Positions 1-64,000 of a DNA stretch of 64,000 nt are shown piece by piece (position 1 is the stretch's first letter; each line of letters begins with the position of its first letter). A program made the translations under genes and the position numbers. Source of the stretch: Lamellibrachia columna (Eukaryota > Annelida > Polychaeta > Sabellida > Siboglinidae); the NCBI GenBank assembly GCA_963662155.1, contig OY759265.1, positions 41,814,162 to 41,878,161 of the forward strand, given 5' to 3'. Below the pieces are notes generated by a model. That model saw only the letters and a program-made list of their open reading frames with translations, ran no database searches and was not told the origin of the DNA.

Positions 1-238
1 GGGTATATATATATAAACACACTGGAAATGTAGAAGACTACACAAACTACAAAGATGCACTTAACCTAGCTACAACTGAAATTAGAAAATCCAACAGATC
101 CTTTGAAAAAAAATGGCAGGTAATATAAAAAACGACACCAAGAGTTTCTATGCTTATGTAAGGAGTAAACAGAAAGGTCAAGATAAGGTCGGACCACGGG
201 ACAACAACAGTGGAAACATAATTTCAGATGGGTTTTAA

Positions 239-1002
239 ATGGCAGAGGTCCTGAATGAGTATTTCAGCTTAGTTTTTACCACAGAAGATATCAGCTCACT
301 TCCAGTTCCATTTACTAAATTTGAGGACGATACATCAGATTATTTAGGGCACTTATTTGTAACTCCTGAAATGATAGCAAAGAAAATTAAGAAGATGAAA
401 GATAATAAATCACCTGGAGTTGATGGTATACCACCAAAACTGCTCAAGGAAATTGTAGAGCAAATTAGTACACCACTTGCAAAAGTGTTTAACTTGTCAC
501 TAGAAGGAGGAATAGTTCCTTCAGAATGGAAAGAAGCAAACATTACGCCACTATTTAAGAAGGGATCGAGGAACAAGCCAGAAAATTACAGACCAGTGAG
601 TTTAACATCAATTGTATATAAATCACTCGAAACATTAATTAGAGACCACATGGTGGAGTTCCTTGTAAAACAAATATTAATAAATACATCTCAACATGGG
701 TTCCTAAAGCAAGGTTATGTCTAACCAAACTTTTTTGTTTTTTTTGGAAGAAATTACAAAGTGGGTAGATAACCGGTCACCAGTGGATGTTGTCTACTTA
801 GATTTTCAGAAAACTTTCAATAAAGTGCCATATCAAGTACTATTACTTAAACTAAAAGCCCATGGTATAGGTAATGATGTAATCAACTGGATAGAAAAGT
901 GGCTTAAACACAGAAGACAGAGAGTAATAGCAGATGGTGATATTTCAAACTGGAAATCTGTTTTGAGTGGGGTACCACAGGGGTCAGTATTAGGCCCTAT
1001 GC

Positions 1003-1073
<71 letters not shown>

Positions 1074-1205
1074 ATAAATGATTTGGAAGATGACATATCT
1101 AGCAAAGTACTGACATTTTATGACACAAAAGTATTCAGAAAGGTTACAAATGATATAGGTAAACAAAGTTTACAGGATGATCTAGATAAATTAGTTAAAT
1201 GGTAA
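239..1205 (+). pseudogene. CR1-like reverse transcriptase, frameshifted
   Basis: Two open frames, 239-724 and 717-1205, together cover RT motifs 0 to 5. They are offset by a frameshift at about 720, next to a run of T. The second frame keeps the palm motif SGVPQGSVLGP but has an in-frame expansion of IY dipeptides just before INDLEDD, and its YADD-equivalent box is mutated (FYDTK). It ends at TAA 1203-1205 where relatives continue as KWSEKWQM. It cannot encode an active enzyme. Confidence 0.8.
1007..1077 (+). repeat. (TA)n microsatellite inside the RT motif
   Basis: About 33 TA units interrupt the codons for the conserved LIYINDL motif of the CR1-like reverse transcriptase. The array is read in frame as repeated Ile-Tyr and returns to the motif at IYINDL. 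Confidence 0.9.
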
Positions 1206-1393
1206 GAAATATGGCAATGTTATTCAATTTTGGGAAGTACTAATGCATACACATAGGGCATGGAAATATGGATGAAGAATATAAAATGGGGGATGCTGTA
1301 CTAGATAGAACCACACAAGAAAATTACTTAAGAATAACAATTAGAGGTGACAAGAAAGTTTCAGAGCAATGTGGGATTGCTGCTTCAAAATTT

Positions 1394-1425
1394 CCTCTGT
1401 GAGAATGTACTCATTCTCACAGAGG
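1394..1425. repeat. 14-bp perfect hairpin at a CR1 deletion junction
   Basis: Left arm CCTCTGTGAGAATG at 1394-1407, spacer TACT, right arm CATTCTCACAGAGG at 1412-1425. Only the right arm belongs to the normal CR1 sequence (compare 58742-58755); the left arm sits exactly where the internal deletion joins. Confidence 0.8.
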
Positions 1426-1865
1426 GTGATAAATGAATGGAACAAACTGCCAAATGATTGTGTTAATGCTAGTAGTGTGAATATGTTTAAAAATAGATTT
1501 GACAGATATCTGATAAGGGCAGGCTATACATAGATGACAAAACTGTTAGACTGGATAAGCCGATGGCTTCCTTGTCCACTTGCCATCTGAAACTTGTTGT
1601 TTTGGATGGCAATCTTGCTAAATCTTGTTAAATAGCATAAGACAAGTATGTAAAATGCAATTGCTAGGGCAACCATATGGTAATTTATCATATTCGATAG
1701 TGTAGCCGAGTGAATTGTAGGCATGATGATTATATTTTTTCCAAACATCTAACAGCAGTACCGACAACCCAGGTACCCCCAAACAATAGGGGATAATCAG
1801 TACTCATGCACTATACCACTATGCCATAGCAAACAACACGCCACAACAACACACAGTTTACTCAC

Positions 1866-2065
1866 GGAAGGGATTGGTGTTTTCCTCGTTGGCCTCATTT
1901 GGTTTCCCGATGCATCTAACAACGCATCGAATTAACTGGATGACGGGATAGAGAATGTTGAAGGGTGGAATCAAAGGTGATCGGTCATGATAATCCTTAA
2001 TGGCCCTGTAACGCTGGGAACACCACACCTGGTGTAACTTTTCCTGGATTTTCTGGAAAGTGTAA
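1866..2065 (-). CDS. TRPM exon: TRP domain
   Basis: Exon of 200 nt, last of the model. The 3' splice site is TGTTGCAG before 2065 and the donor is GTGAGT after 1866. It completes a serine codon from exon 15559-15421 (AG|T), giving LIAKF-SYTFQKIQEKLHQVW. The TRP-domain pattern QVWCSQRYRAIKDYHDRSP followed by LIPPFNILYPVIQLI matches the family pattern (WKFQRYxLIxEYxxRPxLPPPFxIL). A further exon must follow, since the donor leaves phase 1. Confidence 0.85.
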
Positions 2066-2212
2066 CTGCAACAGTGTAAGCATTCACTGCTCAATATGAT
2101 GATAAACAAAATGGTACAACGCCATTTTAAAGCTTTAATATTGTTGCTCGAATAATAAAAGCTGCCTTAGGTAAATGTGAAACACAAATTACCCATTTAA
2201 CGGCAACATTAC

Positions 2213-2478
2213 AAAGTGCTTCATGGTACATATATAAAAGTATTGTTCCCCAAAAGCCATAATCTAGACACATAAGGACGACATGATCCCAACCATATAA
2301 TCAGTATATTACAGGGGTTCTAAAATGGTCCTAAACATTGTTTGTTGAAGCTAGATGAAAAGTAATGAAATTAAATGAAATTTATTAGACCAATAATAAC
2401 AAGTACATAATTATAATTTAGTATATACAATAGGTCAGGAGACTCTTGTTAAGGCATTTAAATCCTGCTACCACAAGA
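2213..2478. repeat. Direct repeat A, copy 1 (LINE 3' UTR)
   Basis: About 266 bp nearly identical to 3079-3346. Read on the minus strand it ends in TTATTGGTCTAATAAATTTC followed by CATTT-type repeats, a usual LINE tail. It directly follows the RT fragment at 3014-2480. Confidence 0.75.
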
Positions 2479-3072
2479 GTTAATTATCGTCCACACATAT
2501 AACAGTTAATAATAGTGCAAGCATTCTGATACCTTTCAATGATGTAACTTTTAATATAGATGGAGAATCCATGGATACTGTTGGTGAATATTTTATTAAT
2601 AATGATATCGGGATGTTTCTTTTGGAGAATTCTTGATTGACTCTAGGGATAAATACATTTGTGCATGCCCTAGTGGCATGTTGATGGTGTTGGGTATTGT
2701 ATAAGAGTAGGTTTTGATAGAAATAATCAGGCAGCTGCTTGTTGATCAATTTGTCAATAAATTTGAGTAGTTGAATTCTATATATGTCATCAAGCTTTAC
2801 GAGATAGTTTCTTAAAAATTGGTTCACTATGAGCCAGGTAATTACTAGAAGTTATAATTCTAACTGCCCTTTTCTGTGATTTGATAATTTTATTATTTAG
2901 GTTACTCTGAGTCCCCCAGACCAACACTCCATAATTGAAGTGGCATACGATTAGGGAGTTATAGATTGTTCTCAGGATGTTGATTGATAGGATGTGTTTG
3001 AGACTATTTAACACTCCTATGGTTTTTGATATTTAGTAGCCAGTGCATCTATATGACTAGCCAAATTTAGGT
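2370..3072 (-). mobile_element. LINE family B, 5'-truncated copy 1
   Basis: Minus-strand frames 3014-2790 and 2827-2480 encode the C-terminal part of a Jockey/L2-type LINE reverse transcriptase (VLNSLKHILSINILRTIYNS, FNYGVLVWGTQSNLNNKI, KSQKRAVRIIT, LINKQLPDYF). A frameshift separates the two frames. The second copy at 4511-3977 is nearly identical in protein. No catalytic domain is present; this is a dead 5'-truncated insertion. Confidence 0.75.
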
Positions 3073-3078
3073 GTTTGT

Positions 3079-3346
3079 TAATAGTGCTTCATGGTACATA
3101 TATAAAAGTATTGTTCCCCCAAAAGCCATAATCTAGACGCATAAGGACGACATGATCCCAACCATATAATCAGTATATTACAGGGGTTCTAAAATGGTCC
3201 TAAACATTGTTTGTTGAAGCTAGATGAAAAGTAATGAAATGAAATGAAATTTATTAGACCAATAATTACAAGTACATATTATAATTTAGTATATACAATA
3301 GGTCAGGAGACTCTTGTTAAGGCATTTAAATCCTGCTACCACAAGA
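3079..3346. repeat. Direct repeat A, copy 2
   Basis: Second copy of the 2213-2478 segment, with few differences (GTTCCCCC versus GTTCCCC, AGACGCATA versus AGACACATA). Here the RT part does not follow directly; an unrelated 140 bp and then an inverted copy of family B sequence come next. Confidence 0.75.
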
Positions 3347-3484
3347 GCCACCTTGAATAATAATTGTAGTATAATAATAACAATACATTTACACAGTAAT
3401 TTAGCTAATAATAAATGAACATGCCATAGTAAAGATTACAATCAAAAGTTCATACAGTAGCTGACATATACATGTGCACATATG

Positions 3485-4232
3485 CATTCTATCAAAACCT
3501 ACTCTTATACAATACCCAACACCATCAACATGCCACTAGGGCATGCACAAATGTATTTATCCCTAGAGTCAATCATGAATTCTCCAAAAGAAACATCCCA
3601 ATATAATTATTAATAAAATATTCACCAACAGTATCCATGGATTCCCCATCTATATTAAAAGTTACATCATTGAAAGGTATCAGAATGCTTGTACTATTAT
3701 TAACTATTATATGTGTGGAAGATAATTAACTTAAATCCTTAAATTATATCTTGGCAGATTTAATATTGTCTTTAAAATAAATTTATTGTAATATCTATGT
3801 AATAATATCTATTGTAATATGCATTTAGTTTTAGCTTTTTGTGCACATATGCACAACAAAACTAAAACTAAATGCATCAATAGATATTAAAATAAATTTA
3901 TTTTAAAGACAATATTAAATCTGCCAAGATATAATTAGCTAGTAACTACAAGGCGACGTATATATAGGGATTTAAGTTAATTATCGTCCACACATATAAC
4001 AGTTAATAATAGTACAAGCATTCTGATACCTTTCAATGATGTAACTTTTAATATAGATGGAGAATCCATGGATACTGTTGGTGAATATTTTATTAATAAT
4101 GATATCGGGATGTTTCTTTTGGAGAATTCGTGATTGACTCTAGGGATAAATACATTTGTGCATGCCCTAGTGGCATGTTGATGGTGTTGGGTATTGTATA
4201 AGAGTAGGTTTTGATAGAAATAATCAGGCAGC
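3485..4232. repeat. Large inverted repeat (palindrome), LINE family B 3' ends
   Basis: The segment 3485-3840 is the reverse complement of 3860-4232, with scattered mismatches. The outer arms are the end of the RT frame (3490-3725 against 3980-4222); the inner arms share the boxes CTTGGCAGATTTAATATTGT and its complement. The centre is near 3850 (GTGCACATATGCAC). The right arm belongs to LINE copy 2. Confidence 0.85.
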
Positions 4233-4880
4233 TGCTTGTTGATCAATTTGTAAATAAATTTGAGTAGTTGAATTCTATATATGTCATCAAGCTTTAAGAG
4301 ATAGTTTCTTAAAAATTGGTTCACTATGAGCCAGGTAATTACTAGAAGTTATAATTCTAACTGCCCTTTTCTGTGATTTGATAATTTTATTATTTAGGTT
4401 ACTCTGAGTCCCCCAGACCAACACTCCATAATTGAGGTAGCATACGATTAGGGAGTTATAGATTGTTCTCAGGATGTTGATTGATAGGATGCGTTTGAGA
4501 CTATTTAACACTCCTATGGTTTTTGATATTTAGTAGCCAGTGCATCTATATGACTAGCCAAATTTAGGTGTTTGTTAATAGTGATATCGAGAAAATTTTA
4601 ATTATCTACAAATTCAATATTTGATTCAGATATTCGAGGGAGAGGAAGGTGAACCTTTTTTGTGCCATATGAAATATCATGGCTTTTGTTTTCTTTACAT
4701 TTAGTGAAATTTTGATCACTTTGAGCCAAATACTTATTTTTTTCTAATTCGTTGTTTAGTCTTTCATTGTGAATATCATAGTGTGCATTAGAATTTAGTG
4801 TAGTGAATAACAAACCACAACCATAACTATTGCTGACATTATCTGGCCTAGTTAGAATATTCTTTATAATAAAAATCAAA
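3965..4880 (-). mobile_element. LINE family B, copy 2
   Basis: Minus-strand remains of a LINE reverse transcriptase: 4879-4598 (thumb-connection region, NNELEKNKYLAQ, KKVHLPLPRISESNIEFVDN), then 4560-4512 in another frame, 4511-4287 and 4324-3977 (same residues as copy 1, with LYKLINKQLPDYF-type ending). Several frameshifts. Longer at the 5' side than copy 1 by about 370 bp. It ends in VICVDDN and stop at about 3977, then enters the palindrome. Confidence 0.75.
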
Positions 4881-5149
4881 TATACATTTCTGGATGAAAT
4901 AATGTCAATTAAGTTTGCTCAATCTATCTGTCTCAGGTTGAGTTTTTGTATGTATTTATTGACAAACAACTGAACAGTTACAACAGTTCTTCAATAATTG
5001 CATTGATCCATCTGTTGACAATTTTAAAATTGTATTCTGACATATCGAGATAGCCTAACCCTTTGGCTTTGGTCCATCTTTGAGCTTGGGTTCCCAAGGA
5101 GTTTGGCACAACATACGTTTTTGTATTGTAAGTACCGGTAAGTAAGTAA

Positions 5150-5690
5150 GAAAATATTTAAAGTGTCACTCCATGTACACATGTATTAAACACAAAACAT
5201 AAATACGTTATACACATAGCAGGCAATATGTACGTGGACCACTCAGAAGTGAGTCATACGAGACTACAAAACAGCTTAAAAATATTATTAAAACAAAAAT
5301 GTACAATAAATAAATAATACAAATATATGATTATCTGTATAAATACCTGCATAAAATACATAATTAATTAATATAAATACATGACTGTACGTACAAATTT
5401 GTATTACTTAAAACAAATTTGCACAATTTTTTGTTGTATTATGTAATAGCATGTGTAATATTTTTCATAAGGTGCAGGCAGTTTTGCTCATAACATTATC
5501 ATTATTCAATAAAAATATAAATCTAATTTGTTCATTTAAATTATTAAAAGCTGGATCCTTATTTATAGCATAATCTATAAATTCATGTCGTTCATTAATA
5601 AACAAAAGGCGGTTCATTAAAACGTAAAACTCATTTTTTATTTCATCAGTACAATTATAGCGTGTTCTGTTGTATTGTATTGTCAATGAA
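5150..5690 (-). mobile_element. LINE 3' end fragment
   Basis: Minus-strand frame 5686-5465 (NRTRYNCTDEIKNEFYVLMN, NERHEFIDYAINKDPAFNNL, NVMSKTACTL) resembles the extreme C-terminus of LINE polyproteins, where a cysteine-poor tail with NERxEF..I and a final KxACTL-like stretch is common. The AT-rich 5464-5150 would be its 3' UTR. No RT catalytic motifs. Family assignment is by resemblance only. Confidence 0.5.
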
Positions 5691-6150
5691 TTTGCCTTCT
5701 AAGAGACATCACGAGTAACAAGAGAGATAACTGTTGTCACATACAGTTTACTGAAATACTGTGGTTATTTAACATAGCATCTGACATTTCAGTTCTTGGG
5801 GGCACATTATAGAGCCGTTCAAAGTATGACAAGTAACAACATTCATGTGGGGGCAATGGGCCGGGTGGCATCTGATTGAATTTATGGACTAATTAATGTT
5901 AAATTTTACTAATACAAATGTTTTAAACCAAGTTCTTGTCTTGATGCAACAAGGAAAGCCAAGGTACATTTTCCGTCAAAACACAAAATTACTATGAATT
6001 GGAATAACTTTTTTCCGAATGTTTATCAGATAGTATTAAAGGGAAAGATGTATGTTGCTTTCTGAGAGCTTTATTGGAGAAATATTTAACCTAAAATGAC
6101 AGTCATAGTTTTGTGAGTGATATGTATATGTTATTTATACCTGATTTAGC

Positions 6151-6350
<200 letters not shown>

Positions 6351-6647
6351 CTGCCGCCTGCTTAAACGTACTTAGAATTGCTTTGACAATTCTCAAGAAA
6401 CATTAGGCGAACAATGTCAATGAACGAGTATCAACGTGTTGTTTGTTTTGCGCTGCCGGCGACATCAATTGCTGCTGCTGGCTTCACTTCGACCGTTTGT
6501 AAATTGTAATCGAGATTCACAAATACGCCTCGTGTAAGAATCAGAAAAACAGTTTTAAATGCATTTAGTATGCATGCAATACCAACATAACACTTGGGTG
6601 AAATGACTTGTCCCATTACATCGTAAATTTAATCATTTTCGCGACGC

Positions 6648-7050
6648 GAAGGGTTCAGCCTACTGTTACATTTCCCATTGGTGACCATGTTAACGTTTTG
6701 CACGATTATAAGAAAACGGGACCATCAAAAATTCTGAAACTTCCTGCCGTTGTCCGCATCTCATTGACATGCTGGTCGAGTTGTCAAAATCACATATTTC
6801 TAACTCTTTTAAAACGGCTGAACGTGCCATACCCATCAATATTTACAAATTTCTGCATAAATTACTATGCATACGTGCCTTGTGGCGAAAAAATTCCCAA
6901 AAATCCTTCCGCCTATTTAAATCATCTAAAAATCCACGGTTACACTGTTCTACCAGCAAACTTGCCAATGTGTCTGCTCATATGCAGTTATATCAGATGA
7001 TATGATTTTCTGAAAACTACACATATCTAAAATGACTGTGCCCTACATTC
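6648..7050. repeat. Diverged direct repeat, copy 1
   Basis: Shares GGTTCAGCCTAC-GTTACATT, TTATAAGAAAACG and the ATGCTGGTCGAGT block with 7440-7935 in the same order, ending in a shared CTATGCCCT/CTGTGCCCT box. Roughly 75-80% similar by eye. The frames inside it look like chance frames. Nature unknown. Confidence 0.6.
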
Positions 7051-7439
7051 GTCTGTAACACACCAGGAAGTCTAACTGAGGCATGATCCCCGAAACCAAT
7101 ATGCCAAATTCCTAACCCAAGACTCTACCGGTGCGCGAAAATAAGAATTCATCATCCGCATATGAAACGATGAATTGATGTTAAGTGGTGCGTAATAAAT
7201 TTATGATTCGGTTGAGATCGCTTGAAAGACGGAGCGAAACAATTATTAATTCTACCTATTGTCGTTTTCTGTGTTTTATCAGCTTACATACTACGTTTAT
7301 CAAATCACACACGTTTTCGGCTGCTCAGATCCAGGTGATTATTTTCGATTCGTAGGCCTATTGGTCCAGGGGCCGTATGCATGGACCGGGCGTAGCGTAG
7401 TCCCAGACTAAGCCCTACGTCCGGACTAACTAAGCTATA

Positions 7440-7935
7440 GGGTTCAGCCTACAGTTACATTTCCCATTGGTGGCCATGCTAATGTTTTGCAAAATTATAA
7501 GAAAACGTGACCTTCAAAAATTCTAAACGTTTTCACCATCCGCTATTAACATCCCACTCTCACTGATATGCTGGTCGAGTTTTGTCAAAATTAGACACTT
7601 CTAACTCTTGTAATATGCCTGTATGTGCGATACCCGTGTCTTTCGGAAGAGACATTAAAAACTGTTGGTCCAAACTCCTGCGTTAGCTCAAGATTTGGCT
7701 GTTTGGAGTATAACTACTTCAGACTTGAGATACCCCTCAATGTTTACGCACACGTGTCTAATCGCCAAAAAAATCACAAATATCCTTCCACCTATTAAAA
7801 TCATCTAAAAATCCACCATTTCACTCTCAACAGCTTCCACCAGCAAACCTGGTAATGTCCCTGCTCAAATGCACTCAGATCGTATAATTTTTTTTTAAAC
7901 GTCCTATATCCCAACTTACTATGCCCTGAAAAAAG
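7440..7935. repeat. Diverged direct repeat, copy 2
   Basis: Second copy of 6648-7050, carrying an extra stretch of about 100 bp at 7625-7735. It lies just inside the left Harbinger end, while copy 1 lies outside it. Confidence 0.6.
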
Positions 7936-8880
7936 TTGCTGTTTCATCTCTACTCTAAAACTGTACTTATCTTATCATAATGTTTTGTTTCACAATTTCA
8001 CGTTTACGTGTTGGCTGGTGTCGAAACGAATGTAATAAATATAAAGTCACATGAAATGAAATCACATGGAAAAATCACAATTTTAAATAAATATAATACA
8101 TAGATCTTTGTATGTATGATATAAGTTAAAATATTAAATACATTCGGGTAGAATAGTTGTCTTAATCATCAAAACAAGACTAAACACTCAGTCCAAAAGT
8201 TTGATAAAAAGTTACTAATAAATCTTACTTGTGTACAATTATCAATAAAAAGGAGTGAGATTGATAGTTTCTTTGGAATATTTATATTAACCATGCATCA
8301 CACTTTGTTGTGTTTAATTATCAGTGGAAATATGCAAGACTATTTAGTATATATATAGTCTTCGAATAATTTGTTGTAAAATAATGCTGTGACTTTATTT
8401 CCTGTGACTTTTTATCCTAGCCAAAACTGTGAATTTATTTACCCGACTTTTTCTGTGACTCAACAGATTGCAGTGAAATTTTGTTTAACTGTTATCATTC
8501 AATAATGGTGTGTTCTTAGTTAGATGTACTCAAACTAGTTGATAGAATAAATTATAATACAAAATTAATTTTGGTTAAGAAATACATCAATAAATAGATT
8601 AGTATATAATCGTGATGAAAGTACAGTTATCATTTTGTTCTCATTTCAATATAACTGAATCAAATGCATTAATGGAATACATCACTTTATTTTTTTATTG
8701 ACAAATATAAAAAAAATTTAATGTACGATGAACAATATTGTGAAAGAAAAGCTTATATGCAAGACTGTAGTGCATTTTACATATTCAAACTGTACAAATT
8801 ATTGTATATAAGTAGATAACATGAACATAATACAATACAATCACAATATGTAATATTCACAAACGTCATCATTTAAAATA
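7936..8880. other. AT-rich stretch, no gene seen
   Basis: Low-complexity AT-rich sequence inside the Harbinger unit. I see no coding motif or structured repeat. Confidence 0.6.
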
Positions 8881-8886
8881 TTTCAG

Positions 8887-10084
8887 TGGAAGGAACAGAC
8901 AGCTTTGTCTTGGAGACTTCTGACGGCCAGTCAGTGACTGTGCAAGTGGATGAAGCCTGGGGTAAGCAAGCTTAATTATAAATTATTGATTTGCATATAA
9001 AAATTAGCAATGTCATATAGCTTGTGTGAAAATGTGCCACATGTGGTTCCTTAGTACAAGTTGAGGGTTGCTTCCAGCAACCAGATAGTGAAAGATTCAT
9101 ATTACAGACAGGAATCATAAAGTAACTCAGTGGGAGAGAACACAAGTTACATGCAGCCACCATAAAGTGGCAGGCATTATATAACTCTGGCAGTGACAGA
9201 AGAGTACCAATACACAACAGCACAGCTTTGAAGTTACATAACAGGACCTGTGGCAGGTGGCACATGCTGTGTCACCTCCACAGTGAGCCACCATTAAATT
9301 TATTATAACCTAAAATGTAATTAATTATAGACAATAATGATATCAACTTATCACTGCATCTTTTTGCTGCACAGAATAACTTGCATACATTCGTTTGTAT
9401 TTGTTTCACGTCCATATACGATCAGGATAAACTGCTTAAAATGAACATCACATATTATGTAAATAGATAACAAAACAGGGAAAGTTTGACTCATGTTTAC
9501 AAATGGCATCATACAACAGGAACACGTTTTGGCATTCCAGACATGTCATCATCTGTCGTGCCCATGCCACCGCTGTGGCCTTCGTCACAGCCAGGTCCGA
9601 GCTGGTTCACTGCCGGGGCCTTCGTCACAGCCAGCTCCGAGCTGGTTCATGCCTGTGGAGCTGCCAGCAATAGCTGCTCGATCCACATCGACAGCTACAC
9701 GCCCTGCCACACCAGCATTGGAGATTACACCTGCACCAATAGGTGTTTTGGAGAGAACACCTGCACCGACAGGTGTATTGAAGATGAGACCTAGACCTGC
9801 ATCGGCAAGTGTGCTGGAGAGAAGACCTGCATCTATGACTGAAGCCACCGAGATCGTCTCTACTCCAGTTTCTGTGACTATTCCCATTCGTACACCTGGG
9901 GTCACAACGGTGACGGCACAGCGATGCAAGAGACGTGATGCAGACGTTGAGGAGAGTGCTCTCTTCCAGAAGTGGCTGGCATCAGACAATGCCAAAAAGA
10001 AAAAAAATCAAACTGATGCAGTTGCAGGAAGAGAAGACGAAGTTGCAGATTAGTAAATTGCAACGCGAACTGCAACTCGAGTAG
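8887..10084 (+). pseudogene. Harbinger accessory (Myb-like) protein gene, disrupted
   Basis: A candidate exon 8887-8961 (EGTDSFVLETSDGQSVTVQV, ending DEAWG) is flanked by TTTCAG and GTAAGC. It joins in phase to an exon starting at 9541 after TTCCAG, coding DMSSSVVPMPPLWPSSQPGP. A 40-bp tandem duplication (about 9578-9617 and 9618-9657) shifts the frame; the longer frame then reads a Pro/Ala/Thr-rich linker and RRDADVEESALFQKWLASDN. A second shift in the A-run at 9992-10009 separates this from the coiled-coil end LMQLQEEKTKLQISKLQREL, stop TAG 10082-10084. Such linkers and coiled coils end the Myb/SANT partner that brings Harbinger transposase to DNA. I did not find the Myb domain itself. Confidence 0.5.
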
Positions 10085-10142
10085 TTTTACATGCATGAAC
10101 ACTTCAATGATGTGACATATTGTGATGTTTTTCAGTAGAATC

Positions 10143-10255
10143 GTAGGTGAAATACAAGAGGATTAAAAGTATGTGGTATTTACTCTAACTTTAAATATGT
10201 CTATTAAAGTTAGAGTAAATACCACCAACTTTTAGTCATCTTGTATTTCACCTAC
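10143..10255. repeat. Near-perfect 52-bp inverted repeat between convergent genes
   Basis: Arms 10143-10194 and 10204-10255 (GTAGGTGAAATACAAGA... against its complement) with a 9-nt loop and few mismatches. It lies between the 3' ends of the accessory gene and the transposase gene. It could serve both as a 3'-end structure, or be a tiny inserted fold-back. Confidence 0.9.
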
Positions 10256-10421
10256 AATGTTATTGACAGACATCATGCATGTAATAATATTGGTGTTTCA
10301 ATTACGATATATACAGTTGCTTTCAGTAAGTGAATTATGCATGTATCAGTTCATAAACATGAGTTCAAATGTTGTAGTGATGACTCCTACCCACTGTCAG
10401 ACTATTATCCAAAGTAATTTC

Positions 10422-12378
10422 TCACAACAGCATCTCTAGCTGCTTTCCCTGCAGCAGTGCGTACACGCTCGATGGCCACAGTGGGGGGGCATTGCCCATG
10501 TAGGCTGGTGGGGGGTTGTCTTCTGGCTGAGGGTCGGTGTCATGCCCTGCTGGTGGTGGCAGTCCGAGCCGTGTTGCATGGTTGTGCAGCATCACACATG
10601 CCTTTGTTGGGGTGAGGCGGATCTCACTGTGCAGGCAATGCCATCGACGTTTTAGCACACCAATGCATCGTTCGACAGTGCTTCGCGTGATGCAGTGGGC
10701 GTCTGTGTATGCTCGTTCCTGGCGATCCCGTGGATTCAATATCAGCGTGAGCAGCCAGTCTCAAAGCATGTAGCCACTGTCGCCAAGAAACACCCCTGTC
10801 AGTGGCTTCTGGTGTGACTCAAACGCGTCAAACAGTGGCATATCAGCGTCACAAATCAACTACAACAGAGAAAGAGACACTCATTCAATGTGCATGCTTA
10901 TAAACATGAATCAATGTAGTTTTTCTTTGTGTTTGAAATACATTTAACTATGTAGGTAGTACATGGAAAAAATGTGTGTTTTGTTTTGAAATGTTCAAAA
11001 GCAACCAGGGCTGAAGTTAAATAAACATTAATTGTACTTATTCAATTTCGGATTTGTAATAAAAAAAATTGAACAAGCAGATTTAAAAGGTCTTGAGCAT
11101 GTTAATTTGGAATTGAATGAAAAGGACATATATACCAGTAATGACACTGTTAAGCTTTTACATAAAGTATCGATTTGTAAAGATTGGTAATATCAAACAT
11201 AAAATAACAGAAACATTTTGTAGGTAGAAAGATCAAAGTATTTCACTGCCCTCCTTTGATTAGTTATGAAAACGACTGTTTGCTTGATGTTGGTCTCATC
11301 TTACTGGCAACAGCTGCCTTTACTTGAATAACTAAGCTACCATTCAAGCAATAAAACCCCTGTCTTGTGATGCCATGTCCACAGAGGGGCGCCCTTTCAG
11401 GGGAACCTTTACAGTGGCCAGTTGGCTGCTGTTACTAATTGCAATTAAGTGGTCAGCTAGGTGCAAGTGTAAATATAAGGCAAATAAGATAGGAATGTTA
11501 CAAACTTAATGTTACACTTTGTAACAGTGTGGATGTCAGCAACTTTTTTTTACAGGCTTTTGAGGAGTGGACAGTCAGCAATAACTTTCTATCCTCAGTA
11601 ACAAAAAGTTTATCCTCGAATGAGTTAGTATTATAATAGTACTAATAAAGTATTCATATACTTTCACAATAATTGCTTTGGCTTTAATAATTATTGTATT
11701 TTAATCAATTATTTGAGTGCAACAAAAAGTAGTTGTTAGAATGTGATATTCCTGTCATATTCCACCACCAAACGCACACACGCACACACACATAATCAGT
11801 AACATATTTTTTTTAGCAAATTGAAAATACTTGATAAATTACACATTACCTATACGTTGATCGAGTGGAAATTCTTCCTGTTGACATATTTGTGTTCGTT
11901 GGCTGTGGGAGACTGTATTCGCACGTGGGTACCATCGATGCACCCTACCACATTAGGATACCCTGCCAGCCGCAGGAATTTCACCTTCTGTTGGTCGGCT
12001 ACTTGTTGCGCTGGCAGACACACCGAATCGTGCATTCGATGAACCAACGCGTTGGCCAATCGATGTATGGTCCTTGATGCTGTGGACTGGTCAATGCCGA
12101 TTGTCTCAGTCACCAAGTTCTGGAAACATCTTGTGGCATACATACGCAATGCTACCATCACTTGGGATGCGCCGGCAGGGAGCCTTGCCGTGTTACTGGG
12201 TATTCCAAATCATTTCTCAGCTCATCTACTATTCTCAGAATATCGTGATGACGAAATCTGAACTTCGAATACAATTCCGTGTCATCATATATTTCTAGCG
12301 GATTCCTCCTATCCCAGAATAACCGATTTCACCGCAGATTTCGCCTCAATCGTCTCCGCCAAACTATCACGGCCGCCA
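10422..12378 (-). pseudogene. Harbinger transposase (HARBI1-like DDE nuclease), broken
   Basis: Two exons. Exon 1 (12378-11850) starts MAAVIVWRRRLRRN, typical for the family. A TGA follows, then RFRHHDILRIVDELRNDLEY, then a frameshift at about 12160 into VALRMYATRCFQNLVTETIG, STASRTIHRL and the first catalytic box NVVGCIDGTHVRI. It ends in KNFHSINV and a TAG exactly at the donor GTAATG, where Gln is usual. Exon 2 (10859-10422, acceptor TCTGTTGTAG) reads LICDADMPLFDAFE, GVFLGDSGYML (a stop follows), then the catalytic Glu box STVERCIGVLKRRWHCL. The ARWPGSxHDSRIL block expected between CDA and DMPLF is missing, so a catalytic Asp is probably lost. Nuclease for cut-and-paste transposition; this copy is dead. 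Confidence 0.8.
10873..11849 (-). other. Intron of the Harbinger transposase gene
   Basis: Non-coding AT-rich sequence between the donor at 11849 and the acceptor at 10860-10861 on the minus strand. I see no other feature here. Confidence 0.55.
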
Positions 12379-13589
12379 TTTTTCACGAGTTGCGCTATGG
12401 ACTAAAGAGTTAGTCCTGGTGGTTTTCGAGCGTAGCGATACGTCGCAGCTACGCAGGAAATCCCCGGAAATTGAGCCTAAGTAGTGCTCGAGCATACCGA
12501 CTAACGGGTTTACGCTATAGCCTAGGCGTTAAGCTATGGCGTAAGAGGTTAGTCCTAGGCAAAGTCAATCGCCCTACAATTTTTTTCTATCTGGCTGTTG
12601 CTGTAGTTAGGGGCGAAGATCTCGTTCATCAAAAACTCAAGTATTTTCATGAAACGTGAAACCTTACAAAAACGCCATAAACAGAGCAATAAACACGTCT
12701 TTCGTGTCTGTATGCATTCTTATATGTATATCACTAAAGTTACCTGACAATAACCATGTAAAAGTGTGAAATTATTACCTTTTTGTCAGAACGCATGTGC
12801 TTGTCAAAGTTTGTATATAACCGGATGTTGTTGTGAGCGAGAATAGCAAACGGGATTTCCATAGATCTATATAAGGTCACGCTAAGAATTGCCGTCTGCT
12901 GGCCATAGAGTTACATCATTAATAATGCCCCTATAAACTACTAATTTAGTAACGGGTGTTTTATTTATGTCTGTGCTGCTGGCCCATTCTGGCCTCATTC
13001 TACACGAAATCGCGTTTGATCATGTGACCCAAAGACAACATCACGTGCACAGTATGGCGGCTATTTATGAAATCTTATCTGTGTGACCGATAAATGTACT
13101 CATAAATAATTATTTGGAGCACATTTCTTCAGTTTCTTGACGCCTAAGTGTCGGTTGTAAGTCACGGAATACATATGTGAAACGGTTAGTGTGTATCGAT
13201 TTTAAAACTTAAGTTATTAGTAGCCATTTGGCTACGGAAAGCCCAAATTGGCGAGTTAGTAAAACCCGGTGTCGACTTTCGCCCCAGAGACGAAGAGTGG
13301 GGCGGACAATTTTGCCTAGTTAGTCCCGGTCCATGCATACGGCCCCAGTACATCATCATCATCATAGTAGATCTATTCCATAACGGCATACGTACGTGTG
13401 TTTTATTCAGTTCAAGAATCAACAGGATGTTGAAATAATACACATTATGCTAGTATACTCGTTCAATAAGTTCCATAAACTGCATATTGGCATATAAGAC
13501 AGTGCTGCAAGCACACAGGGCTTCCGACAGCGTTTTTGGGCTTGGTGCAGCAAGCGGTGAGAGAGAACACCTAACGCGCATCGCGTACA

Positions 13590-13640
13590 GTGCGGTCCGA
13601 AACCGTGGACCCCGACCACCGCGTTATAATGAGGCTCAAC
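13590..13640. mobile_element. Pogo/Tigger-like terminal repeat, right
   Basis: On the minus strand from 13640: CAGTTGAGCCTCATTATAAC, then GCGGTGGTCGGGGTCC. It is directly followed on the plus strand by TA, the usual target. Inverted relative to the similar end at 6289. Confidence 0.4.
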
Positions 13641-13674
13641 TGTATATATATGTATGCATGCATGCATGCATGCA

Positions 13675-13707
<33 letters not shown>
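13641..13707 (+). repeat. ATGC/ATAC tetranucleotide microsatellite
   Basis: Short TA run, then (ATGC)n grading into (ATAC)n and back to TA. Confidence 0.9.
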
Positions 13708-13709
<2 letters not shown>

Positions 13710-13818
13710 GCATTTTCATTCATATAAAGCTGAACTAATACAATTGGTCTACAATTGTGTGTTTTTGACATAGACATTAAGCGTCTCTGACAAAGCAGAA
13801 GCTCAGTCCTGCACCACC

Positions 13819-14022
13819 ATGGCAAACATGCATCATGCAAACACAACTTTATCGGATATACTAATTGATAAATTAGGTGCACATAGACAAATTAAAATTT
13901 CCCGAGCATGGGCATCAACTAATAGAAGGTCTAAGTCACTTATTGTCTATATGATACAACTGTGGAATTCTCTGAATATCAATATTATCAATTTTCGAAC
14001 GTTCAACCATTTTATAGCTTAA
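13819..14022 (+). mobile_element. LINE C-terminal scrap
   Basis: An open frame of 67 codons ends SLIVYMIQLWNSLNINIINF, RTFNHFIA. The WNSL...I.NF..F pattern is how many LINE polyproteins end (WNSLP..I....SF...L). No other support. Confidence 0.35.
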
Positions 14023-14109
14023 TTTTAGAAGACAGTTGTTGGAAAGGTATGCTAAGAAGACATAATGATAGCACGTAATGATTATCACAGTAGCATTGCA
14101 TTACATAAA

Positions 14110-14913
14110 ATTATACGTGACATCATGTTCGTTTGTTTATTTGTGATCGTAAAATTTCTTCCAAAACCGACTACGAAATTCTCCAAACTGACCTAAGCAA
14201 ACTCCAAACATGGTCAGACAAATGGCAAATGGAATTTAATGTGTCTAAATGTGTCCACCTTCCAATAACAAACAAAACTAAACCCAGCCCACACAAGTAC
14301 TCGCTTTCTGGCCAGCCATTATCCACTGTATCCAGCCACTCATATCTCGGAGTAAAATTGGATTCCAAATTAACCTAGAAAAATCACGTCACTGACATAA
14401 CTTCAAAATCTTCGAAATTTTTTGATTAAATGAACTCTTGGCCCATGTAAACCTGAAGTTAAACAAACAGCCTACAACATGCTAATCCGGCCAAAACTCG
14501 AGTATTCGTCACCCATATGGAATCCCCACACCTTTTCACAAGTTAAAAGCCTTGAAAGAGTGCAACGCTCTGCTGCCAGATTTGTTTAAAATTATTACAG
14601 ACGGAACACAAATCCAGCAGATCTAATTACTGCCCTTGGATGGCCAACCCTCGAACGAAGACGTATCATTAAACAGGCCACAACCTTCTAAATAACATTA
14701 TTGAGATCACCCCCCCCAGGCCTACTAACCCGCTCTCGAACCCGTGGACAATACATAGCCCCCAGGTGTCGTATAAATGCAATGGTCTTTTCATTTTATC
14801 CCCGAGCCATTCGCATATGGAATAAGATTCCACCAAAAATTACCAACATAAAAACCCAAAATCATTTCAAGAAGCTATTATGGAACTCCCTTTCACCACA
14901 CCTCCTCACCTAA
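14110..14913 (+). mobile_element. Jockey/CR1-group LINE fragment, third family
   Basis: Post-catalytic RT and thumb regions: ISSKTDYEILQTDLSKLQTW, SDKWQMEFNVSKCVH, SHSYLGVKLDSKLTWKNHV, then after frameshifts AYNMLIRPKLEYSSPIWNPH, SLERVQRSAARFV, GWPTLERRR, and in 14701-14913 SFYPRAIRIWNKIPPKITNI and KTQNHFKKLLWNSL. Several stops and frameshifts. The residues differ clearly from the CR1-like copies elsewhere in the window, so this is a separate family. Confidence 0.7.
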
Positions 14914-15420
14914 ACTGCCTTTAAAACACAGTGCTCAGCGTAAACTTATCCATGGTGTGGGTGTGGAGACTGTCTATGTGTGCATGTGGCAAGGCAGTGA
15001 CAGTATCCATACACATAACCAACCTATTCAAAATTTTCGTTTAACATCCTATACATAAAATAAATAAAACTATCAGATAAAACCATTTCAGCAACATTAA
15101 AGATACTAGTCTTTTAGACGAATGCACCACCCACAGCGCATGTGCACAGTCCACCACAAACTCCTGGTTTAGCCCAAGTTTGGGCTATTTGGAGTATAAC
15201 CACTTGTGACCTTTCATTAAACTAATTAACTGATTTCACTATTGCAGTTAGGGGGTAACACAAAGTAATAAGAATTTCACTTCTGTGTTACTCCATTAAA
15301 ACATTTGTTTGCTGTTGTCTGTTTATATTGCATAACTAATTCATTTTGATTGCATTTGTTAGAATAAACGTTTCTGAATGTTGAATAAAACAAATGATGA
15401 ACTGTTTTTATTTCACTCAC

Positions 15421-15559
15421 CTGAACTTAGCAATCAGAAGGTTGACCATTAGAATACTTGTAAAGAGCATGTAGACTATTTGCAGCATGATTGGGACAAA
15501 GGCTGTGTTCTTAGGGCATCTGGACGGAGAACTGTTTGTTGCCTCACATTCCATTGATC
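15421..15559 (-). CDS. TRPM exon: pore turret and S6
   Basis: Exon of 139 nt between TTTCCAG (before 15559) and GTGAGT (after 15421). It codes SMECEATNSSPSRCPKNTAF and VPIMLQIVYMLFTSILMVNL, then LIAKF. The two cysteines flank the outer pore loop as in other TRPM channels, and MVNLLIAKF is the S6 signature (LVNLLIAMF). It starts with the last two bases of a glycine codon opened by exon 20835-20661 (G|GA). Confidence 0.88.
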
Positions 15560-15599
15560 CTGGAAACAAACATATATTTACATTTGTCCTGGTAGTCGT

Positions 15600-16163
15600 C
15601 ATTATATTTTCATCAGGTTAAATATCTTGTTATAATATATTTGTTAGCAAACTCTGCTACTAATGTAGTGGGTAGTCCATCAGTATCAGCTATGTGTAGA
15701 ATCTAAATAAAATGATACAACCAATATTGATATTTAAATGACTAGTTCTATAATATAAAAACAGATGCAATGGTAGGATGCTAGGGTTGTACTTTATAGG
15801 TAGGGTCATGTATGAGAAACAAACCGATCAACGAATGTTTTTGTTAACATTTAGTTAGAGGCAGTATTTTAGCGCAAGTTAATCCCGGACTCTGGCAGGG
15901 AAATTAGTGAGCGAAAATAGGGTTTGTTTACATTTCGAGAAATAAGTCAATAGAGTGAATTGTCAGAAAGAGTGGAATATTGATTATAAAAAGTATTACT
16001 ATTACACGTATATTATATATAAACTTGTTATAGACACATATTAAGAAACCCTTTGTAATATCGCAATAACCGACCCCTGTAATTAAGGACCACCCACTGT
16101 TCGGGCGTTAGTTGAATTAATGGAGTTACAGTTAGTAATGCAGCTGACTGATCGAGTCCGTTA
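15600..16163. other. Intron, no feature seen
   Basis: AT-rich intronic sequence between the S6 exon and a CR1 fragment. I recognise nothing in it. Confidence 0.5.
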
Positions 16164-17118
16164 TTATTTAACAAGATTGCTGTCCATAGCAAAGGCCCAG
16201 ATGGCAAGTGGACAAGGAAGCCATTGGCTTATCGAGAGTCCAACATTTTTCATCTATGTGTAACCCGCCCTTCCGAGATATGTGTCAACCTTGTTTTTAA
16301 ACATATTCATGTTGCCAGCAGTTACACAATCTGTAGACAATTTGTTCCATTCATTTATTGTCCTCTGTGAGAAAGAGTACTTCCTGATATCCAAGATACA
16401 CTGATCCTTTACTAATTTTACCTCATGTCCTCTAGTTCTACTGTTTCTTGACTAAGAAAAAAATATTTCTAACAATATTTTCATACCCATTCAATATCTT
16501 TAATTTTTTTATCTCCTCTTAACCTCCTTGTCTCTAGGGTTGTTAAACCACATTCTTTCAGGCGTTCTTCATAACTAAGGTCTCTCAGTTCTGGAATCAT
16601 TTTAGTTGCTCTCCTCTGACTCTGTTCGTTCAAGTGTATCTATATCCTTCTTACGATATGGTCTCCACGCTTGTATACAATATTCTAAATAAGGCGTAAG
16701 TATTGCTTTATACAGAAGTATAATTAGCCTTTTGTCCTTGTATGTTATATTTCTCCTAATCAACCCAAGCATTTTATTACCCTTTGAAGCTGCAAACCAC
16801 ACTGTCACTGCTCTGAAACTTTCATATCAGCACTTACCGTTACTCCCAAGTCGCTTTCTTTTACAGTAGTGCCTAGAACAGTATCTCCCATTTTATAGTT
16901 TACATCCAAGTTCCCATGTCCTGTATGTAGGCATTTACATTTTCCAAAATTGAATAACATCTGCCATTTTTTTAGACCATTTAACTAGTTTGTCTAGATC
17001 GTTTTATAAATGTTGTTTATCACCATCATTGACATTGTTAACCTTTCTAAACACGGCTGTTGTGTCATCCACAAATTTCAAGTTGCTTGTTATGTTATCG
17101 TCCAAGTCATTGTTATAT
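16164..17118 (-). mobile_element. CR1-like LINE, 3' half, minus strand
   Basis: Reverse complement of the 30510-31430 type copy, ending at 16164 with TTTAACAAGATT. It contains, in order on the minus strand, the regions for ADDTTAVFRKV, a zinc-free thumb (NKMLGLIRRNITYKDKRLII, LYKAILTPYLEYCIQAWRPY, at 16808-16602) and the NEWNKLSTDC-type end. Frameshifts and stops throughout. Confidence 0.85.
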
Positions 17119-17261
17119 AACTTACCTTACATTATCAACAACTTTTCGACTATGGCTGTGGCCATAAATGTTCATCAGGTAGGTGCGTTCGATCCGCATA
17201 TTCAGCCGTCGACTACTGCGGAAAGCTAAAAAATGGCGCGGAGTTTTGAGCGCATGGGTAG

Positions 17262-17325
17262 CGCTGTCGGGATGACAGGGGTGACACGCTGTCGGGATGA
17301 CAGGGGTGACACGCTGTCGGGATGA
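17262..17325 (+). repeat. 25-bp minisatellite, 2.5 copies
   Basis: GCTGTCGGGATGACAGGGGT followed by GACAC, repeated in tandem at the start of a decayed gypsy gag. Confidence 0.85.
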
Positions 17326-19650
17326 CACGCACAAACGAGACCTGTTATTGCATACAGCCGGGGAAGCTGTGCAGGATGTGTTTGACACGGGAACGACATG
17401 GCAAAGACTGTTGGTCAGTTTGTCACCGTTTTGCGACAGCTATAGTGGTTGTTGTAATAGATGGGGAGGTTTCAAACTGGAAATCAGTTTTGAGTGGGGT
17501 ACCACAAGGATCAGTATTAGGACCTTTAAAGGCTTTGTTATTCTTAACATATATCAATGACTTGGACGATAACATAACAAGCAACGTATTAAAAAAATAG
17601 GGATGACACAAAAGCGGACGAGTATATTCACGATAAGGTAATTGACTTATGCCGCTCAGATCCACTCATAACGACATTTCTGGTGGAAGGCAAGGACTTA
17701 AAACTGGATCGCGTGCTGGAAGTAGCCCAAAACGAGAGAGTCGTCTAAACGCCAGGTAAAAGACATCGCCCAGGGCACTGCCAGTCCCGTATACATTACA
17801 TTTAATAGGCCCAAACAAACAGGCAATACAGAAGCCGATCCGATGTACCCACTGTGGCATTCAGGGACATGCAGGCGACGAGTGCCGATGCACTTGTGAC
17901 AATGACTGTCATGAATGTGGTATACGTGGACATCTTGCTGTCATGTGTAGAAGTACTAGATCAAAACAGCAGACACAACCAATTGACATGATAATTGATT
18001 CCGGGTCAACATGCAACATAATAAACACGACAGTGACAGCCAAACTGGAATAGGCGAGGCATTTTAGTCATGTCGCCACCTAATTCATCAATATGGATCT
18101 GCATCAATCGTTGCTCGTCAACGGTCCGTTACATCCGAGGTGCATGCAAATTGACAGTTGCAGAATTTCTTCTTGTACCTGGAAATGCCCCTCCGCTTCT
18201 GGGCCGAGCAACTGCCGGACAGCTGGGAATTCTAAAGGTCGGAATCAACTACGTCACTCATCAACAGTTGACCATCGATAAGATGCTAAGACAGCATCCC
18301 GGCATTGCCAAGGGCATAGGCTGTCTAAAGTATGTCCAAGTCATAGTACATATCATCAAATCAGTCACACCTGTGGCTCGCAAGCACAGTATGGTACCTT
18401 TTCACCTCCCAGACAAGGTTGCAACAGCTCGAAAACTCAAACGAGAGGACGTGATTAAAATGTGACTGGGCCCACCGAGTGGGTGTCGAGAATCATAACT
18501 CCACCGAAGCCAAAAAGTCCGGGAGAAATCAGGTTGTGTGTTGACATGCGGGAAGCCAACAAGGCTATTCTACGCACTCGACATGTAACTCCCACAACAG
18601 ATGAATTGATCAGTGACTTGAACGGTGCTGCCGCCTTTAACAACATTTACTTGAGATCAGGATATCACCAGTTAGTTCTTCAGCCGCCTTCAGCCATTAC
18701 ACAACCACCTTCTCAACTCGTCTTGGGTTGTGTCGCTATAAACGACTCAGTTTTGGCATAAACTCTGCTGCAGATGTATTTAAGCATACTATTCAAACAG
18801 TACTGGCAGGGATCAAAGGTGCCAAAAACATAAGTGACGTGAATCAACAAGAACACGACAAGGCGTTGTCTGAATGTCAAAGAAGGTTGAAGGAATCCGG
18901 CCTCACAATAAATCTACTGAAATGCGAGTTCAACAAGTTGAAACTCGAGTTCTTTGGGTATGTGTTCTCAAAACAGGGTTATATCACCTGATCCGAAGAA
19001 AGTGAAATGTCTCCACGAGGCCGCTAAACCCCGAAACCCCTCCGAAGTCCACTTGATTCTCGGAATGGCGCAATACTGCTCATGCTTCATTCCAGATTGC
19101 ACGACAATCTCCGAACCTCTCCATGCACTAACCTGACAGGACCACCAATGGATATGGAACCAAGTGCAAGCTGATGTATTCTGCAACATTAAGAGTGCAC
19201 TCACTGAATCAGCAACATACTCTTATTATGATCATCGCAACGATACAGACCCTCGTAGATGCCAACCATGTCGGCGTTGCCGTCATACTGTCACAGGGTG
19301 GTAGACCAGTTGCATACGCCAGCCGCACTCTTACCGATGTCGAGACACGATACTCTCAAACTGAAAGCGAGGCAGTCGCAGTAGTATGAGGATGAGAACA
19401 CTTTAACATCTACACTGAGAGAGCTGCCTGCACAGTCATCACTGACCATAAGTCGCTGTTAGGTATATGGCAGAAATCAAACTCACCTCTTCGAATTGCG
19501 AGATGGACCCTGCGTGTACAACACTATGATATCAGATTGGAGTATCGACATGGTCTTAACAACCCGGCTGACTATCTTTCCCGACATCCTGCTCAAGAGC
19601 GCATCGAGTGATTCCGACTGCACTACAAAATCGTGTTATCCAGCTTCCAC
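17300..19650 (+). pseudogene. Ty3/gypsy element, decayed gag-pol
   Basis: In order: gag piece (KRDLLLHTAGEAVQDVFD-like, 17320-17400; SDPLITTFLVEGKDLKLDRV, 17650-17720); two CCHC zinc knuckles, CTHCGIQGHAGDEC and CHECGIRGHLAVMC (17840-17950); protease DSGST box (17998-18010); RT with RLCVDMREANKAI (18530), LNGAAAFNNIYLRSGYHQL (the usual Asp is Asn) and FGINSAADVFKHTIQ (18755); connection GYVFSKQG; RNase H VDANHVGVAVILSQGGRPVA (19255); TDHKSL and PADYLSRHP (19440-19590). Many frameshifts and stops; the YxDD box is damaged (KNISDV). The layout and residues fit the K02A2.6-like branch of invertebrate gypsy elements. No integrase or LTRs found here. Confidence 0.8.
17436..17618 (+). mobile_element. 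CR1-like LINE scrap nested in gypsy gag
   Basis: Codes GEVSNWKSVLSGVPQGSVLG, then YINDLDDNITSNVLK, the CR1 palm region. It interrupts the gypsy gag, whose sequence resumes at about 17620 (DEYIHDKVIDLCRSDPLI). Confidence 0.8.
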
Positions 19651-19743
19651 ACGAAGGCCATCGAGGCATCAGTAAGACAAAGGTGCTCATCGGGAGCAAA
19701 AAAGACCAGACAATAATTTTTAAATTGCACAAGCACATTTTAC

Positions 19744-19952
19744 TATAAACATTTAACAAGATTTAGCAAGATTGCCATCCCAAACAACAAGTTCCAGATG
19801 GCAAAGTGGACAAGGAAGCCATTGGCTTATCGAGAGTCCAACAATTTTCTCATCTATGTGTAGCCCACCCTTATCAAATATCTGTCAATTCTATTTTTAA
19901 ACATATTCACACTACTAGCATTAACACAATCATTTGGCAGTTTGTTCCATTT
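19744..19952 (-). mobile_element. CR1-like LINE 3' tail
   Basis: About 210 bp of CR1 3' end in reverse orientation, beginning with the TTTAACAAGATTTAGCAAGA tail and containing the complement of the last codons (MFKNRIDRYL-like). 5'-truncated at 19952. Confidence 0.8.
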
Positions 19953-19959
19953 GAACCAT

Positions 19960-20655
19960 ACCTGCACCTGTACATTCACTCATGCGTGCACAAGTACCTT
20001 TCTGCAGGAATGTGCCCTTCTCCTTGTGACTGTAGTAAAATAACAAGAACACATGTGGTCCAGAGTTCTGAGACTATGTAGGTAGTATCTGAGGACTCCA
20101 GATCTGGATGAGTCCTAACTGACCCTTGATTGCAATTACTAACAATGACTCAAGTGCTTCATAATAATTAACCCAGTGTGGGATCAGTGAAGCCATGAGA
20201 CATGCAGCATGTCCCATGAAGCCATGAGACCTGCTAGTCTGTGTCTGAGAGAGCAGGGACTGAGGGAGCAGATATAAGAGAAAAAGAGAAATGCTAAACA
20301 AAGAAATGTAGCCAGTGTGTTGTCAGGTAACAAATCTTCCTGTTGGCTGCTTTGTTGTAATTGAAGTGAATGTCATTGTTGATGAAATAGTGTTTTTTTA
20401 CAGTTTTCCCCATAAAAAATCTGATCAACTGCCATTGCATATTCACTTGTTGCTGAGTTATATAAATTATATTAATTAATAATTTTTAGTTGAATATATG
20501 TAATTATTTAATTTTTTTTAAATATGTACTCGTATTTGTGAGAATGTACTCATACTCGTATTCAGCTTTTAACAATGTACTCGTACTGTAACATATTATA
20601 TCAAATATTGAAATATGCGAATGGATTCCTTGTTTTTATAACTGTAAAACAGCAA
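19960..20655. other. Intron, no gene seen
   Basis: Includes a short repeat CCATGAAGCCATGAGACCTG/CCATGAGACATGCAG at 20192-20236 and AT-rich sequence. No coding support. Confidence 0.5.
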
Positions 20656-20660
20656 CTGAC

Positions 20661-20835
20661 CGTCCAATTCGTCAAGAAAGTGTTCACCGTCAATCTGAAA
20701 GAATGCTTTCTTGAAAATAGCACCAAGAAGTGGCCAACCAAATGTGGAATTTGGGTAGAGGATGGCTTGCAGGGCAGTGCCATATGCTGTGACGAACACC
20801 ATCAAGATGACAAGGATGTATAACATGTCATTCAT
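20661..20835 (-). CDS. TRPM exon: S5 and pore helix
   Basis: Exon of 175 nt between GTTTTTAG (before 20835) and GTCAGT (after 20661), phase 0 at its start. It codes MNDMLYILVILMVFVTAYGT (S5), ALQAILYPNSTFGWPLLGAI and FKKAFFQIDGEHFLDELD (pore helix and filter region). The pattern matches KMMxDMxxFxxxMxVxxxxYGVxRQAIL...FYxPYWxIFGExFxxEID of TRPM channels; FQIDGEHFLDELD stands at the selectivity filter and is more acidic than most vertebrate forms. Confidence 0.88.
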
Positions 20836-20838
20836 CTA

Positions 20839-21073
20839 AAAACAACACCATACAACTTCAAGCATATGTTTTCTAATATAATGGTTTATGACTATTTGTG
20901 ATATAAATACACATCATATTTAGAATAGAGCATTATATTATCTGAATTGATATAAAAGCAACACCATACAACGTCATGCATACATTTTCCAATATAATGT
21001 TTTTTTATGATTACTTCTGTTGCTATAACTAAACTTCATAGAATAGAGCTTTATTTTATCTGAATTGATGTGA
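20839..21073. repeat. Tandem duplication of intron sequence beside an exon
   Basis: Two copies of about 117 bp (20839-20954 and 20955-21073), both starting with AACACCATACAAC and ending with TTATCTGAATTGAT. The left copy carries the polypyrimidine tract of the S5 exon acceptor. Confidence 0.75.
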
Positions 21074-21179
21074 GATATGCCACAGTAGCATACAGTGCCT
21101 TGTATATAATTACATATGACATTGACGATGAGTCGAACAGTTGCCTAAGATGGCATGTATTCTGGTAATCATACTGGGT

Positions 21180-21526
21180 ACCACATAAATTTTAGGACCT
21201 ATGCTATTTTTAATATATATAATTGATTTGGAAGATGACATATCTAGCAAAGTACTGAAATTTGCTGATGACACACAAGTATTTAGAAATGTGATACATG
21301 ATACAAATAAATAAAGTTAACAGCATGATCTAGATAAATTGGTTAAATGGTCTGAAAAATTACAAATGTTATTCAATTTTGGAAAGTGTAAATGCATACA
21401 CATAGGACACGGAGACATGGACGAAGAATATAAATGGGGGATGCTGTACTAGGTAGAACCACACAAGAAAAGGACCTAGGAGTAACATTTAGTGCTGACA
21501 TGACAATTTCAGAGCAATGTTGGATT
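21180..21526 (+). mobile_element. CR1-like LINE, left part of a split copy
   Basis: RT region from LGPMLFLIYIIDLEDDISS through FADDTQVFRNV and the LFNFGKCKCIHIGHGDMDE stretch to SEQC. It stops at CAATGTTGGATT, repeated at 22436-22447 where the same CR1 sequence resumes. Confidence 0.85.
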
Positions 21527-22435
21527 CTTGAATGGATAGATGATCCGGTTTCTTGGTTACTAATATTAAGCATAATTACCTCTGAAGAAACTTCGTGTTC
21601 TTTCTGAATATTTCTACTGCATCTCGCAGTCTTCTTCAGCAGACTTAAGTTATGGATGTGTCACATGACCAATGTCATGTGATACAAGCTGTAGGACGGG
21701 TGGGAGCTCCTGGCCAACGTCTCGGTTCAGCGTAGGTTTCTCTCTGTGGATGTTAATCGCCTCCTTTATTTTTCTCCTGTGCCAGTTCTCCTCGTGGTCT
21801 AGAATATTAACGTCCGTCATAGAGCACTGATGGCCTGTGTTCAGTTTGTGTTCACTTATAGTTGATAGGGGTTGGCGACAAGATAGATGCTCTTTGATTC
21901 TTGTGCCCAGTGTTCTGGCTGTTTCTCCTACATAGTGTTGGTCACATTCTGGGCATTGTATGTCATATACTACCCCGCACTTTGCTGCCTTTGCTGTTCT
22001 GTCTTTTGGGTGTACCAACAGTGACCTCAGGGTGTTGATAGGTTTGTGGTAAACCGGGATGTTATAGGACTTGAATATCCTTGCTACTTGTTCTGATAGT
22101 TTACTGATGTAGGGCAGACCTACGGCATGTTGTCTTCAGAAACCAGCAGAACTGAATACAGGCCATCAGTGCTCTATGAAGGACGTTAACATTCTAGACT
22201 ATGAGGAGAACTGGCACAGGAGAAAAATAAAGGAGGCGATTAAAATCCACAGAGAGAAACCTACACTGAACCGAGACGTTGGCCAGGAGCTCCCACCAGT
22301 CCTCCTCCAGCTTGTGTCACATGACATTGGTCATGTGACACATCCGTAACTTCAGTCTGCTGAAGAAGACTGCGAGATGCAGTCAAAATATTCAGAAAGA
22401 ACACGAAGTTTCTTGACAGGTAATTATGCTTAATA
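21527..22435. mobile_element. Penelope-like element, inverted dimer
   Basis: A 909-bp insertion flanked by the 12-bp direct repeat CAATGTTGGATT (21515-21526 and 22436-22447) and splitting a CR1 copy. It consists of two Penelope 3' ends pointing outward: minus strand from about 22145 to 21530, and plus strand from about 22146 to 22430. The arms share the GIY-YIG endonuclease 3' half and the tail CTGCTGAAGAAGACTGCGAG. Penelope elements often form such partial and inverted dimers. Confidence 0.85.
21650..22018 (-). CDS. Penelope GIY-YIG endonuclease domain
   Basis: 122-codon open frame. GVVYDIQCPECDQHYVGETA carries the GIY-YIG signature (VVYDIQC...YVGET), followed by ARTLGTRIKEHL, EHKLNTGHQC and ILDHEENWHRRKIKEAINIH, the C-terminal module of Penelope polyproteins with its zinc-finger-like CPEC. 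It nicks DNA at insertion. The reverse transcriptase part is absent; this is a 5'-truncated copy. Confidence 0.85.
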   Translation of the reverse strand: MVHPKDRTAKAAKCGVVYDIQCPECDQHYVGETARTLGTRIKEHLSCRQPLSTISEHKLNTGHQCSMTDVNILDHEENWHRRKIKEAINIHREKPTLNRDVGQELPPVLQLVSHDIGHVTHP

Positions 22436-22447
22436 CAATGTTGGATT

Positions 22448-22712
22448 GTTTCCTCAAAAGGTAATAAAATTTGGAGAACTATCACATATGAGGAGAAACA
22501 GCCCTGTACAAAGCGACAGTTATGCCACATTTGGAATATAGCATGCAAGCATGGAGACCATATCGTATGGACATATATAAGGTAGAAAAAAAAACAACGA
22601 AGAGCAACTAAAATGATTCTTGAATTGAGACTTAGTTATGAAAGCTGCTTATTAGAATGTGGTTTGACAACTCTAGAGACCAAGAGACTAAGAGGAGACC
22701 AAAGTAAATAGT
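22448..22712 (+). mobile_element. CR1-like LINE, right part of a split copy
   Basis: Resumes the copy broken at 21526: GNKIWRTITYE, PLYKATVMPHLEYSMQAWRP-like, RRATKMILELRLSYE, CGLTTLETKRLRGDQ. Ends by truncation at about 22712. Confidence 0.85.
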
Positions 22713-22802
22713 GTTTCATGTATGTATTCGCTATGCCTAATTTTGTGTATCTGAACTATATGTACTGATACACAAATGGAACATTCTTCAAGGAATCCTT
22801 AC

Positions 22803-23021
22803 CATCTTCCAAATCATGATAAGCATAGGCCCAAGCATTTGATTAAATGAAAACATATGCAGTGTTCGCAGGTAGAATAGCATCATGTCAATTGAAAGGA
22901 TGATCTGTGCTGAATCGTGACAGTTCATGTAACGCAGAACGATACCAAGGGCAAACAGCATCGGTGCCCCCCAATCCAGGATGTTCCACTTATTGTTGCA
23001 GTAGTCTTTTCCGCTACACGC
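22803..23021 (-). CDS. TRPM exon: S3, S4 and S4-S5 linker
   Basis: Exon of 219 nt, phase 0 at both ends, between TTGTTTTAG (before 23021) and GTAAGG (after 22803). It codes ACSGKDYCNNKWNILDWGAP, MLFALGIVLRYMNCHDSAQI, ILSIDMMLFYLRTLHMFSFN and QMLGPMLIMIWKM. KWNxxDxxAxxLFxxGxxLR (S3), FYxRxLHxFSxxxxLGPxLIMIxKM (S4 to linker) are strong TRPM signatures. Compared with voltage-gated channels S4 has a single Arg, as usual here. Confidence 0.92.
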
Positions 23022-23630
23022 CTAAAACAAATGTTGCCAATAATGCACACAATGAACAATACAAATAAGTCACCCTATCATTGTTCAAGAGAATGGAATG
23101 ATCAGTGTGTTTGGATGCAACATTTTGCATATAAAATTCCTTAAATTTTGTCAAAACAAATCGTGAAATTTTATGTTCTTGATTTGCTTGACATGATTAT
23201 GTTCTTGATTTTTACCTTTTGTGAAAGTACGTAATTATACTAATTTAAAAGCTTTTGTACAAATGGCCTGTCAAATACCTTATTATGTCATTTATGATAG
23301 ACATTTGTCCCCATTGTGTGCATATTATTATTATTATTTGTTTCTATGAAAACCACGATGTAGCTTGTTATAGTATTTCATAAAGGGTCAGTTGCAACGG
23401 TTCACATAAGAACAATATTATACGCACCATTATTGTTTAGGTTAGTTAATGCATGTTTGCTGCCAGGGTTAAGTTCATTTAATTATTACAATGATCAATT
23501 ACACTAGAGGCTACCCAACATAACCCATGGCGCCACTGGTGAGTAATATAACACTACGTACACGTGTCGACGGATATACGGCACGTAAATTTGCACCTTA
23601 GATTCCGAGATTACATTTAGTGAGTCAAAC
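23022..23630. other. Intron, no feature seen
   Basis: AT-rich intronic sequence upstream of the RTE LINE. I recognise nothing in it. Confidence 0.5.
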
Positions 23631-23639
23631 AGCGACTTG

Positions 23640-26600
23640 TCCACCGCAATGCCCGAGCAGGTCCAATGGATCTGTACGGGATGGAATACGATGCTCCCGC
23701 CCCCATGAGTCTACCACGTATGGGTAAAATACGGTGATGTTAACATGACATCACAGGGCAGATGTCTTCCTCGAAGAAGTCAACGGCCAGGACGGAAGGG
23801 CTACATACAGGATCGGTCGCAGTCCGGGTCAAAAATGAACGTGCCTCCCATCGTACATCAGGACGGGGGTGTTAAGTATGCTACTGGTGCCCCTACCAAA
23901 AAGATACGTGGAAGAAACGACATCACTATCGGCACATGGAACGTCAGGACATTGAGAGCTGCAGGAAAACTGAAAGAACTCACACATGAGATGGAGAGAT
24001 ACAGATGGAATCTGCTTGGACTCGCCGAGATGCGATGGACAAGCTTTGGTGAAACATCGACCGAAGAAAGACACAAGGTCTACTTCAGTGGCAAGGACAG
24101 GCTCATCACCATCCGCCTGAAGGCAACTCCCTTCAACATGACGGTCATACAAGTTTATGCCCCAACGTCTGATTATGATGACAGTGAGGTGGAAGATTTC
24201 TATGGCCAGCTGCAAGAAGTCAAAGAGGAAACGTCAAAGAAAGACAATCTTATTGTACTAGGATACTGGAATGCAAAAGTGGGAAAGGATGCGCAGAACA
24301 ACTGGCAAGACACTTGCGGACCTTTCTTCAACACGGAAACAAATGAGAGCGGTCACAGGCTCCTCGAATTTGCAATGTACAATGAGCTGATGCTGGCTAA
24401 CACATTTGGCCCACACAAAACATCTAGAAGATGGACCTGGCACATCCCAGATGGAAAACATCACAATCAGATCGACTACATCTTGGTGAAAGGGCGCTTT
24501 CACACAGGACAGGGTGAATATTGCCAGGACACGAAGCTTTTCAGGAGCAGATATCGGAAGTGATCACGACTTGCTGATGACAACCTTCCACATTCGCATG
24601 AAGAGGATCAGCAAACCAAAGCCAACAAAAATACAATTTTACATCGAGAAACTTTAGGATCCTGATGTAGCAGAAGCATTCAAAGCAATGACAGGTGGGA
24701 AATTTGCACCACTTATCATACTGGAGGACAAATATATCGACGTGAACTTGCTGACCAACACCTTCAACAAAATAGCGACCGACACAGCCAGCGAGATCAT
24801 TGGAATACACCGTAGGACAAAGAAACCATGGATCACAGCAGGCATCCTAGATCTCTGTGACAAAAGAAGGGAATTGAAAAGGAGAAAATGATCCTGAAGG
24901 TGCAGCAAAACACAGAGAAGTCAACAGGAAGATCAAACATGATATGAGAAGAGCAAAAGATAACTGGTTAGCAGAACGAAGCTGTGGAATTGAAGACAGC
25001 TTGAGCAAGAACAACAGCAAGAAGGCTTATCAAATAGTGAAAGACCTGACATCAGTGAAGAAAGGGATAACTACCACTATCCAAGACAAATCAGGGAAAA
25101 GCAGAATACTGCTCAGAACTGTACAGCCACAACACCAACGGAGACCCAGTAGTACTAAATTTTCCACAGACTACTGAAGAGGACGACTACCCCATTATTC
25201 GTGAGGAAGTGGAGGCTGCAGTAAAGTCTCTGAAAAAAGGACAGTCAGCTGGAATTGATAACATACCAGCAGAACTGGTTCAAGCTGGGGGAGAAGCCTT
25301 GATTACCACACTTACAACAATCTGCAACAAGATCTGGCAGACAGGAGAATGGCCCACCCCATGGACTCAGTCACTGATCATCACAATTCCTAAGAAAGGC
25401 AACCTACAGATGTGCCAAAATTACAGAACAATCAGCCTCATCAGCCACCCGAGCAAAGTCATGTTGAAGATACTACTCAACAGACTCTAAGCCCAGGCAG
25501 AAGAGGTCATCGCTGAAGAACAAGCGGGTTTTCGAGCAGGACGGAGCACCAGTGAACAGATCTTCAACCTTAGAATCCTTTACGAGAAACACCTTCAACA
25601 TCAGCAAAGCCTGTATCATGTCTTCATATATTTCAAGAAGGCCTTTGATAAGGTATGGCATGCGGCCCTATGGGCAACCATGAGGAAGTACAGCATTGCC
25701 TCCAAGCTTGTCCGAACCATTGAATACCTATATGACAATGCCACCAGTGCAGTAATCTTCAACAGCAGCATAGGAGACTTGTTTCGAACAACAGTCGGAG
25801 TTCGACAAGGATGCCTACTATCACCAACGCTCTTCAACATTTTTCTGGAAAGGATCATGACTGATGCTTTAGAAAACCATCAAGGCAGTGTCAGCATTGG
25901 AGGCAGGACAATCACCAACCTTCGTTTTGCTGACGACATCGACGGCTTAGCAGGAGATGAACAAGAACTAGTCAATTTGGTGGAGCGCCTCGAGAAAACA
26001 TCTACATCATACGGCATGTAGATCAGTGCCGAAAAGACCAAACTGATGACGAACAACACGCAAGGCATCAACACAGAGGTCAAAGTTAATGGACAGAGAC
26101 TTGAGACAGTAACAAGCTTCAGGTAATTGGGATCAATTATCACAGATGAGGGTTCCAAACCGGAGATACTTGCCAGGATTGCACAGACAACAGCAGCACT
26201 AACAAGGTTGAAACCCTTATGGAACGACAGAAACATTACGGTCAGTTCGAAAATAAGGCTGATGCACTCCCTTGTCATGTCCATCTTTCTGTACGGTTCT
26301 GAAACATGGACCCTCTCAGCAGATCTACAGAAGAGGATACACGCCATGGAAATGAGATGCTTTCGGAAGATCTTGCGCATATCATACAAAGACCATGTTA
26401 CTAATGAAGCTGTCCGCAACAAGATCAAACAAGCCATCGGACCATATGACGACCTTCTTACAACAGTTAAGAAGCGTAAACTGAAATGGTACGGTCATGT
26501 ATCAGGATCATCTGGCCTTGCAAAGACTATCTTGCAAGGTACTGTAAGAGGGGGGGAGACGAAGAGGTAGACAGAAGAAGAGGTGGGAAGACAACATCAA

Positions 26601-26745
26601 AGAGTGGACAGGAATGGAGTTCGCTGACTCCCAGAGGGCTGTCGAGAACAAGGAAACGTGGAGAGAGCTGGTTAGAAAGTCATCAATGGTGCCCCAACGA
26701 TCCTTACGGGTTATGGGAAAGTGAAGTGAATGCCCGATTCTAGTC
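23640..26745 (+). mobile_element. RTE-type LINE, nearly full length
   Basis: About 3.1 kb with an apurinic-type endonuclease (23745-24563), RT (25200-26030) and the C-terminal domain ending in the RTE pattern KRWEDNIKEW...RPS (26570-26740). Endonuclease and C-terminal residues resemble the CFDP2/RTE-BovB group. The open frames 23745-24563, 24688-24891, 24944-25177, 25209-25490, 25680-26021 and 26127-26570 are separated by stops and frameshifts, so it is inactive but fairly young. Confidence 0.85.
23745..26743 (+). pseudogene. RTE endonuclease-reverse transcriptase, broken
   Basis: Endonuclease: TIGTWNVRTL, LAEMRW, VIQVYAPTSDYDD, NQIDYILV; the box LGDWNAKVG reads LGYWNAKVG, so the catalytic Asp is replaced by Tyr, and the final SDHDLL follows a frameshift at 24560. 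RT: KKGQSAGIDNIPAELVQAGG, ITIPKKGNL, NYRTISLISHPSKVMLKIL, then stop TAA at 25488, QAGFRAGRSTSEQIFNLR, TVGVRQGCLLSPTLFNIFLE and an intact FADDIDGL box (25926-25949). Stops at about 26020 and 26126. The C-terminal domain keeps LMHSLVMSIFLYGSETWTL and MEMRCFRKILRISYKDHVTN. It would nick DNA and copy RNA at the target. Confidence 0.85.
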
Positions 26746-27897
26746 CGCAAATATTTAACAACTTATCATGGCAGCAAAGAATGTATCGTGCCAACAGTAC
26801 CGCTTATTGATATTTAACAAAAGGACAGTGTTAATAACCATAAATACACTTCAGCAACATAATTATCGGGTCGGATAACCAACCAACTGGAGCAGCCATG
26901 TTTTTAACGTACATTACAGTAATCTTGCTATTACCTAGCTTGAGTATGTATGTATGTATGTTTGTCATGCTACTCCTCCAAGATGGCATCACACTTTCTG
27001 GGGTTCATCTACGACCCCACGGTAGGATCTTCACAATGTATTTTTTTGGAAATTCACCCTGCTATTGCCCTTTCTGTGAACAATCGAATTATCTGTTCAG
27101 TTATTATGTACAATTGTCCGCAACGCTATACAAACAATTACGTACAATTGTTCACAATGTCATGCGTTTTTTCTATGACTGTTCGAAGTTACGTAATATA
27201 AGGGCAAATCTTCACTGACTGGCAGCACCAAGTGACAAGGAATAGATGGATATTGATGTGACAAATTTTTTTTATATTGTTATCGTGACAGTCACTTATG
27301 AACTACCAAGTTATCCCATCTGGAAGATGGGCATTTGTCCTAGTTAAATTGAATGTCATTAGTAAAATAAAATATAAATTTACTCAAAGCATACATGTAA
27401 ATGCTTATAAATGTCCTAGTTTTCTACAAATGCTAACAAGATTGACACAAGCGCTAACATGGATGACACAAACAGCAATAGCAAAAACATTTAATCCTTT
27501 TTCTCTGTTGGAAGATAATTATAAATACAATTTCACGTATAACCGTTTGACTAAGAAATGATACTCTACTTTTGTCCCAGTGGAAAATGTGTCTCTGGGT
27601 TTTCATTACTGTTACCAAATGTTCTTCCTGATACCAGTAATAATCAAATGTGTCAAGGAGAGAGGGGACATAGATAGGTAGAGAGAGAGAGAGGGATGTA
27701 TTCATACGGTATGTGTTTAGTCAACACTGATTTTTACTACCATGTGAAGAAACTACTTGTGTTCGATGAAGTTAGATGTGAATCTTTTATTATACTTCGG
27801 GTCAGGCTGTGCAAAATTATTTCAACGTGGAATAATCCAACTGAGATATAATCGTAATATTGTAGTTAGAGAAAAGAACAACCGATGTGGACCTTAC

Positions 27898-28023
27898 CTG
27901 AATGAGTTCTTCAACTGCCAAAGTGCCTACCCATGTGCAAAGAATTGGCACTGCCACATAGTCTGTCAGTACGTCTGTCAGTAGGATTACACTGAACAGT
28001 GCTAGGAAGCACATGAATAATAC
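27898..28023 (-). CDS. TRPM exon: S1 end and S2
   Basis: Exon of 126 nt (42 codons), phase 0 at both ends, between CATCACCTAG (before 28023) and GTAAGG (after 27898). It codes VLFMCFLALFSVILLTDVLT (S1) and DYVAVPILCTWVGTLAVEEL, IQ (S2), matching the TRPM order in which S2 ends in an acidic (E/D)E-I/L pair. Confidence 0.85.
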
Positions 28024-28149
28024 CTAGGTGATGAAGTACAATGTTTTAGGACATCTTAAAGTTTGTTCACGTTACATAAAGCACAAACAATGCGAATAGT
28101 TCCGATAATGTGAATAGCACAGAAAATGAAACATAACAAAATCGATTCA

Positions 28150-30430
28150 AGTTTTACAAAAACAAGAACAAGACTTTATTTTGACCCATTTACAATACAA
28201 ATAAAAATTGACTGATATAAACAAAATATGCATTAATATGTTCACATGGAAAAATACAAACACAATATAACTTAATAAGGGGTCAGTGACTCCTACAAAG
28301 ACTTTACAGTCGCTCTCATAGGAGCCTCCATAACTAATTAACTAACTCATTTATACAAAATGTTATGACAGTGCGTGTGTGCAGAAGGAGAAAGAACGTG
28401 CATGAATATTCGAGTGTATATATTGAAATATGTGTGATAATATGTAATATAAATTGTAATAGATAGTAGTCATACATTGATATATGTATTACTGATTTAG
28501 TCGATTTGAAAGCAAGTGTAGCAGCTTAGTATTCTACACGTATCTTCATATTTTTGTAATAAATAATTTTTTGCTTAATTTGCAAAACTTTGCAAACTGT
28601 GAATTCCTATCTTCTCTGTAACCATTTTGGGGTATTATTAATAATTATTATTAATGTGGCAAGTTATATTTAAGACACTTGGCAAATTCATGTTTAGTTC
28701 TGAATGAGTATATATTAGTTGTACACCTTGTTTTATGATTGTGTATATTTGGGGTTATTTTCCAGTTTAATTAGTAGGCAGGTAAATATTGATGCATGTA
28801 CTAAAAATATAATTTAAGTTTATGTAACTTTAATAAATCATCCATTTAAAAAATATTATTTTTTAAGTGGTACTGTATGTGAATTGTATTTCCTTAAGGG
28901 TAAAATTCGCATAGCTTTCTCTTGAATTTTCATCATGCTGCTACCCTGGTAGCCACACACCATGATACAATGGTTAACATGAAATAACATTTGTGTGTTA
29001 TATAAGAAAAAATTAATTTCTAGAGAAGAATGTGTGTACTATAACACTCGTGATACAAGTGCATAATGCTCAATATTGTAAATAACAACCTCATTTATTT
29101 GACATTACAATGTTTTATATGGACAACGTATGGTGCGTGAAATACAACGTATGTGTGTTCTGGTAACTAGATTAACCAAATAATTGTAAGAATTATATTT
29201 ATACACATATTATTATAGACATTTGTGGTACTTGCATAACAATTAACGTCATACATAACCAGTTTTATCTCTACAATGTTAGCCCATGAATCCACATCTT
29301 ATCCATATCTAAACATGTGTTTGTTTTCAATAACATTAATTAAGATTGAATTTTAAATACCATCTTACTATGCTAACTATTATAACTCTTTGCATACATA
29401 GAGGAAACCGGGGCTTGTTGCTGTAACAGACGGGCTACATACCCAACTACTAATGAAAATTATTTCGCAGTACCAGTACGTTTATCATCATGATATGGAA
29501 CGGTATGGTCAACGGGGTTTCTTCGTGATGGCACCGCACCTTTGAAACGGGCTGCCGATATATATCCATGTCGCTGACTCACTCGAATTGTTTAAGTTTC
29601 AATTTAAGACATATCTTTCTAACACAGCATTTGAAGATTATTTATAGAATTATGTCTTACAAATGTTGTATTTTAAGTGCATCTGTACAGGTTTTATATC
29701 CGGATATGCGGAGTTATACAAATAAAAGTTATTACTATTATTAATACGTGTGACATCACGTGGATCCATTGAAAAGGTAAAAAAAACAAATTTTAATGAT
29801 AAACCGGTAATTTGTTAACCTCTCGCTAGTCTACCTGTTAAAGGTTTGTGTGCACATGACTATATATATATATATATGCCTTAGTTGCTACATTAGTTGC
29901 TACATAGACCGTTAAGCAAAGTTTCAAGTATGCATTAGGTATTGTTAATGATATGATGCTGTGGCAAGTTGTAGCAATTCCCAAGACCAATTGCAACATT
30001 GCGGTAGAAAGTGATAAACATTACCCTGGGAGACATGCAATCCATTGCGAAATGGATGGCGATTAATTAACATTTTGTAATTAACATGATTCTGTTCATT
30101 ACCCGCTGGCTGTTACAACTTGCCCTGCATCGGGGTAAATTGCAATGCTTTATGATACCCCATAAAACATATCATTGCGCAAATGAGAATTGCATTAAGC
30201 ATTGATTTATGCACTTGCTATCCTGAAATATGTTGTTTTGTTAAAACTATCCCCGACCTCCCCTACCCTGTTAAACTGTGCCACTAATATTGTTTAGTCA
30301 AATAGATTTTGAAACGTTTTCTCATAAATTGGACAATTAATCATCAAACGTGAGATGAACAATATATGATAGCGGTTACTGCATTTGAGTGTATCACTTC
30401 AATAATGTTAAAATAAATTGTACATAAAAC
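28150..30430. other. Intron, mostly AT-rich; possible LINE tail at its left
   Basis: 28160-28340 read on the minus strand ends TGGGTCAAAATAAAGTCTTG, with an AATAAA signal, and could be an old LINE 3' UTR. The rest is AT-rich with a short (TA)n at 29860-29878. No coding support. Confidence 0.4.
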
Positions 30431-30499
30431 GTAGGACTAATAATTGTCCAAGTCCACATGGTTCAAGAAAGGATGTGGAAACAGAGTGCACAACACGAA

Positions 30500-31432
30500 T
30501 ACTGTAATAACAAGTAACGTACTGAAATTTGCAGATGACACAAAACTGTTTAGAAAGGTTAATACTGATGGTGATAAACAACATTTACAAAACGATCTAG
30601 ACAGATTAGTGAAATGGTCTGAGAAATGGCAGATGTTGTTCAATTTTGGGAAATGTAAATGCCTACATACAGGACATGGGAAATTGGATGTACACTATAA
30701 AATAGGAGATACTGTTCTGGGTACTACTGTAAAAGAAAAGGACTTAGGAGTTACAATAAGCGCTGATATGAAAGTTTCAGAGCAGTGTGGTATTGCAGCT
30801 TCAAAGGGTAATCAAATTCTTGGATTGATTAGAAGAAACATAACATACAAGGGAAAAAAGTTAATTATACCTCTTTATAAAGCAATAGTTAGACCTCATT
30901 TAGAATACTGTATACAAGCATGGAGACCATATCGTAAGAAGGATATAGATACGCTTGAACGCATACAAAGGAGAGCAACTAAAATGATTCCAGAACTGAG
31001 AGACCTTAGTTATGAAGAACACCTGAAGGAATGTGGTTTAACAACTCTAGAGACAAGGAGGTTAAGAGGAGATCAGATTGAAGTTTTTAAGATATTGAAT
31101 GGGTATGAAAATATTAATAGAAATATGTTTTTCTCACTCAAGAAGGATAGCAGAACTAGAGGACATGAGGTAAAATTAGTAAAGGATCAATGTAGATTGG
31201 ACATCAGGAAGCACTCGTTCTCACAGAGGACAATAAATGAATGGAACAAATTGTCTACAGATTGTGTAACTGCTAGCAGCGTGAATATGTTTAAAAACAA
31301 GGTTGACACATATCTCAGGAGGGCGGGTTATAAGTATATGAACATTGTTGGACTCTCGATAAGCCAATGGCTTCCTTGTCCACTTGCCATCTGGGCCTTT
31401 GGCTTGGATGGCAAATCTTTTTAAAACCATTT
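30500..31432 (+). mobile_element. CR1-like LINE, best preserved 3' half
   Basis: 5'-truncated copy whose frame 30444-31424 is open for 326 codons. It starts inside RT at ITSNVLKFADDTKLFRKVNT (catalytic ADD intact), then LVKWSEKWQMLFNFGKCKCL, LGVTISADMKVSEQC, GLIRRNITYKGKKLIIPLYK, HLEYCIQAWRPYRKKDIDTL, ERIQRRATKMIPEL, CGLTTLETRRLRGDQIEVFK, DQCRLDIRKHSFSQRTINEW and NMFKNKVDTYLRRAGY. Useful as the reference for the other fragments. The frame before about 30500 is not CR1. Confidence 0.9.
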
Positions 31433-31532
31433 AAACGGAGTTAGAAGGAAAACACGAAGAGATCTGCTGATTTGGATATAGTTATGGATCAATATTTTTA
31501 TGAACTGCTCAGAGAAAACAACGTATACTCAC

Positions 31533-31614
31533 GGAGGTGGTACTGAAGACACCGATAGGTGCCCCATAGAATGCACATAATTTTTGGCAGAATGTGCCTT
31601 CTGCATAGTCACCA
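31533..31614 (-). CDS. TRPM exon: pre-S1 to S1
   Basis: Exon of 82 nt between GTATCAATAG (before 31614) and GTGAGT (after 31533). It completes a serine codon from the 38-nt exon (AG|T) and codes GDYAEGTFCQKLCAFYGAPI, GVFSTTS. The FYxAP box just before S1 is a TRPM hallmark (FYNAPIVKF). Confidence 0.82.
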
Positions 31615-31679
31615 CTATTGATACAACAAAACAAAGTTTGATAAATTAATTGAGTGTATATTACGGCATGGATAAGAAT

Positions 31680-31934
31680 AGCCTTACACATGCCACTCTG
31701 AAATGACACCTCCTGGAAAAAGAAAACGAGGCAGACCATCGGGCACATGAAGAAGGACTGTTGAAGACGAGATGAAGATGGCTGGAAAGACATGGATCGA
31801 TTTGGATGGCTCGTCCAAGACCATGCTGGCAGGAGAATATGTGTTGACACCTTCTGCTCCAGGGGGAGCGAAGAGGACTGAGTGAGTGAGTGAGTGAGTG
31901 AGTGAGTGAGTGAGTGAGTGAGTGAGTGAGTGAG
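31680..31934 (+). mobile_element. LINE 3' end with (GAGT)n tail
   Basis: Codes TPPGKRKRGRPSGT, RRTVEDEMKMAGKTW and, in another frame, CSRGSEED-stop, the usual end of several LINE groups (GKRKRGRPK..WRRTVE.E....W..L....DR..W). A (GAGT)n microsatellite, about 14 units at 31879-31934, starts right at the stop and is probably the element's own tail. Confidence 0.65.
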
Positions 31935-32311
31935 GGCCTCAGCATTAAGTACGTAGTATGGTGCATGTTCAGGACAGGTAACTCAGGCAATACAAATTTA
32001 TGTAAAGGAGAAATACATTCTGATGGGCTCGCCACATGCCAAATACAATATGCTATACAGAAAATGCATTAACTTCTCAATGTTCGTAACAATACATTAA
32101 CCACTATCATCGCATTTGTCAGATAATAAACACACACACATTTCACAAAACCTTTTAACGCAATAGCAAATCACAAGCTTAAAGATCCCTTAGATAGCCA
32201 TGCTACAATGTCAGCGTCCAAGTTGTTTATGGACATTGGTCTCTACTCTGTGCAATTAAAGTGATTTACATAATTAAGACGACGAAGTGATGGATAAATG
32301 TAGCAACTAAC

Positions 32312-32349
32312 CTTGGTTGACTCTTGGTTCCACCATCGACGTGAGTGCC
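32312..32349 (-). CDS. TRPM exon, 38 nt, pre-S1 linker
   Basis: Minus-strand sequence between TTTTCCCGGACCAG (before 32349) and GTTAGT (after 32312). It codes GTHVDGGTKSQP plus two bases, a hydrophilic linker. Support comes from phase: it enters at phase 0 from exon 33203-33117 and leaves AG, which the next exon completes to AGT. Without it the flanking exons do not join in frame. Confidence 0.68.
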
Positions 32350-33116
32350 CTGGTCCGGGAAAACAACTTCAACAATTACTACCACCTCATTTGTAAAAAA
32401 AAACTGTTTGTGCATGTGCGCTGCTAACAAATTAAATGTGTCTAAACAAAGTAATGTTAGCCATATAAAGATAAATTCAACTCTTACAAATTAATTGACA
32501 CGTACAAACAGTTCTAGGATGATTCCTACCCAGACAACTCACAGCCAAGATGATTTCGAAACTGCCAAAGTAGTGGGGATATTACAAAAAAACTTTTTTG
32601 GACGTTTGACGCAGATTACGTAATACAGAAAGGTAGGAATTGTGTACAATTATTAGCAATGCTATGCTTGTTTTTTTACGAATATTCCAAGATACATGAG
32701 CTACGTCAAACATGCACGTTTCTTGAAACCGACAGTTGTACATGATTTTAGAGGCTTGAAGTGCCAATTGCCATTGCTCTTCCAACACTTAACTGGGATG
32801 TGCAATGAATCATAATATCTTGCAGTGAATATCTTTTCTCCAGAGCAACGCCGGGCAACTCAAGTAGTCATAAATAATAAAATAAAAGAAGCGATATACC
32901 AAGACATCATAATTATTCATATGGCGTACAGTAAAGTATAAATTTATATGGACCAGCCCCATCTACAACCAAAACTTTTGTTGCCAATAACTATGGAGAG
33001 GTTGCAGCCTCTGACAGTGTCCTAAACTTGATGTCCACCATGTATGTGGTTTTACCCCAATCTATTATCTGGTGTAGAATCTACTGTATGTGTTATTGCA
33101 ACCCTACAACGCTCAC

Positions 33117-33203
33117 CTTCAGGTTTGGATTATTCTTCTTCCATGCATCACGTCGAAATTTAATCGAAAGAAAGAGAAATGGCACGAACACACTGAAGAA
33201 TAC
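33117..33203 (-). CDS. TRPM exon: hydrophobic pre-S1 segment
   Basis: Exon of 87 nt, phase 0 at both ends, between TTTCTATGCAG (before 33203) and GTGAGC (after 33117). It codes VFFSVFVPFLFLSIKFRRDA and WKKNNPNLK: the hydrophobic helix (LGLLLPPxILxLEF-like) that precedes S1 in TRPM proteins, followed by a basic stretch. Confidence 0.8.
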
Positions 33204-33349
33204 CTGCATAGAAACATTGTATACTGAATAACATAAGAAACTTGACTAGAAGTAATGTGCTAACATAAAACTTTATTGGCTGGGTAAACCGTAAAATTGG
33301 CACCGACCATAATGTCTTTATTCCGATATTGCATGTTGACTGTGCCACT

Positions 33350-34700
33350 TTGGACAGTTAACGTAGCTGGGGTGGCTGTCATATGCTTGTCTTGAATTAA
33401 GTAGTTTCAGTAAACGTTGTTACGGTAAAATAACCATTTTTTCACATATTGTAGTTAAAATACTACATACTAGTCCAGATTAATAACATCTTGAGTGTTT
33501 TATTTATTTGGTTATATATAAATAAATGAAATATATATAAGTATGACAGTGTCACTGATATATTTGCGGAAAATTGTGGTTAACATAAACGAATTATGTG
33601 TGCTTCACCAACATGAATAGGTTCACAAAAAGTTGAATAATAGCCTAATGTGGCAGTGTATTTTGACACAAACCCTTCACCAACCATAATTCAAATTCAT
33701 GTAATTTTGTCTACATTTAAGACGCCAAATTGCAGCTTAGTAAGTGTTGTAGTTTTTCTGAGAAAAAGTTAATTAAACATAATTTCCTGGTTGTTAGTGA
33801 TAACAGAATGTATTGTTGAAATGCCTTTCGATCTGTATTTGTAACATATTGTCGTCTACAATATCAGGTTAAGCCAGCCATCTGACAAACACGTGACAGG
33901 GCGTGTTTACGATAATTTTGATAGGCTCATTATCCGTGGGGTCACCAGGTCACATTGACATAATATAATTTCAAAGGCACAATAAACTACGTTGGCGCTG
34001 ATATTTGCTGGTTTATGGACATGATTTAGTTAGGTAGGTATAGTACTGATGTGTACTGGAATCACAGTAACCAGACGATATGTTCCATGTTCACGGTGAA
34101 CGAATAAAGCTGGCTCAAAGATCAACGCACACACGGTCGTTACTAAGGAAACATCATCAGCGTTTCTAAGAAGTCAGGTGGATTTCCAAAAAGGACTTTT
34201 CTTTAAAGGATGGATTGGCAAAATACGACGTTAGTGCCGGGTGATTATTTGTGGTGCCGACGTTCACTTCAATATGAGCAAAAAATATTTGTTATGAGCA
34301 AAAAATAAACTGACACGTTAGCCGCCCCAGCTGTTACGTGTCTTAGGTAGGTATTGACGAAGTATAACTCAAGAATAACAACTTGAAGTATAGCGTGAAC
34401 AGAAGCTTTACTAGCCGACCCAATCCGATACAAACAACTGGCGTGGCGTCATCTAGCGAATAGTAATAACATTATAACGCAATACCAGCTACCTTCAGCA
34501 ACAATATTAATGAGAGTGTGTTGGTATGACATGTACTTACATATAAAGGGTATATTTAATATATCAAGTAATTTTCATCATATGCATAGGCACTATGCCA
34601 TGTGGTACACTAACTTTACTGAAACTGAACATGCTCTATCAGCTAATTTCTTCTCACAGATTGATTCAGACAGATTCAGAGGGCATGCCTCATGTGTGAC
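33350..34700. other. Intron, no feature seen
   Basis: AT-rich intron between two TRPM exons. No coding or repeat structure that I can support. Confidence 0.5.
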
Positions 34701-34708
34701 GTACTAAC

Positions 34709-34934
34709 TTTTATTCGGCAAGTGTCAAGTGCCATCTTCCCCCTCCAGATGCTGTCAAGGAGAGTCTGGCAGGCAGCATGCTCAACAAACAGCTTGCTGC
34801 GTGCCTCTACAGCCAGTTCAAGTGTTGTCTTCCCACCAAAGTTGGACAGTTTTCGGGTGAGCAGTTGCCGAGCCTTGTCAGTGTCTTTATCATAACATTT
34901 CTTCAACACGCCAACTGCCAGATCGTCAAAGTAG
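34709..34934 (-). CDS. TRPM exon: last melastatin homology helices
   Basis: Exon of 226 nt between TTTCTGTCTGCAG (before 34934) and GTTAGT (after 34709). It codes YFDDLAVGVLKKCYDKDTDK, ARQLLTRKLSNFGGKTTLEL, AVEARSKLFVEHAACQTLLD and SIWRGKMALDTCRIK. The block LLxxCYxxDxxxAxxLLxxxxxxWxxxTxLxLAxxAxxxxFxAHxxxQxLLxxxWxGxM is diagnostic for TRPM cytoplasmic domains. Confidence 0.93.
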
Positions 34935-35249
34935 CTGCAGACAGAAAGGATTTAATTACCATATCTGAGTCTATAAAGCTGCCCTGAAAATATTTTATTT
35001 AAAAACGTATTTTTGATTGTTTGACTTCTTTTTTGGCTTCGCACGCACGCACACACGTACACACAGTGAAGGGGTGTCAGACAGGCGATTTTTACAACCA
35101 TATAATGGGACTTTTAGCATACAACGGTCAACTTTGCTCAATAATCCAGTATTAATGTTGGTAAATGTAAGTGAAAGTTTACATTAATACTTGTGTCCTG
35201 AATAAAATAAAACAGTTGGTTTAAATGATGGGAAGTGAATACTACTTAC

Positions 35250-35353
35250 GCCATGAGCACCGACAGCTCTGCGGTCTCCGCGGGGTGAATTGTTTTGGCA
35301 TTCATTGCTTTCAGAAGGTTCTTGGCCAATAAAGCTGCAGCAATCCTTTCTTC
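35250..35353 (-). CDS. TRPM exon: melastatin homology region
   Basis: Exon of 104 nt between TTCTGCATGATAAG (before 35353) and GTAAGT (after 35250). It codes EERIAAALLAKNLLKAMNAK, TIHPAETAELSVLM and two bases of Ala, completed by the next exon (GC|C). It corresponds to the ALAACKILKxMxxxAxxxE region of TRPM2-like proteins. Confidence 0.83.
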
Positions 35354-35518
35354 CTTATCATGCAGAAAAACAATGTGTAAGCATCAACATAAACATTGTG
35401 CAAAATGTTTGTCTTTATATTTACTTAGCAAAGAGTATCAGAAAATGTATGTCTGGTATCTCCAAATCTTAACTCCATTTTGTATTTCTTACTAGTATTT
35501 ATACAAATTTAACATTTC

Positions 35519-35545
35519 AGATTACCATTGAAAACATGGATGATG

Positions 35546-35621
<76 letters not shown>

Positions 35622-35640
35622 ATGTTTTTAATGGTAATCT
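35519..35640. repeat. 22-bp inverted repeat enclosing an (AT)n tract
   Basis: AGATTACCATTGAAAACATG-GA (35519-35540) and its complement (35619-35640, one mismatch) enclose a (TA)n array of about 35 units. The whole 122 bp can fold as one long hairpin. Confidence 0.9.
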
Positions 35641-35650
35641 TAAATATTAA

Positions 35651-35827
<177 letters not shown>

Positions 35828-36089
35828 TATATATTGTTCTTAGCATCCTTTTTGAATAAACAATGGTTTGTGCAGTGGTTTTCAACTGTGTTGTGCATCG
35901 CCTGGTATGGCTCAAAAGCCGCACTCTGACATGGCAGTCTCTGTCACACTTGCTGCAGGTGAAGGCAGAGGGCTGAGAAAATGCAAGATTTGCAGACCTC
36001 TGTTTTCTTTGGTCCCTCTTCTCAGCCAGTTATTTATCGTCTCCTCTTCTGGTGCCCTTTTGAATAGTAGCTATTGCTATTATGATAAC

Positions 36090-37040
36090 AACACAAGATG
36101 ACCAAGGATGCAGGAAAGCGGCTTGACGTTCTGAAAAGAGTTTCACAATACTTGAACCCAAACCAGGGGGCTATAATCTACAAGACCATGGGGAAAGCCA
36201 AGATGGAATGTGTCTCATGTGTGTGGTTGGCAGCCTCTGAAACATCGCTAGGCAGACTTGATGCCATCCAGATGCGAGCTTTCAAAATGATAGCTATGCC
36301 AGTGACTTCTCTGAGCAGGTATGCCATACAACCACTTGCACAAAGAAGTTGGTGCAGTCACCTTGGTCCACCGGATATACCATGGAGGTATAACAAGATT
36401 TAACAAGATTTGCCATCCAAGCCAAAGGCCCAGATGGCAAGTGGACAAGGAAGCCATTGACTTATCGAGAGTCCAACAATGTTCATCTACGTGTAACCAG
36501 CCCTCCTGAGATATGTGTCAACCTTGTTTTTAAACATATTCTTGCCGCTAGCAGTTATACAATGCATAGAGAATTTGTTCCATGCATTTATTGTCCTCTG
36601 TGAGAACAAGTACTTCCTGATATCCAATCTACACTGATCCGTCACTAATTTTACCTCAAGTCCTCTAGTTCTGCTATCTTTCTTGAGTGTGAAAAACATA
36701 CTTCTATCAATATTTTCATACCCATTCAATATCTTGCACCAACTTTATTTAGTAGCATGTTGCCACCTCCACCAGTAGTGCGAAGAACCACCAGGGCACC
36801 AGCATCTCGCCACACAGCTGCTGTGACAATTCCATCCTCAAACACTTCTGACCATAAGAGGACAGTCATAACAACTGCCTCCCACCTATGGAATGAACTC
36901 CCAGAAGAACAGAAGTAGTTACACTCAGGGAGAGAGATGATTTCAAGAGAGAAGTCAACGCCTACCTAGGTGCCTTGCATTGGTGCCTGCCCCCAGGGTG
37001 GAGAGGGACAACTGCTCTACTGAGGAAGAAGCCCGCATAG
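36090..37040 (+). mobile_element. LINE C-terminal region split by a CR1 insertion
   Basis: 36098-36370 codes KRLDVLKRVSQYLNPNQGAI, IYKTMGKAKMECVSCVWLAA, LGRLDAIQMRAFKMI and ends at VHRIYHGG. After the CR1 insert, the same reading resumes at 36738 with APTLFSSMLPPPPVVRRTTR, TVITTASHLWNELPEEQK and, in another frame, FKREVNAYLGA. This is the RT thumb and C-terminus of a Jockey-type LINE different from the CR1-like family. Confidence 0.75.
36371..36737 (-). mobile_element. CR1-like LINE 3' end nested in another LINE
   Basis: Begins with TAACAAGATTTAACAAGATT (the 3' tail repeat, reversed) and codes on the minus strand MNGYENIDRSMFFTLKKDSR, KLVTDQCRLDIRKYLFSQRT and MFKNKVDTYLRRAGYT (36729-36487). 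5'-truncated at 36737. Confidence 0.88.
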
Positions 37041-37128
37041 AAAATAACTATACACGAAGTGTTAGCTACGTAATTAAACTAATATCTATCTTGCTGGAAA
37101 CAATACAATTCCAATAAAGATGACCCAC

Positions 37129-37287
37129 CTTTATTTCAGCCCAGAAGAGTTTGGCAAGGTCAAGATGGCGTCTGATAATTGCCCAGAGGAAGAGCAGAAG
37201 TAACCGGTTATTGCTCTCACAAGTCACAGTAACACAGCTATCAACGGATAACACCTTCTTCTTCAGCATGTAGAAAACGTTGCAACT
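37129..37287 (-). CDS. TRPM exon: melastatin homology region
   Basis: Exon of 159 nt (53 codons), phase 0 at both ends, between TTGTATTTGTAG (before 37287) and GTGGGT (after 37129). It codes SCNVFYMLKKKVLSVDSCVT, VTCESNNRLLLLFLWAIIRR and HLDLAKLFWAEIK. The box LFLWAxxxxRxxxAxxFW is a recognised TRPM signature. Confidence 0.9.
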
Positions 37288-37379
37288 CTACAAATACAAC
37301 ATGTATTGTCTTGTGTACACAGTCATGCATGAATGTGTGTATGCTTTGGAAGATAAAAACATCAAACGCTCTGAGGGAA

Positions 37380-37530
37380 GTGAATGAGAGGGAATGTATT
37401 ACAGTAAAGTTGATGCACTCAGGGTGGAGGGTAGAAGGAGAAGAGGAAGACCTCGACTGAGATGGGAGGACTGTGTGAAAAGAGATTTGGTGGAATTGGG
37501 AGGGTATTGGAGAGTGAGTGATGGGGGAGT
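37380..37530 (+). mobile_element. LINE 3' end scrap
   Basis: Codes VDALRVEGRRRRGRPRLRWE, DCVKRDLVELG, the common LINE C-terminal pattern GRR.RGRP..RW.D...D. No other part of the element is visible. Confidence 0.55.
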
Positions 37531-38059
37531 GGGCGATGGGTGGTAATGGAAGAAGTCAAAAAATCAGGATCGGTATCGGTGCCAGCATCACCCCGCAGTT
37601 CACAGGAAAAGAGGATGGCAACACTTCAATTACACACACGCAGTGGAAATCAGTAGGAATATATTTCGAAGACTGGAGTGCTAAGAACCACCTAGGGGAG
37701 AGTGAATTAAATATAGCATTGTGCTCATAACACGAATTAGGCGACGTTGTTAAAGTACACAAACCACTGGGTAACAGTTATAATAATGAAATACAGTTTA
37801 ATACATAGTAAAATCAGAGAATGAAAAAAGGCAATGTTGGAGAAATACCACAAAGGCAATTATAAAGGTAAAGACAATGTTTAGCTAGATAGATTGGAAT
37901 ACAATACAGCTGAACAAGATGGTAACATAATGTTGAAACCATTTAAAGTAATAAACTGAGGACGTTATTAATATAGTTTTCCCTTGAAAAAAAACAAGGA
38001 CAATAGTCCATAAAGAAACATTAGTCAAAAGAAGCTAATATAGACATGACATATAAACA

Positions 38060-38400
38060 CATGATGTGGAAGCTTTGAAATTATGAAGGCAACACAATTA
38101 CAAAGAGATAGTTACTACAGGTACAAGTAAAATTAGAAAGTCCCTAATAACTTTTGAACACAAATTGTCATGTAATATCAAAACTGACAGCAAGACTCGT
38201 TATGCTTATGTAAGGAATAAATGGTCGGTCAACTAGAAGACAATGCAGGAAATGTAATATCAAATGGTTTTGAATGGCAGAGGATCTAAATGGGTACATC
38301 AGTTCAGTGTTTACCACAGGCAATATTGTTCAATTACCAGCACCAGATACTAAATTTGAAGGGGTAAACCAGATTACTTAAAACTTCATGGACTTGTTGT
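38060..38400 (+). mobile_element. CR1-like LINE fragment, pre-RT region
   Basis: Aligns with 60-370: YAYVRN-like segment, then AEDLNGYISSVFTTGN, and LPAPDTKFEG. Frameshifted. Covers the linker between endonuclease and RT. Confidence 0.7.
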
Positions 38401-38500
38401 CACATTAAAATAGAAGTAATGAAAACAAGTTATTTTAATCACTAGTTTCTTTGCAAACAAAACCAAAAAAAACATTCCTCATAAAATATGCAATGCTTAC

Positions 38501-38530
38501 CTGTTCCTCGTTGTTCTCTGTTTGACGTGT
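38501..38530 (-). CDS. TRPM micro-exon, 30 nt
   Basis: TRQTENNEEQ, ten codons, phase 0, between ACTTGTTTCAG (before 38530) and GTAAGC (after 38501). It resembles the other two micro-exons in size, acidic content and final Gln (LENSDMKDDQ, LENTEKNMEDEQ). Confidence 0.7.
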
Positions 38531-38880
38531 CTGAAACAAGTTTACAAGTTCAGCTTTTTTATATTTGCTAAAGCGATAAATATAAAAAGACAGATTCTCC
38601 TTATGGTATATTTTTGGTACACCAAATCGTTCTAAACCGTATAATACTGACACTTTCTAGCAATTAGCCATTTTCAACAATAGATGATAATTATTATTTT
38701 CGGTTTGTAGTTGTTTTTTTCTCACATGCTTAATCAAGTATTTGCATTACATCTTTTCAACCATCCTTAGAAGCATGACATACACTTAGAAAATACAGTT
38801 TTAACGATATTGCTGAAAAAGCCAATATTTGATTAAACTGCGTTTATATTATGGTTAGCGCCACCACCAATTGTACTAAC

Positions 38881-38934
38881 AGAGACACCTAGCCACCGAC
38901 TCAGGACTTCGGACACCTTTTCTTGACAGTCCGT
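38881..38934 (-). CDS. TRPM exon, 54 nt, melastatin homology region
   Basis: TDCQEKVSEVLSRWLGVS, 18 codons, phase 0, between TCTGTTTGTAG (before 38934) and GTTAGT (after 38881, the same donor type as exon 34709). HEVSRVLKDFLG occupies this place in TRPM2-like proteins, which supports it. The donor choice rests on phase. Confidence 0.65.
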
Positions 38935-39369
38935 CTACAAACAGAAGCATTGTTGTTATTTAATTTAATGTAGCATCATAGCAATCATGTCATGTCACCC
39001 TGTTGTTGTCATGTTTATTGCTTTTGTGTTGTTCGTGCGTGCCAGCGTGCATGATTTTAGGATGGGTATATACAACAAATACCACACATACCAATATAGG
39101 TATATAATGTCATTCATTAAATATGTTTGTGATTCGTCAACCCAAAATAACTGATCATATTTTTGCTAGTTGAAAATATGATGAAAACGTCAATGGTTGG
39201 ATACAATCGAACAACACAACCCTTGAAATAGACGGCAAACAGGCTCACGTAAGCTTAGTGGATATAACATAATTAGCCAGTATAGGTTTGCAACTGTAAA
39301 GGTAGTATGTAAACAACATTAATCTAACATAATGTAACTAAATTTAAATTATACAATGGCGCCGTGCAA

Positions 39370-39640
39370 ACTGCGGGTAAAAGCTACTAGACACTTAATA
39401 TGCGACAGTTGTGACAACTGGGTGGTTGTGATAAGTCCTGGGGGTGCGATAAAGTGAAGGGACTAGTGGTGGAGATGGATCGACTGAGGCAGCTAGTTTT
39501 GGCGTTGGTGGGAAGGGAAGAGGTGGGTTCTGTCAGTGGTTCGGGTGGTGGGGAAATGGATGATAAAGTGGGAGAGGCGACGAGAGAGATGCTAGGAAGA
39601 GCTTACTTCAGCCTGGAAGGAGGTTGAGAGGAGGTAAGGT
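39370..39640 (+). mobile_element. Possible LINE ORF1 with PHD-like motif
   Basis: Frame reads KLRVKATRHLICDSCDNWVV and, after a shift, VKGLVVEMDRLRQLVLALVG, a zinc-finger start of the CDxCxxW type followed by a heptad-like stretch. PHD-type ORF1 proteins occur in CR1-like LINEs. It lies 180 bp before CR1 RT sequence. Confidence 0.35.
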
Positions 39641-39649
39641 GACAGGGCG

Positions 39650-39780
39650 GAAGGAGACAGGACGGAGGGAAATATGACGGAAGGTGACAGGCTGGAAGGA
39701 GACAGGAGGGGATGAAACATGAGATAAGGAGAGAGGACGGAAGGTGAAAGGACAAAATGAAAGGCTTACGAAATACAATT
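39650..39780 (+). repeat. Purine-rich GACAGGACGGAAGG repeats
   Basis: Irregular tandem words of GGAAGGTGACAGG and GGAGACAGGA types over about 130 bp. Confidence 0.6.
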
Positions 39781-39814
39781 ACAACGGAAAGCAGAATGTG
39801 ATGAAGCTGATTGG

Positions 39815-40447
39815 TGCAATATTATTACAGGATATTCAACGAAGAGGGAGTGGTTCCTTTTGGGCGAAAAGAAGCAAACATCATACCATTATTTAAAAAG
39901 GTTTCGAGAAATAAGTCAGATAATTACAGACCACTGTGTTTAAAATCAGTGATTTGTAAATTATTGGAAAGGTTAATGGTGGACTTCCTTGTTAGGCATA
40001 AATTAATAAATCCTTCTCAACATGAATTCCTAAAAGCGAGGTCATGCTTAACAAATATGTTATGCTATTTTTGAAGCAATCACTACGTGGGTAGACGAGG
40101 GATTACCAGTATATATTATATACTTAGATTTTTAGAAACCTTTCGAGTGCCACATCATAGACTACTACTTAAATTAAAAGCCCATATCAATGAATTGGAC
40201 GATAATATAACAAGTAAGGCATTGGCATTTTCAAAAACTACTACTTAAATTAAAAGCCCATATCAATGACTTGGACGATAATATAACAAGTAAGGCATTG
40301 GCATTTGCGGATGAAAAATAGCAGATGTTATTACATTTTGGGAAATGTGAGTGCTTTATGCACAAGACACAGGAACTTCGATACAAACTATATAGCATAA
40401 AAGGAAAAACAGCTAATTAAATATATATGCATAAAGCAATTGTTAGG

Positions 40448-40488
<41 letters not shown>

Positions 40489-40830
40489 CTGGAACGAATA
40501 CAAAAAAGCAACTTAAATTATTCCAGAACTGAGAAACCTTAGTCATGAAGACAGCCTAAAATAATGTGGTTTAACAACCCTAGAGACAAGGAGGTTAATA
40601 TGAGATCAAATTGAAGTTTATAAGATATTGAATTCGTATGACAATATTGATAGAAATATGTTTTCTCACTCAAGAAAGATAGCAGAACTAGATTGGATAC
40701 CAAAAAGTACTCATTCTCATAGATGACAATAAATGAATGGAACAGATTATGAAAACTCAACAGATTATCTACAGATTGTGTAAATGCTAGCAGCGTGAAT
40801 CAGGGCGGGTTGTTAAATCTTTTTAACTGG
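39815..40830 (+). mobile_element. CR1-like LINE, rearranged copy
   Basis: RT from FGRKEANIIPLFKKVSRNKS and SQHEFLKARSCLTNMLCYF to the palm, then a 76-bp tandem duplication (40161-40236, 40237-40312) of the segment coding LLLKLKAHINELDDNITSKA, with internal deletion. A (TA)n replaces about 60 bp of thumb sequence at 40452-40480. The end codes NEWNRL and SSVN. Confidence 0.8.
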
Positions 40831-41146
40831 CGATGAAACATTGGACATTCGGCAAATGATGGCAATGGCCATGCAAGTTCTGAACAGGTAATACATATGG
40901 GAAGGTACGAGAAAATGGATGAAACTGAAGCTGTATATGAGCATATGTATTACAGTTAGCTACATACGGTTGCTAAGTTTGGGTACTCTAACACTAGTAC
41001 TACGCAAATTGGGTATAAAGCGAATAAGTAATAAGAATAGGTAAAAGTGGACCCAACATGGAAATAAATAGTTTTTCAAAGTAATTGCAAAATACCATAT
41101 TTAGCAACATATCAAAAGTCCCGTCACATAAATGAAACGTGAAACT

Positions 41147-41186
41147 CTCGATAAGCCAACGGCTTTCTTGTCCACTTGCCGTCTGG
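41147..41186 (+). mobile_element. CR1-like LINE tail scrap
   Basis: ACTCTCGATAAGCCAACGGC followed by TTTCTTGTCCACTTGCC, the 3' UTR block found in all CR1 copies here. Confidence 0.7.
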
Positions 41187-41258
41187 GTCGGCAATATTGT
41201 GCTCACGCACATGCGCACAAACACATACAAATGTGCGATGCATCTATTTATATGCATA

Positions 41259-41458
41259 TGTAGCAGGGTGACACCATGTTAATCGATAGGCGTCACCACC
41301 AGCTAATTAGTATTTTGAACAGCTGACGTACCAGCCTCGTCCTGGGGTAACGCGAAAGCCGATTTTCGACAGCCACCTAGCTCAGTTGGAGCAAGTGCTG
41401 CATTTTTGATGTGTATGACTATCAACTGATAGACGACCCACCGAGACGCCCTACCACA
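41259..41458 (+). repeat. 5' LTR of the gypsy element
   Basis: 200 bp, nearly identical to 47639-47837. Positions 41365-41399 are identical to RT coding positions 44784-44818, and include TAGCTCAGTTGG, a perfect pol III A-box/tRNA D-arm consensus. Confidence 0.95.
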
Positions 41459-41460
41459 AA

Positions 41461-41478
41461 TGGTGCCAGAGGTGGGAT
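41461..41478 (+). other. Primer binding site
   Basis: TGGTGCCAGAGGTGGGAT starts 2 bp after the LTR and is complementary to a tRNA 3' end (ATCCCACCTCTGGCACCA). The AGGTGGGAT part is like PBS sequences assigned to tRNA-Leu in other gypsy elements; the tRNA identity is inference. Confidence 0.75.
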
Positions 41479-42117
41479 TTGATAACGCGACGAGACCACG
41501 AAGACGAGGCGAGGTGGCGGAGACGTAGAGTCGAGTAAGGAGCCTGGACCCTGATGACAACCTCGAGCGACATCCTGACGTCCTCGACATCCGGTCTGAC
41601 GTTTGACCGAGAGTAAGGCGACTTCCGGTCCGGCCCTGTTCGAGTGAGGACCGTAGACACTGATGACGACCTCGAGCGACTCAAGAGTGACATTTCCGGT
41701 TTAACACTATTCGGCCGCGACGATGACTAGCCCGACACGCGACGATCGAGCCACGTGACGTGCCGTGACGCTAAGTGACTTAGATCCTGACTGCATTGAC
41801 AAACGATTGAATTTTGAATTGATACCCGTTCACTGTATAATTAGGAACTGTATTGTGTATCCTGTCTGTGTAGCTATAGCAGCATTATAGAGATAGCCAG
41901 TATCAGAATTTTTTTTAGAGGGACTTTTTGACATTTGCGTGTTAGTTAGGCATGTTTTCTGAGTAAGATGTATCTGTAGTTGTGAGGGTGCAGAGTAGTC
42001 CTGTAGATACGAATGTTATTCATGGGTATAACGGGTATATAACTTTTGTTCCGTACTGGGAATTTGGTATACATCTGGGTTAATACTTAGTAGGGCAGTC
42101 GCAACTAGCAAGCAGAC
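41479..42117 (+). other. gypsy leader (5' untranslated region)
   Basis: Non-coding, GC-rich at first (CGACGA-type words up to 41780), then AT-rich. It contains TTTTAGAGGGACTTTTTGA at about 41912-41931, which recurs 3' of pol at 47530-47548. Confidence 0.7.
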
Positions 42118-43248
42118 ATGAGTATTGACGGGGCCACTGGATTTGTGCCACCCGACACGGTTCAGGGTGACTTGCAGGACCAACTGGTCACACTGCGAGA
42201 GGAGCTGTTACAGCTGCGGCTTGCAACCAATGACCGTCCACGCGTTGCGTACGTACCGCGCGAGCGGAAGGTGAAACCTTTCAGTGGACGTGGTGAGGTG
42301 ACAGTGCAGGATTTTCTTGCAGATGTCGAGAGTCTATTTAGGGCACGAGCGATGTCTGATGAGGAGCAGTGTGACTTCATGACGTCACACCTCGAAGGTG
42401 ATGCCAGACAGGAGATCCGGTTCCGGCCTGTGGAGGAGGTGCGTACCGCGACGTGTATCAGGCGGATTCTGCTGGAAGTGTTTGGCGAGAAGAGGTCGGT
42501 ATCGCAGTTGCAGGAACTCTTCTATCTTCGTAAACAGGCTGACGGGGAGGGGATCCGTAGTTTTGCAGGTGCTCTGCAGCAACTGATGGAAGCGCTTTTG
42601 CGCAAGGACGGACATGCCTGAAAGGGCCTGAAAGACCGCGTACTACGACGCGAGGTGAAGCAACAGCACCGGCTGCGACCGCAGATGAGCTTCGTGGAAC
42701 TGAGGGAAGAGGCTATTCAGTGGTCCGAGGAGGAAGAGAGGCCGCCGCAATCCAGTCGACGACAGACTACTGGTGCATTTGAGCTGGTCGCCGACGCAGG
42801 GGAAGCAGGTAACGTTACAGATCTGCAACGAGTGCTCTCAGAGTTAGAGAAACAGCAGCACGTCATCGAGGCGCTGACTGAGCGTGTGGAGAGGATGGAA
42901 GGTGTTGCGACAGGTAGGACGGGTGGACGACGGTCCAACACTCCACAGAGGCCCTGGTCGGACCAGCGACCCGCATCTGCGCCGCAGAACTTGCAGACAC
43001 GACGGCCATTTCAGGAGCGACGCGCATTTCAGGGACCCTCGATGCAGTACACACCAGACGGGCAGCCAATTTGTTACCGTTGTGGTGGAGTTGGCCACCT
43101 GGGCAGGCAGTGTCGCAATGAGGCGAGCACTGGACCACGCCGGCCCCAGACGGAGGCTTGTCCACCGGGTGTGCAGACGACGGCCCCTACGGCACACAGA
43201 CGAGAGCACCCAGACGATGTTAGAGAGAACACACATCCTTTAAACTGA
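42118..43248 (+). CDS. gag: gypsy gag with one in-frame TGA
   Basis: Frame from ATG 42118 (MSIDGATGFVPPDTV) to TGA 43246-43248, 376 codons, interrupted by a single TGA at 42619-42621. Seen: a coiled-coil-like start (LQDQLVTLREELLQLRL), the capsid pattern VKPFSGRGEVTVQDFLADVE and DARQEIRF, ELFYLRKQADGEGIRSFAGA, then after the stop LKDRVLRREVKQQHRL, an Arg/Pro-rich linker and one CCHC knuckle, CYRCGGVGHLGRQC (43072-43113). Gag forms the particle and binds RNA. The internal TGA sits in the tandem GCCTGAAAGG/GCCTGAAAGA (42616-42635), so it may come from a small duplication, or from a CGA-to-TGA change. Confidence 0.88.
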
Positions 43249-43763
43249 CGCCGCTCGTTACCAAGAGTCGGGTAGACGAGCTAGTGCGTACAGGCTCACA
43301 CGCTACCGCGCCAACTGACGCGACCGTTGGTACTTGCCCTACGGCAACTGTCTTGATGGGAGGTGTGGAGGTCAATTGCTTACTTGACACAGGTTCCCAA
43401 GTAAGTACTATCACTGAGTCTTTCTTTCGTAAGTACATTGCTCGAAACGACCGAGAGCTGGCGTCTTGCAGTTGGTTGAAGCTCACCGCTGCAAACGGTT
43501 TAGATATACCGTATGTTGGGTACGTCGAGTTGGACGTGACGACCATGGGTCAGACCATACCTGGCAGAGGTATCCTGGTTGTCTGCGATTCCCCTGATAC
43601 AGATCAGTGCGCGCATAAGAAGAGGTGTCCTGGCATTCTGAGAATGAATGTCATGGGAGAGCTTGACCTTGCTCTATGGAAACGATCCCTGAACACAGGT
43701 AGTTACAGAGCAGAGTCGGTGATGGCGTCGGTCATAGACGCGAAGCAACGGGACCGGAGATGA
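43224..43763 (+). CDS. pol: gypsy pol, protease part, ending in TGA
   Basis: Open in the -1 frame after TAG 43221. Expected to be made as a Gag-Pol fusion by frameshifting, so no own start codon is needed. Aspartic protease: NCLLDTGSQVSTITESFF with the DTGS catalytic triad (about 43384), then LTAANGLDIPYVGYVELDVT and the second hydrophobic flap-like part GRGILVVCD. It ends in RDRR-TGA (43761-43763), in the same frame as the RT ORF, so one codon separates it from the rest of pol. Confidence 0.85.
   Translation, partial: REHTSFKLTPLVTKSRVDELVRTGSHATAPTDATVGTCPTATVLMGGVEVNCLLDTGSQVSTITESFFRKYIARNDRELASCSWLKLTAANGLDIPYVGYVELDVTTMGQTIPGRGILVVCDSPDTDQCAHKKRCPGILRMNVMGELDLALWKRSLNTGSYRAESVMASVIDAKQRDRR
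43239..43280 (+). promoter_or_regulatory. -1 ribosomal frameshift signal
   Basis: T TTA AAC (43239-43245) in the gag frame immediately before the gag stop TGA. The -1 frame is open from 43224 into pol. Seven bases downstream, GCTCGT (43253-43258) can pair with ACGAGC (43276-43281). Heptamer, phase, spacer and stem fit the classical -1 signal. Function is inferred. Confidence 0.82.
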
Positions 43764-43772
43764 TTTACTCGT

Positions 43773-46700
43773 GTGGCAGGGTGGAGCGCAGTGCGAATCC
43801 CAGCGCAGTCTTGTGCCACGTTGATGGTTTCCGGTTTGCAGAGACAGGCTGATGCGACATGGGTCGTTGTAGAACCCATTGTGGGGGCACTTCCGGTGGA
43901 GGTGTCATTGTGTAGTACTTTAACTAGAGTACACCAGGGTGCTGCACCTGTGCAGGTAGTCAACACCAGCAGAGAAGACGTGTGGCTGAAGCCGAGGATG
44001 CGAATAGGTATCTATCAGACCATCGCGCACGTCAATGAAGAGGACAGAATATGTTTTGAGCGAGTCAGAGTGTCTGAGGAGTACGTGAGCAGGACTGAGG
44101 ACCGACCGCCAGGTGTAGTCGACACGCGTGAGGTACTAACCAGTACACTCGATGTCGGGCCACACGTCACCGCGGAGCAGGTTGCTCAACTGAGAGATCT
44201 CATCTCGCGGAACGAACGAGCATTCGCCCGAGATGATGACGACCTTGGCTATACAGACTTAGCCACGCACACGATAAGGACCACGACTGAGGTACCCGTA
44301 CGACAACCTTTCAGAAGGATTCCGCCTACACAGTATCAAGAGGTGAAAGAGCACATCAAGGATCTTCTGAACAGAGGTGTTATCAGAGAGAGCCATTCGG
44401 CATGGGCTTCGCCGATCGTCCTGGTCAGGAAGAAAGACGATTCGCTGCGCATGTGCGTGGACTATCGGCTGCTCAATGCGAAGACCCACCGAGACGCATT
44501 TCCGCTGCCGCGCATTGACGAGAGTTTTGACGCCATGAGCGGCGCAAACTGGTTTACCACATTGGATCTGGCTTCAGGATACCACCAGATCGCGATGTCG
44601 GAGGACGACCGAGAGAAGACGGCCTTCACCACACCTATGGGGCTGTACGAATTCAACCGTATGCCGTTCGGGCTCTGTAACAGTCCCGCGACCTTCCAGA
44701 GGTTGATGCAGAGGTGCTTTGGAGATCTGTGTTACCAGACGATACTCTGTTACCTTGATGATGTTATCATCTTCTCCAAGACGTTCGACAGCCACCTAGC
44801 TCAGTTGGAGCAAGTGCTACAGCGACTGCAGAGGATTGGACTGAAGCTGAAGACAAGCAAGTGTCACTTCTTACAGCGGGAGGTGCTATACCTAGGACAC
44901 CATGTGTCGGCCGACGGCATTGCCACAGATCCGGCAAAGATCGATGCTGTGAAAGACTGGGCCGTGCCGAACACAGTGAAACAGCTTCGCTCCTTTGTAG
45001 GATTCGCGTCCTACTACCGTAAGTATGTGCAAGGGTTCAGTATGATTGCAGCGCCGCTACACGATCTAGTGACCAGTGTCAACAAGGAAATGAAGGAGAA
45101 GGGACGGTTGAGAGGAGCCTTCAAGGACAGTTGGAGTCCAGAGTGTGACGGAGCTTTCAAGGTTTTGAAGAACGCGCTCTGCTCAGCTCCAGTTCTCGGG
45201 TATGCCCAGTACCAACGACCATTCATAGTGGAGACGGACGCCAGCCACCTGGGTCTCGGCGCTGTCCTGTCTCAAGAACAGGAAGGACGTCGTGTCGTCA
45301 TCGCGTACGCGAGTCGCAGGTTGCGATCACCCGAACGCCAGTATAGCTCGATGAAGCTAGAGATGCTAGCACTTAAGTGGGCGGTCACCACGAAGTTCCG
45401 TGCCGACCTTTACGGCGGAGAGTTCGTCATCTACACTGACAACAACCCGTTGAAGTACCTGAAGACCGCCAAGTTGGGAGCCATCGAGCAACGATGGGCA
45501 GCTGAGCTGGCCCCATTCAACTTCACGATCGAATATCGAGCTGGACGTTCAAACGGAAACGCAGATGCCTTGAGTCGACAGCAACTCGACTACGAGCCCG
45601 GGGCAACCGACTTCGACGAGGAAGACGACGTGCAGCAGATATGCGCAACATATGCATCGTGCACGCTACTCCCGCGAGAACTACGCCAACAGATAGAGAA
45701 GAATGACAGAGTACGACAAGAATTCCAGGTTGAAGTAAAGGAGATAGAGGTACAGTCAACCCAGTCACCTGCCTTCCCAGCGTTGTCACCTGAAGAACTT
45801 GCAGAGTTGCAGAGGAAAGACCCAGACATCAGCAGGTTCCTGATGTACTGGAGGGTCGGCGAGAAGCCGAAGAAGTGTGCACAGAAGGGTGTGACACAAC
45901 TGCTGAGACAGTGGCACAAGATGAGGGAAGAGAATGGGGTTTTGTACCGCAAGGTGAGAGATCCACAGGGTGGAGAGGTTAAGCAGCTAGTTCTACCGAG
46001 TGTGCTGAAGCACCGACTTCTAGAAGCGGTGCACGACAAGATGGGTCACCAGGGTGGTGATAGGACGAGCAGCCTGGCGTGGCACCGTTGTTACTGGCCA
46101 GGTATGCACAGAGAGATTGATGACTACGTGAAGAACTGTGCGAGGTGCACACTAGCGAAGATGCCGCAACAGAAGACACGCGCGCCGATGGGACACCTTC
46201 TAGCATCGCGTCCCTTAGAGGTCTTGGCGGTGGATTACACACAGTTGAAGAAGGCAGCAGATGGACGTGAGAGTGTTCTGGTACTGACAGACGTGTTCAC
46301 CAAATTCGCTTGGGCTGTACCAGCACGTGACCAGAAGGCGAACACGACGGCGCGACTATTGGTGAGAGAGTGGTTTCAGCGTTACGGAGTTCCACAGAGA
46401 ATCCATTCTGACAAAGGCCGGAATTTCGAGAGTGCGACTATTGGAGAGCTGTGCAAGCTGTACGGCATCGAGAAGTCAAGGACTACGGCATACCATCCAG
46501 AGGGGAACGGGCAGTGTGAAAGGTTTAACCGGACTTTACACGACTTGTTAAGGACCCTTCCGCCGGCACAGAAGCGAAGATGGACAGAGCATCTGCCCGA
46601 GCTTTGCAACGCCTACAATGCGACGCCACATGCGTCGACGGGATACTCGCCACACTACTTGTTGTTTGGGCGCGATCCCTGGCTGCCGATATACGCATTC

Positions 46701-47501
46701 CTAGGGCAGGAGTTGAGGGAGGACGATTGTGACAGCTCGATCGACGGATGGCTTGCCACACATCAGAAGAGACTGCAAGACGCGTATTCTCACGCAAACG
46801 AACGACTCGGCGCTGCAGCAGAAAGTCGTAACCTGCTTCACGAGAGATTGAAGATGAGTGAGCCGCTGACACTTGGTTGCAGGGTTTACCAACGCAACAG
46901 ACTACCAGGACGCAACAAAATGCAGGATGCATGGAGCCCGGAGGTGTACAAGGTAGTACGGATACCCGCGGAGCCTGGTGGACCTTACCACATCGAGAGG
47001 GCAGACGGGTTCGGCCGACCTCAGACAGTCTGCAGGAAGAACATCCAGCCAGCGGGTTCAGGAGCGATTGTTCCGACTCCAGTGGCAGTCACTCCAGAGG
47101 TCAAAGACGACGAACGCTCTGATGAGAGCTCTGACGAAGAGGAGGAGGAGGAGGATTACCTTGTCGCGATCGTTCCAGTGGTTCGTCCGACGATAGCTCC
47201 AGCTTCAGTGGTCCAGCCGATTGCTGAGGAGGTTTTGACGGGAGAGGAGATTCACGATGAGCCTACCGTGATACCGGTATCGATACCAGTACCCGCACCT
47301 AGGAGATCGGGCAGGATGCGGAAGAAGGTGGTACGCTTCGAAGAAGTCGACACGCAAGTACCTACACCGGCCCCGCGGCGATGCAACGTCATTCCTGAAC
47401 CGTGTGTGGGGGACCAATTGACCCCCATCATGATTAGTTTGTTTGTAGCGATGGCTCGCAGTGGTGTGGTCTTTTCGGGAAGCATTAACCGGGACGGTTA
47501 A
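43773..47501 (+). CDS. pol: gypsy pol: RT, RNase H, integrase
   Basis: 1242 codons, intact. RT: WASPIVLVRKKDDSLRMCVD and FTTLDLASGYHQIAM (first Asp, about residue 265), FGLCNSPATFQRLM, YLDDVIIF (about 327). Connection VLYLGHHVSADGI, FVGFASYYRKYV. RNase H: VETDASHLGLGAVLSQE (about 487), KLEMLALKWAV, YTDNNPLKYL and NADALSR. Integrase: HHCC zinc finger HDKMGHQGGDR...CARC (about 753-792), catalytic VDYTQ, HSDKG and NGQCERFNRT with exactly 35 residues between the second Asp and Glu, then a GPY/F-type GGPYHIERADGF (about 1070). The C-terminus has an acidic tract DDERSDESSDEEEEEED and a basic patch; no chromodomain. It copies element RNA and inserts the DNA. Confidence 0.95.
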   Translation: MAGWSAVRIPAQSCATLMVSGLQRQADATWVVVEPIVGALPVEVSLCSTLTRVHQGAAPVQVVNTSREDVWLKPRMRIGIYQTIAHVNEEDRICFERVRVSEEYVSRTEDRPPGVVDTREVLTSTLDVGPHVTAEQVAQLRDLISRNERAFARDDDDLGYTDLATHTIRTTTEVPVRQPFRRIPPTQYQEVKEHIKDLLNRGVIRESHSAWASPIVLVRKKDDSLRMCVDYRLLNAKTHRDAFPLPRIDESFDAMSGANWFTTLDLASGYHQIAMSEDDREKTAFTTPMGLYEFNRMPFGLCNSPATFQRLMQRCFGDLCYQTILCYLDDVIIFSKTFDSHLAQLEQVLQRLQRIGLKLKTSKCHFLQREVLYLGHHVSADGIATDPAKIDAVKDWAVPNTVKQLRSFVGFASYYRKYVQGFSMIAAPLHDLVTSVNKEMKEKGRLRGAFKDSWSPECDGAFKVLKNALCSAPVLGYAQYQRPFIVETDASHLGLGAVLSQEQEGRRVVIAYASRRLRSPERQYSSMKLEMLALKWAVTTKFRADLYGGEFVIYTDNNPLKYLKTAKLGAIEQRWAAELAPFNFTIEYRAGRSNGNADALSRQQLDYEPGATDFDEEDDVQQICATYASCTLLPRELRQQIEKNDRVRQEFQVEVKEIEVQSTQSPAFPALSPEELAELQRKDPDISRFLMYWRVGEKPKKCAQKGVTQLLRQWHKMREENGVLYRKVRDPQGGEVKQLVLPSVLKHRLLEAVHDKMGHQGGDRTSSLAWHRCYWPGMHREIDDYVKNCARCTLAKMPQQKTRAPMGHLLASRPLEVLAVDYTQLKKAADGRESVLVLTDVFTKFAWAVPARDQKANTTARLLVREWFQRYGVPQRIHSDKGRNFESATIGELCKLYGIEKSRTTAYHPEGNGQCERFNRTLHDLLRTLPPAQKRRWTEHLPELCNAYNATPHASTGYSPHYLLFGRDPWLPIYAFLGQELREDDCDSSIDGWLATHQKRLQDAYSHANERLGAAAESRNLLHERLKMSEPLTLGCRVYQRNRLPGRNKMQDAWSPEVYKVVRIPAEPGGPYHIERADGFGRPQTVCRKNIQPAGSGAIVPTPVAVTPEVKDDERSDESSDEEEEEEDYLVAIVPVVRPTIAPASVVQPIAEEVLTGEEIHDEPTVIPVSIPVPAPRRSGRMRKKVVRFEEVDTQVPTPAPRRCNVIPEPCVGDQLTPIMISLFVAMARSGVVFSGSINRDG

Positions 47502-47638
47502 GAGTTAGTTGGGGAGGACCCAGGAGGAATTTTTAGAGGGACTTTTGATACGCAGGAATTTGGGAGAACCCTAGAGTTCCAGCGGGATGTTCTTTTTTTA
47601 TATAGTAACCGGGACGGTTAAGATTTAGTTGGGGAGGA
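47486..47638 (+). other. Duplicated polypurine-tract segment
   Basis: The 33-bp block TAACCGGGACGGTTAAG...TTAGTTGGGGAGGA occurs at 47486-47518 and, with one mismatch, at 47606-47638, exactly 120 bp apart. The second copy ends in TTGGGGAGGA directly at the 3' LTR and is the polypurine tract. The pol stop codon lies in the first copy. Confidence 0.88.
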
Positions 47639-47837
47639 TGTAGCAGGGTGACACCATGTTAATCGATAGGCGTCACCACCAGCTAATTAGTATTTTGAAC
47701 AGCTGACGTACCAGCCTCGTCCTGGGGTAACGCGAAAGCCGATTTCGACAGCCACCTAGCTCAGTTGGAGCAAGTGCTGCATTTTTGATGTGTATGACTA
47801 TCAACTGATAGACGACCCACCGAGACGCCCTACCACA
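47639..47837 (+). repeat. 3' LTR of the gypsy element
   Basis: 199 bp; one T fewer than the 5' LTR in the run at 47743-47745. Followed by the CATA target duplicate. Confidence 0.95.
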
Positions 47838-47841
47838 CATA

Positions 47842-48290
47842 TGAAAGACAACACATATATCAATGTGAGTAAACCATATACACAAATTCAATGTTTGAAA
47901 GGGGTAAGCACAAATATACTTGCTCTGTGTGCTGTATGAATGTGTGTATACATACACTAACATTTTGCAATTGCAATATGTATAGGTAAAAGTCAGGCGC
48001 GGATCCAAGGGGCACGCCCCTCCTCCGTTTTGCTTGACAATTTGTTTGGAGGGATTCACTCTTATCTGGTAACTAATTTAGTCTGCGAGCCAAAGTGATT
48101 GTTTTATCGAAAGCCGGAGCAAACATGACGGACAACAATGGCCTATGTTTACACTGTTGGCTTTACTGGCACCACGTCACAAATGCAGGATAATCGAAGG
48201 TATGTCAAGCTCTACATTCATCGCTACATTCCAAGTGAGTCGGTGCATGTTTCAGAAGATAGTAGTCGGTAGGCCTCAGCGAGCTGCTCC
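47842..48290. other. Intron, no feature seen
   Basis: No coding or repeat structure that I can support, apart from scattered AT-rich sequence. Confidence 0.45.
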
Positions 48291-48299
48291 AGGGTTCTA

Positions 48300-48610
48300 C
48301 GCAGGATGTTGTCCAACTTCACTCTGGTAAAGAGCATCTTTATCGAAATCAGACAAAATGCAGATGCGGAGCACAGTGGGATCTACAAGATGGCTGAAGA
48401 GATGACCAACAGTGCTGGGACACCGATCTCGGTCCCATGTTCATGCCAAATGAAGTCAGACTGTGGAAGAAGAAATTGGATTCGCCCAAAGAAACAAAGC
48501 CCAATAATCAACAGGAAAACATTGAGTGTAACATCCAGCTCCATGTTCCCAAATTGTTTCAGTTTTTTTAATATTGGTCTCAAGTGTTGGAGTGGAAAGT
48601 ATTAATTCTA
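48300..48610 (+). mobile_element. hAT-type transposase scrap
   Basis: FIEIRQNADAEHSGIYKMAE, EMTNSAGTPISVPCSCQMKS resembles the region of DUF4371/hAT transposases that reads VRxNAD.EF..IY.EA..LA...G.....PR.C.RQ. Past 48450 the frame changes repeatedly. A weak, old fragment. Confidence 0.4.
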
Positions 48611-48959
48611 CACTAAAACTGGTGAAAAAAGTAATGCGGTGAACACCATGCATCAGGATCGCCTCATTAATCCACTGAACGCTCAGTGAACTACTAATGA
48701 TTGATGAACACTAAACATAAACAAACGTTCAATACACTAACGTTCCAACGTGTTCCTTGGTTTTGTTTTGTTCCGTGATGACGTTTTAATTTGTTTATTG
48801 TTTTATAAATTTTAATGGACTTTCAGTTTGTAAGCGCAGTGATTAGCGTAAGCTAGAAACTGGCACATGAAAGAACTTTATTTATTTTGCACATTTCATT
48901 AAAATGATGTTATAATTATCATGGTGGTTCACAAATCATCCACCAGGGCATACAAGGCG

Positions 48960-49300
48960 CTTACTTGAATAACAACACACTTAAATACGTAGAAAAGGCC
49001 AAATGTTTAGGTGTAATCATTTGTAATGATCTGAAGGATAACGAAGATACGTTAAGACATCTGTGTAGTTTCCATGCCAGGTTTAACAGTATCATTAGGA
49101 CATTTTACAGTTGGTGTAAAACTGCATCTATTTCATGCCTATTGTTGTACAATTTATTGTTCCCAACTCTGGGTAAATTTTAACAAGAGTACCTATTTGA
49201 AACTGAAAGTTGCCTACAACAACATGCATGCATTTCGCTACGTAATGCCCCCCCCCCGGAATACACCATTTCAAGAATAGTAAATATATTCCCCGGACCA
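48960..49300 (+). mobile_element. LINE RT C-terminal scrap
   Basis: LKYVEKAKCLGVIICNDLKD, RFNSIIRTFYSWCKTA, then by frameshift VKLHLFHAYCCTIYCSQLWV and LKVAYNNMHAFRY. The CLGxxIxxDxxD...L...F..YC..LYxxxLW...K..L.VAYN..FR pattern is a LINE thumb-connection domain. Poly-C run and stop at the end. Confidence 0.6.
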
Positions 49301-50057
49301 CATTGTATGGGTTGCTATGCCATCCCCCGTTGGTTAAATCCTAGATCCGCCCCTGAAAATGTAATATAGTTCATTCAAATATCAACTTGTCCAAACCGAT
49401 TTTGCACAATCGAACAAGTGTTAATATTGAACCACGAGTCTAGCCATGTTATTCTGTAAACCTAATAACCTACTCACACAACTTATGACGATAATCACTT
49501 CGGTCACAATGATCAACCAACCTGACCACATCAGTGACATCGAACAGAGACAAGCCATGACAAACCCAACCACATCGTCATATCAGATATAAACTCGGCT
49601 ACTTTTACATATCAAACCCACATACTCCAGAAGTCAGTTTATAAACCCACCAACTCTTTAACGTACTTCTGTATGGGTTTTGACAAACTACCCAACCAAA
49701 CATATAATCCTATCCAACCTAACCAAATATGATTTAACCAATTTAACTGGTTACACATACGGTATGCCACTGCACTGGGTGAAAATCGGTTCTTGTTCTC
49801 GATCCACGATGCGCGTTCGCTCACGAATATCAGAATTGTGTATGGGGATTATCAATACATTGTCGAAATTGCAAATTTTTATATTTATAATACGTATTGG
49901 AAACTTACTAATTAATAATTCATATGGTGCAACGGAGACATTTACATCGTGGTTTGAGATGGCGTTCAAGCGTTGTGTGCTTGAAGTGACATTTCATGTC
50001 AACGGCCTTGACCTGACCTATGCCAATATTTGGCAGACTTCGTTCACTGACGTAGAT

Positions 50058-50083
50058 CAGAGCTAGTGTATACACTAGCTCTG
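50058..50083. repeat. 26-bp perfect palindrome with flanking 7-bp direct repeats
   Basis: CAGAGCTAGTGTA followed directly by its complement TACACTAGCTCTG, flanked by CGTAGAT on both sides (50051-50057 and 50084-50090). It looks like two transposon ends joined with nothing between. Confidence 0.9.
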
Positions 50084-50229
50084 CGTAGATATATAACAGT
50101 GGTTGCGTCGATTTCCCGAAGAGAGGTATGCATGCAAATATGATCGCGAACTGGCAAGTGATTGAATTATATTAATAGCTTTTGGCCTGACGACTATGGA
50201 CAGTTTTTTAAATGTCGTTGACGGTGGAG

Positions 50230-50436
50230 CGTCACCGGCAGCAGAGCAGCGGTTTCGCAAAAAAATGTAACGAAAATATATTGCGAAGTAAATAAAACTA
50301 ACGGAGTAAAAAGTCGCGTTACTTTAGATAAAACTACTTCGTTACAAGTAAAAGTATATAGTCAGAATTCTACTTCGTTACACGCCAATTACTTGAAATA
50401 ACTACTCACGTATTATAACGAAGTACTTTAACCCTG
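50230..50436 (-). mobile_element. hAT-like non-autonomous element end
   Basis: Read on the minus strand from 50436: CAGGGTTAAAGTACTTCGTT, then repeated GTAACGAAGTA words. Ends of the CAGGGTT type with GTAACG-rich sub-terminal sequence are common in hAT miniature elements. The other end was not identified. Confidence 0.4.
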
Positions 50437-50574
50437 CACATACCGATGTGCTATTATTTATACTACTACTGGCTGACTTGGTATTACTATTTCTAGGTAT
50501 TGCAAAATTAAAAGTAACACAAAAAACTCCTTTCAAGAACATGGAAAATACCAAAAGAAGAATATAATGTTTAC

Positions 50575-50604
50575 CTGGTCATCTTTCATGTCCGAGTTTT
50601 CTAA
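50575..50604 (-). CDS. TRPM micro-exon, 30 nt
   Basis: LENSDMKDDQ, ten codons, phase 0, between GATTTCAG (before 50604) and GTAAAC (after 50575). Exon and intron flanks resemble 55779-55814: both have TTTTCTAACTGAAATCAATA on the plus strand at the acceptor side. Confidence 0.72.
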
Positions 50605-50639
50605 CTGAAATCAATATCAAAAAAGGTATTAGTATTATG

Positions 50640-51610
50640 CTTGTAAGTAATACCCATAAAAACAGATTCTGTTTTCTCTAACACAAATGGGATACCGTGA
50701 AATTTGTGTAGTTTAGAATTATCATGCAATATGTCATATAGTCATATGCAGCCATTTCAGTTTAATTCCATTCCCGTTACATCGGGCATATGCTGAGTAT
50801 GAATGATATCTGATATGAGTTGTATTATTTGTGATTCAATTTGGGTACCAATCATTTGGACACTCGTCATCTGGAATTTTTAAACCATCTTTTGTTGCGT
50901 TTTTACTTACGTACTAACATTTACACCTACTATGCCGTCTTTTAAATAAGCTAAGTCTTTATTGTTGGTTCTGATTGTCTCGTAAATTTTACGGAAAACA
51001 TTCTTCTTTGTTGTACCATGGTCAGAGCTATATTTTCAAATAATCATTATGCATCTCGTATACATGGGAATACAGCAAGATCAATTACTTTTGTATACAA
51101 AAACTCATTTATGGTTAGTGAAAATATGAAGTAAGTTATGGGAAAGCATTTCCCCATATTTAGGTAGGCTACGTGTCATTTCGAGAAGGAATCCATTGGA
51201 CCATAGTTGAATAACATACCCCTCATGTCATAGCTGAATAAAATTGGAGTTCAATCGACGATTTTACGATACATTAAAAGCTTCGTGACATTAGCTCACT
51301 TTCTGGAAAAATGACCACTCAATGACATTTTGACATGTCATTATTCATTCTGAAAAAATAGCTCAGTCAGTATGAACTCTGTGTAATCGTATCATTGTTT
51401 TTTATGTCAACCGTCCTAGCGTTCTGATAAAACTATGTGTATGTAATGAGGGCCACATATTCTGCAGCATTCTGGTCATTTTTACTGGATACTCTCTCAC
51501 AATGATCCATGTACTCTGATGGTGTTAGCTGTCAACGTTTTTGTCAAGATCTACCAGGATGAGATTTTGCCGCCAATCGTTACATTAATTTGTGATATGT
51601 GAACATCTGG
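50640..51610. other. Intron, no feature seen
   Basis: AT-rich; nothing recognised. Confidence 0.5.
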
Positions 51611-51615
51611 CATAC

Positions 51616-51636
51616 TGTTTTTGCTGTTGTTGTTGG

Positions 51637-51667
<31 letters not shown>

Positions 51668-51669
51668 GA
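51616..51669 (+). repeat. (TTG)n microsatellite
   Basis: About 16 imperfect TTG units. Confidence 0.9.
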
Positions 51670-51966
51670 GGGTCATAAACAGGATTCCATCAATGTGTAA
51701 CAATGGTGGTGTGTGCACTGTAGAAAGCATTACCAAATACTTTAAATGTAGCAACTACGTGCATTCTGATATTAAATATCAGTGGGAATCAAGGCATGCA
51801 TACCTGCGATAATTTGTAAACATGTCACGCAGGCGTATGAATAAGATCATAAACAATAAATTATGTGTATTATAATTTCATTTGATGTTGGGAATTACTA
51901 CATGTGTAGCATGCAAATAAGTTTCCTTTATTTGCTATTCGTGTCCTGCAAATGTGCTGCACTCAC

Positions 51967-52113
51967 CTTTGCATAGAATTCCATCATCCTCTTAGGTGTG
52001 AGGAAATCGCATAAACGGATGCCATTCTTTACTGTCATAAAGAGTTTGACAAATTCTACTTGGTTTTCCATTATGGCTGTCACCATGGGATCGTCTAGTA
52101 CCAGTTTACTTGG
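51967..52113 (-). CDS. TRPM exon: melastatin homology helices
   Basis: Exon of 147 nt (49 codons), phase 0 at both ends, between TTCCATTAG (before 52113) and GTGAGT (after 51967). It codes PSKLVLDDPMVTAIMENQVE, FVKLFMTVKNGIRLCDFLTP and KRMMEFYAK. The pattern MVxALxxxxxxFVxLFxxxGxxxxxFLTxxRLxxLY is typical of TRPM cytoplasmic repeats. Confidence 0.92.
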
Positions 52114-52289
52114 CTAATGGAAATTAAAAGAAAACATCATTTACATTCTAGTTCTTAGGTTTAGCAACAAACAATCAGCATCTACCGCTTCTCTACAAAT
52201 TCTTGGTAAGAAAGAATATTTGCAACCAAGCGTTTTTTAATGCCAAGTGAATGTAACTGAATCTGAATTTCATCAGAACCGTACAAATC

Positions 52290-55200
52290 AAGCATTGTTC
52301 AAAAAAGAAAAGTCATCACAGTCAGATACTCTAGTAGAACCAGACCAGTCAAACAGTGTCCAACTAAGAAGAGACAGAACAGTCAAACAGTGTCCAACTA
52401 AGAAGATACAGAACAGTCAAACAGTGTCCAACTAAGAAGAACCAGAACAGTCAAACAGAGTCCAACTAAGAAAATGCAGAACAGTCAAACAGTGTCCAAC
52501 TAAGAAGAACCAGACCAGTCAAACAGTGTCCAACAAAGAAGAAACAGAACAGTCAAACAGTGTCCAACTAAGAAGAGACAGAACAGTCAAACAGTGTCCA
52601 ACTAAGAAGAACCAGAACAGTCAAACAGTGTCCAACTAAGAAGAGCGAGAACAGTCAAACCGTCTCCAACTAAGAAGATACAGAACAATCAAACAGTGTC
52701 CAACTAAGAAGAGACATAACAGTCAAACATTGTACAAGTAAAAAGAGATAGATCAGTCAGTTGACTGTCCATGTAAGAAGAACCAGAACTGTCGAACAGT
52801 GTCCCACAAAAAGAATCAGACCGGTCAAACAGTGTCCAACTAAGAAGAATTAGAACTGTCAAACTGTGTCCAACTAAGAAGAGAGAGAACAGTCAAACAG
52901 TGTCCAACTAAGAAGAACCTGAACAGTCAAACAGTGTTGAACTAATAAGGGACAGAACAGTCAAATAGTATCCAACAAAGAAGAACCAGAACAGTCAAAC
53001 AGTGTCAAACTAAGAAGAACAAGGACAGTCAAACAGTGTCCAACTAAGAAGAGACAGAACAGTCAAACAGAGTCCAACTAAGAAGAACGAGAACAGTCGA
53101 ACAGTGTCCAACTAAGAAGAACCAGAACAGTTAACAGAACAGTCAAACAGTGTCCAACTAAGAAGAGCGAGGAAATGCAAACCATCTCCAACTTAGTGGA
53201 ACCAAAGCAGTCAAACATTGTACAAGTAAAAAGAGATAGACCAGTCAGTTGACTGTCCATGTAAGAAGAACCAGAACTGTCGAACAGTGTCCCACAAAAA
53301 GAATCAGAACGGTCAAACAGTGTCCAACTAAGAAGAACTAGAACTGTCAAACTGTGTCCAACTAAGAAGAGACAGAACAGTCGAACAGTGTCCAACTAAG
53401 AAGAGACAGACCAGTCGAACAGTGTCCAACTAAGAAGATACAGAACAATCAAATAGTGTCCAACTAAGAAGAGACAGAACAGTCAAACAGTGTCCAACTA
53501 AGTAGAGACAGAACAGTGATACAGTGTCCAACTAAGAAGAGACAGAACAGTCAAACAGTGTCCAACAAAGAAGAAACAGAACAGTCAAACAGTGTCCAAC
53601 TAAGAAGAAACAGAACAGTCAAACAGTGTCCAACTAAGAAGAACTAGAACTGTCAAACTGTGTCCAAATAAGAAGAGATAGAACAGTCGAACAGTGTCCA
53701 ACTAAGAAGAGACAGAACAGTCAAACAGTGTCCAACTAAGAAGAGACAGACCAGTCGAACAGTGTCCAACTAAGAAGAGACAAAACAGTCGAACAGTGTC
53801 CAACTAGGAAGAAACAGAACAATCGAACAGTGTCCAACTAGGAAGAAACAGAACAGTCGAACAGTGTCCAACTAAGAAGAACCAGAACAGTCAAACAGTG
53901 CCCAACTAAGGAGAACCAGAACAGTCAAACACTGTCCAAATAAGAAGAGCCAGAACAGTCGAACAGTGTCCAACTAAGAAGAACTAGAACTGTCAAACTG
54001 CGTCCAACTAAGAAGAGACCGAACAGTGTCCAACTAAGAAGAGACAGAATAGTCAAACAGTGTCCAACTAAGAAGAGACAAAACAGTGTCCAACTAAGAA
54101 GAGACAGAACAGTCAAACAGTGTCCAACTAAGAAGAGACAGAACAATCAAATAGTGTCCATCTAAGAAGAGACAGAACAGTCAAACAGTGTCCAACTAAG
54201 AAGAGACAAAACAGTGTCCAACTAAGAAGAGACAGAACAGTCAAACAGTGTCCAACTAAGAGGAGGCAGAACAATCAAACAGTGTCCAACTAAGAAGAGA
54301 CAAAACAGTCAAACAGTGTCCAACTAAGAAGAGACAAAACAGTGTCCAACTAAGAAGAGACAGAACAGTCAAACAGTGTCCAACTAAGAAGAGACAGAAC
54401 AGTCAAACAGTGTCCAACTAAGAAGAGACAGACCAGTCGAACAGTGTCCAACTAAGAAGAGACAAAACAGTGGAACAGTGTCCATCTAGGAAGAAACAGA
54501 ACAGTCGAACAGTGTCCAACTAAGAAGAGACAGACCAGTCGAACAGTGTCCAACTAGGAAGAAACAGAACAGTCAAACAGTGTCCAACTAAGGAGAGACA
54601 GAACAGTCAAACAGTGTCCAACTAAAAAGAGACAGACCAGTCGAACAGTGTCCAACTAAGAAGAGACAAAACAGTCGAACAGTGTCCAACTAGGAAGAAA
54701 CAGAACAGTCGAACAGTGTCCAACTAAGAAGAACCAGAACAGTCAAACAGTGTCCAACTAAGGAGAACCAGAACAGTCAAACACTGTCCAAATAAGAAGA
54801 GCCAGAACAGTCGAATAGTGTCCAACTAAGAAGAGACCGAACAGTGTCCAACTAAGAAGAGACAGAACAGTCGAACAGTGTCCAACTAAGAAGAGACAAA
54901 ACAGTCAAACAGTGTCCAACTAGGCAGAGACAGAACAGTCGAACAGTGTCCAACTAAGAAGAGACAGAACAGTCGAACAGTGTCCAACTAAGAAGAACCA
55001 GAACAGTCAAACAGTGTCCAACTAAGGAGAACCAGAACAGTCAAACAGTGTCCAACTAAGAAGAGCTAGAACAGTCGAACAATGTCCAACTAAGAAGAAC
55101 TAGAACTGTCAAACTGTGTCCAACTAAGAAGAGACCGGACAGTGTCCAACTAAGAAGAGACAGAACAGTCAAACACTGTCCAACTAAAAAGAGCCAGAAA

Positions 55201-55375
55201 AGTCAAACCGTCTCCAATTTAGTGGAACCAAAGCAGACCAACAGTGTACAAGTAAGACGACATAGACCAGTCAGTTTACTGTCCATGTAAAAAGAACCAG
55301 AACTGTCGAATAGTGTCCCACAAAAAGAACCAGAACGGTCAAACAGTGTCCAACAAAGACGAACCAGAACGTTCA
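52290..55375. repeat. 34-bp minisatellite, about 90 copies
   Basis: Unit AGTCAAACAGTGTCCAACTA plus AGAAGAGACAGAAC. Variant units include AACCAG for GACAG, GTCGAAC for GTCAAAC, and shortened 24-bp units lacking the first part. A longer variant block (about 130 bp, with CAGTCAGTTGACTGTCCATG) occurs at 52720, 53215 and 55235, so part of the array was duplicated in larger pieces. Because 34 is not a multiple of three, the long minus-strand frames in it are by-products. It fills the intron between TRPM exons 52113 and 55779. Confidence 0.95.
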
Positions 55376-55778
55376 GCCAGCCACATACTCATTGGTGCAG
55401 GCTATCACGTTATTTTCAAAGATAAGAGTTTGTATGTAATATGTGAAGATTTGCTATGTTGTTCATTTTGTTGGATTAAGCTGAATTCCTGCCCGGAATT
55501 CAGCTTACTAAAAAGAATTCAATCCACCACCCTAGTAACTTAAACAAGAATCGTTGATCGCCCACCAACCAAATTATCTAATCATCTACACATAAATGTA
55601 ATCACCTGTTCGTATTAACCATGATACTACTTTCAACAAACTACCAATCCAAACATATATCAACCCTACAACCGAACTAATTAGTTGTATTTACAGCCAA
55701 CCAAACGAACTATACATGTAGTCAAAATACTTGTTTCAAATCCGTGGGAAAATATCAAGAGAAGTATATTTTGTTCAC

Positions 55779-55814
55779 CTGTTCATCTTCCATGTTCTTC
55801 TCTGTGTTTTCTAA
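55779..55814 (-). CDS. TRPM micro-exon, 36 nt
   Basis: LENTEKNMEDEQ, twelve codons, phase 0, between GATTTCAG (before 55814) and GTGAAC (after 55779). It lies between KNL of exon 56248 and PSKLVL of exon 52113, where TRPM2-like proteins have a variable acidic loop. Confidence 0.75.
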
Positions 55815-56168
55815 CTGAAATCAATATCGAGATGATTCTATTATAGTAATTATAAATATTATGTTCATTATAAGTATATATATTAAAATATAGATTATAT
55901 AAAATTCTGCTAGTGCCATTTTCACAGTTTTGTGGGAAACCCGCATTTGATATCAGAAAGGGTATTAGGGTTTGTGTGAAGTATTTCCTGGGTCCTGATT
56001 CTCAAAAACGACGAACTTTCATACGGAAAACGGATTTGCCACCTGATTTCAAATGTGGTAAAATATGTGCTAGCAAGCTTCAACAATTCATTTCGACTCC
56101 TCGACTATTACATAGACTTCCATTTGTGCATTTATTGAGACAACAGCATATTTCAGTAGATCACTCAC

Positions 56169-56248
56169 CAGGTTCTTGGCGGCGTCGATGCGGTTCCATG
56201 CCAGTGCCAGTTTCAGCTGCATCATGTTAACAGCACTGTTCTTGTTGA
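56169..56248 (-). CDS. TRPM exon: melastatin homology region
   Basis: Exon of 80 nt between ATCTGTTTAG (before 56248) and GTGAGT (after 56169). After two bases of a split codon it reads NKNSAVNMMQLKLALAWNRI and DAAKNL. QLKLALAWNRIDxAK is a hallmark of TRPM proteins. The preceding exon should end with one base of a codon; I did not find it. Confidence 0.9.
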
Positions 56249-56259
56249 CTAAACAGATT

Positions 56260-56925
56260 AATAAAGATTGTCTTCATAAAAAAATCATAGTATCATGTTG
56301 GGGAAGTGTGTTTTGTGTAGCAAGAGTAGTTCAAACTACACAAAAACATGACACTCAAATGTGAGCACATATATAACATCAAATAATAAAATCACTTTTC
56401 CTAACCATTCTTTACCGACTTTATATGACAATAGGGCGCTCCGCGACGAACGTGCTTGTTGCTGCACGGCACGCATGAAGGCAGCAACAACACCAGTGGC
56501 CTCGCTACTCAGCCGACCTCCAATAAACCCAGACCGAGATCGACCATTGTGAAACATGCCAGCTACGAAACTTGTCAGACTATCTTCACAGCCAAACGAA
56601 AGTTGAAGGAGCGACTCTGGTAATCACAAAAAAAAACTTGACGAGAAGAAGATAAGATCTACTCAACAGAGAGTGTGCTTTGGACAAAGTGGACGATTGT
56701 GGGTTTATTTGCCGACGGGCGGAACGTAGCCATCCAAAACGAACAAGACATCGAACGAAAGTATCCGTGGACACTAGACAATGGCATTGAAGGGTAGTAT
56801 ACCATCTATGTTTGTATTTTATTATTATATCTAGATGGCTAATGCCAATAATGATTTATGTCTTAGTATGAGTAATGCAGCTCATGATACGTCCTTAACA
56901 TCAGATTATATGCTACAAATGACAC
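56260..56925. other. Intron, no gene recognised
   Basis: A minus-strand frame 56557-56336 (FHNGRSRSGFIGGRLSSEAT) and a plus-strand 56586-56774 region are open but match nothing I know. Confidence 0.4.
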
Positions 56926-56929
56926 GTGT

Positions 56930-57155
56930 TCATATCTCAATTTAGAACACTATGAATGTGACGATGATAGTCCGAGTGATGTTATGTATAACATCGATCC
57001 ATACAATCACTTTTTATAGAAACACACCTACCAATTCCAAAAATTAAGTGATCAACAATTTGTTTGTAATTTCAGATCCGAGAGAGACTTATCATTTATA
57101 CATTTTAATGCTCAATTTTTTTCACAACATCACGGATTTTCTAGACGACCTTAGA
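56930..57155 (+). mobile_element. LINE N-terminal part, left of a fold-back
   Basis: LEHYECDDDSPSDVMYNIDP and, after a shift, FRSERDLSFIHFNAQF. The last resembles the LSFIHFNARSL start of LINE endonucleases. Sequence after the fold-back (58140-58215) continues with GYEVCHIVRTKRRGGIILA, the G...I...R..RGGGV.LY box of the same domain. Confidence 0.5.
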
Positions 57156-57159
57156 AATC

Positions 57160-57968
57160 CACCTCAACTGGTTTAGCCTATTGTGAGTACGGTTCCTTGA
57201 AGTCCAAATATGTAATGTGTGAATAGTTTAAGTAACATCCGCAGTCGATTTAATGTAAAAAAAAACGCGTATTTTTTCAAATCATCGAAAGAATTTACTT
57301 TAGTCGTTAGATCTGGTAAGGCTCAAAATACTGGATGTTCAAAATGATAAAACCTTGCGGGTTACTGCCGATCATGGACACGACTTCCATCCTCTCGCCG
57401 ATCATATGACAAAGTTACGAAATTTCACCTAGGGTGAAATTCGTGTGTTTTCAGCGTTTCCATTTTCACCAAACATTACAGGTGCTTAATCAATTAAGTT
57501 TTTTTGCTAGTCTCATTTAAAATTAATTGTGCAAAAAAACAAACCTACCTAGTATCCACTGCAACATGCTAGCTTGTTTGTTAAACTTTGTATGTAGTTT
57601 TTTTGTGAAATCATCAGACAGATTATTAAATTAGCTTGTTCAAGCGTTAACTGAAGCGAAAATAGAATTGCTGAAAAATCACAGTTTTCTTCCTTGGTGA
57701 AATTTCGTAAGTTTGTCATGTGATTGGCGAGAGGATGGAGGTCACGCCTATGATGAGCATTGACCCACACAGCGTTTACCATTTTGGATATCAACTATTT
57801 TGATCCTTACCAGATCTTAACGACTACAATCAATTCCTTCGATGATTTGAACAAAAATGGGTATTTTTTATTAAATCGACTGCGGATGTTACATAAACTA
57901 TTCACGCGTTACATATTTGGACACCACTGAACCGGATTTGCGATAGGCTAACTCAGTTGAAGCAGTTT
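57160..57968. mobile_element. Fold-back element with about 280-bp inverted repeats
   Basis: 57160-57435 is the inverted complement of 57700-57968 at roughly 80% identity: ACATCCGCAGTCGATTTAAT, CAAATCATCGAA, GATCTGGTAAGG, CCATCCTCTCGCC and ACGAAATTTCACC appear in both arms in mirrored order. The 265-bp centre has no coding support. It splits a LINE endonuclease. Confidence 0.85.
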
Positions 57969-58129
57969 AAAATGATTTAATAGTTTTTATCATGATTTCA
58001 CAAAAAAAACTACTATACTACTGTAATACTACTATTTGATATTTCGCAAACTGATCGAGTTGAGGAGAAACCATTAAATTATCTTTTGACATTTCGGACC
58101 TATTTCGGAGACCTAGGTTGAGTCAAGCA

Positions 58130-58230
58130 CGATTTACGATTTTTCACTTAACGGATATGAAGTATGTCACATTGTAAGAACAAAAAGGAGGGGTGGCATT
58201 ATACTTGCACACTTTGAGTAGTACAATCGA
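58130..58230 (+). mobile_element. LINE endonuclease scrap, right of the fold-back
   Basis: NGYEVCHIVRTKRRGGIILA, probably the continuation of 56930-57155. Confidence 0.45.
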
Positions 58231-58466
58231 AGATAATCGAACATGTATTTGAATGTGTCGTTGTCGAATTAAGCATGAAAGAACACAGAAGAATTTTCAT
58301 TTACTTGTAACTGTCTTGTAATTATAATTGTCACGTGATAGCTTATTACAGTTGATTCTTTTTAATTTGTATAAAATGGTGGCTTCTATGATAGCGGTAT
58401 TTATTGTCTGACAGGGAGTCTCCAAGATGTTATAATTGTTTTATTATGTTTATTTGTATAAAGTGT

Positions 58467-58970
58467 GCCCCTGTTCAAAGCAATAGTTTGGCCTCATTTG
58501 GAATATTGCATACAAGCATGGAGGCCATATTGTAAGAAGAACATAGGTAAGCCAGAAAGAATACAAGTTTGACAACACTAGGCATCAGATTGCTAAAGAG
58601 GAGACCAAATATAAGTGTTTAAAATATTTAATGGTTATGAGGAAATTGACAGGAATGTGTTCTTCAAAGAAGACAGTATAACCAGATGGCACAAAGTGGC
58701 ACTAGTTAAGGAACAGTGTAAGTTGGATATGAAAAAGTACTCATTCTCAAAGAGGGTGATAAATGAATGGAACAAACTGTTAAATGATTGTATTCATGCT
58801 AGTAATATGGATATGTTTAAAGCATAAAAATGACAGATATCAGATAAAGGCGGGCTACGCATAGATGAAAAAAGTTGTTGGACTCTCGAAAAGGCAATGA
58901 CTTCATTGTCCACTTGCCATCCGGAACTTGTTGTTTCGGATGGCAATCTTAAATCTTGGTAAATAGTACT
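58467..58970 (+). mobile_element. CR1-like LINE 3' end
   Basis: LFKAIVWPHLEYCIQAWRPY in the first part, then 58615-58827 FKIFNGYEEIDRNVFFKEDS, KLDMKKYSFSKRVINEWNKL, NDCIHASNMDMFKA, and the shared 3' UTR ending GGATGGCAATCTTAAATCTT. An internal deletion removes about 60 codons. Confidence 0.88.
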
Positions 58971-59402
58971 TAATCTGAGTGTGACATGTAGGCATACCGC
59001 ATTGTGCGATATACCGCTGCACCGGTACTATTATGCCATATATAACCGGTATTTTTTATTCTGTCGAACCGGTATTCCTGCCACCAACAGTTCAAGGTTG
59101 AGTTGTAAGACAATTTTCACTATTACGAAGGCACCGTTTGACGAGTTTATACGAGGATTTCTTTATTTGACATCCGGTTGTTATCAGTAAATGAGCACTC
59201 GGAAATTAACGACAATTAATTCCAATCCCACAATGCATCATTTCACCTACATACACACGATGTCAAAATTGCGTTAACCACACATACACACTTACAATGC
59301 TGTCATGATTAAAAAACATAAACTGGCGGTGCTTTAATTGGAATTGTCGATTAATTCGCGGCAAGAAGTTACTCTGAAACATGTCATTTTGTTTTTAGTA
59401 TT

Positions 59403-59664
59403 TCGAAGGTAGATGTTTGTCGGCGTCCGCTTTCATTCCGTAATCTCAAACTTATCACTTGTCTGAGATGGTAACATCATTCATGCCTTATAATATTAAA
59501 ACGTTTGCCACTTTGTTGGTACTCTTTGCTTTTGTCAATTTATAAAAAATAATTTAACGTGCATTTCCCTTCTCGAAAACAAGCCCCCCGGCTAGTGACA
59601 GTGTTGTGGTGGTACCCCGTTGACAGTGCCAGTATTGTGGCAGCAGCAGCTCTTTGGTAACAGT
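59403..59664 (-). repeat. Inverted repeat, left arm (possible LTR)
   Basis: About 262 bp, complement of 61808-62050 at about 80-85% identity (GTCCGCTTTC.TTCCGTAATC, TTGGTACTCTTTG, GCATTTCCCTT.TCGAAAAC, CTCTTTGGTA.CAG). On the minus strand it lies just after a gypsy integrase 3' end, as a 3' LTR would. Confidence 0.8.
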
Positions 59665-59730
59665 TATTTTTTATTAGTCCGACAGATGCTAGCTAAAACA
59701 TGAACAGTATATTTCTTCACGTAGTCTCTC

Positions 59731-60790
59731 TCATCCAGATTGATTCGGATCGAACACGCACGGTCGCATAAATGGAACAGCAGGCATGATGGGTGTGGTT
59801 GCTATCATCGGTGGGGTTTCCGGGTCTGGCTTTGCACGTTCCAACATCACATTTTCCATGATAGCTGGTTTGCTTCCCACATCGCTGCCACCCACGTTGA
59901 TAGTAACGGGTGTCACCGTCTGTCCACAGGATGTCTCTGAGCTGCTATTTAGCTTCTTCAAATAGGCTACGTTCCTCATCTTTCGTGGTTCCTCTCCTCT
60001 CTGAATAACCACAGCATTGCCTTCACGGTCAACCACTTCATATGGTTCTGTCTCAAATGGCGTGGTCAGCTTGTTTTTTTTACTTTGCCTGAGGATCACC
60101 CTATCGCCAACCTCTGTCGCTGACCTTAGCACCTCTCTTCTTGTCTGCGTACTCTTTTTCTCCTCGCATCTCTCTCACGAATTAGTATTTGCCATTGCAA
60201 CTGATCCATGGGCTCTGTTCTCATGTGCATTTTCGGCAACTTGTTCCACAGTTTTCGAGCCACCAGCATCTCCGCTGGACTTACACCTGTGACGGTATGA
60301 GGGGTCGTCCGATATTGGAACAGGAAGTTCTGCAGTTCCTCCTTTCAATGTTTCTGCTCTACTTCAGCGATCTTAATGGCTTTCCTCATTGTCTCGTTAA
60401 AACGTTCCACTTATCTGTTGCTTTGTGGCCAGTATGGGACACATTTCGTGTGTTTTATCCGTATATACTCGAGGAATCCTTCGAACTCAGCAGCAACAAA
60501 TTGTGGTCCGTTGTCACTCCTCACGTTGTATGGCAGTCCATGTGTGGTAAACATGGTCTCCAAGCATTTGATGATGTTTTGAGCATTCGTGTTGCGCATC
60601 TATACCACTTCCGGTCACCTGGAGAAATAATCAATGACCACCAACAGACTTTCAGCATTTGGCAGTAGCCAACAGAGGTCTATTGCGATTTCGACCCAAG
60701 GTGCCTGTGTAAGTGGTATCGACCTTATCGGCTCTGGACTTGGACGAGCACCCACTAGTTGACATGGATAACAGACTCTGACGAACGCTT
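59731..60790 (-). pseudogene. gypsy integrase remnant (K02A2.6-like)
   Basis: Minus strand, in order: PWVEIAIDLCWLLPNAESLL, VVIDYFSR-like catalytic start (60710-60630), NIIKCLETMFTTHGLPYNVR with SDNGPQFVAAEFEGFLEYIR (60599-60411; second catalytic Asp), then in other frames RRCWWLENCGT-region, and 60132-59731: LRSATEVGDRVILRQSKKNK, LTTPFETEPYEVVDREGNAV, VIQRGEEPRKMRNVAYLKKL, the C-terminal SH3-like fold. Frameshifts and stops. It may belong to the same family as the gag-RT remnant at 17300-19650, which lacks an integrase. Confidence 0.8.
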
Positions 60791-60799
60791 CCATGTTTC

Positions 60800-61800
60800 C
60801 ACTCTGTTTATGGCATTTTTTAAGGTTTTACGTTTCATGAAAATGCGTACGTTTTTGACGAGCGCGTCCTTCGCCTATACAATAGCAACGTCCAGATGGA
60901 AAAATGATATGGCGACTGACTTTGCCTATTGTGATTATGTGATGTATCTCGTTTTGATGATGTATGCTTGTCTAATTTCCGGCTCATTAATTAATAAATT
61001 AATTGTCATTATTTGGCCTATTTCAATCTACACCGGACTTGTGTTGTTATTTTGCATAAATGCAATTATTGTTATCATCCACTTGGACACTAAGTTGTTG
61101 TAATTCTTGTAACCATCGTGTTTGTTTTCAGGCTGTTTCAATTGTAGGGTGAAATCACTCGCATCATCATGGACCTCAAAAATCATGGAAAATGCATCAC
61201 ATGGATTTATGGAACCACAAACAACTGAAAGCAGTTTTGAATTAATGAAGCAATGCTGAGTATTGGTTTTAGTTTATGCAGCACAATAATGGACTATATA
61301 TTTATCCTGGACTGCAAAAATGTGACAGAGACTAGAATCCAACATTTGTAAACAAAATATTATAATTTTATTATTCATTTGTTTACATACCTGTACCAGA
61401 TTCATTTACTTATAATAAAGTTTCCCTCACGATGAATTATTTTTGATATGTACGTATTTATTTCAATAACTTTGTGATTTCTGTATTAAGTTCATTTTCT
61501 AACACAACTGCAATGGATAATTCATAACCATTATCTGATTTCACTGTGTTAGTTAAGCAATGCAATTACTTTCTATGCAATTAACATTTTGAGTAACACA
61601 AATCTTGACATAAGAAATCACGCAAACTTAATTAACTTAAGAGATGTTTATTCTTTACAAGCAATTATGAATAACATACATATGTCTTGTGGTTATATAT
61701 TTAGCCATGTAAAACAGATTATACTTAATATAATTACTTGTTTTATGTTGTTGAATTTCTTAGTGATTGGTTGGATTTCTTTGTGTTTGCGAAAATGTGA
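60800..61800. other. AT-rich spacer between inverted arms
   Basis: A plus-strand frame 60759-61103 is open for 114 codons but matches nothing I know; hydrophobic runs such as LVLMMYACLISGSLI are probably chance. Confidence 0.4.
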
Positions 61801-61807
61801 TTTTATG

Positions 61808-62050
61808 CTGCTACCAAAGAGCACTGCTACGGCCACAGCAGGGTACCAACACGACACTGGCCCCGGCGGGGGTGTTTTCGAAAAGGGAAATGCAAGTTAT
61901 TTTTTTTTTTTATTTACAAAATCAAAGAGTACCAACAAAGCGTCAAACGTTTTAATATTATAACGCATGAATGATGTCACCATTACAGACAAGTGATTAG
62001 TTTGAGATTACGGAACGAAAGCGGACGCCGACGGTCTACCTTCGCCGTTG
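61808..62050 (+). repeat. Inverted repeat, right arm
   Basis: Counterpart of 59403-59664. If the arms are LTRs, this one points the opposite way to the left one, so they cannot be the two LTRs of one simple insertion. Confidence 0.8.
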
Positions 62051-64000
62051 AACGCTGTAAAAAGATTGGCTCGCAACTCCCGGCGATCACTAATATGACC
62101 CGATTTTCGCGCATGCGCGGAGCCTGCCAACCTCCTTTGCATGGGAATGTCGTCTAGCACGAAGAAATCCGAACATAAATTAGGATCTCCGAGACAAAAA
62201 ATCGCCGAGGGCTGTTATGATTCGCTTGGTTATATCACATGATCATTTGGCATGCGCTAATTGGCTAATACGCGAACTTCTGCCACTTCCGTTTGTCGTT
62301 GGTTACATTAGGATCGTGTTTTTCCTTCCGCATTTCATTCAATTTATCGAGAAAAAGAGAAGCATGCCGTTTGCAAAGAAGAAATCTACCGACCGTTTCG
62401 GTAGCAGGAAAGCTAGCAAAGCAGCCGCCGGAGCGAACGCGTGATGCTAAGTCGAAAAGAAGGGAAATTCCAACAACTGGGCCCGAGGTTATAAACAGTA
62501 CTCAAGCTCAAATCTGTGCTCAAGTCTGAGATTTCATGCTCACCAGAGTTTTCGTGCTCAACCGAGGTTATAAAACGTCTTGAGTACGTACTCAGCTGAG
62601 TACGAAACGACGCGTTTTTTTCAAATGCACAAGCGGCCAAGTGGAACTCTCTTTTTGAAAAAGATAACAAAGATACTTCCGCATATAAACAGTGGTGGAC
62701 GAAGAATTTCGGCTGCAAGCATCTCTTTTGCGGGAAAAAGCGCCGGAGAAAAATTAACCCATCACCAATATCACACGGTGTGTGGAAAGTCGAGCACACA
62801 GTGAACGATTTAACAGACAGAACGAGACGAATCACAAGATAAAACTGTCTAAAAATTAAAAATAGCAAAAAGTAATACCTCGCAGCCAGGCTAAGATTAT
62901 GCCCCAACTAAGCGATTCGGCAGCCTAAGTAATTATGTTTGCCATGTTCATTTGGCGTAGTAACTAGAACTTCTGGAAATGTACCGAGGAACACGACAAG
63001 TTGTACTTTTTTAATGAATGCAAGTGTTAATATAACATCAATTTCGTTACAAAATATATTTATGCTGTCAAAGGTAAACAATAATGACATTACCTAAATC
63101 CGTGGTTCATTATAATATTTTGTTTTAATATTTCATTAGAATGTCCATTGTTTCCATAATCTATACATGCGTGTAACAATACACACGTACTGGAAAGAGG
63201 AGTACAAAAATAAACATTTTGTGAGACAAAGGTTCAGTTTCATAGTTTTGATCATTCTATGTGTACTGAATATGTAAAAATTACTCTGTTCAGATCATGA
63301 TGTACCTATGCCTATGGCTATACACTTGAACTATAGTCTATACACTTGTCTGGTTGAACCATACGTCAGAGTCACGTAGAAGACTTTGTGTGGTACACAG
63401 TGATGTATTCAGATTGTTGCGCAGTGAACCCAGAAACATAAGTATTTGTCAAAACTAAGAAATAGCAGTGTTAACAACTAATTTTATTTGCCCCCTTAGC
63501 CTAGGCTTAGCTTTGACGTCGGGTGTCACATGTTTGTGTCACGGGGATTACCCACTGTTAGTAGTCTATAATTTTAGTCCAGCCTATCTTTTATATGGGT
63601 GTAGTATTACAGTAAAGTGATTGAAATTAATAGATGATATGCTAAAACGGATGTCATTGAATATCATAGAAAGGTTTGTATTACTCCTTAATGATTAATA
63701 TTTTTATAGATAATAAAACAAATATAGTACTAAAACAATATCAAACAGTAAAGTGTAAACTGAAAGAGTAAGCTATGTTATCATTGATTTGTAGTGGTAA
63801 TTCTTAATAATAATAATTATGATGAGAGTGCCCAAGCGAATATATTATTTGCACTTTTAATGTGCACACTATCTACTATATGGAATCATTGTTTCCATAA
63901 CATATATTATTTTATTTATCATTAATTAAGTTATATTTGAAATAGGTTACTGCACAAGACAGCATATGTTACTATTAGTATTATATTACATACGCCCTGG
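62051..64000. other. No gene recognised
   Basis: Contains a GC-rich patch GCGCATGCGCGG at 62109, and two direct copies of GAGGTTATAAA (62487 and 62563) with GCTCA/TGAGTAC words between and after them, which may be a transposon end. A plus-strand frame from 62364 (MPFAKKKSTDRFGSRKAS) is basic and short. The rest, to the window end, is AT-rich with no support for genes. Confidence 0.4.

Follow-up and report, generated by a model that had tools for sequence, protein, structure and literature searches.

A TRPM2-like channel gene of the vestimentiferan Lamellibrachia columna contains three short putative exons, here called A, B and C, which are probably genuine coding exons of a tandemly amplified gene, included by default and with skipping as an option. 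The 64,000 nt stretch of chromosome 5 that was analyzed (the window) covers the middle of this gene, which lies on the minus strand. We infer coding use and default inclusion of the three exons from sequence comparisons: they are most likely ordinary included exons, and alternative inclusion is possible, all three being in phase 0.

A preliminary description of this DNA had taken the gene to encode a TRPM channel, and this is borne out by similarity to TRPM relatives and by matches to the TRPM2-like cytosolic domain (PF25508; 130.5 bits for a 644-residue assembly and 134.4 bits for exons E1–E6, cut-off 27) and the ion-channel domain (PF00520; 42.3 bits, cut-off 25). The N-terminal SLOG/LSDAT domain has no match inside the window, which spans the gene middle only; the related L. 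satsuma gene model P0029 has both PF18139 and PF18171. A NUDT9-H domain would fall past the window. Exons E7 (S1 start, 31533–31614), E8 (S1–S2, 27898–28023), E9 (S2–S4, 22803–23021), E10 (S5 and pore, 20661–20835), E11 (S6, 15421–15559) and E12 (1866–2065) match S1–S6 and the TRP helix, the last of these lying in E12, whose donor indicates that more exons follow past the window. Ahead of them are E5 (35250–35353), E6 (34709–34934), E6b (VFFSVFVPFLFLSIKFRRDAWKKNNPNLK, 33117–33203) and a further short exon, D (38 nt, GTHVDGGTKSQP, 32312–32349), which was placed by its splice sites and a 92% match to L. satsuma P0003 and is also found in paralogs P2 and P3. The introns of the window are rich in repeats and retrotransposon pieces.

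The short exons lie where the gene encodes the cytosolic region that precedes the membrane part, which we take to be MHR3 in TRPM terms. The 80-nt exon E1 (56169–56248, ending in QLKLALAWNRIDAAKNL), located by tblastn to TRPM relatives and by its splice sites, ends in phase 0 and is followed by A (36 nt, LENTEKNMEDEQ, 55779–55814), E2 (147 nt, PSKLVLDD...EFYAK, 51967–52113), B (30 nt, LENSDMKDDQ, 50575–50604), E3 (54 nt, TDCQEKVSEVLSRWLGVS, 38881–38934, donor GTTAGT), C (30 nt, TRQTENNEEQ, 38501–38530) and E4 (159 nt, SCNVFYMLKKK...LFLWAIIRRHLDLAKLFWAEIK, 37129–37287, phase 0 at both ends). E2 is similar to TRPM proteins and has six genome copies. The preliminary description placed A, B and C correctly, and they are probably real: all three occur on the minus strand at the positions it gave, are open and in phase 0, and end in CAG|GT. 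The phase-0 exon of 147 nt that it had put between A and B is also there, and skipping of A, B or C would, as it proposed, be frame-neutral, their lengths being divisible by three. A, E2, B, E3 and C form a run of five exons whose lengths are all divisible by three and which are in phase 0 at both ends. The end of E3 (38881), the start of E4 (37287), exon D and the gene array discussed below are additions to that description. Microexons are limited to 27 nt by the strict definition and to 51 nt by the loose one; at 30–36 nt, A, B and C fall within the loose limit only. Splice-site score by itself singles out none of them: among the 425 open phase-0 AG..GT segments of 24–45 nt in 30 kb, C is in 9th, A in 22nd and B in 33rd place, and the donors of A (gtgaac) and B (gtaaac) are weak. 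Thus, the credibility of these exons derives from their recurrence across the array and not from splice score.

Exons A and B are true duplicates, as judged from their alignment with flanks, which are 77.4% identical over 106 nt (blastn, 55828–55723 against 50618–50520; E 9.7e-18). The block at A (55723–55828) comprises the exon with 14 nt upstream and about 56 nt of downstream intron, and its counterpart at B occupies 50520–50618. The acceptor flank that the preliminary description had seen to be common to A and B is a 23-nt motif which, with up to 3 mismatches, occurs at only these two sites in the window, against 0 expected by chance. That description had counted all three exons as duplicates and proposed that the three introns be aligned; homology extends over exon and flanks for A and B, but it does not reach significance for C (p ~0.014 when compared with A and ~0.012 when compared with B, part of which is due to the splice consensus common to all three). 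Homology of exon and flanks above chance, which defines a duplicated exon, is therefore found for A/B and is not found for C. A permissive alignment that had suggested homology of C to A and B was dropped, as shuffled sequence also aligned well. Nor are A and B adjacent homologs of the mutually exclusive tandem type, since E2 separates them in all six paralogs.

A search of the 880 Mb genome with the A sequence gave 12 matches, six of A and six of B, all of them in a single array of six tandem TRPM genes (very common words are skipped in this search). Given that the introns are packed with repeats and retrotransposon pieces, the A/B similarity might reflect a mobile repeat lying beside the exons by chance, but with 12 of 12 matches inside the array this is highly improbable, and a dispersed repeat was ruled out. 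A, B, C and E3 are present in 6/6 paralogs, open, in frame and with AG and GT kept. Counting every copy that is open, divisible by three and flanked by AG/GT gives 6/6 for A and for B and 8/8 for C and for E3; the patterns that extracted the paralog exons demanded AG and GT, and similarity searches of the genome found no additional exon copies that fail them. C has two extra copies, and paralogs P2 and P4 have a second E3–C block that includes part of E4. In the other five paralogs B has a 36-nt form, LENMENNMEDDQ. Indels within the short exons measure 3, 6 and 3 nt, while the flanks have 1-nt indels as well. Because A and B are found in all six paralogs and in L. satsuma, the A/B duplication would be older than the array. 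By this account, one short exon would have been copied across E2 in one ancestral gene to give A and B, taking along about 14 nt of the intron upstream and 56 nt of the intron downstream, and the TRPM gene that carried them would then have multiplied into the six-gene array.

In L. satsuma, whose models are gene predictions of unstated origin, A-type, B-type and C exons are found at the matching junctions: an A-type exon is joined to E1 in P0030, a B-type exon is joined to E2 in P0029, and in P0003 a C exon with an identical peptide is joined to E4. Of the models extending to the slot in question, 1/3 have A, 1/2 B, 1/2 C and 0/3 E3, and no model combines two of A, B, C and E3. At the A slot, P0029 splices E1 directly to E2 and P0001 reads through.

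These patterns bear on whether A and B might be remnants that an old internal duplication left unused in the introns, open in frame by luck, which we consider quite unlikely. Their splice scores are weak, A, B or C is absent from 4 of the 7 L. satsuma slots, and the paralogs have diverged so little that open frames persist easily. Comparison of exons with near flanks across paralog pairs also showed no general extra conservation of A, B and C, and some pairs lean the opposite way. C is more conserved than its near flanks in the pairs P1–P2b and P2b–P4b (p 0.031, uncorrected); a value of p 0.004 for purifying selection on C in P1–P2b was dropped, as part of the flank was unalignable and the near-flank recount gave 0.031. 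Pairs of B with P3 give p 0.004–0.042, uncorrected and with a flank inflated by gap misalignment, and every base change that separates B of P1 from B of the other paralogs is non-synonymous. We do not claim that A changes faster than its flanks (p 0.043, 0.072 and 0.525 in three pairs with distinct copies; 0.105, 0.185 and 0.759 on recount). The near-flank recount takes some weight from the coding reading and gives it to unused remnants. Against remnants stand the frame and splice sites kept in 6/6 paralogs and the use of A, B and C at exact junctions in L. satsuma models. A crude neutral simulation (typed substitution counts, no tree) left every copy usable in 0.5% of its runs, a figure that overstates the case against remnants because it ignores shared ancestry.

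If A, B and C are indeed ordinary coding exons, each would add 9–12 residues to the channel, A at the junction of E1 with E2, B at that of E2 with E3, and C at that of E3 with E4. The three probably lie in or beside loops between helices of the cytosolic domain; in P0029, predicted helices 186–190 and 199–207 flank the E1|E2 joint (192/193), and B begins near the end of predicted helix 232–248 and extends into a segment with pLDDT <50. The preliminary description called the encoded peptides acidic linkers. This is so in the window gene, where A, B and C have net charges of -4, -3 and -2 (counted by hand), but it is not a fixed trait, as A in P2 and P4 reads FENTNNMKVGQ, with a net charge of 0. 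Moreover, the matching loop is acidic in 9 of the 10 other TRPM relatives that could be parsed, so acidity is not what is new here. Inclusion of A gives a first loop of 18 residues with a charge of -3, and its omission one of 6 residues with +1; in the ten relatives this loop has 13–17 residues and a charge of -3 to 0. (The anchor motif is present in 19 proteins, of which 7 were unparsed and P0001 and P0029, of the window family, were excluded; P0016 and P0021 among the ten are from one species and have an identical loop.) The default transcript would probably contain all the short exons, in place of the linkers found in other TRPM proteins.

In an alternative that follows the proposal of the preliminary description, A, B and C would be cassette exons under regulation, together with E3, and their tissue-varying combinations would give channels with different charged loops; this is a real but rather unlikely possibility. 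It draws on the run of consecutive phase-0 exons divisible by three, on the weak donors of A and B and on the joining of E1 to E2 without A in P0029, although A may have been missed in P0029, a gene prediction. It is also consistent with a natural human TRPM2 variant, TRPM2-ΔN, which is reported to lack residues 538–557 (PMC10341991, PMC5039510) and no longer to respond to ADP-ribose and H2O2 (PMC6583685). By our mapping, the in-frame loss falls between an E2-like segment (human 455–529) and the LFLWAI helix, which begins at human 621, in the linker that here holds B, E3 and C; it differs from the tubeworm gene in being a single deleted stretch, and in a vertebrate. We know of no duplicated short exons for TRPM2-ΔN. 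On the other side, the domain model is best fitted by full inclusion, which has the highest PF25508 score of ten isoforms (134.4 against 129.1–132.8 bits) and exceeds all ten versions with shuffled inserts (127.9–131.9 bits). The margin is small (5 bits) and the shuffled-insert scores overlap those of partial isoforms; the result leans slightly toward default inclusion. With the short exons included by default, skipping would be an optional, frame-neutral event, foremost for A.

Another arrangement, which we regard as unlikely, is a duplicated linker-plus-helix unit, of which B+E3 would be one copy and C+E4 the other, the two serving as alternatives. E3 and the initial portion of E4 rank 1 and 2 among 644 open pieces compared with the same linker-helix segment of canonical siboglinid TRPM, and P2 and P4 have the second E3–C block with part of E4; however, E3 and this portion of E4 show no similarity to each other (p 0.86), and mollusc TRPM proteins seem to have two successive helical stretches here, which the two could simply represent. 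Between P2a and P4a, E3 differs at 10/54 sites and C at 4/27, against 0/73 and 1/73 in the near flanks. It is conceivable, if doubtful, that A-E2-B-E3-C is a splice-tunable module of the cytosolic gating region in which tissue combinations, multiplied by six genes and by the second E3–C blocks of two of them, would vary linker charge, with the second block diversifying exon by exon.

Other known systems resemble this one in part. The TRPM3 exon 13 (ICF) variant is reported to involve the last 54 nt of exon 13 (PMC4793508), or ten residues, with a non-functional channel (PMC6583685); it too concerns a short stretch ahead of the membrane part that is alternatively spliced, but it is a portion of an exon in a TRPM of the alpha clade and not a set of separate short exons. 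Tandem mutually exclusive exons (cf. PMC9741552) arise like A and B by duplication of exon and flanks within a gene and encode homologous peptides, whereas here a 147-nt exon intervenes and both A and B could be included. In troponin T several neighboring exons of one gene are likewise involved, exons 4–8 of TNNT3 being reported as alternatively spliced; that is an unrelated protein in which alternative splicing is demonstrated, whereas in the tubeworm gene it is a possibility. The alternative exons of troponin T are short and acidic. The arrangement in L. columna is undescribed among the matches listed in literature searches on TRPM/TRP exons, microexons, exon duplication, Lamellibrachia and vestimentiferans, and passages of PMC13143021 and PMC13402157 give no exon information.

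Short exons of this kind, which the predicted gene models of a sister species capture only in part, can be recovered through comparison of paralogs. If A, B and C are used, splicing would control loop length and charge in the coupling region of a TRPM channel, and this control would sit in the same linker where human TRPM2-ΔN loses 20 residues. The array would then offer natural linker variants beside a better conserved pore, with which it may be tested whether this region sets the response to ligand or temperature.

Exons of the window gene, P1, were traced along the minus strand between 56248 and 1866; both the first and the last one indicate additional exons outside these limits. When spliced, they match TRPM channels, with best E values of 1.6e-7 (a TRPM5 chain) and 2.5e-7 (human TRPM2); PF25508 scores 39 bits on a short piece and 130.5 bits on a 644-residue assembly, on which PF00520 scores 42.3 bits. 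Relatives found include several Lamellibrachia satsuma predictions, one prediction from Ridgeia piscesae and TRPM2-like proteins of molluscs. Over exons E4-E6, four residues distinguish the L. satsuma prediction P0025 from the window; the 38 residues that open P0025 match window intron sequence (39720-39607) at 97%, so the window is a close relative.

Three short exons were read and translated on the minus strand, and the borders, phase 0 and terminal Gln given for them in the preliminary description are all borne out, with open frames that end CAG|GT: A (55814-55779, 36 nt, LENTEKNMEDEQ), B (50604-50575, 30 nt, LENSDMKDDQ) and C (38530-38501, 30 nt, TRQTENNEEQ). The 147 nt exon E2 (52113-51967, minus strand) does separate A from B. 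The proposal that all three arose by duplication holds for A and B, which are 77% identical across 106 nt (E 9.7e-18), a stretch that begins 14 nt ahead of the acceptor and reaches about 56 nt past the donor; it is not supported for C, which shows no clear homology to A or B (p 0.014 and 0.012, values to which the splice consensus contributes). Splice-site scores trained on eleven further exons of this gene put C, A and B only at ranks 9, 22 and 33 among 425 open phase 0 segments, so position alone is insufficient ground for calling them. A further short exon of 38 nt (GTHVDGGTKSQP) lies at 32312-32349, and its peptide is identical in paralog P2.

The introns carry numerous repeats. That between A and E2 holds, from 52217 upward, an array of a 34 nt tandem repeat with 72 register copies reported. 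Between B and E3, the segment 41258-47840 contains, by eye, a plus-strand reverse-transcriptase-like open frame of 1245 amino acids and ends in near-identical repeats of about 200 nt (41258-41461 and 47638-47840); it resembles a young LTR retrotransposon. Other introns show, by eye, open frames for a LINE-like endonuclease and reverse transcriptase (23709-26762 and 30444-31424), and the one between E10 and E11 shows fragments of retroelement open frames (16954-20081).

E2 was found six times on the window's chromosome, probably L. columna chromosome 5, always on the minus strand and spread over about 0.49 Mb: in P1 and, as P2 to P6, at 41.947, 42.071, 42.165, 42.276 and 42.353 Mb. These copies mark six TRPM2-like genes arrayed in tandem at 41.81-42.36 Mb, every one in minus-strand orientation. 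A 116 nt query containing A, searched against 879,693,805 bases in 30 contigs (very common words were skipped and only the best candidates scored), gave 12 matches, all inside the array, namely six copies of A and six of B. Paralogs were compared over the 200 kb adjoining the window and some smaller stretches. The exon order is A-E2-B-E3-C in every paralog, with E4 next wherever sequence was covered. The A peptide is FENTNNMKVGQ in P2 and P4 and FENKNNTEDEQ in P3, P5 and P6; that of B is LENMENNMEDDQ in P2-P6, identical over 36 nt; and that of C is the same in P2b and P4b as in P1, TRQTESNEEQ in P3, and TCQTENNEEQ in P5 and P6. In P2 (at chromosome 5 41940296-41941377) and P4 (at about 42.158-42.159 Mb), E3, C and the beginning of E4 occur once more as a second block, whose C peptides are TCPTENEEK (P2a) and TCQTDNSEKK (P4a). 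E3 is open in all eight copies. The longer exons were checked in P1, P2 and P3, and P4-P6 were compared through pieces of E1-E6; peptides free of stops were obtained for 13 of 13 in both P1 and P3 and for 11 of 13 in P2, in which E5 and E6 were not found in fetched sequence that is partly N. P5 equals P6 in the compared pieces and P2 equals P4 in A, B and E2, and to judge from these sequences some paralogs may have arisen by recent duplication or be leftover haplotypes. P2a differs from P4a, so P2 and P4 are distinct sequences.

Frame, AG and GT are kept across the paralog copies, and the short exons carry indels of 3 nt in A, 6 nt in B and 3 nt in the P2a copy of C. In a simulation that scattered the observed changes and ignored shared ancestry, all copies stayed usable in 0.5% of runs. 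A, B and C show no clear excess conservation over their near flanks (40 nt on the upstream side and 33 nt on the downstream side), most paralog pairs giving p above 0.1, and base-level purifying selection is thus unsupported; C reaches p 0.031 for P1-P2b and P2b-P4b, and B gives p 0.004-0.042 against P3, but a gap is misaligned there. The second block displays the opposite pattern: the P2a and P4a copies of E3 disagree at 10 of 54 exon sites but at 0 of 73 sites in the flanks; for C the counts are 4 of 27 and 1 of 73 (p 0.018). This excess stops at the exon borders and could reflect diversifying selection or gene conversion. Per-site non-synonymous divergence in E2 is about equal to or above synonymous (0.15/0.13 for P1-P2; nine changes versus one for P2-P5), P1-P5 (0.14/0.17) being the exception in direction, unlike in the pore exon E10 (0.04-0.06 versus 0.05-0.11); thus E2, a cytosolic exon, changes faster than the pore does. 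In E6 the values are 0.05 and 0.12.

Among the L. satsuma sequences, which are gene predictions, A follows E1 in P0030 (...AAKNL|LENMEKNMEDEQ), B follows E2 in P0029 (...DFYAK|LENTENNMEDDQ) and C precedes E4 in P0003 (TRQTENNEEQ|SRNV). Counting against this, P0029 runs directly from E1 into E2 with no A, P0001 lacks both A and B, and P0025, which starts in intron sequence, lacks C; also, none of the three predictions that reach the place of E3 (P0003, P0025 and P0029) contains it.

A structure model of P0029, built on a 16-row alignment and with a mean pLDDT of 70, puts the E1|E2 joint in the loop that connects helices 186-190 and 199-207; B begins near the end of a helix ending at 248 and continues into low confidence. 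The first loop would have 18 residues and charge -3 with A, and 6 residues and charge +1 without it; ten parsed relatives from outside the family have 13-17 residues in this loop, with charges of -3 to 0. In the canonical L. satsuma protein P0028, the B/E3/C region is modeled, at middling confidence, as helix 51-60, a short loop and helix 68-79. When 644 open pieces were compared with the canonical linker-helix, E3 and the start of E4 took the first two ranks; the mollusc alignment suggests that they may form two successive helices, or they may be alternatives.

The nearest known case is TRPM2-deltaN, described in two reports as lacking residues 538-557 (PMC10341991, PMC5039510); its gap falls between the human TRPM2 segments aligned at 455-529 and from 621. 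The portion available of a paper on the TRPM family (PMC13143021) does not mention these exons.

A, B and C are probably real exons, older than the array. Among ten in-frame isoforms, full inclusion scores highest against PF25508 (134.4 bits; the rest 129.1-132.8) and lies above all ten shuffled-insert controls (127.9-131.9), although these overlap the partial isoforms; default inclusion thus gives the best fit to the domain, if only narrowly. As had been proposed, exons could be skipped without a change of frame, since all five of A, E2, B, E3 and C are phase 0.
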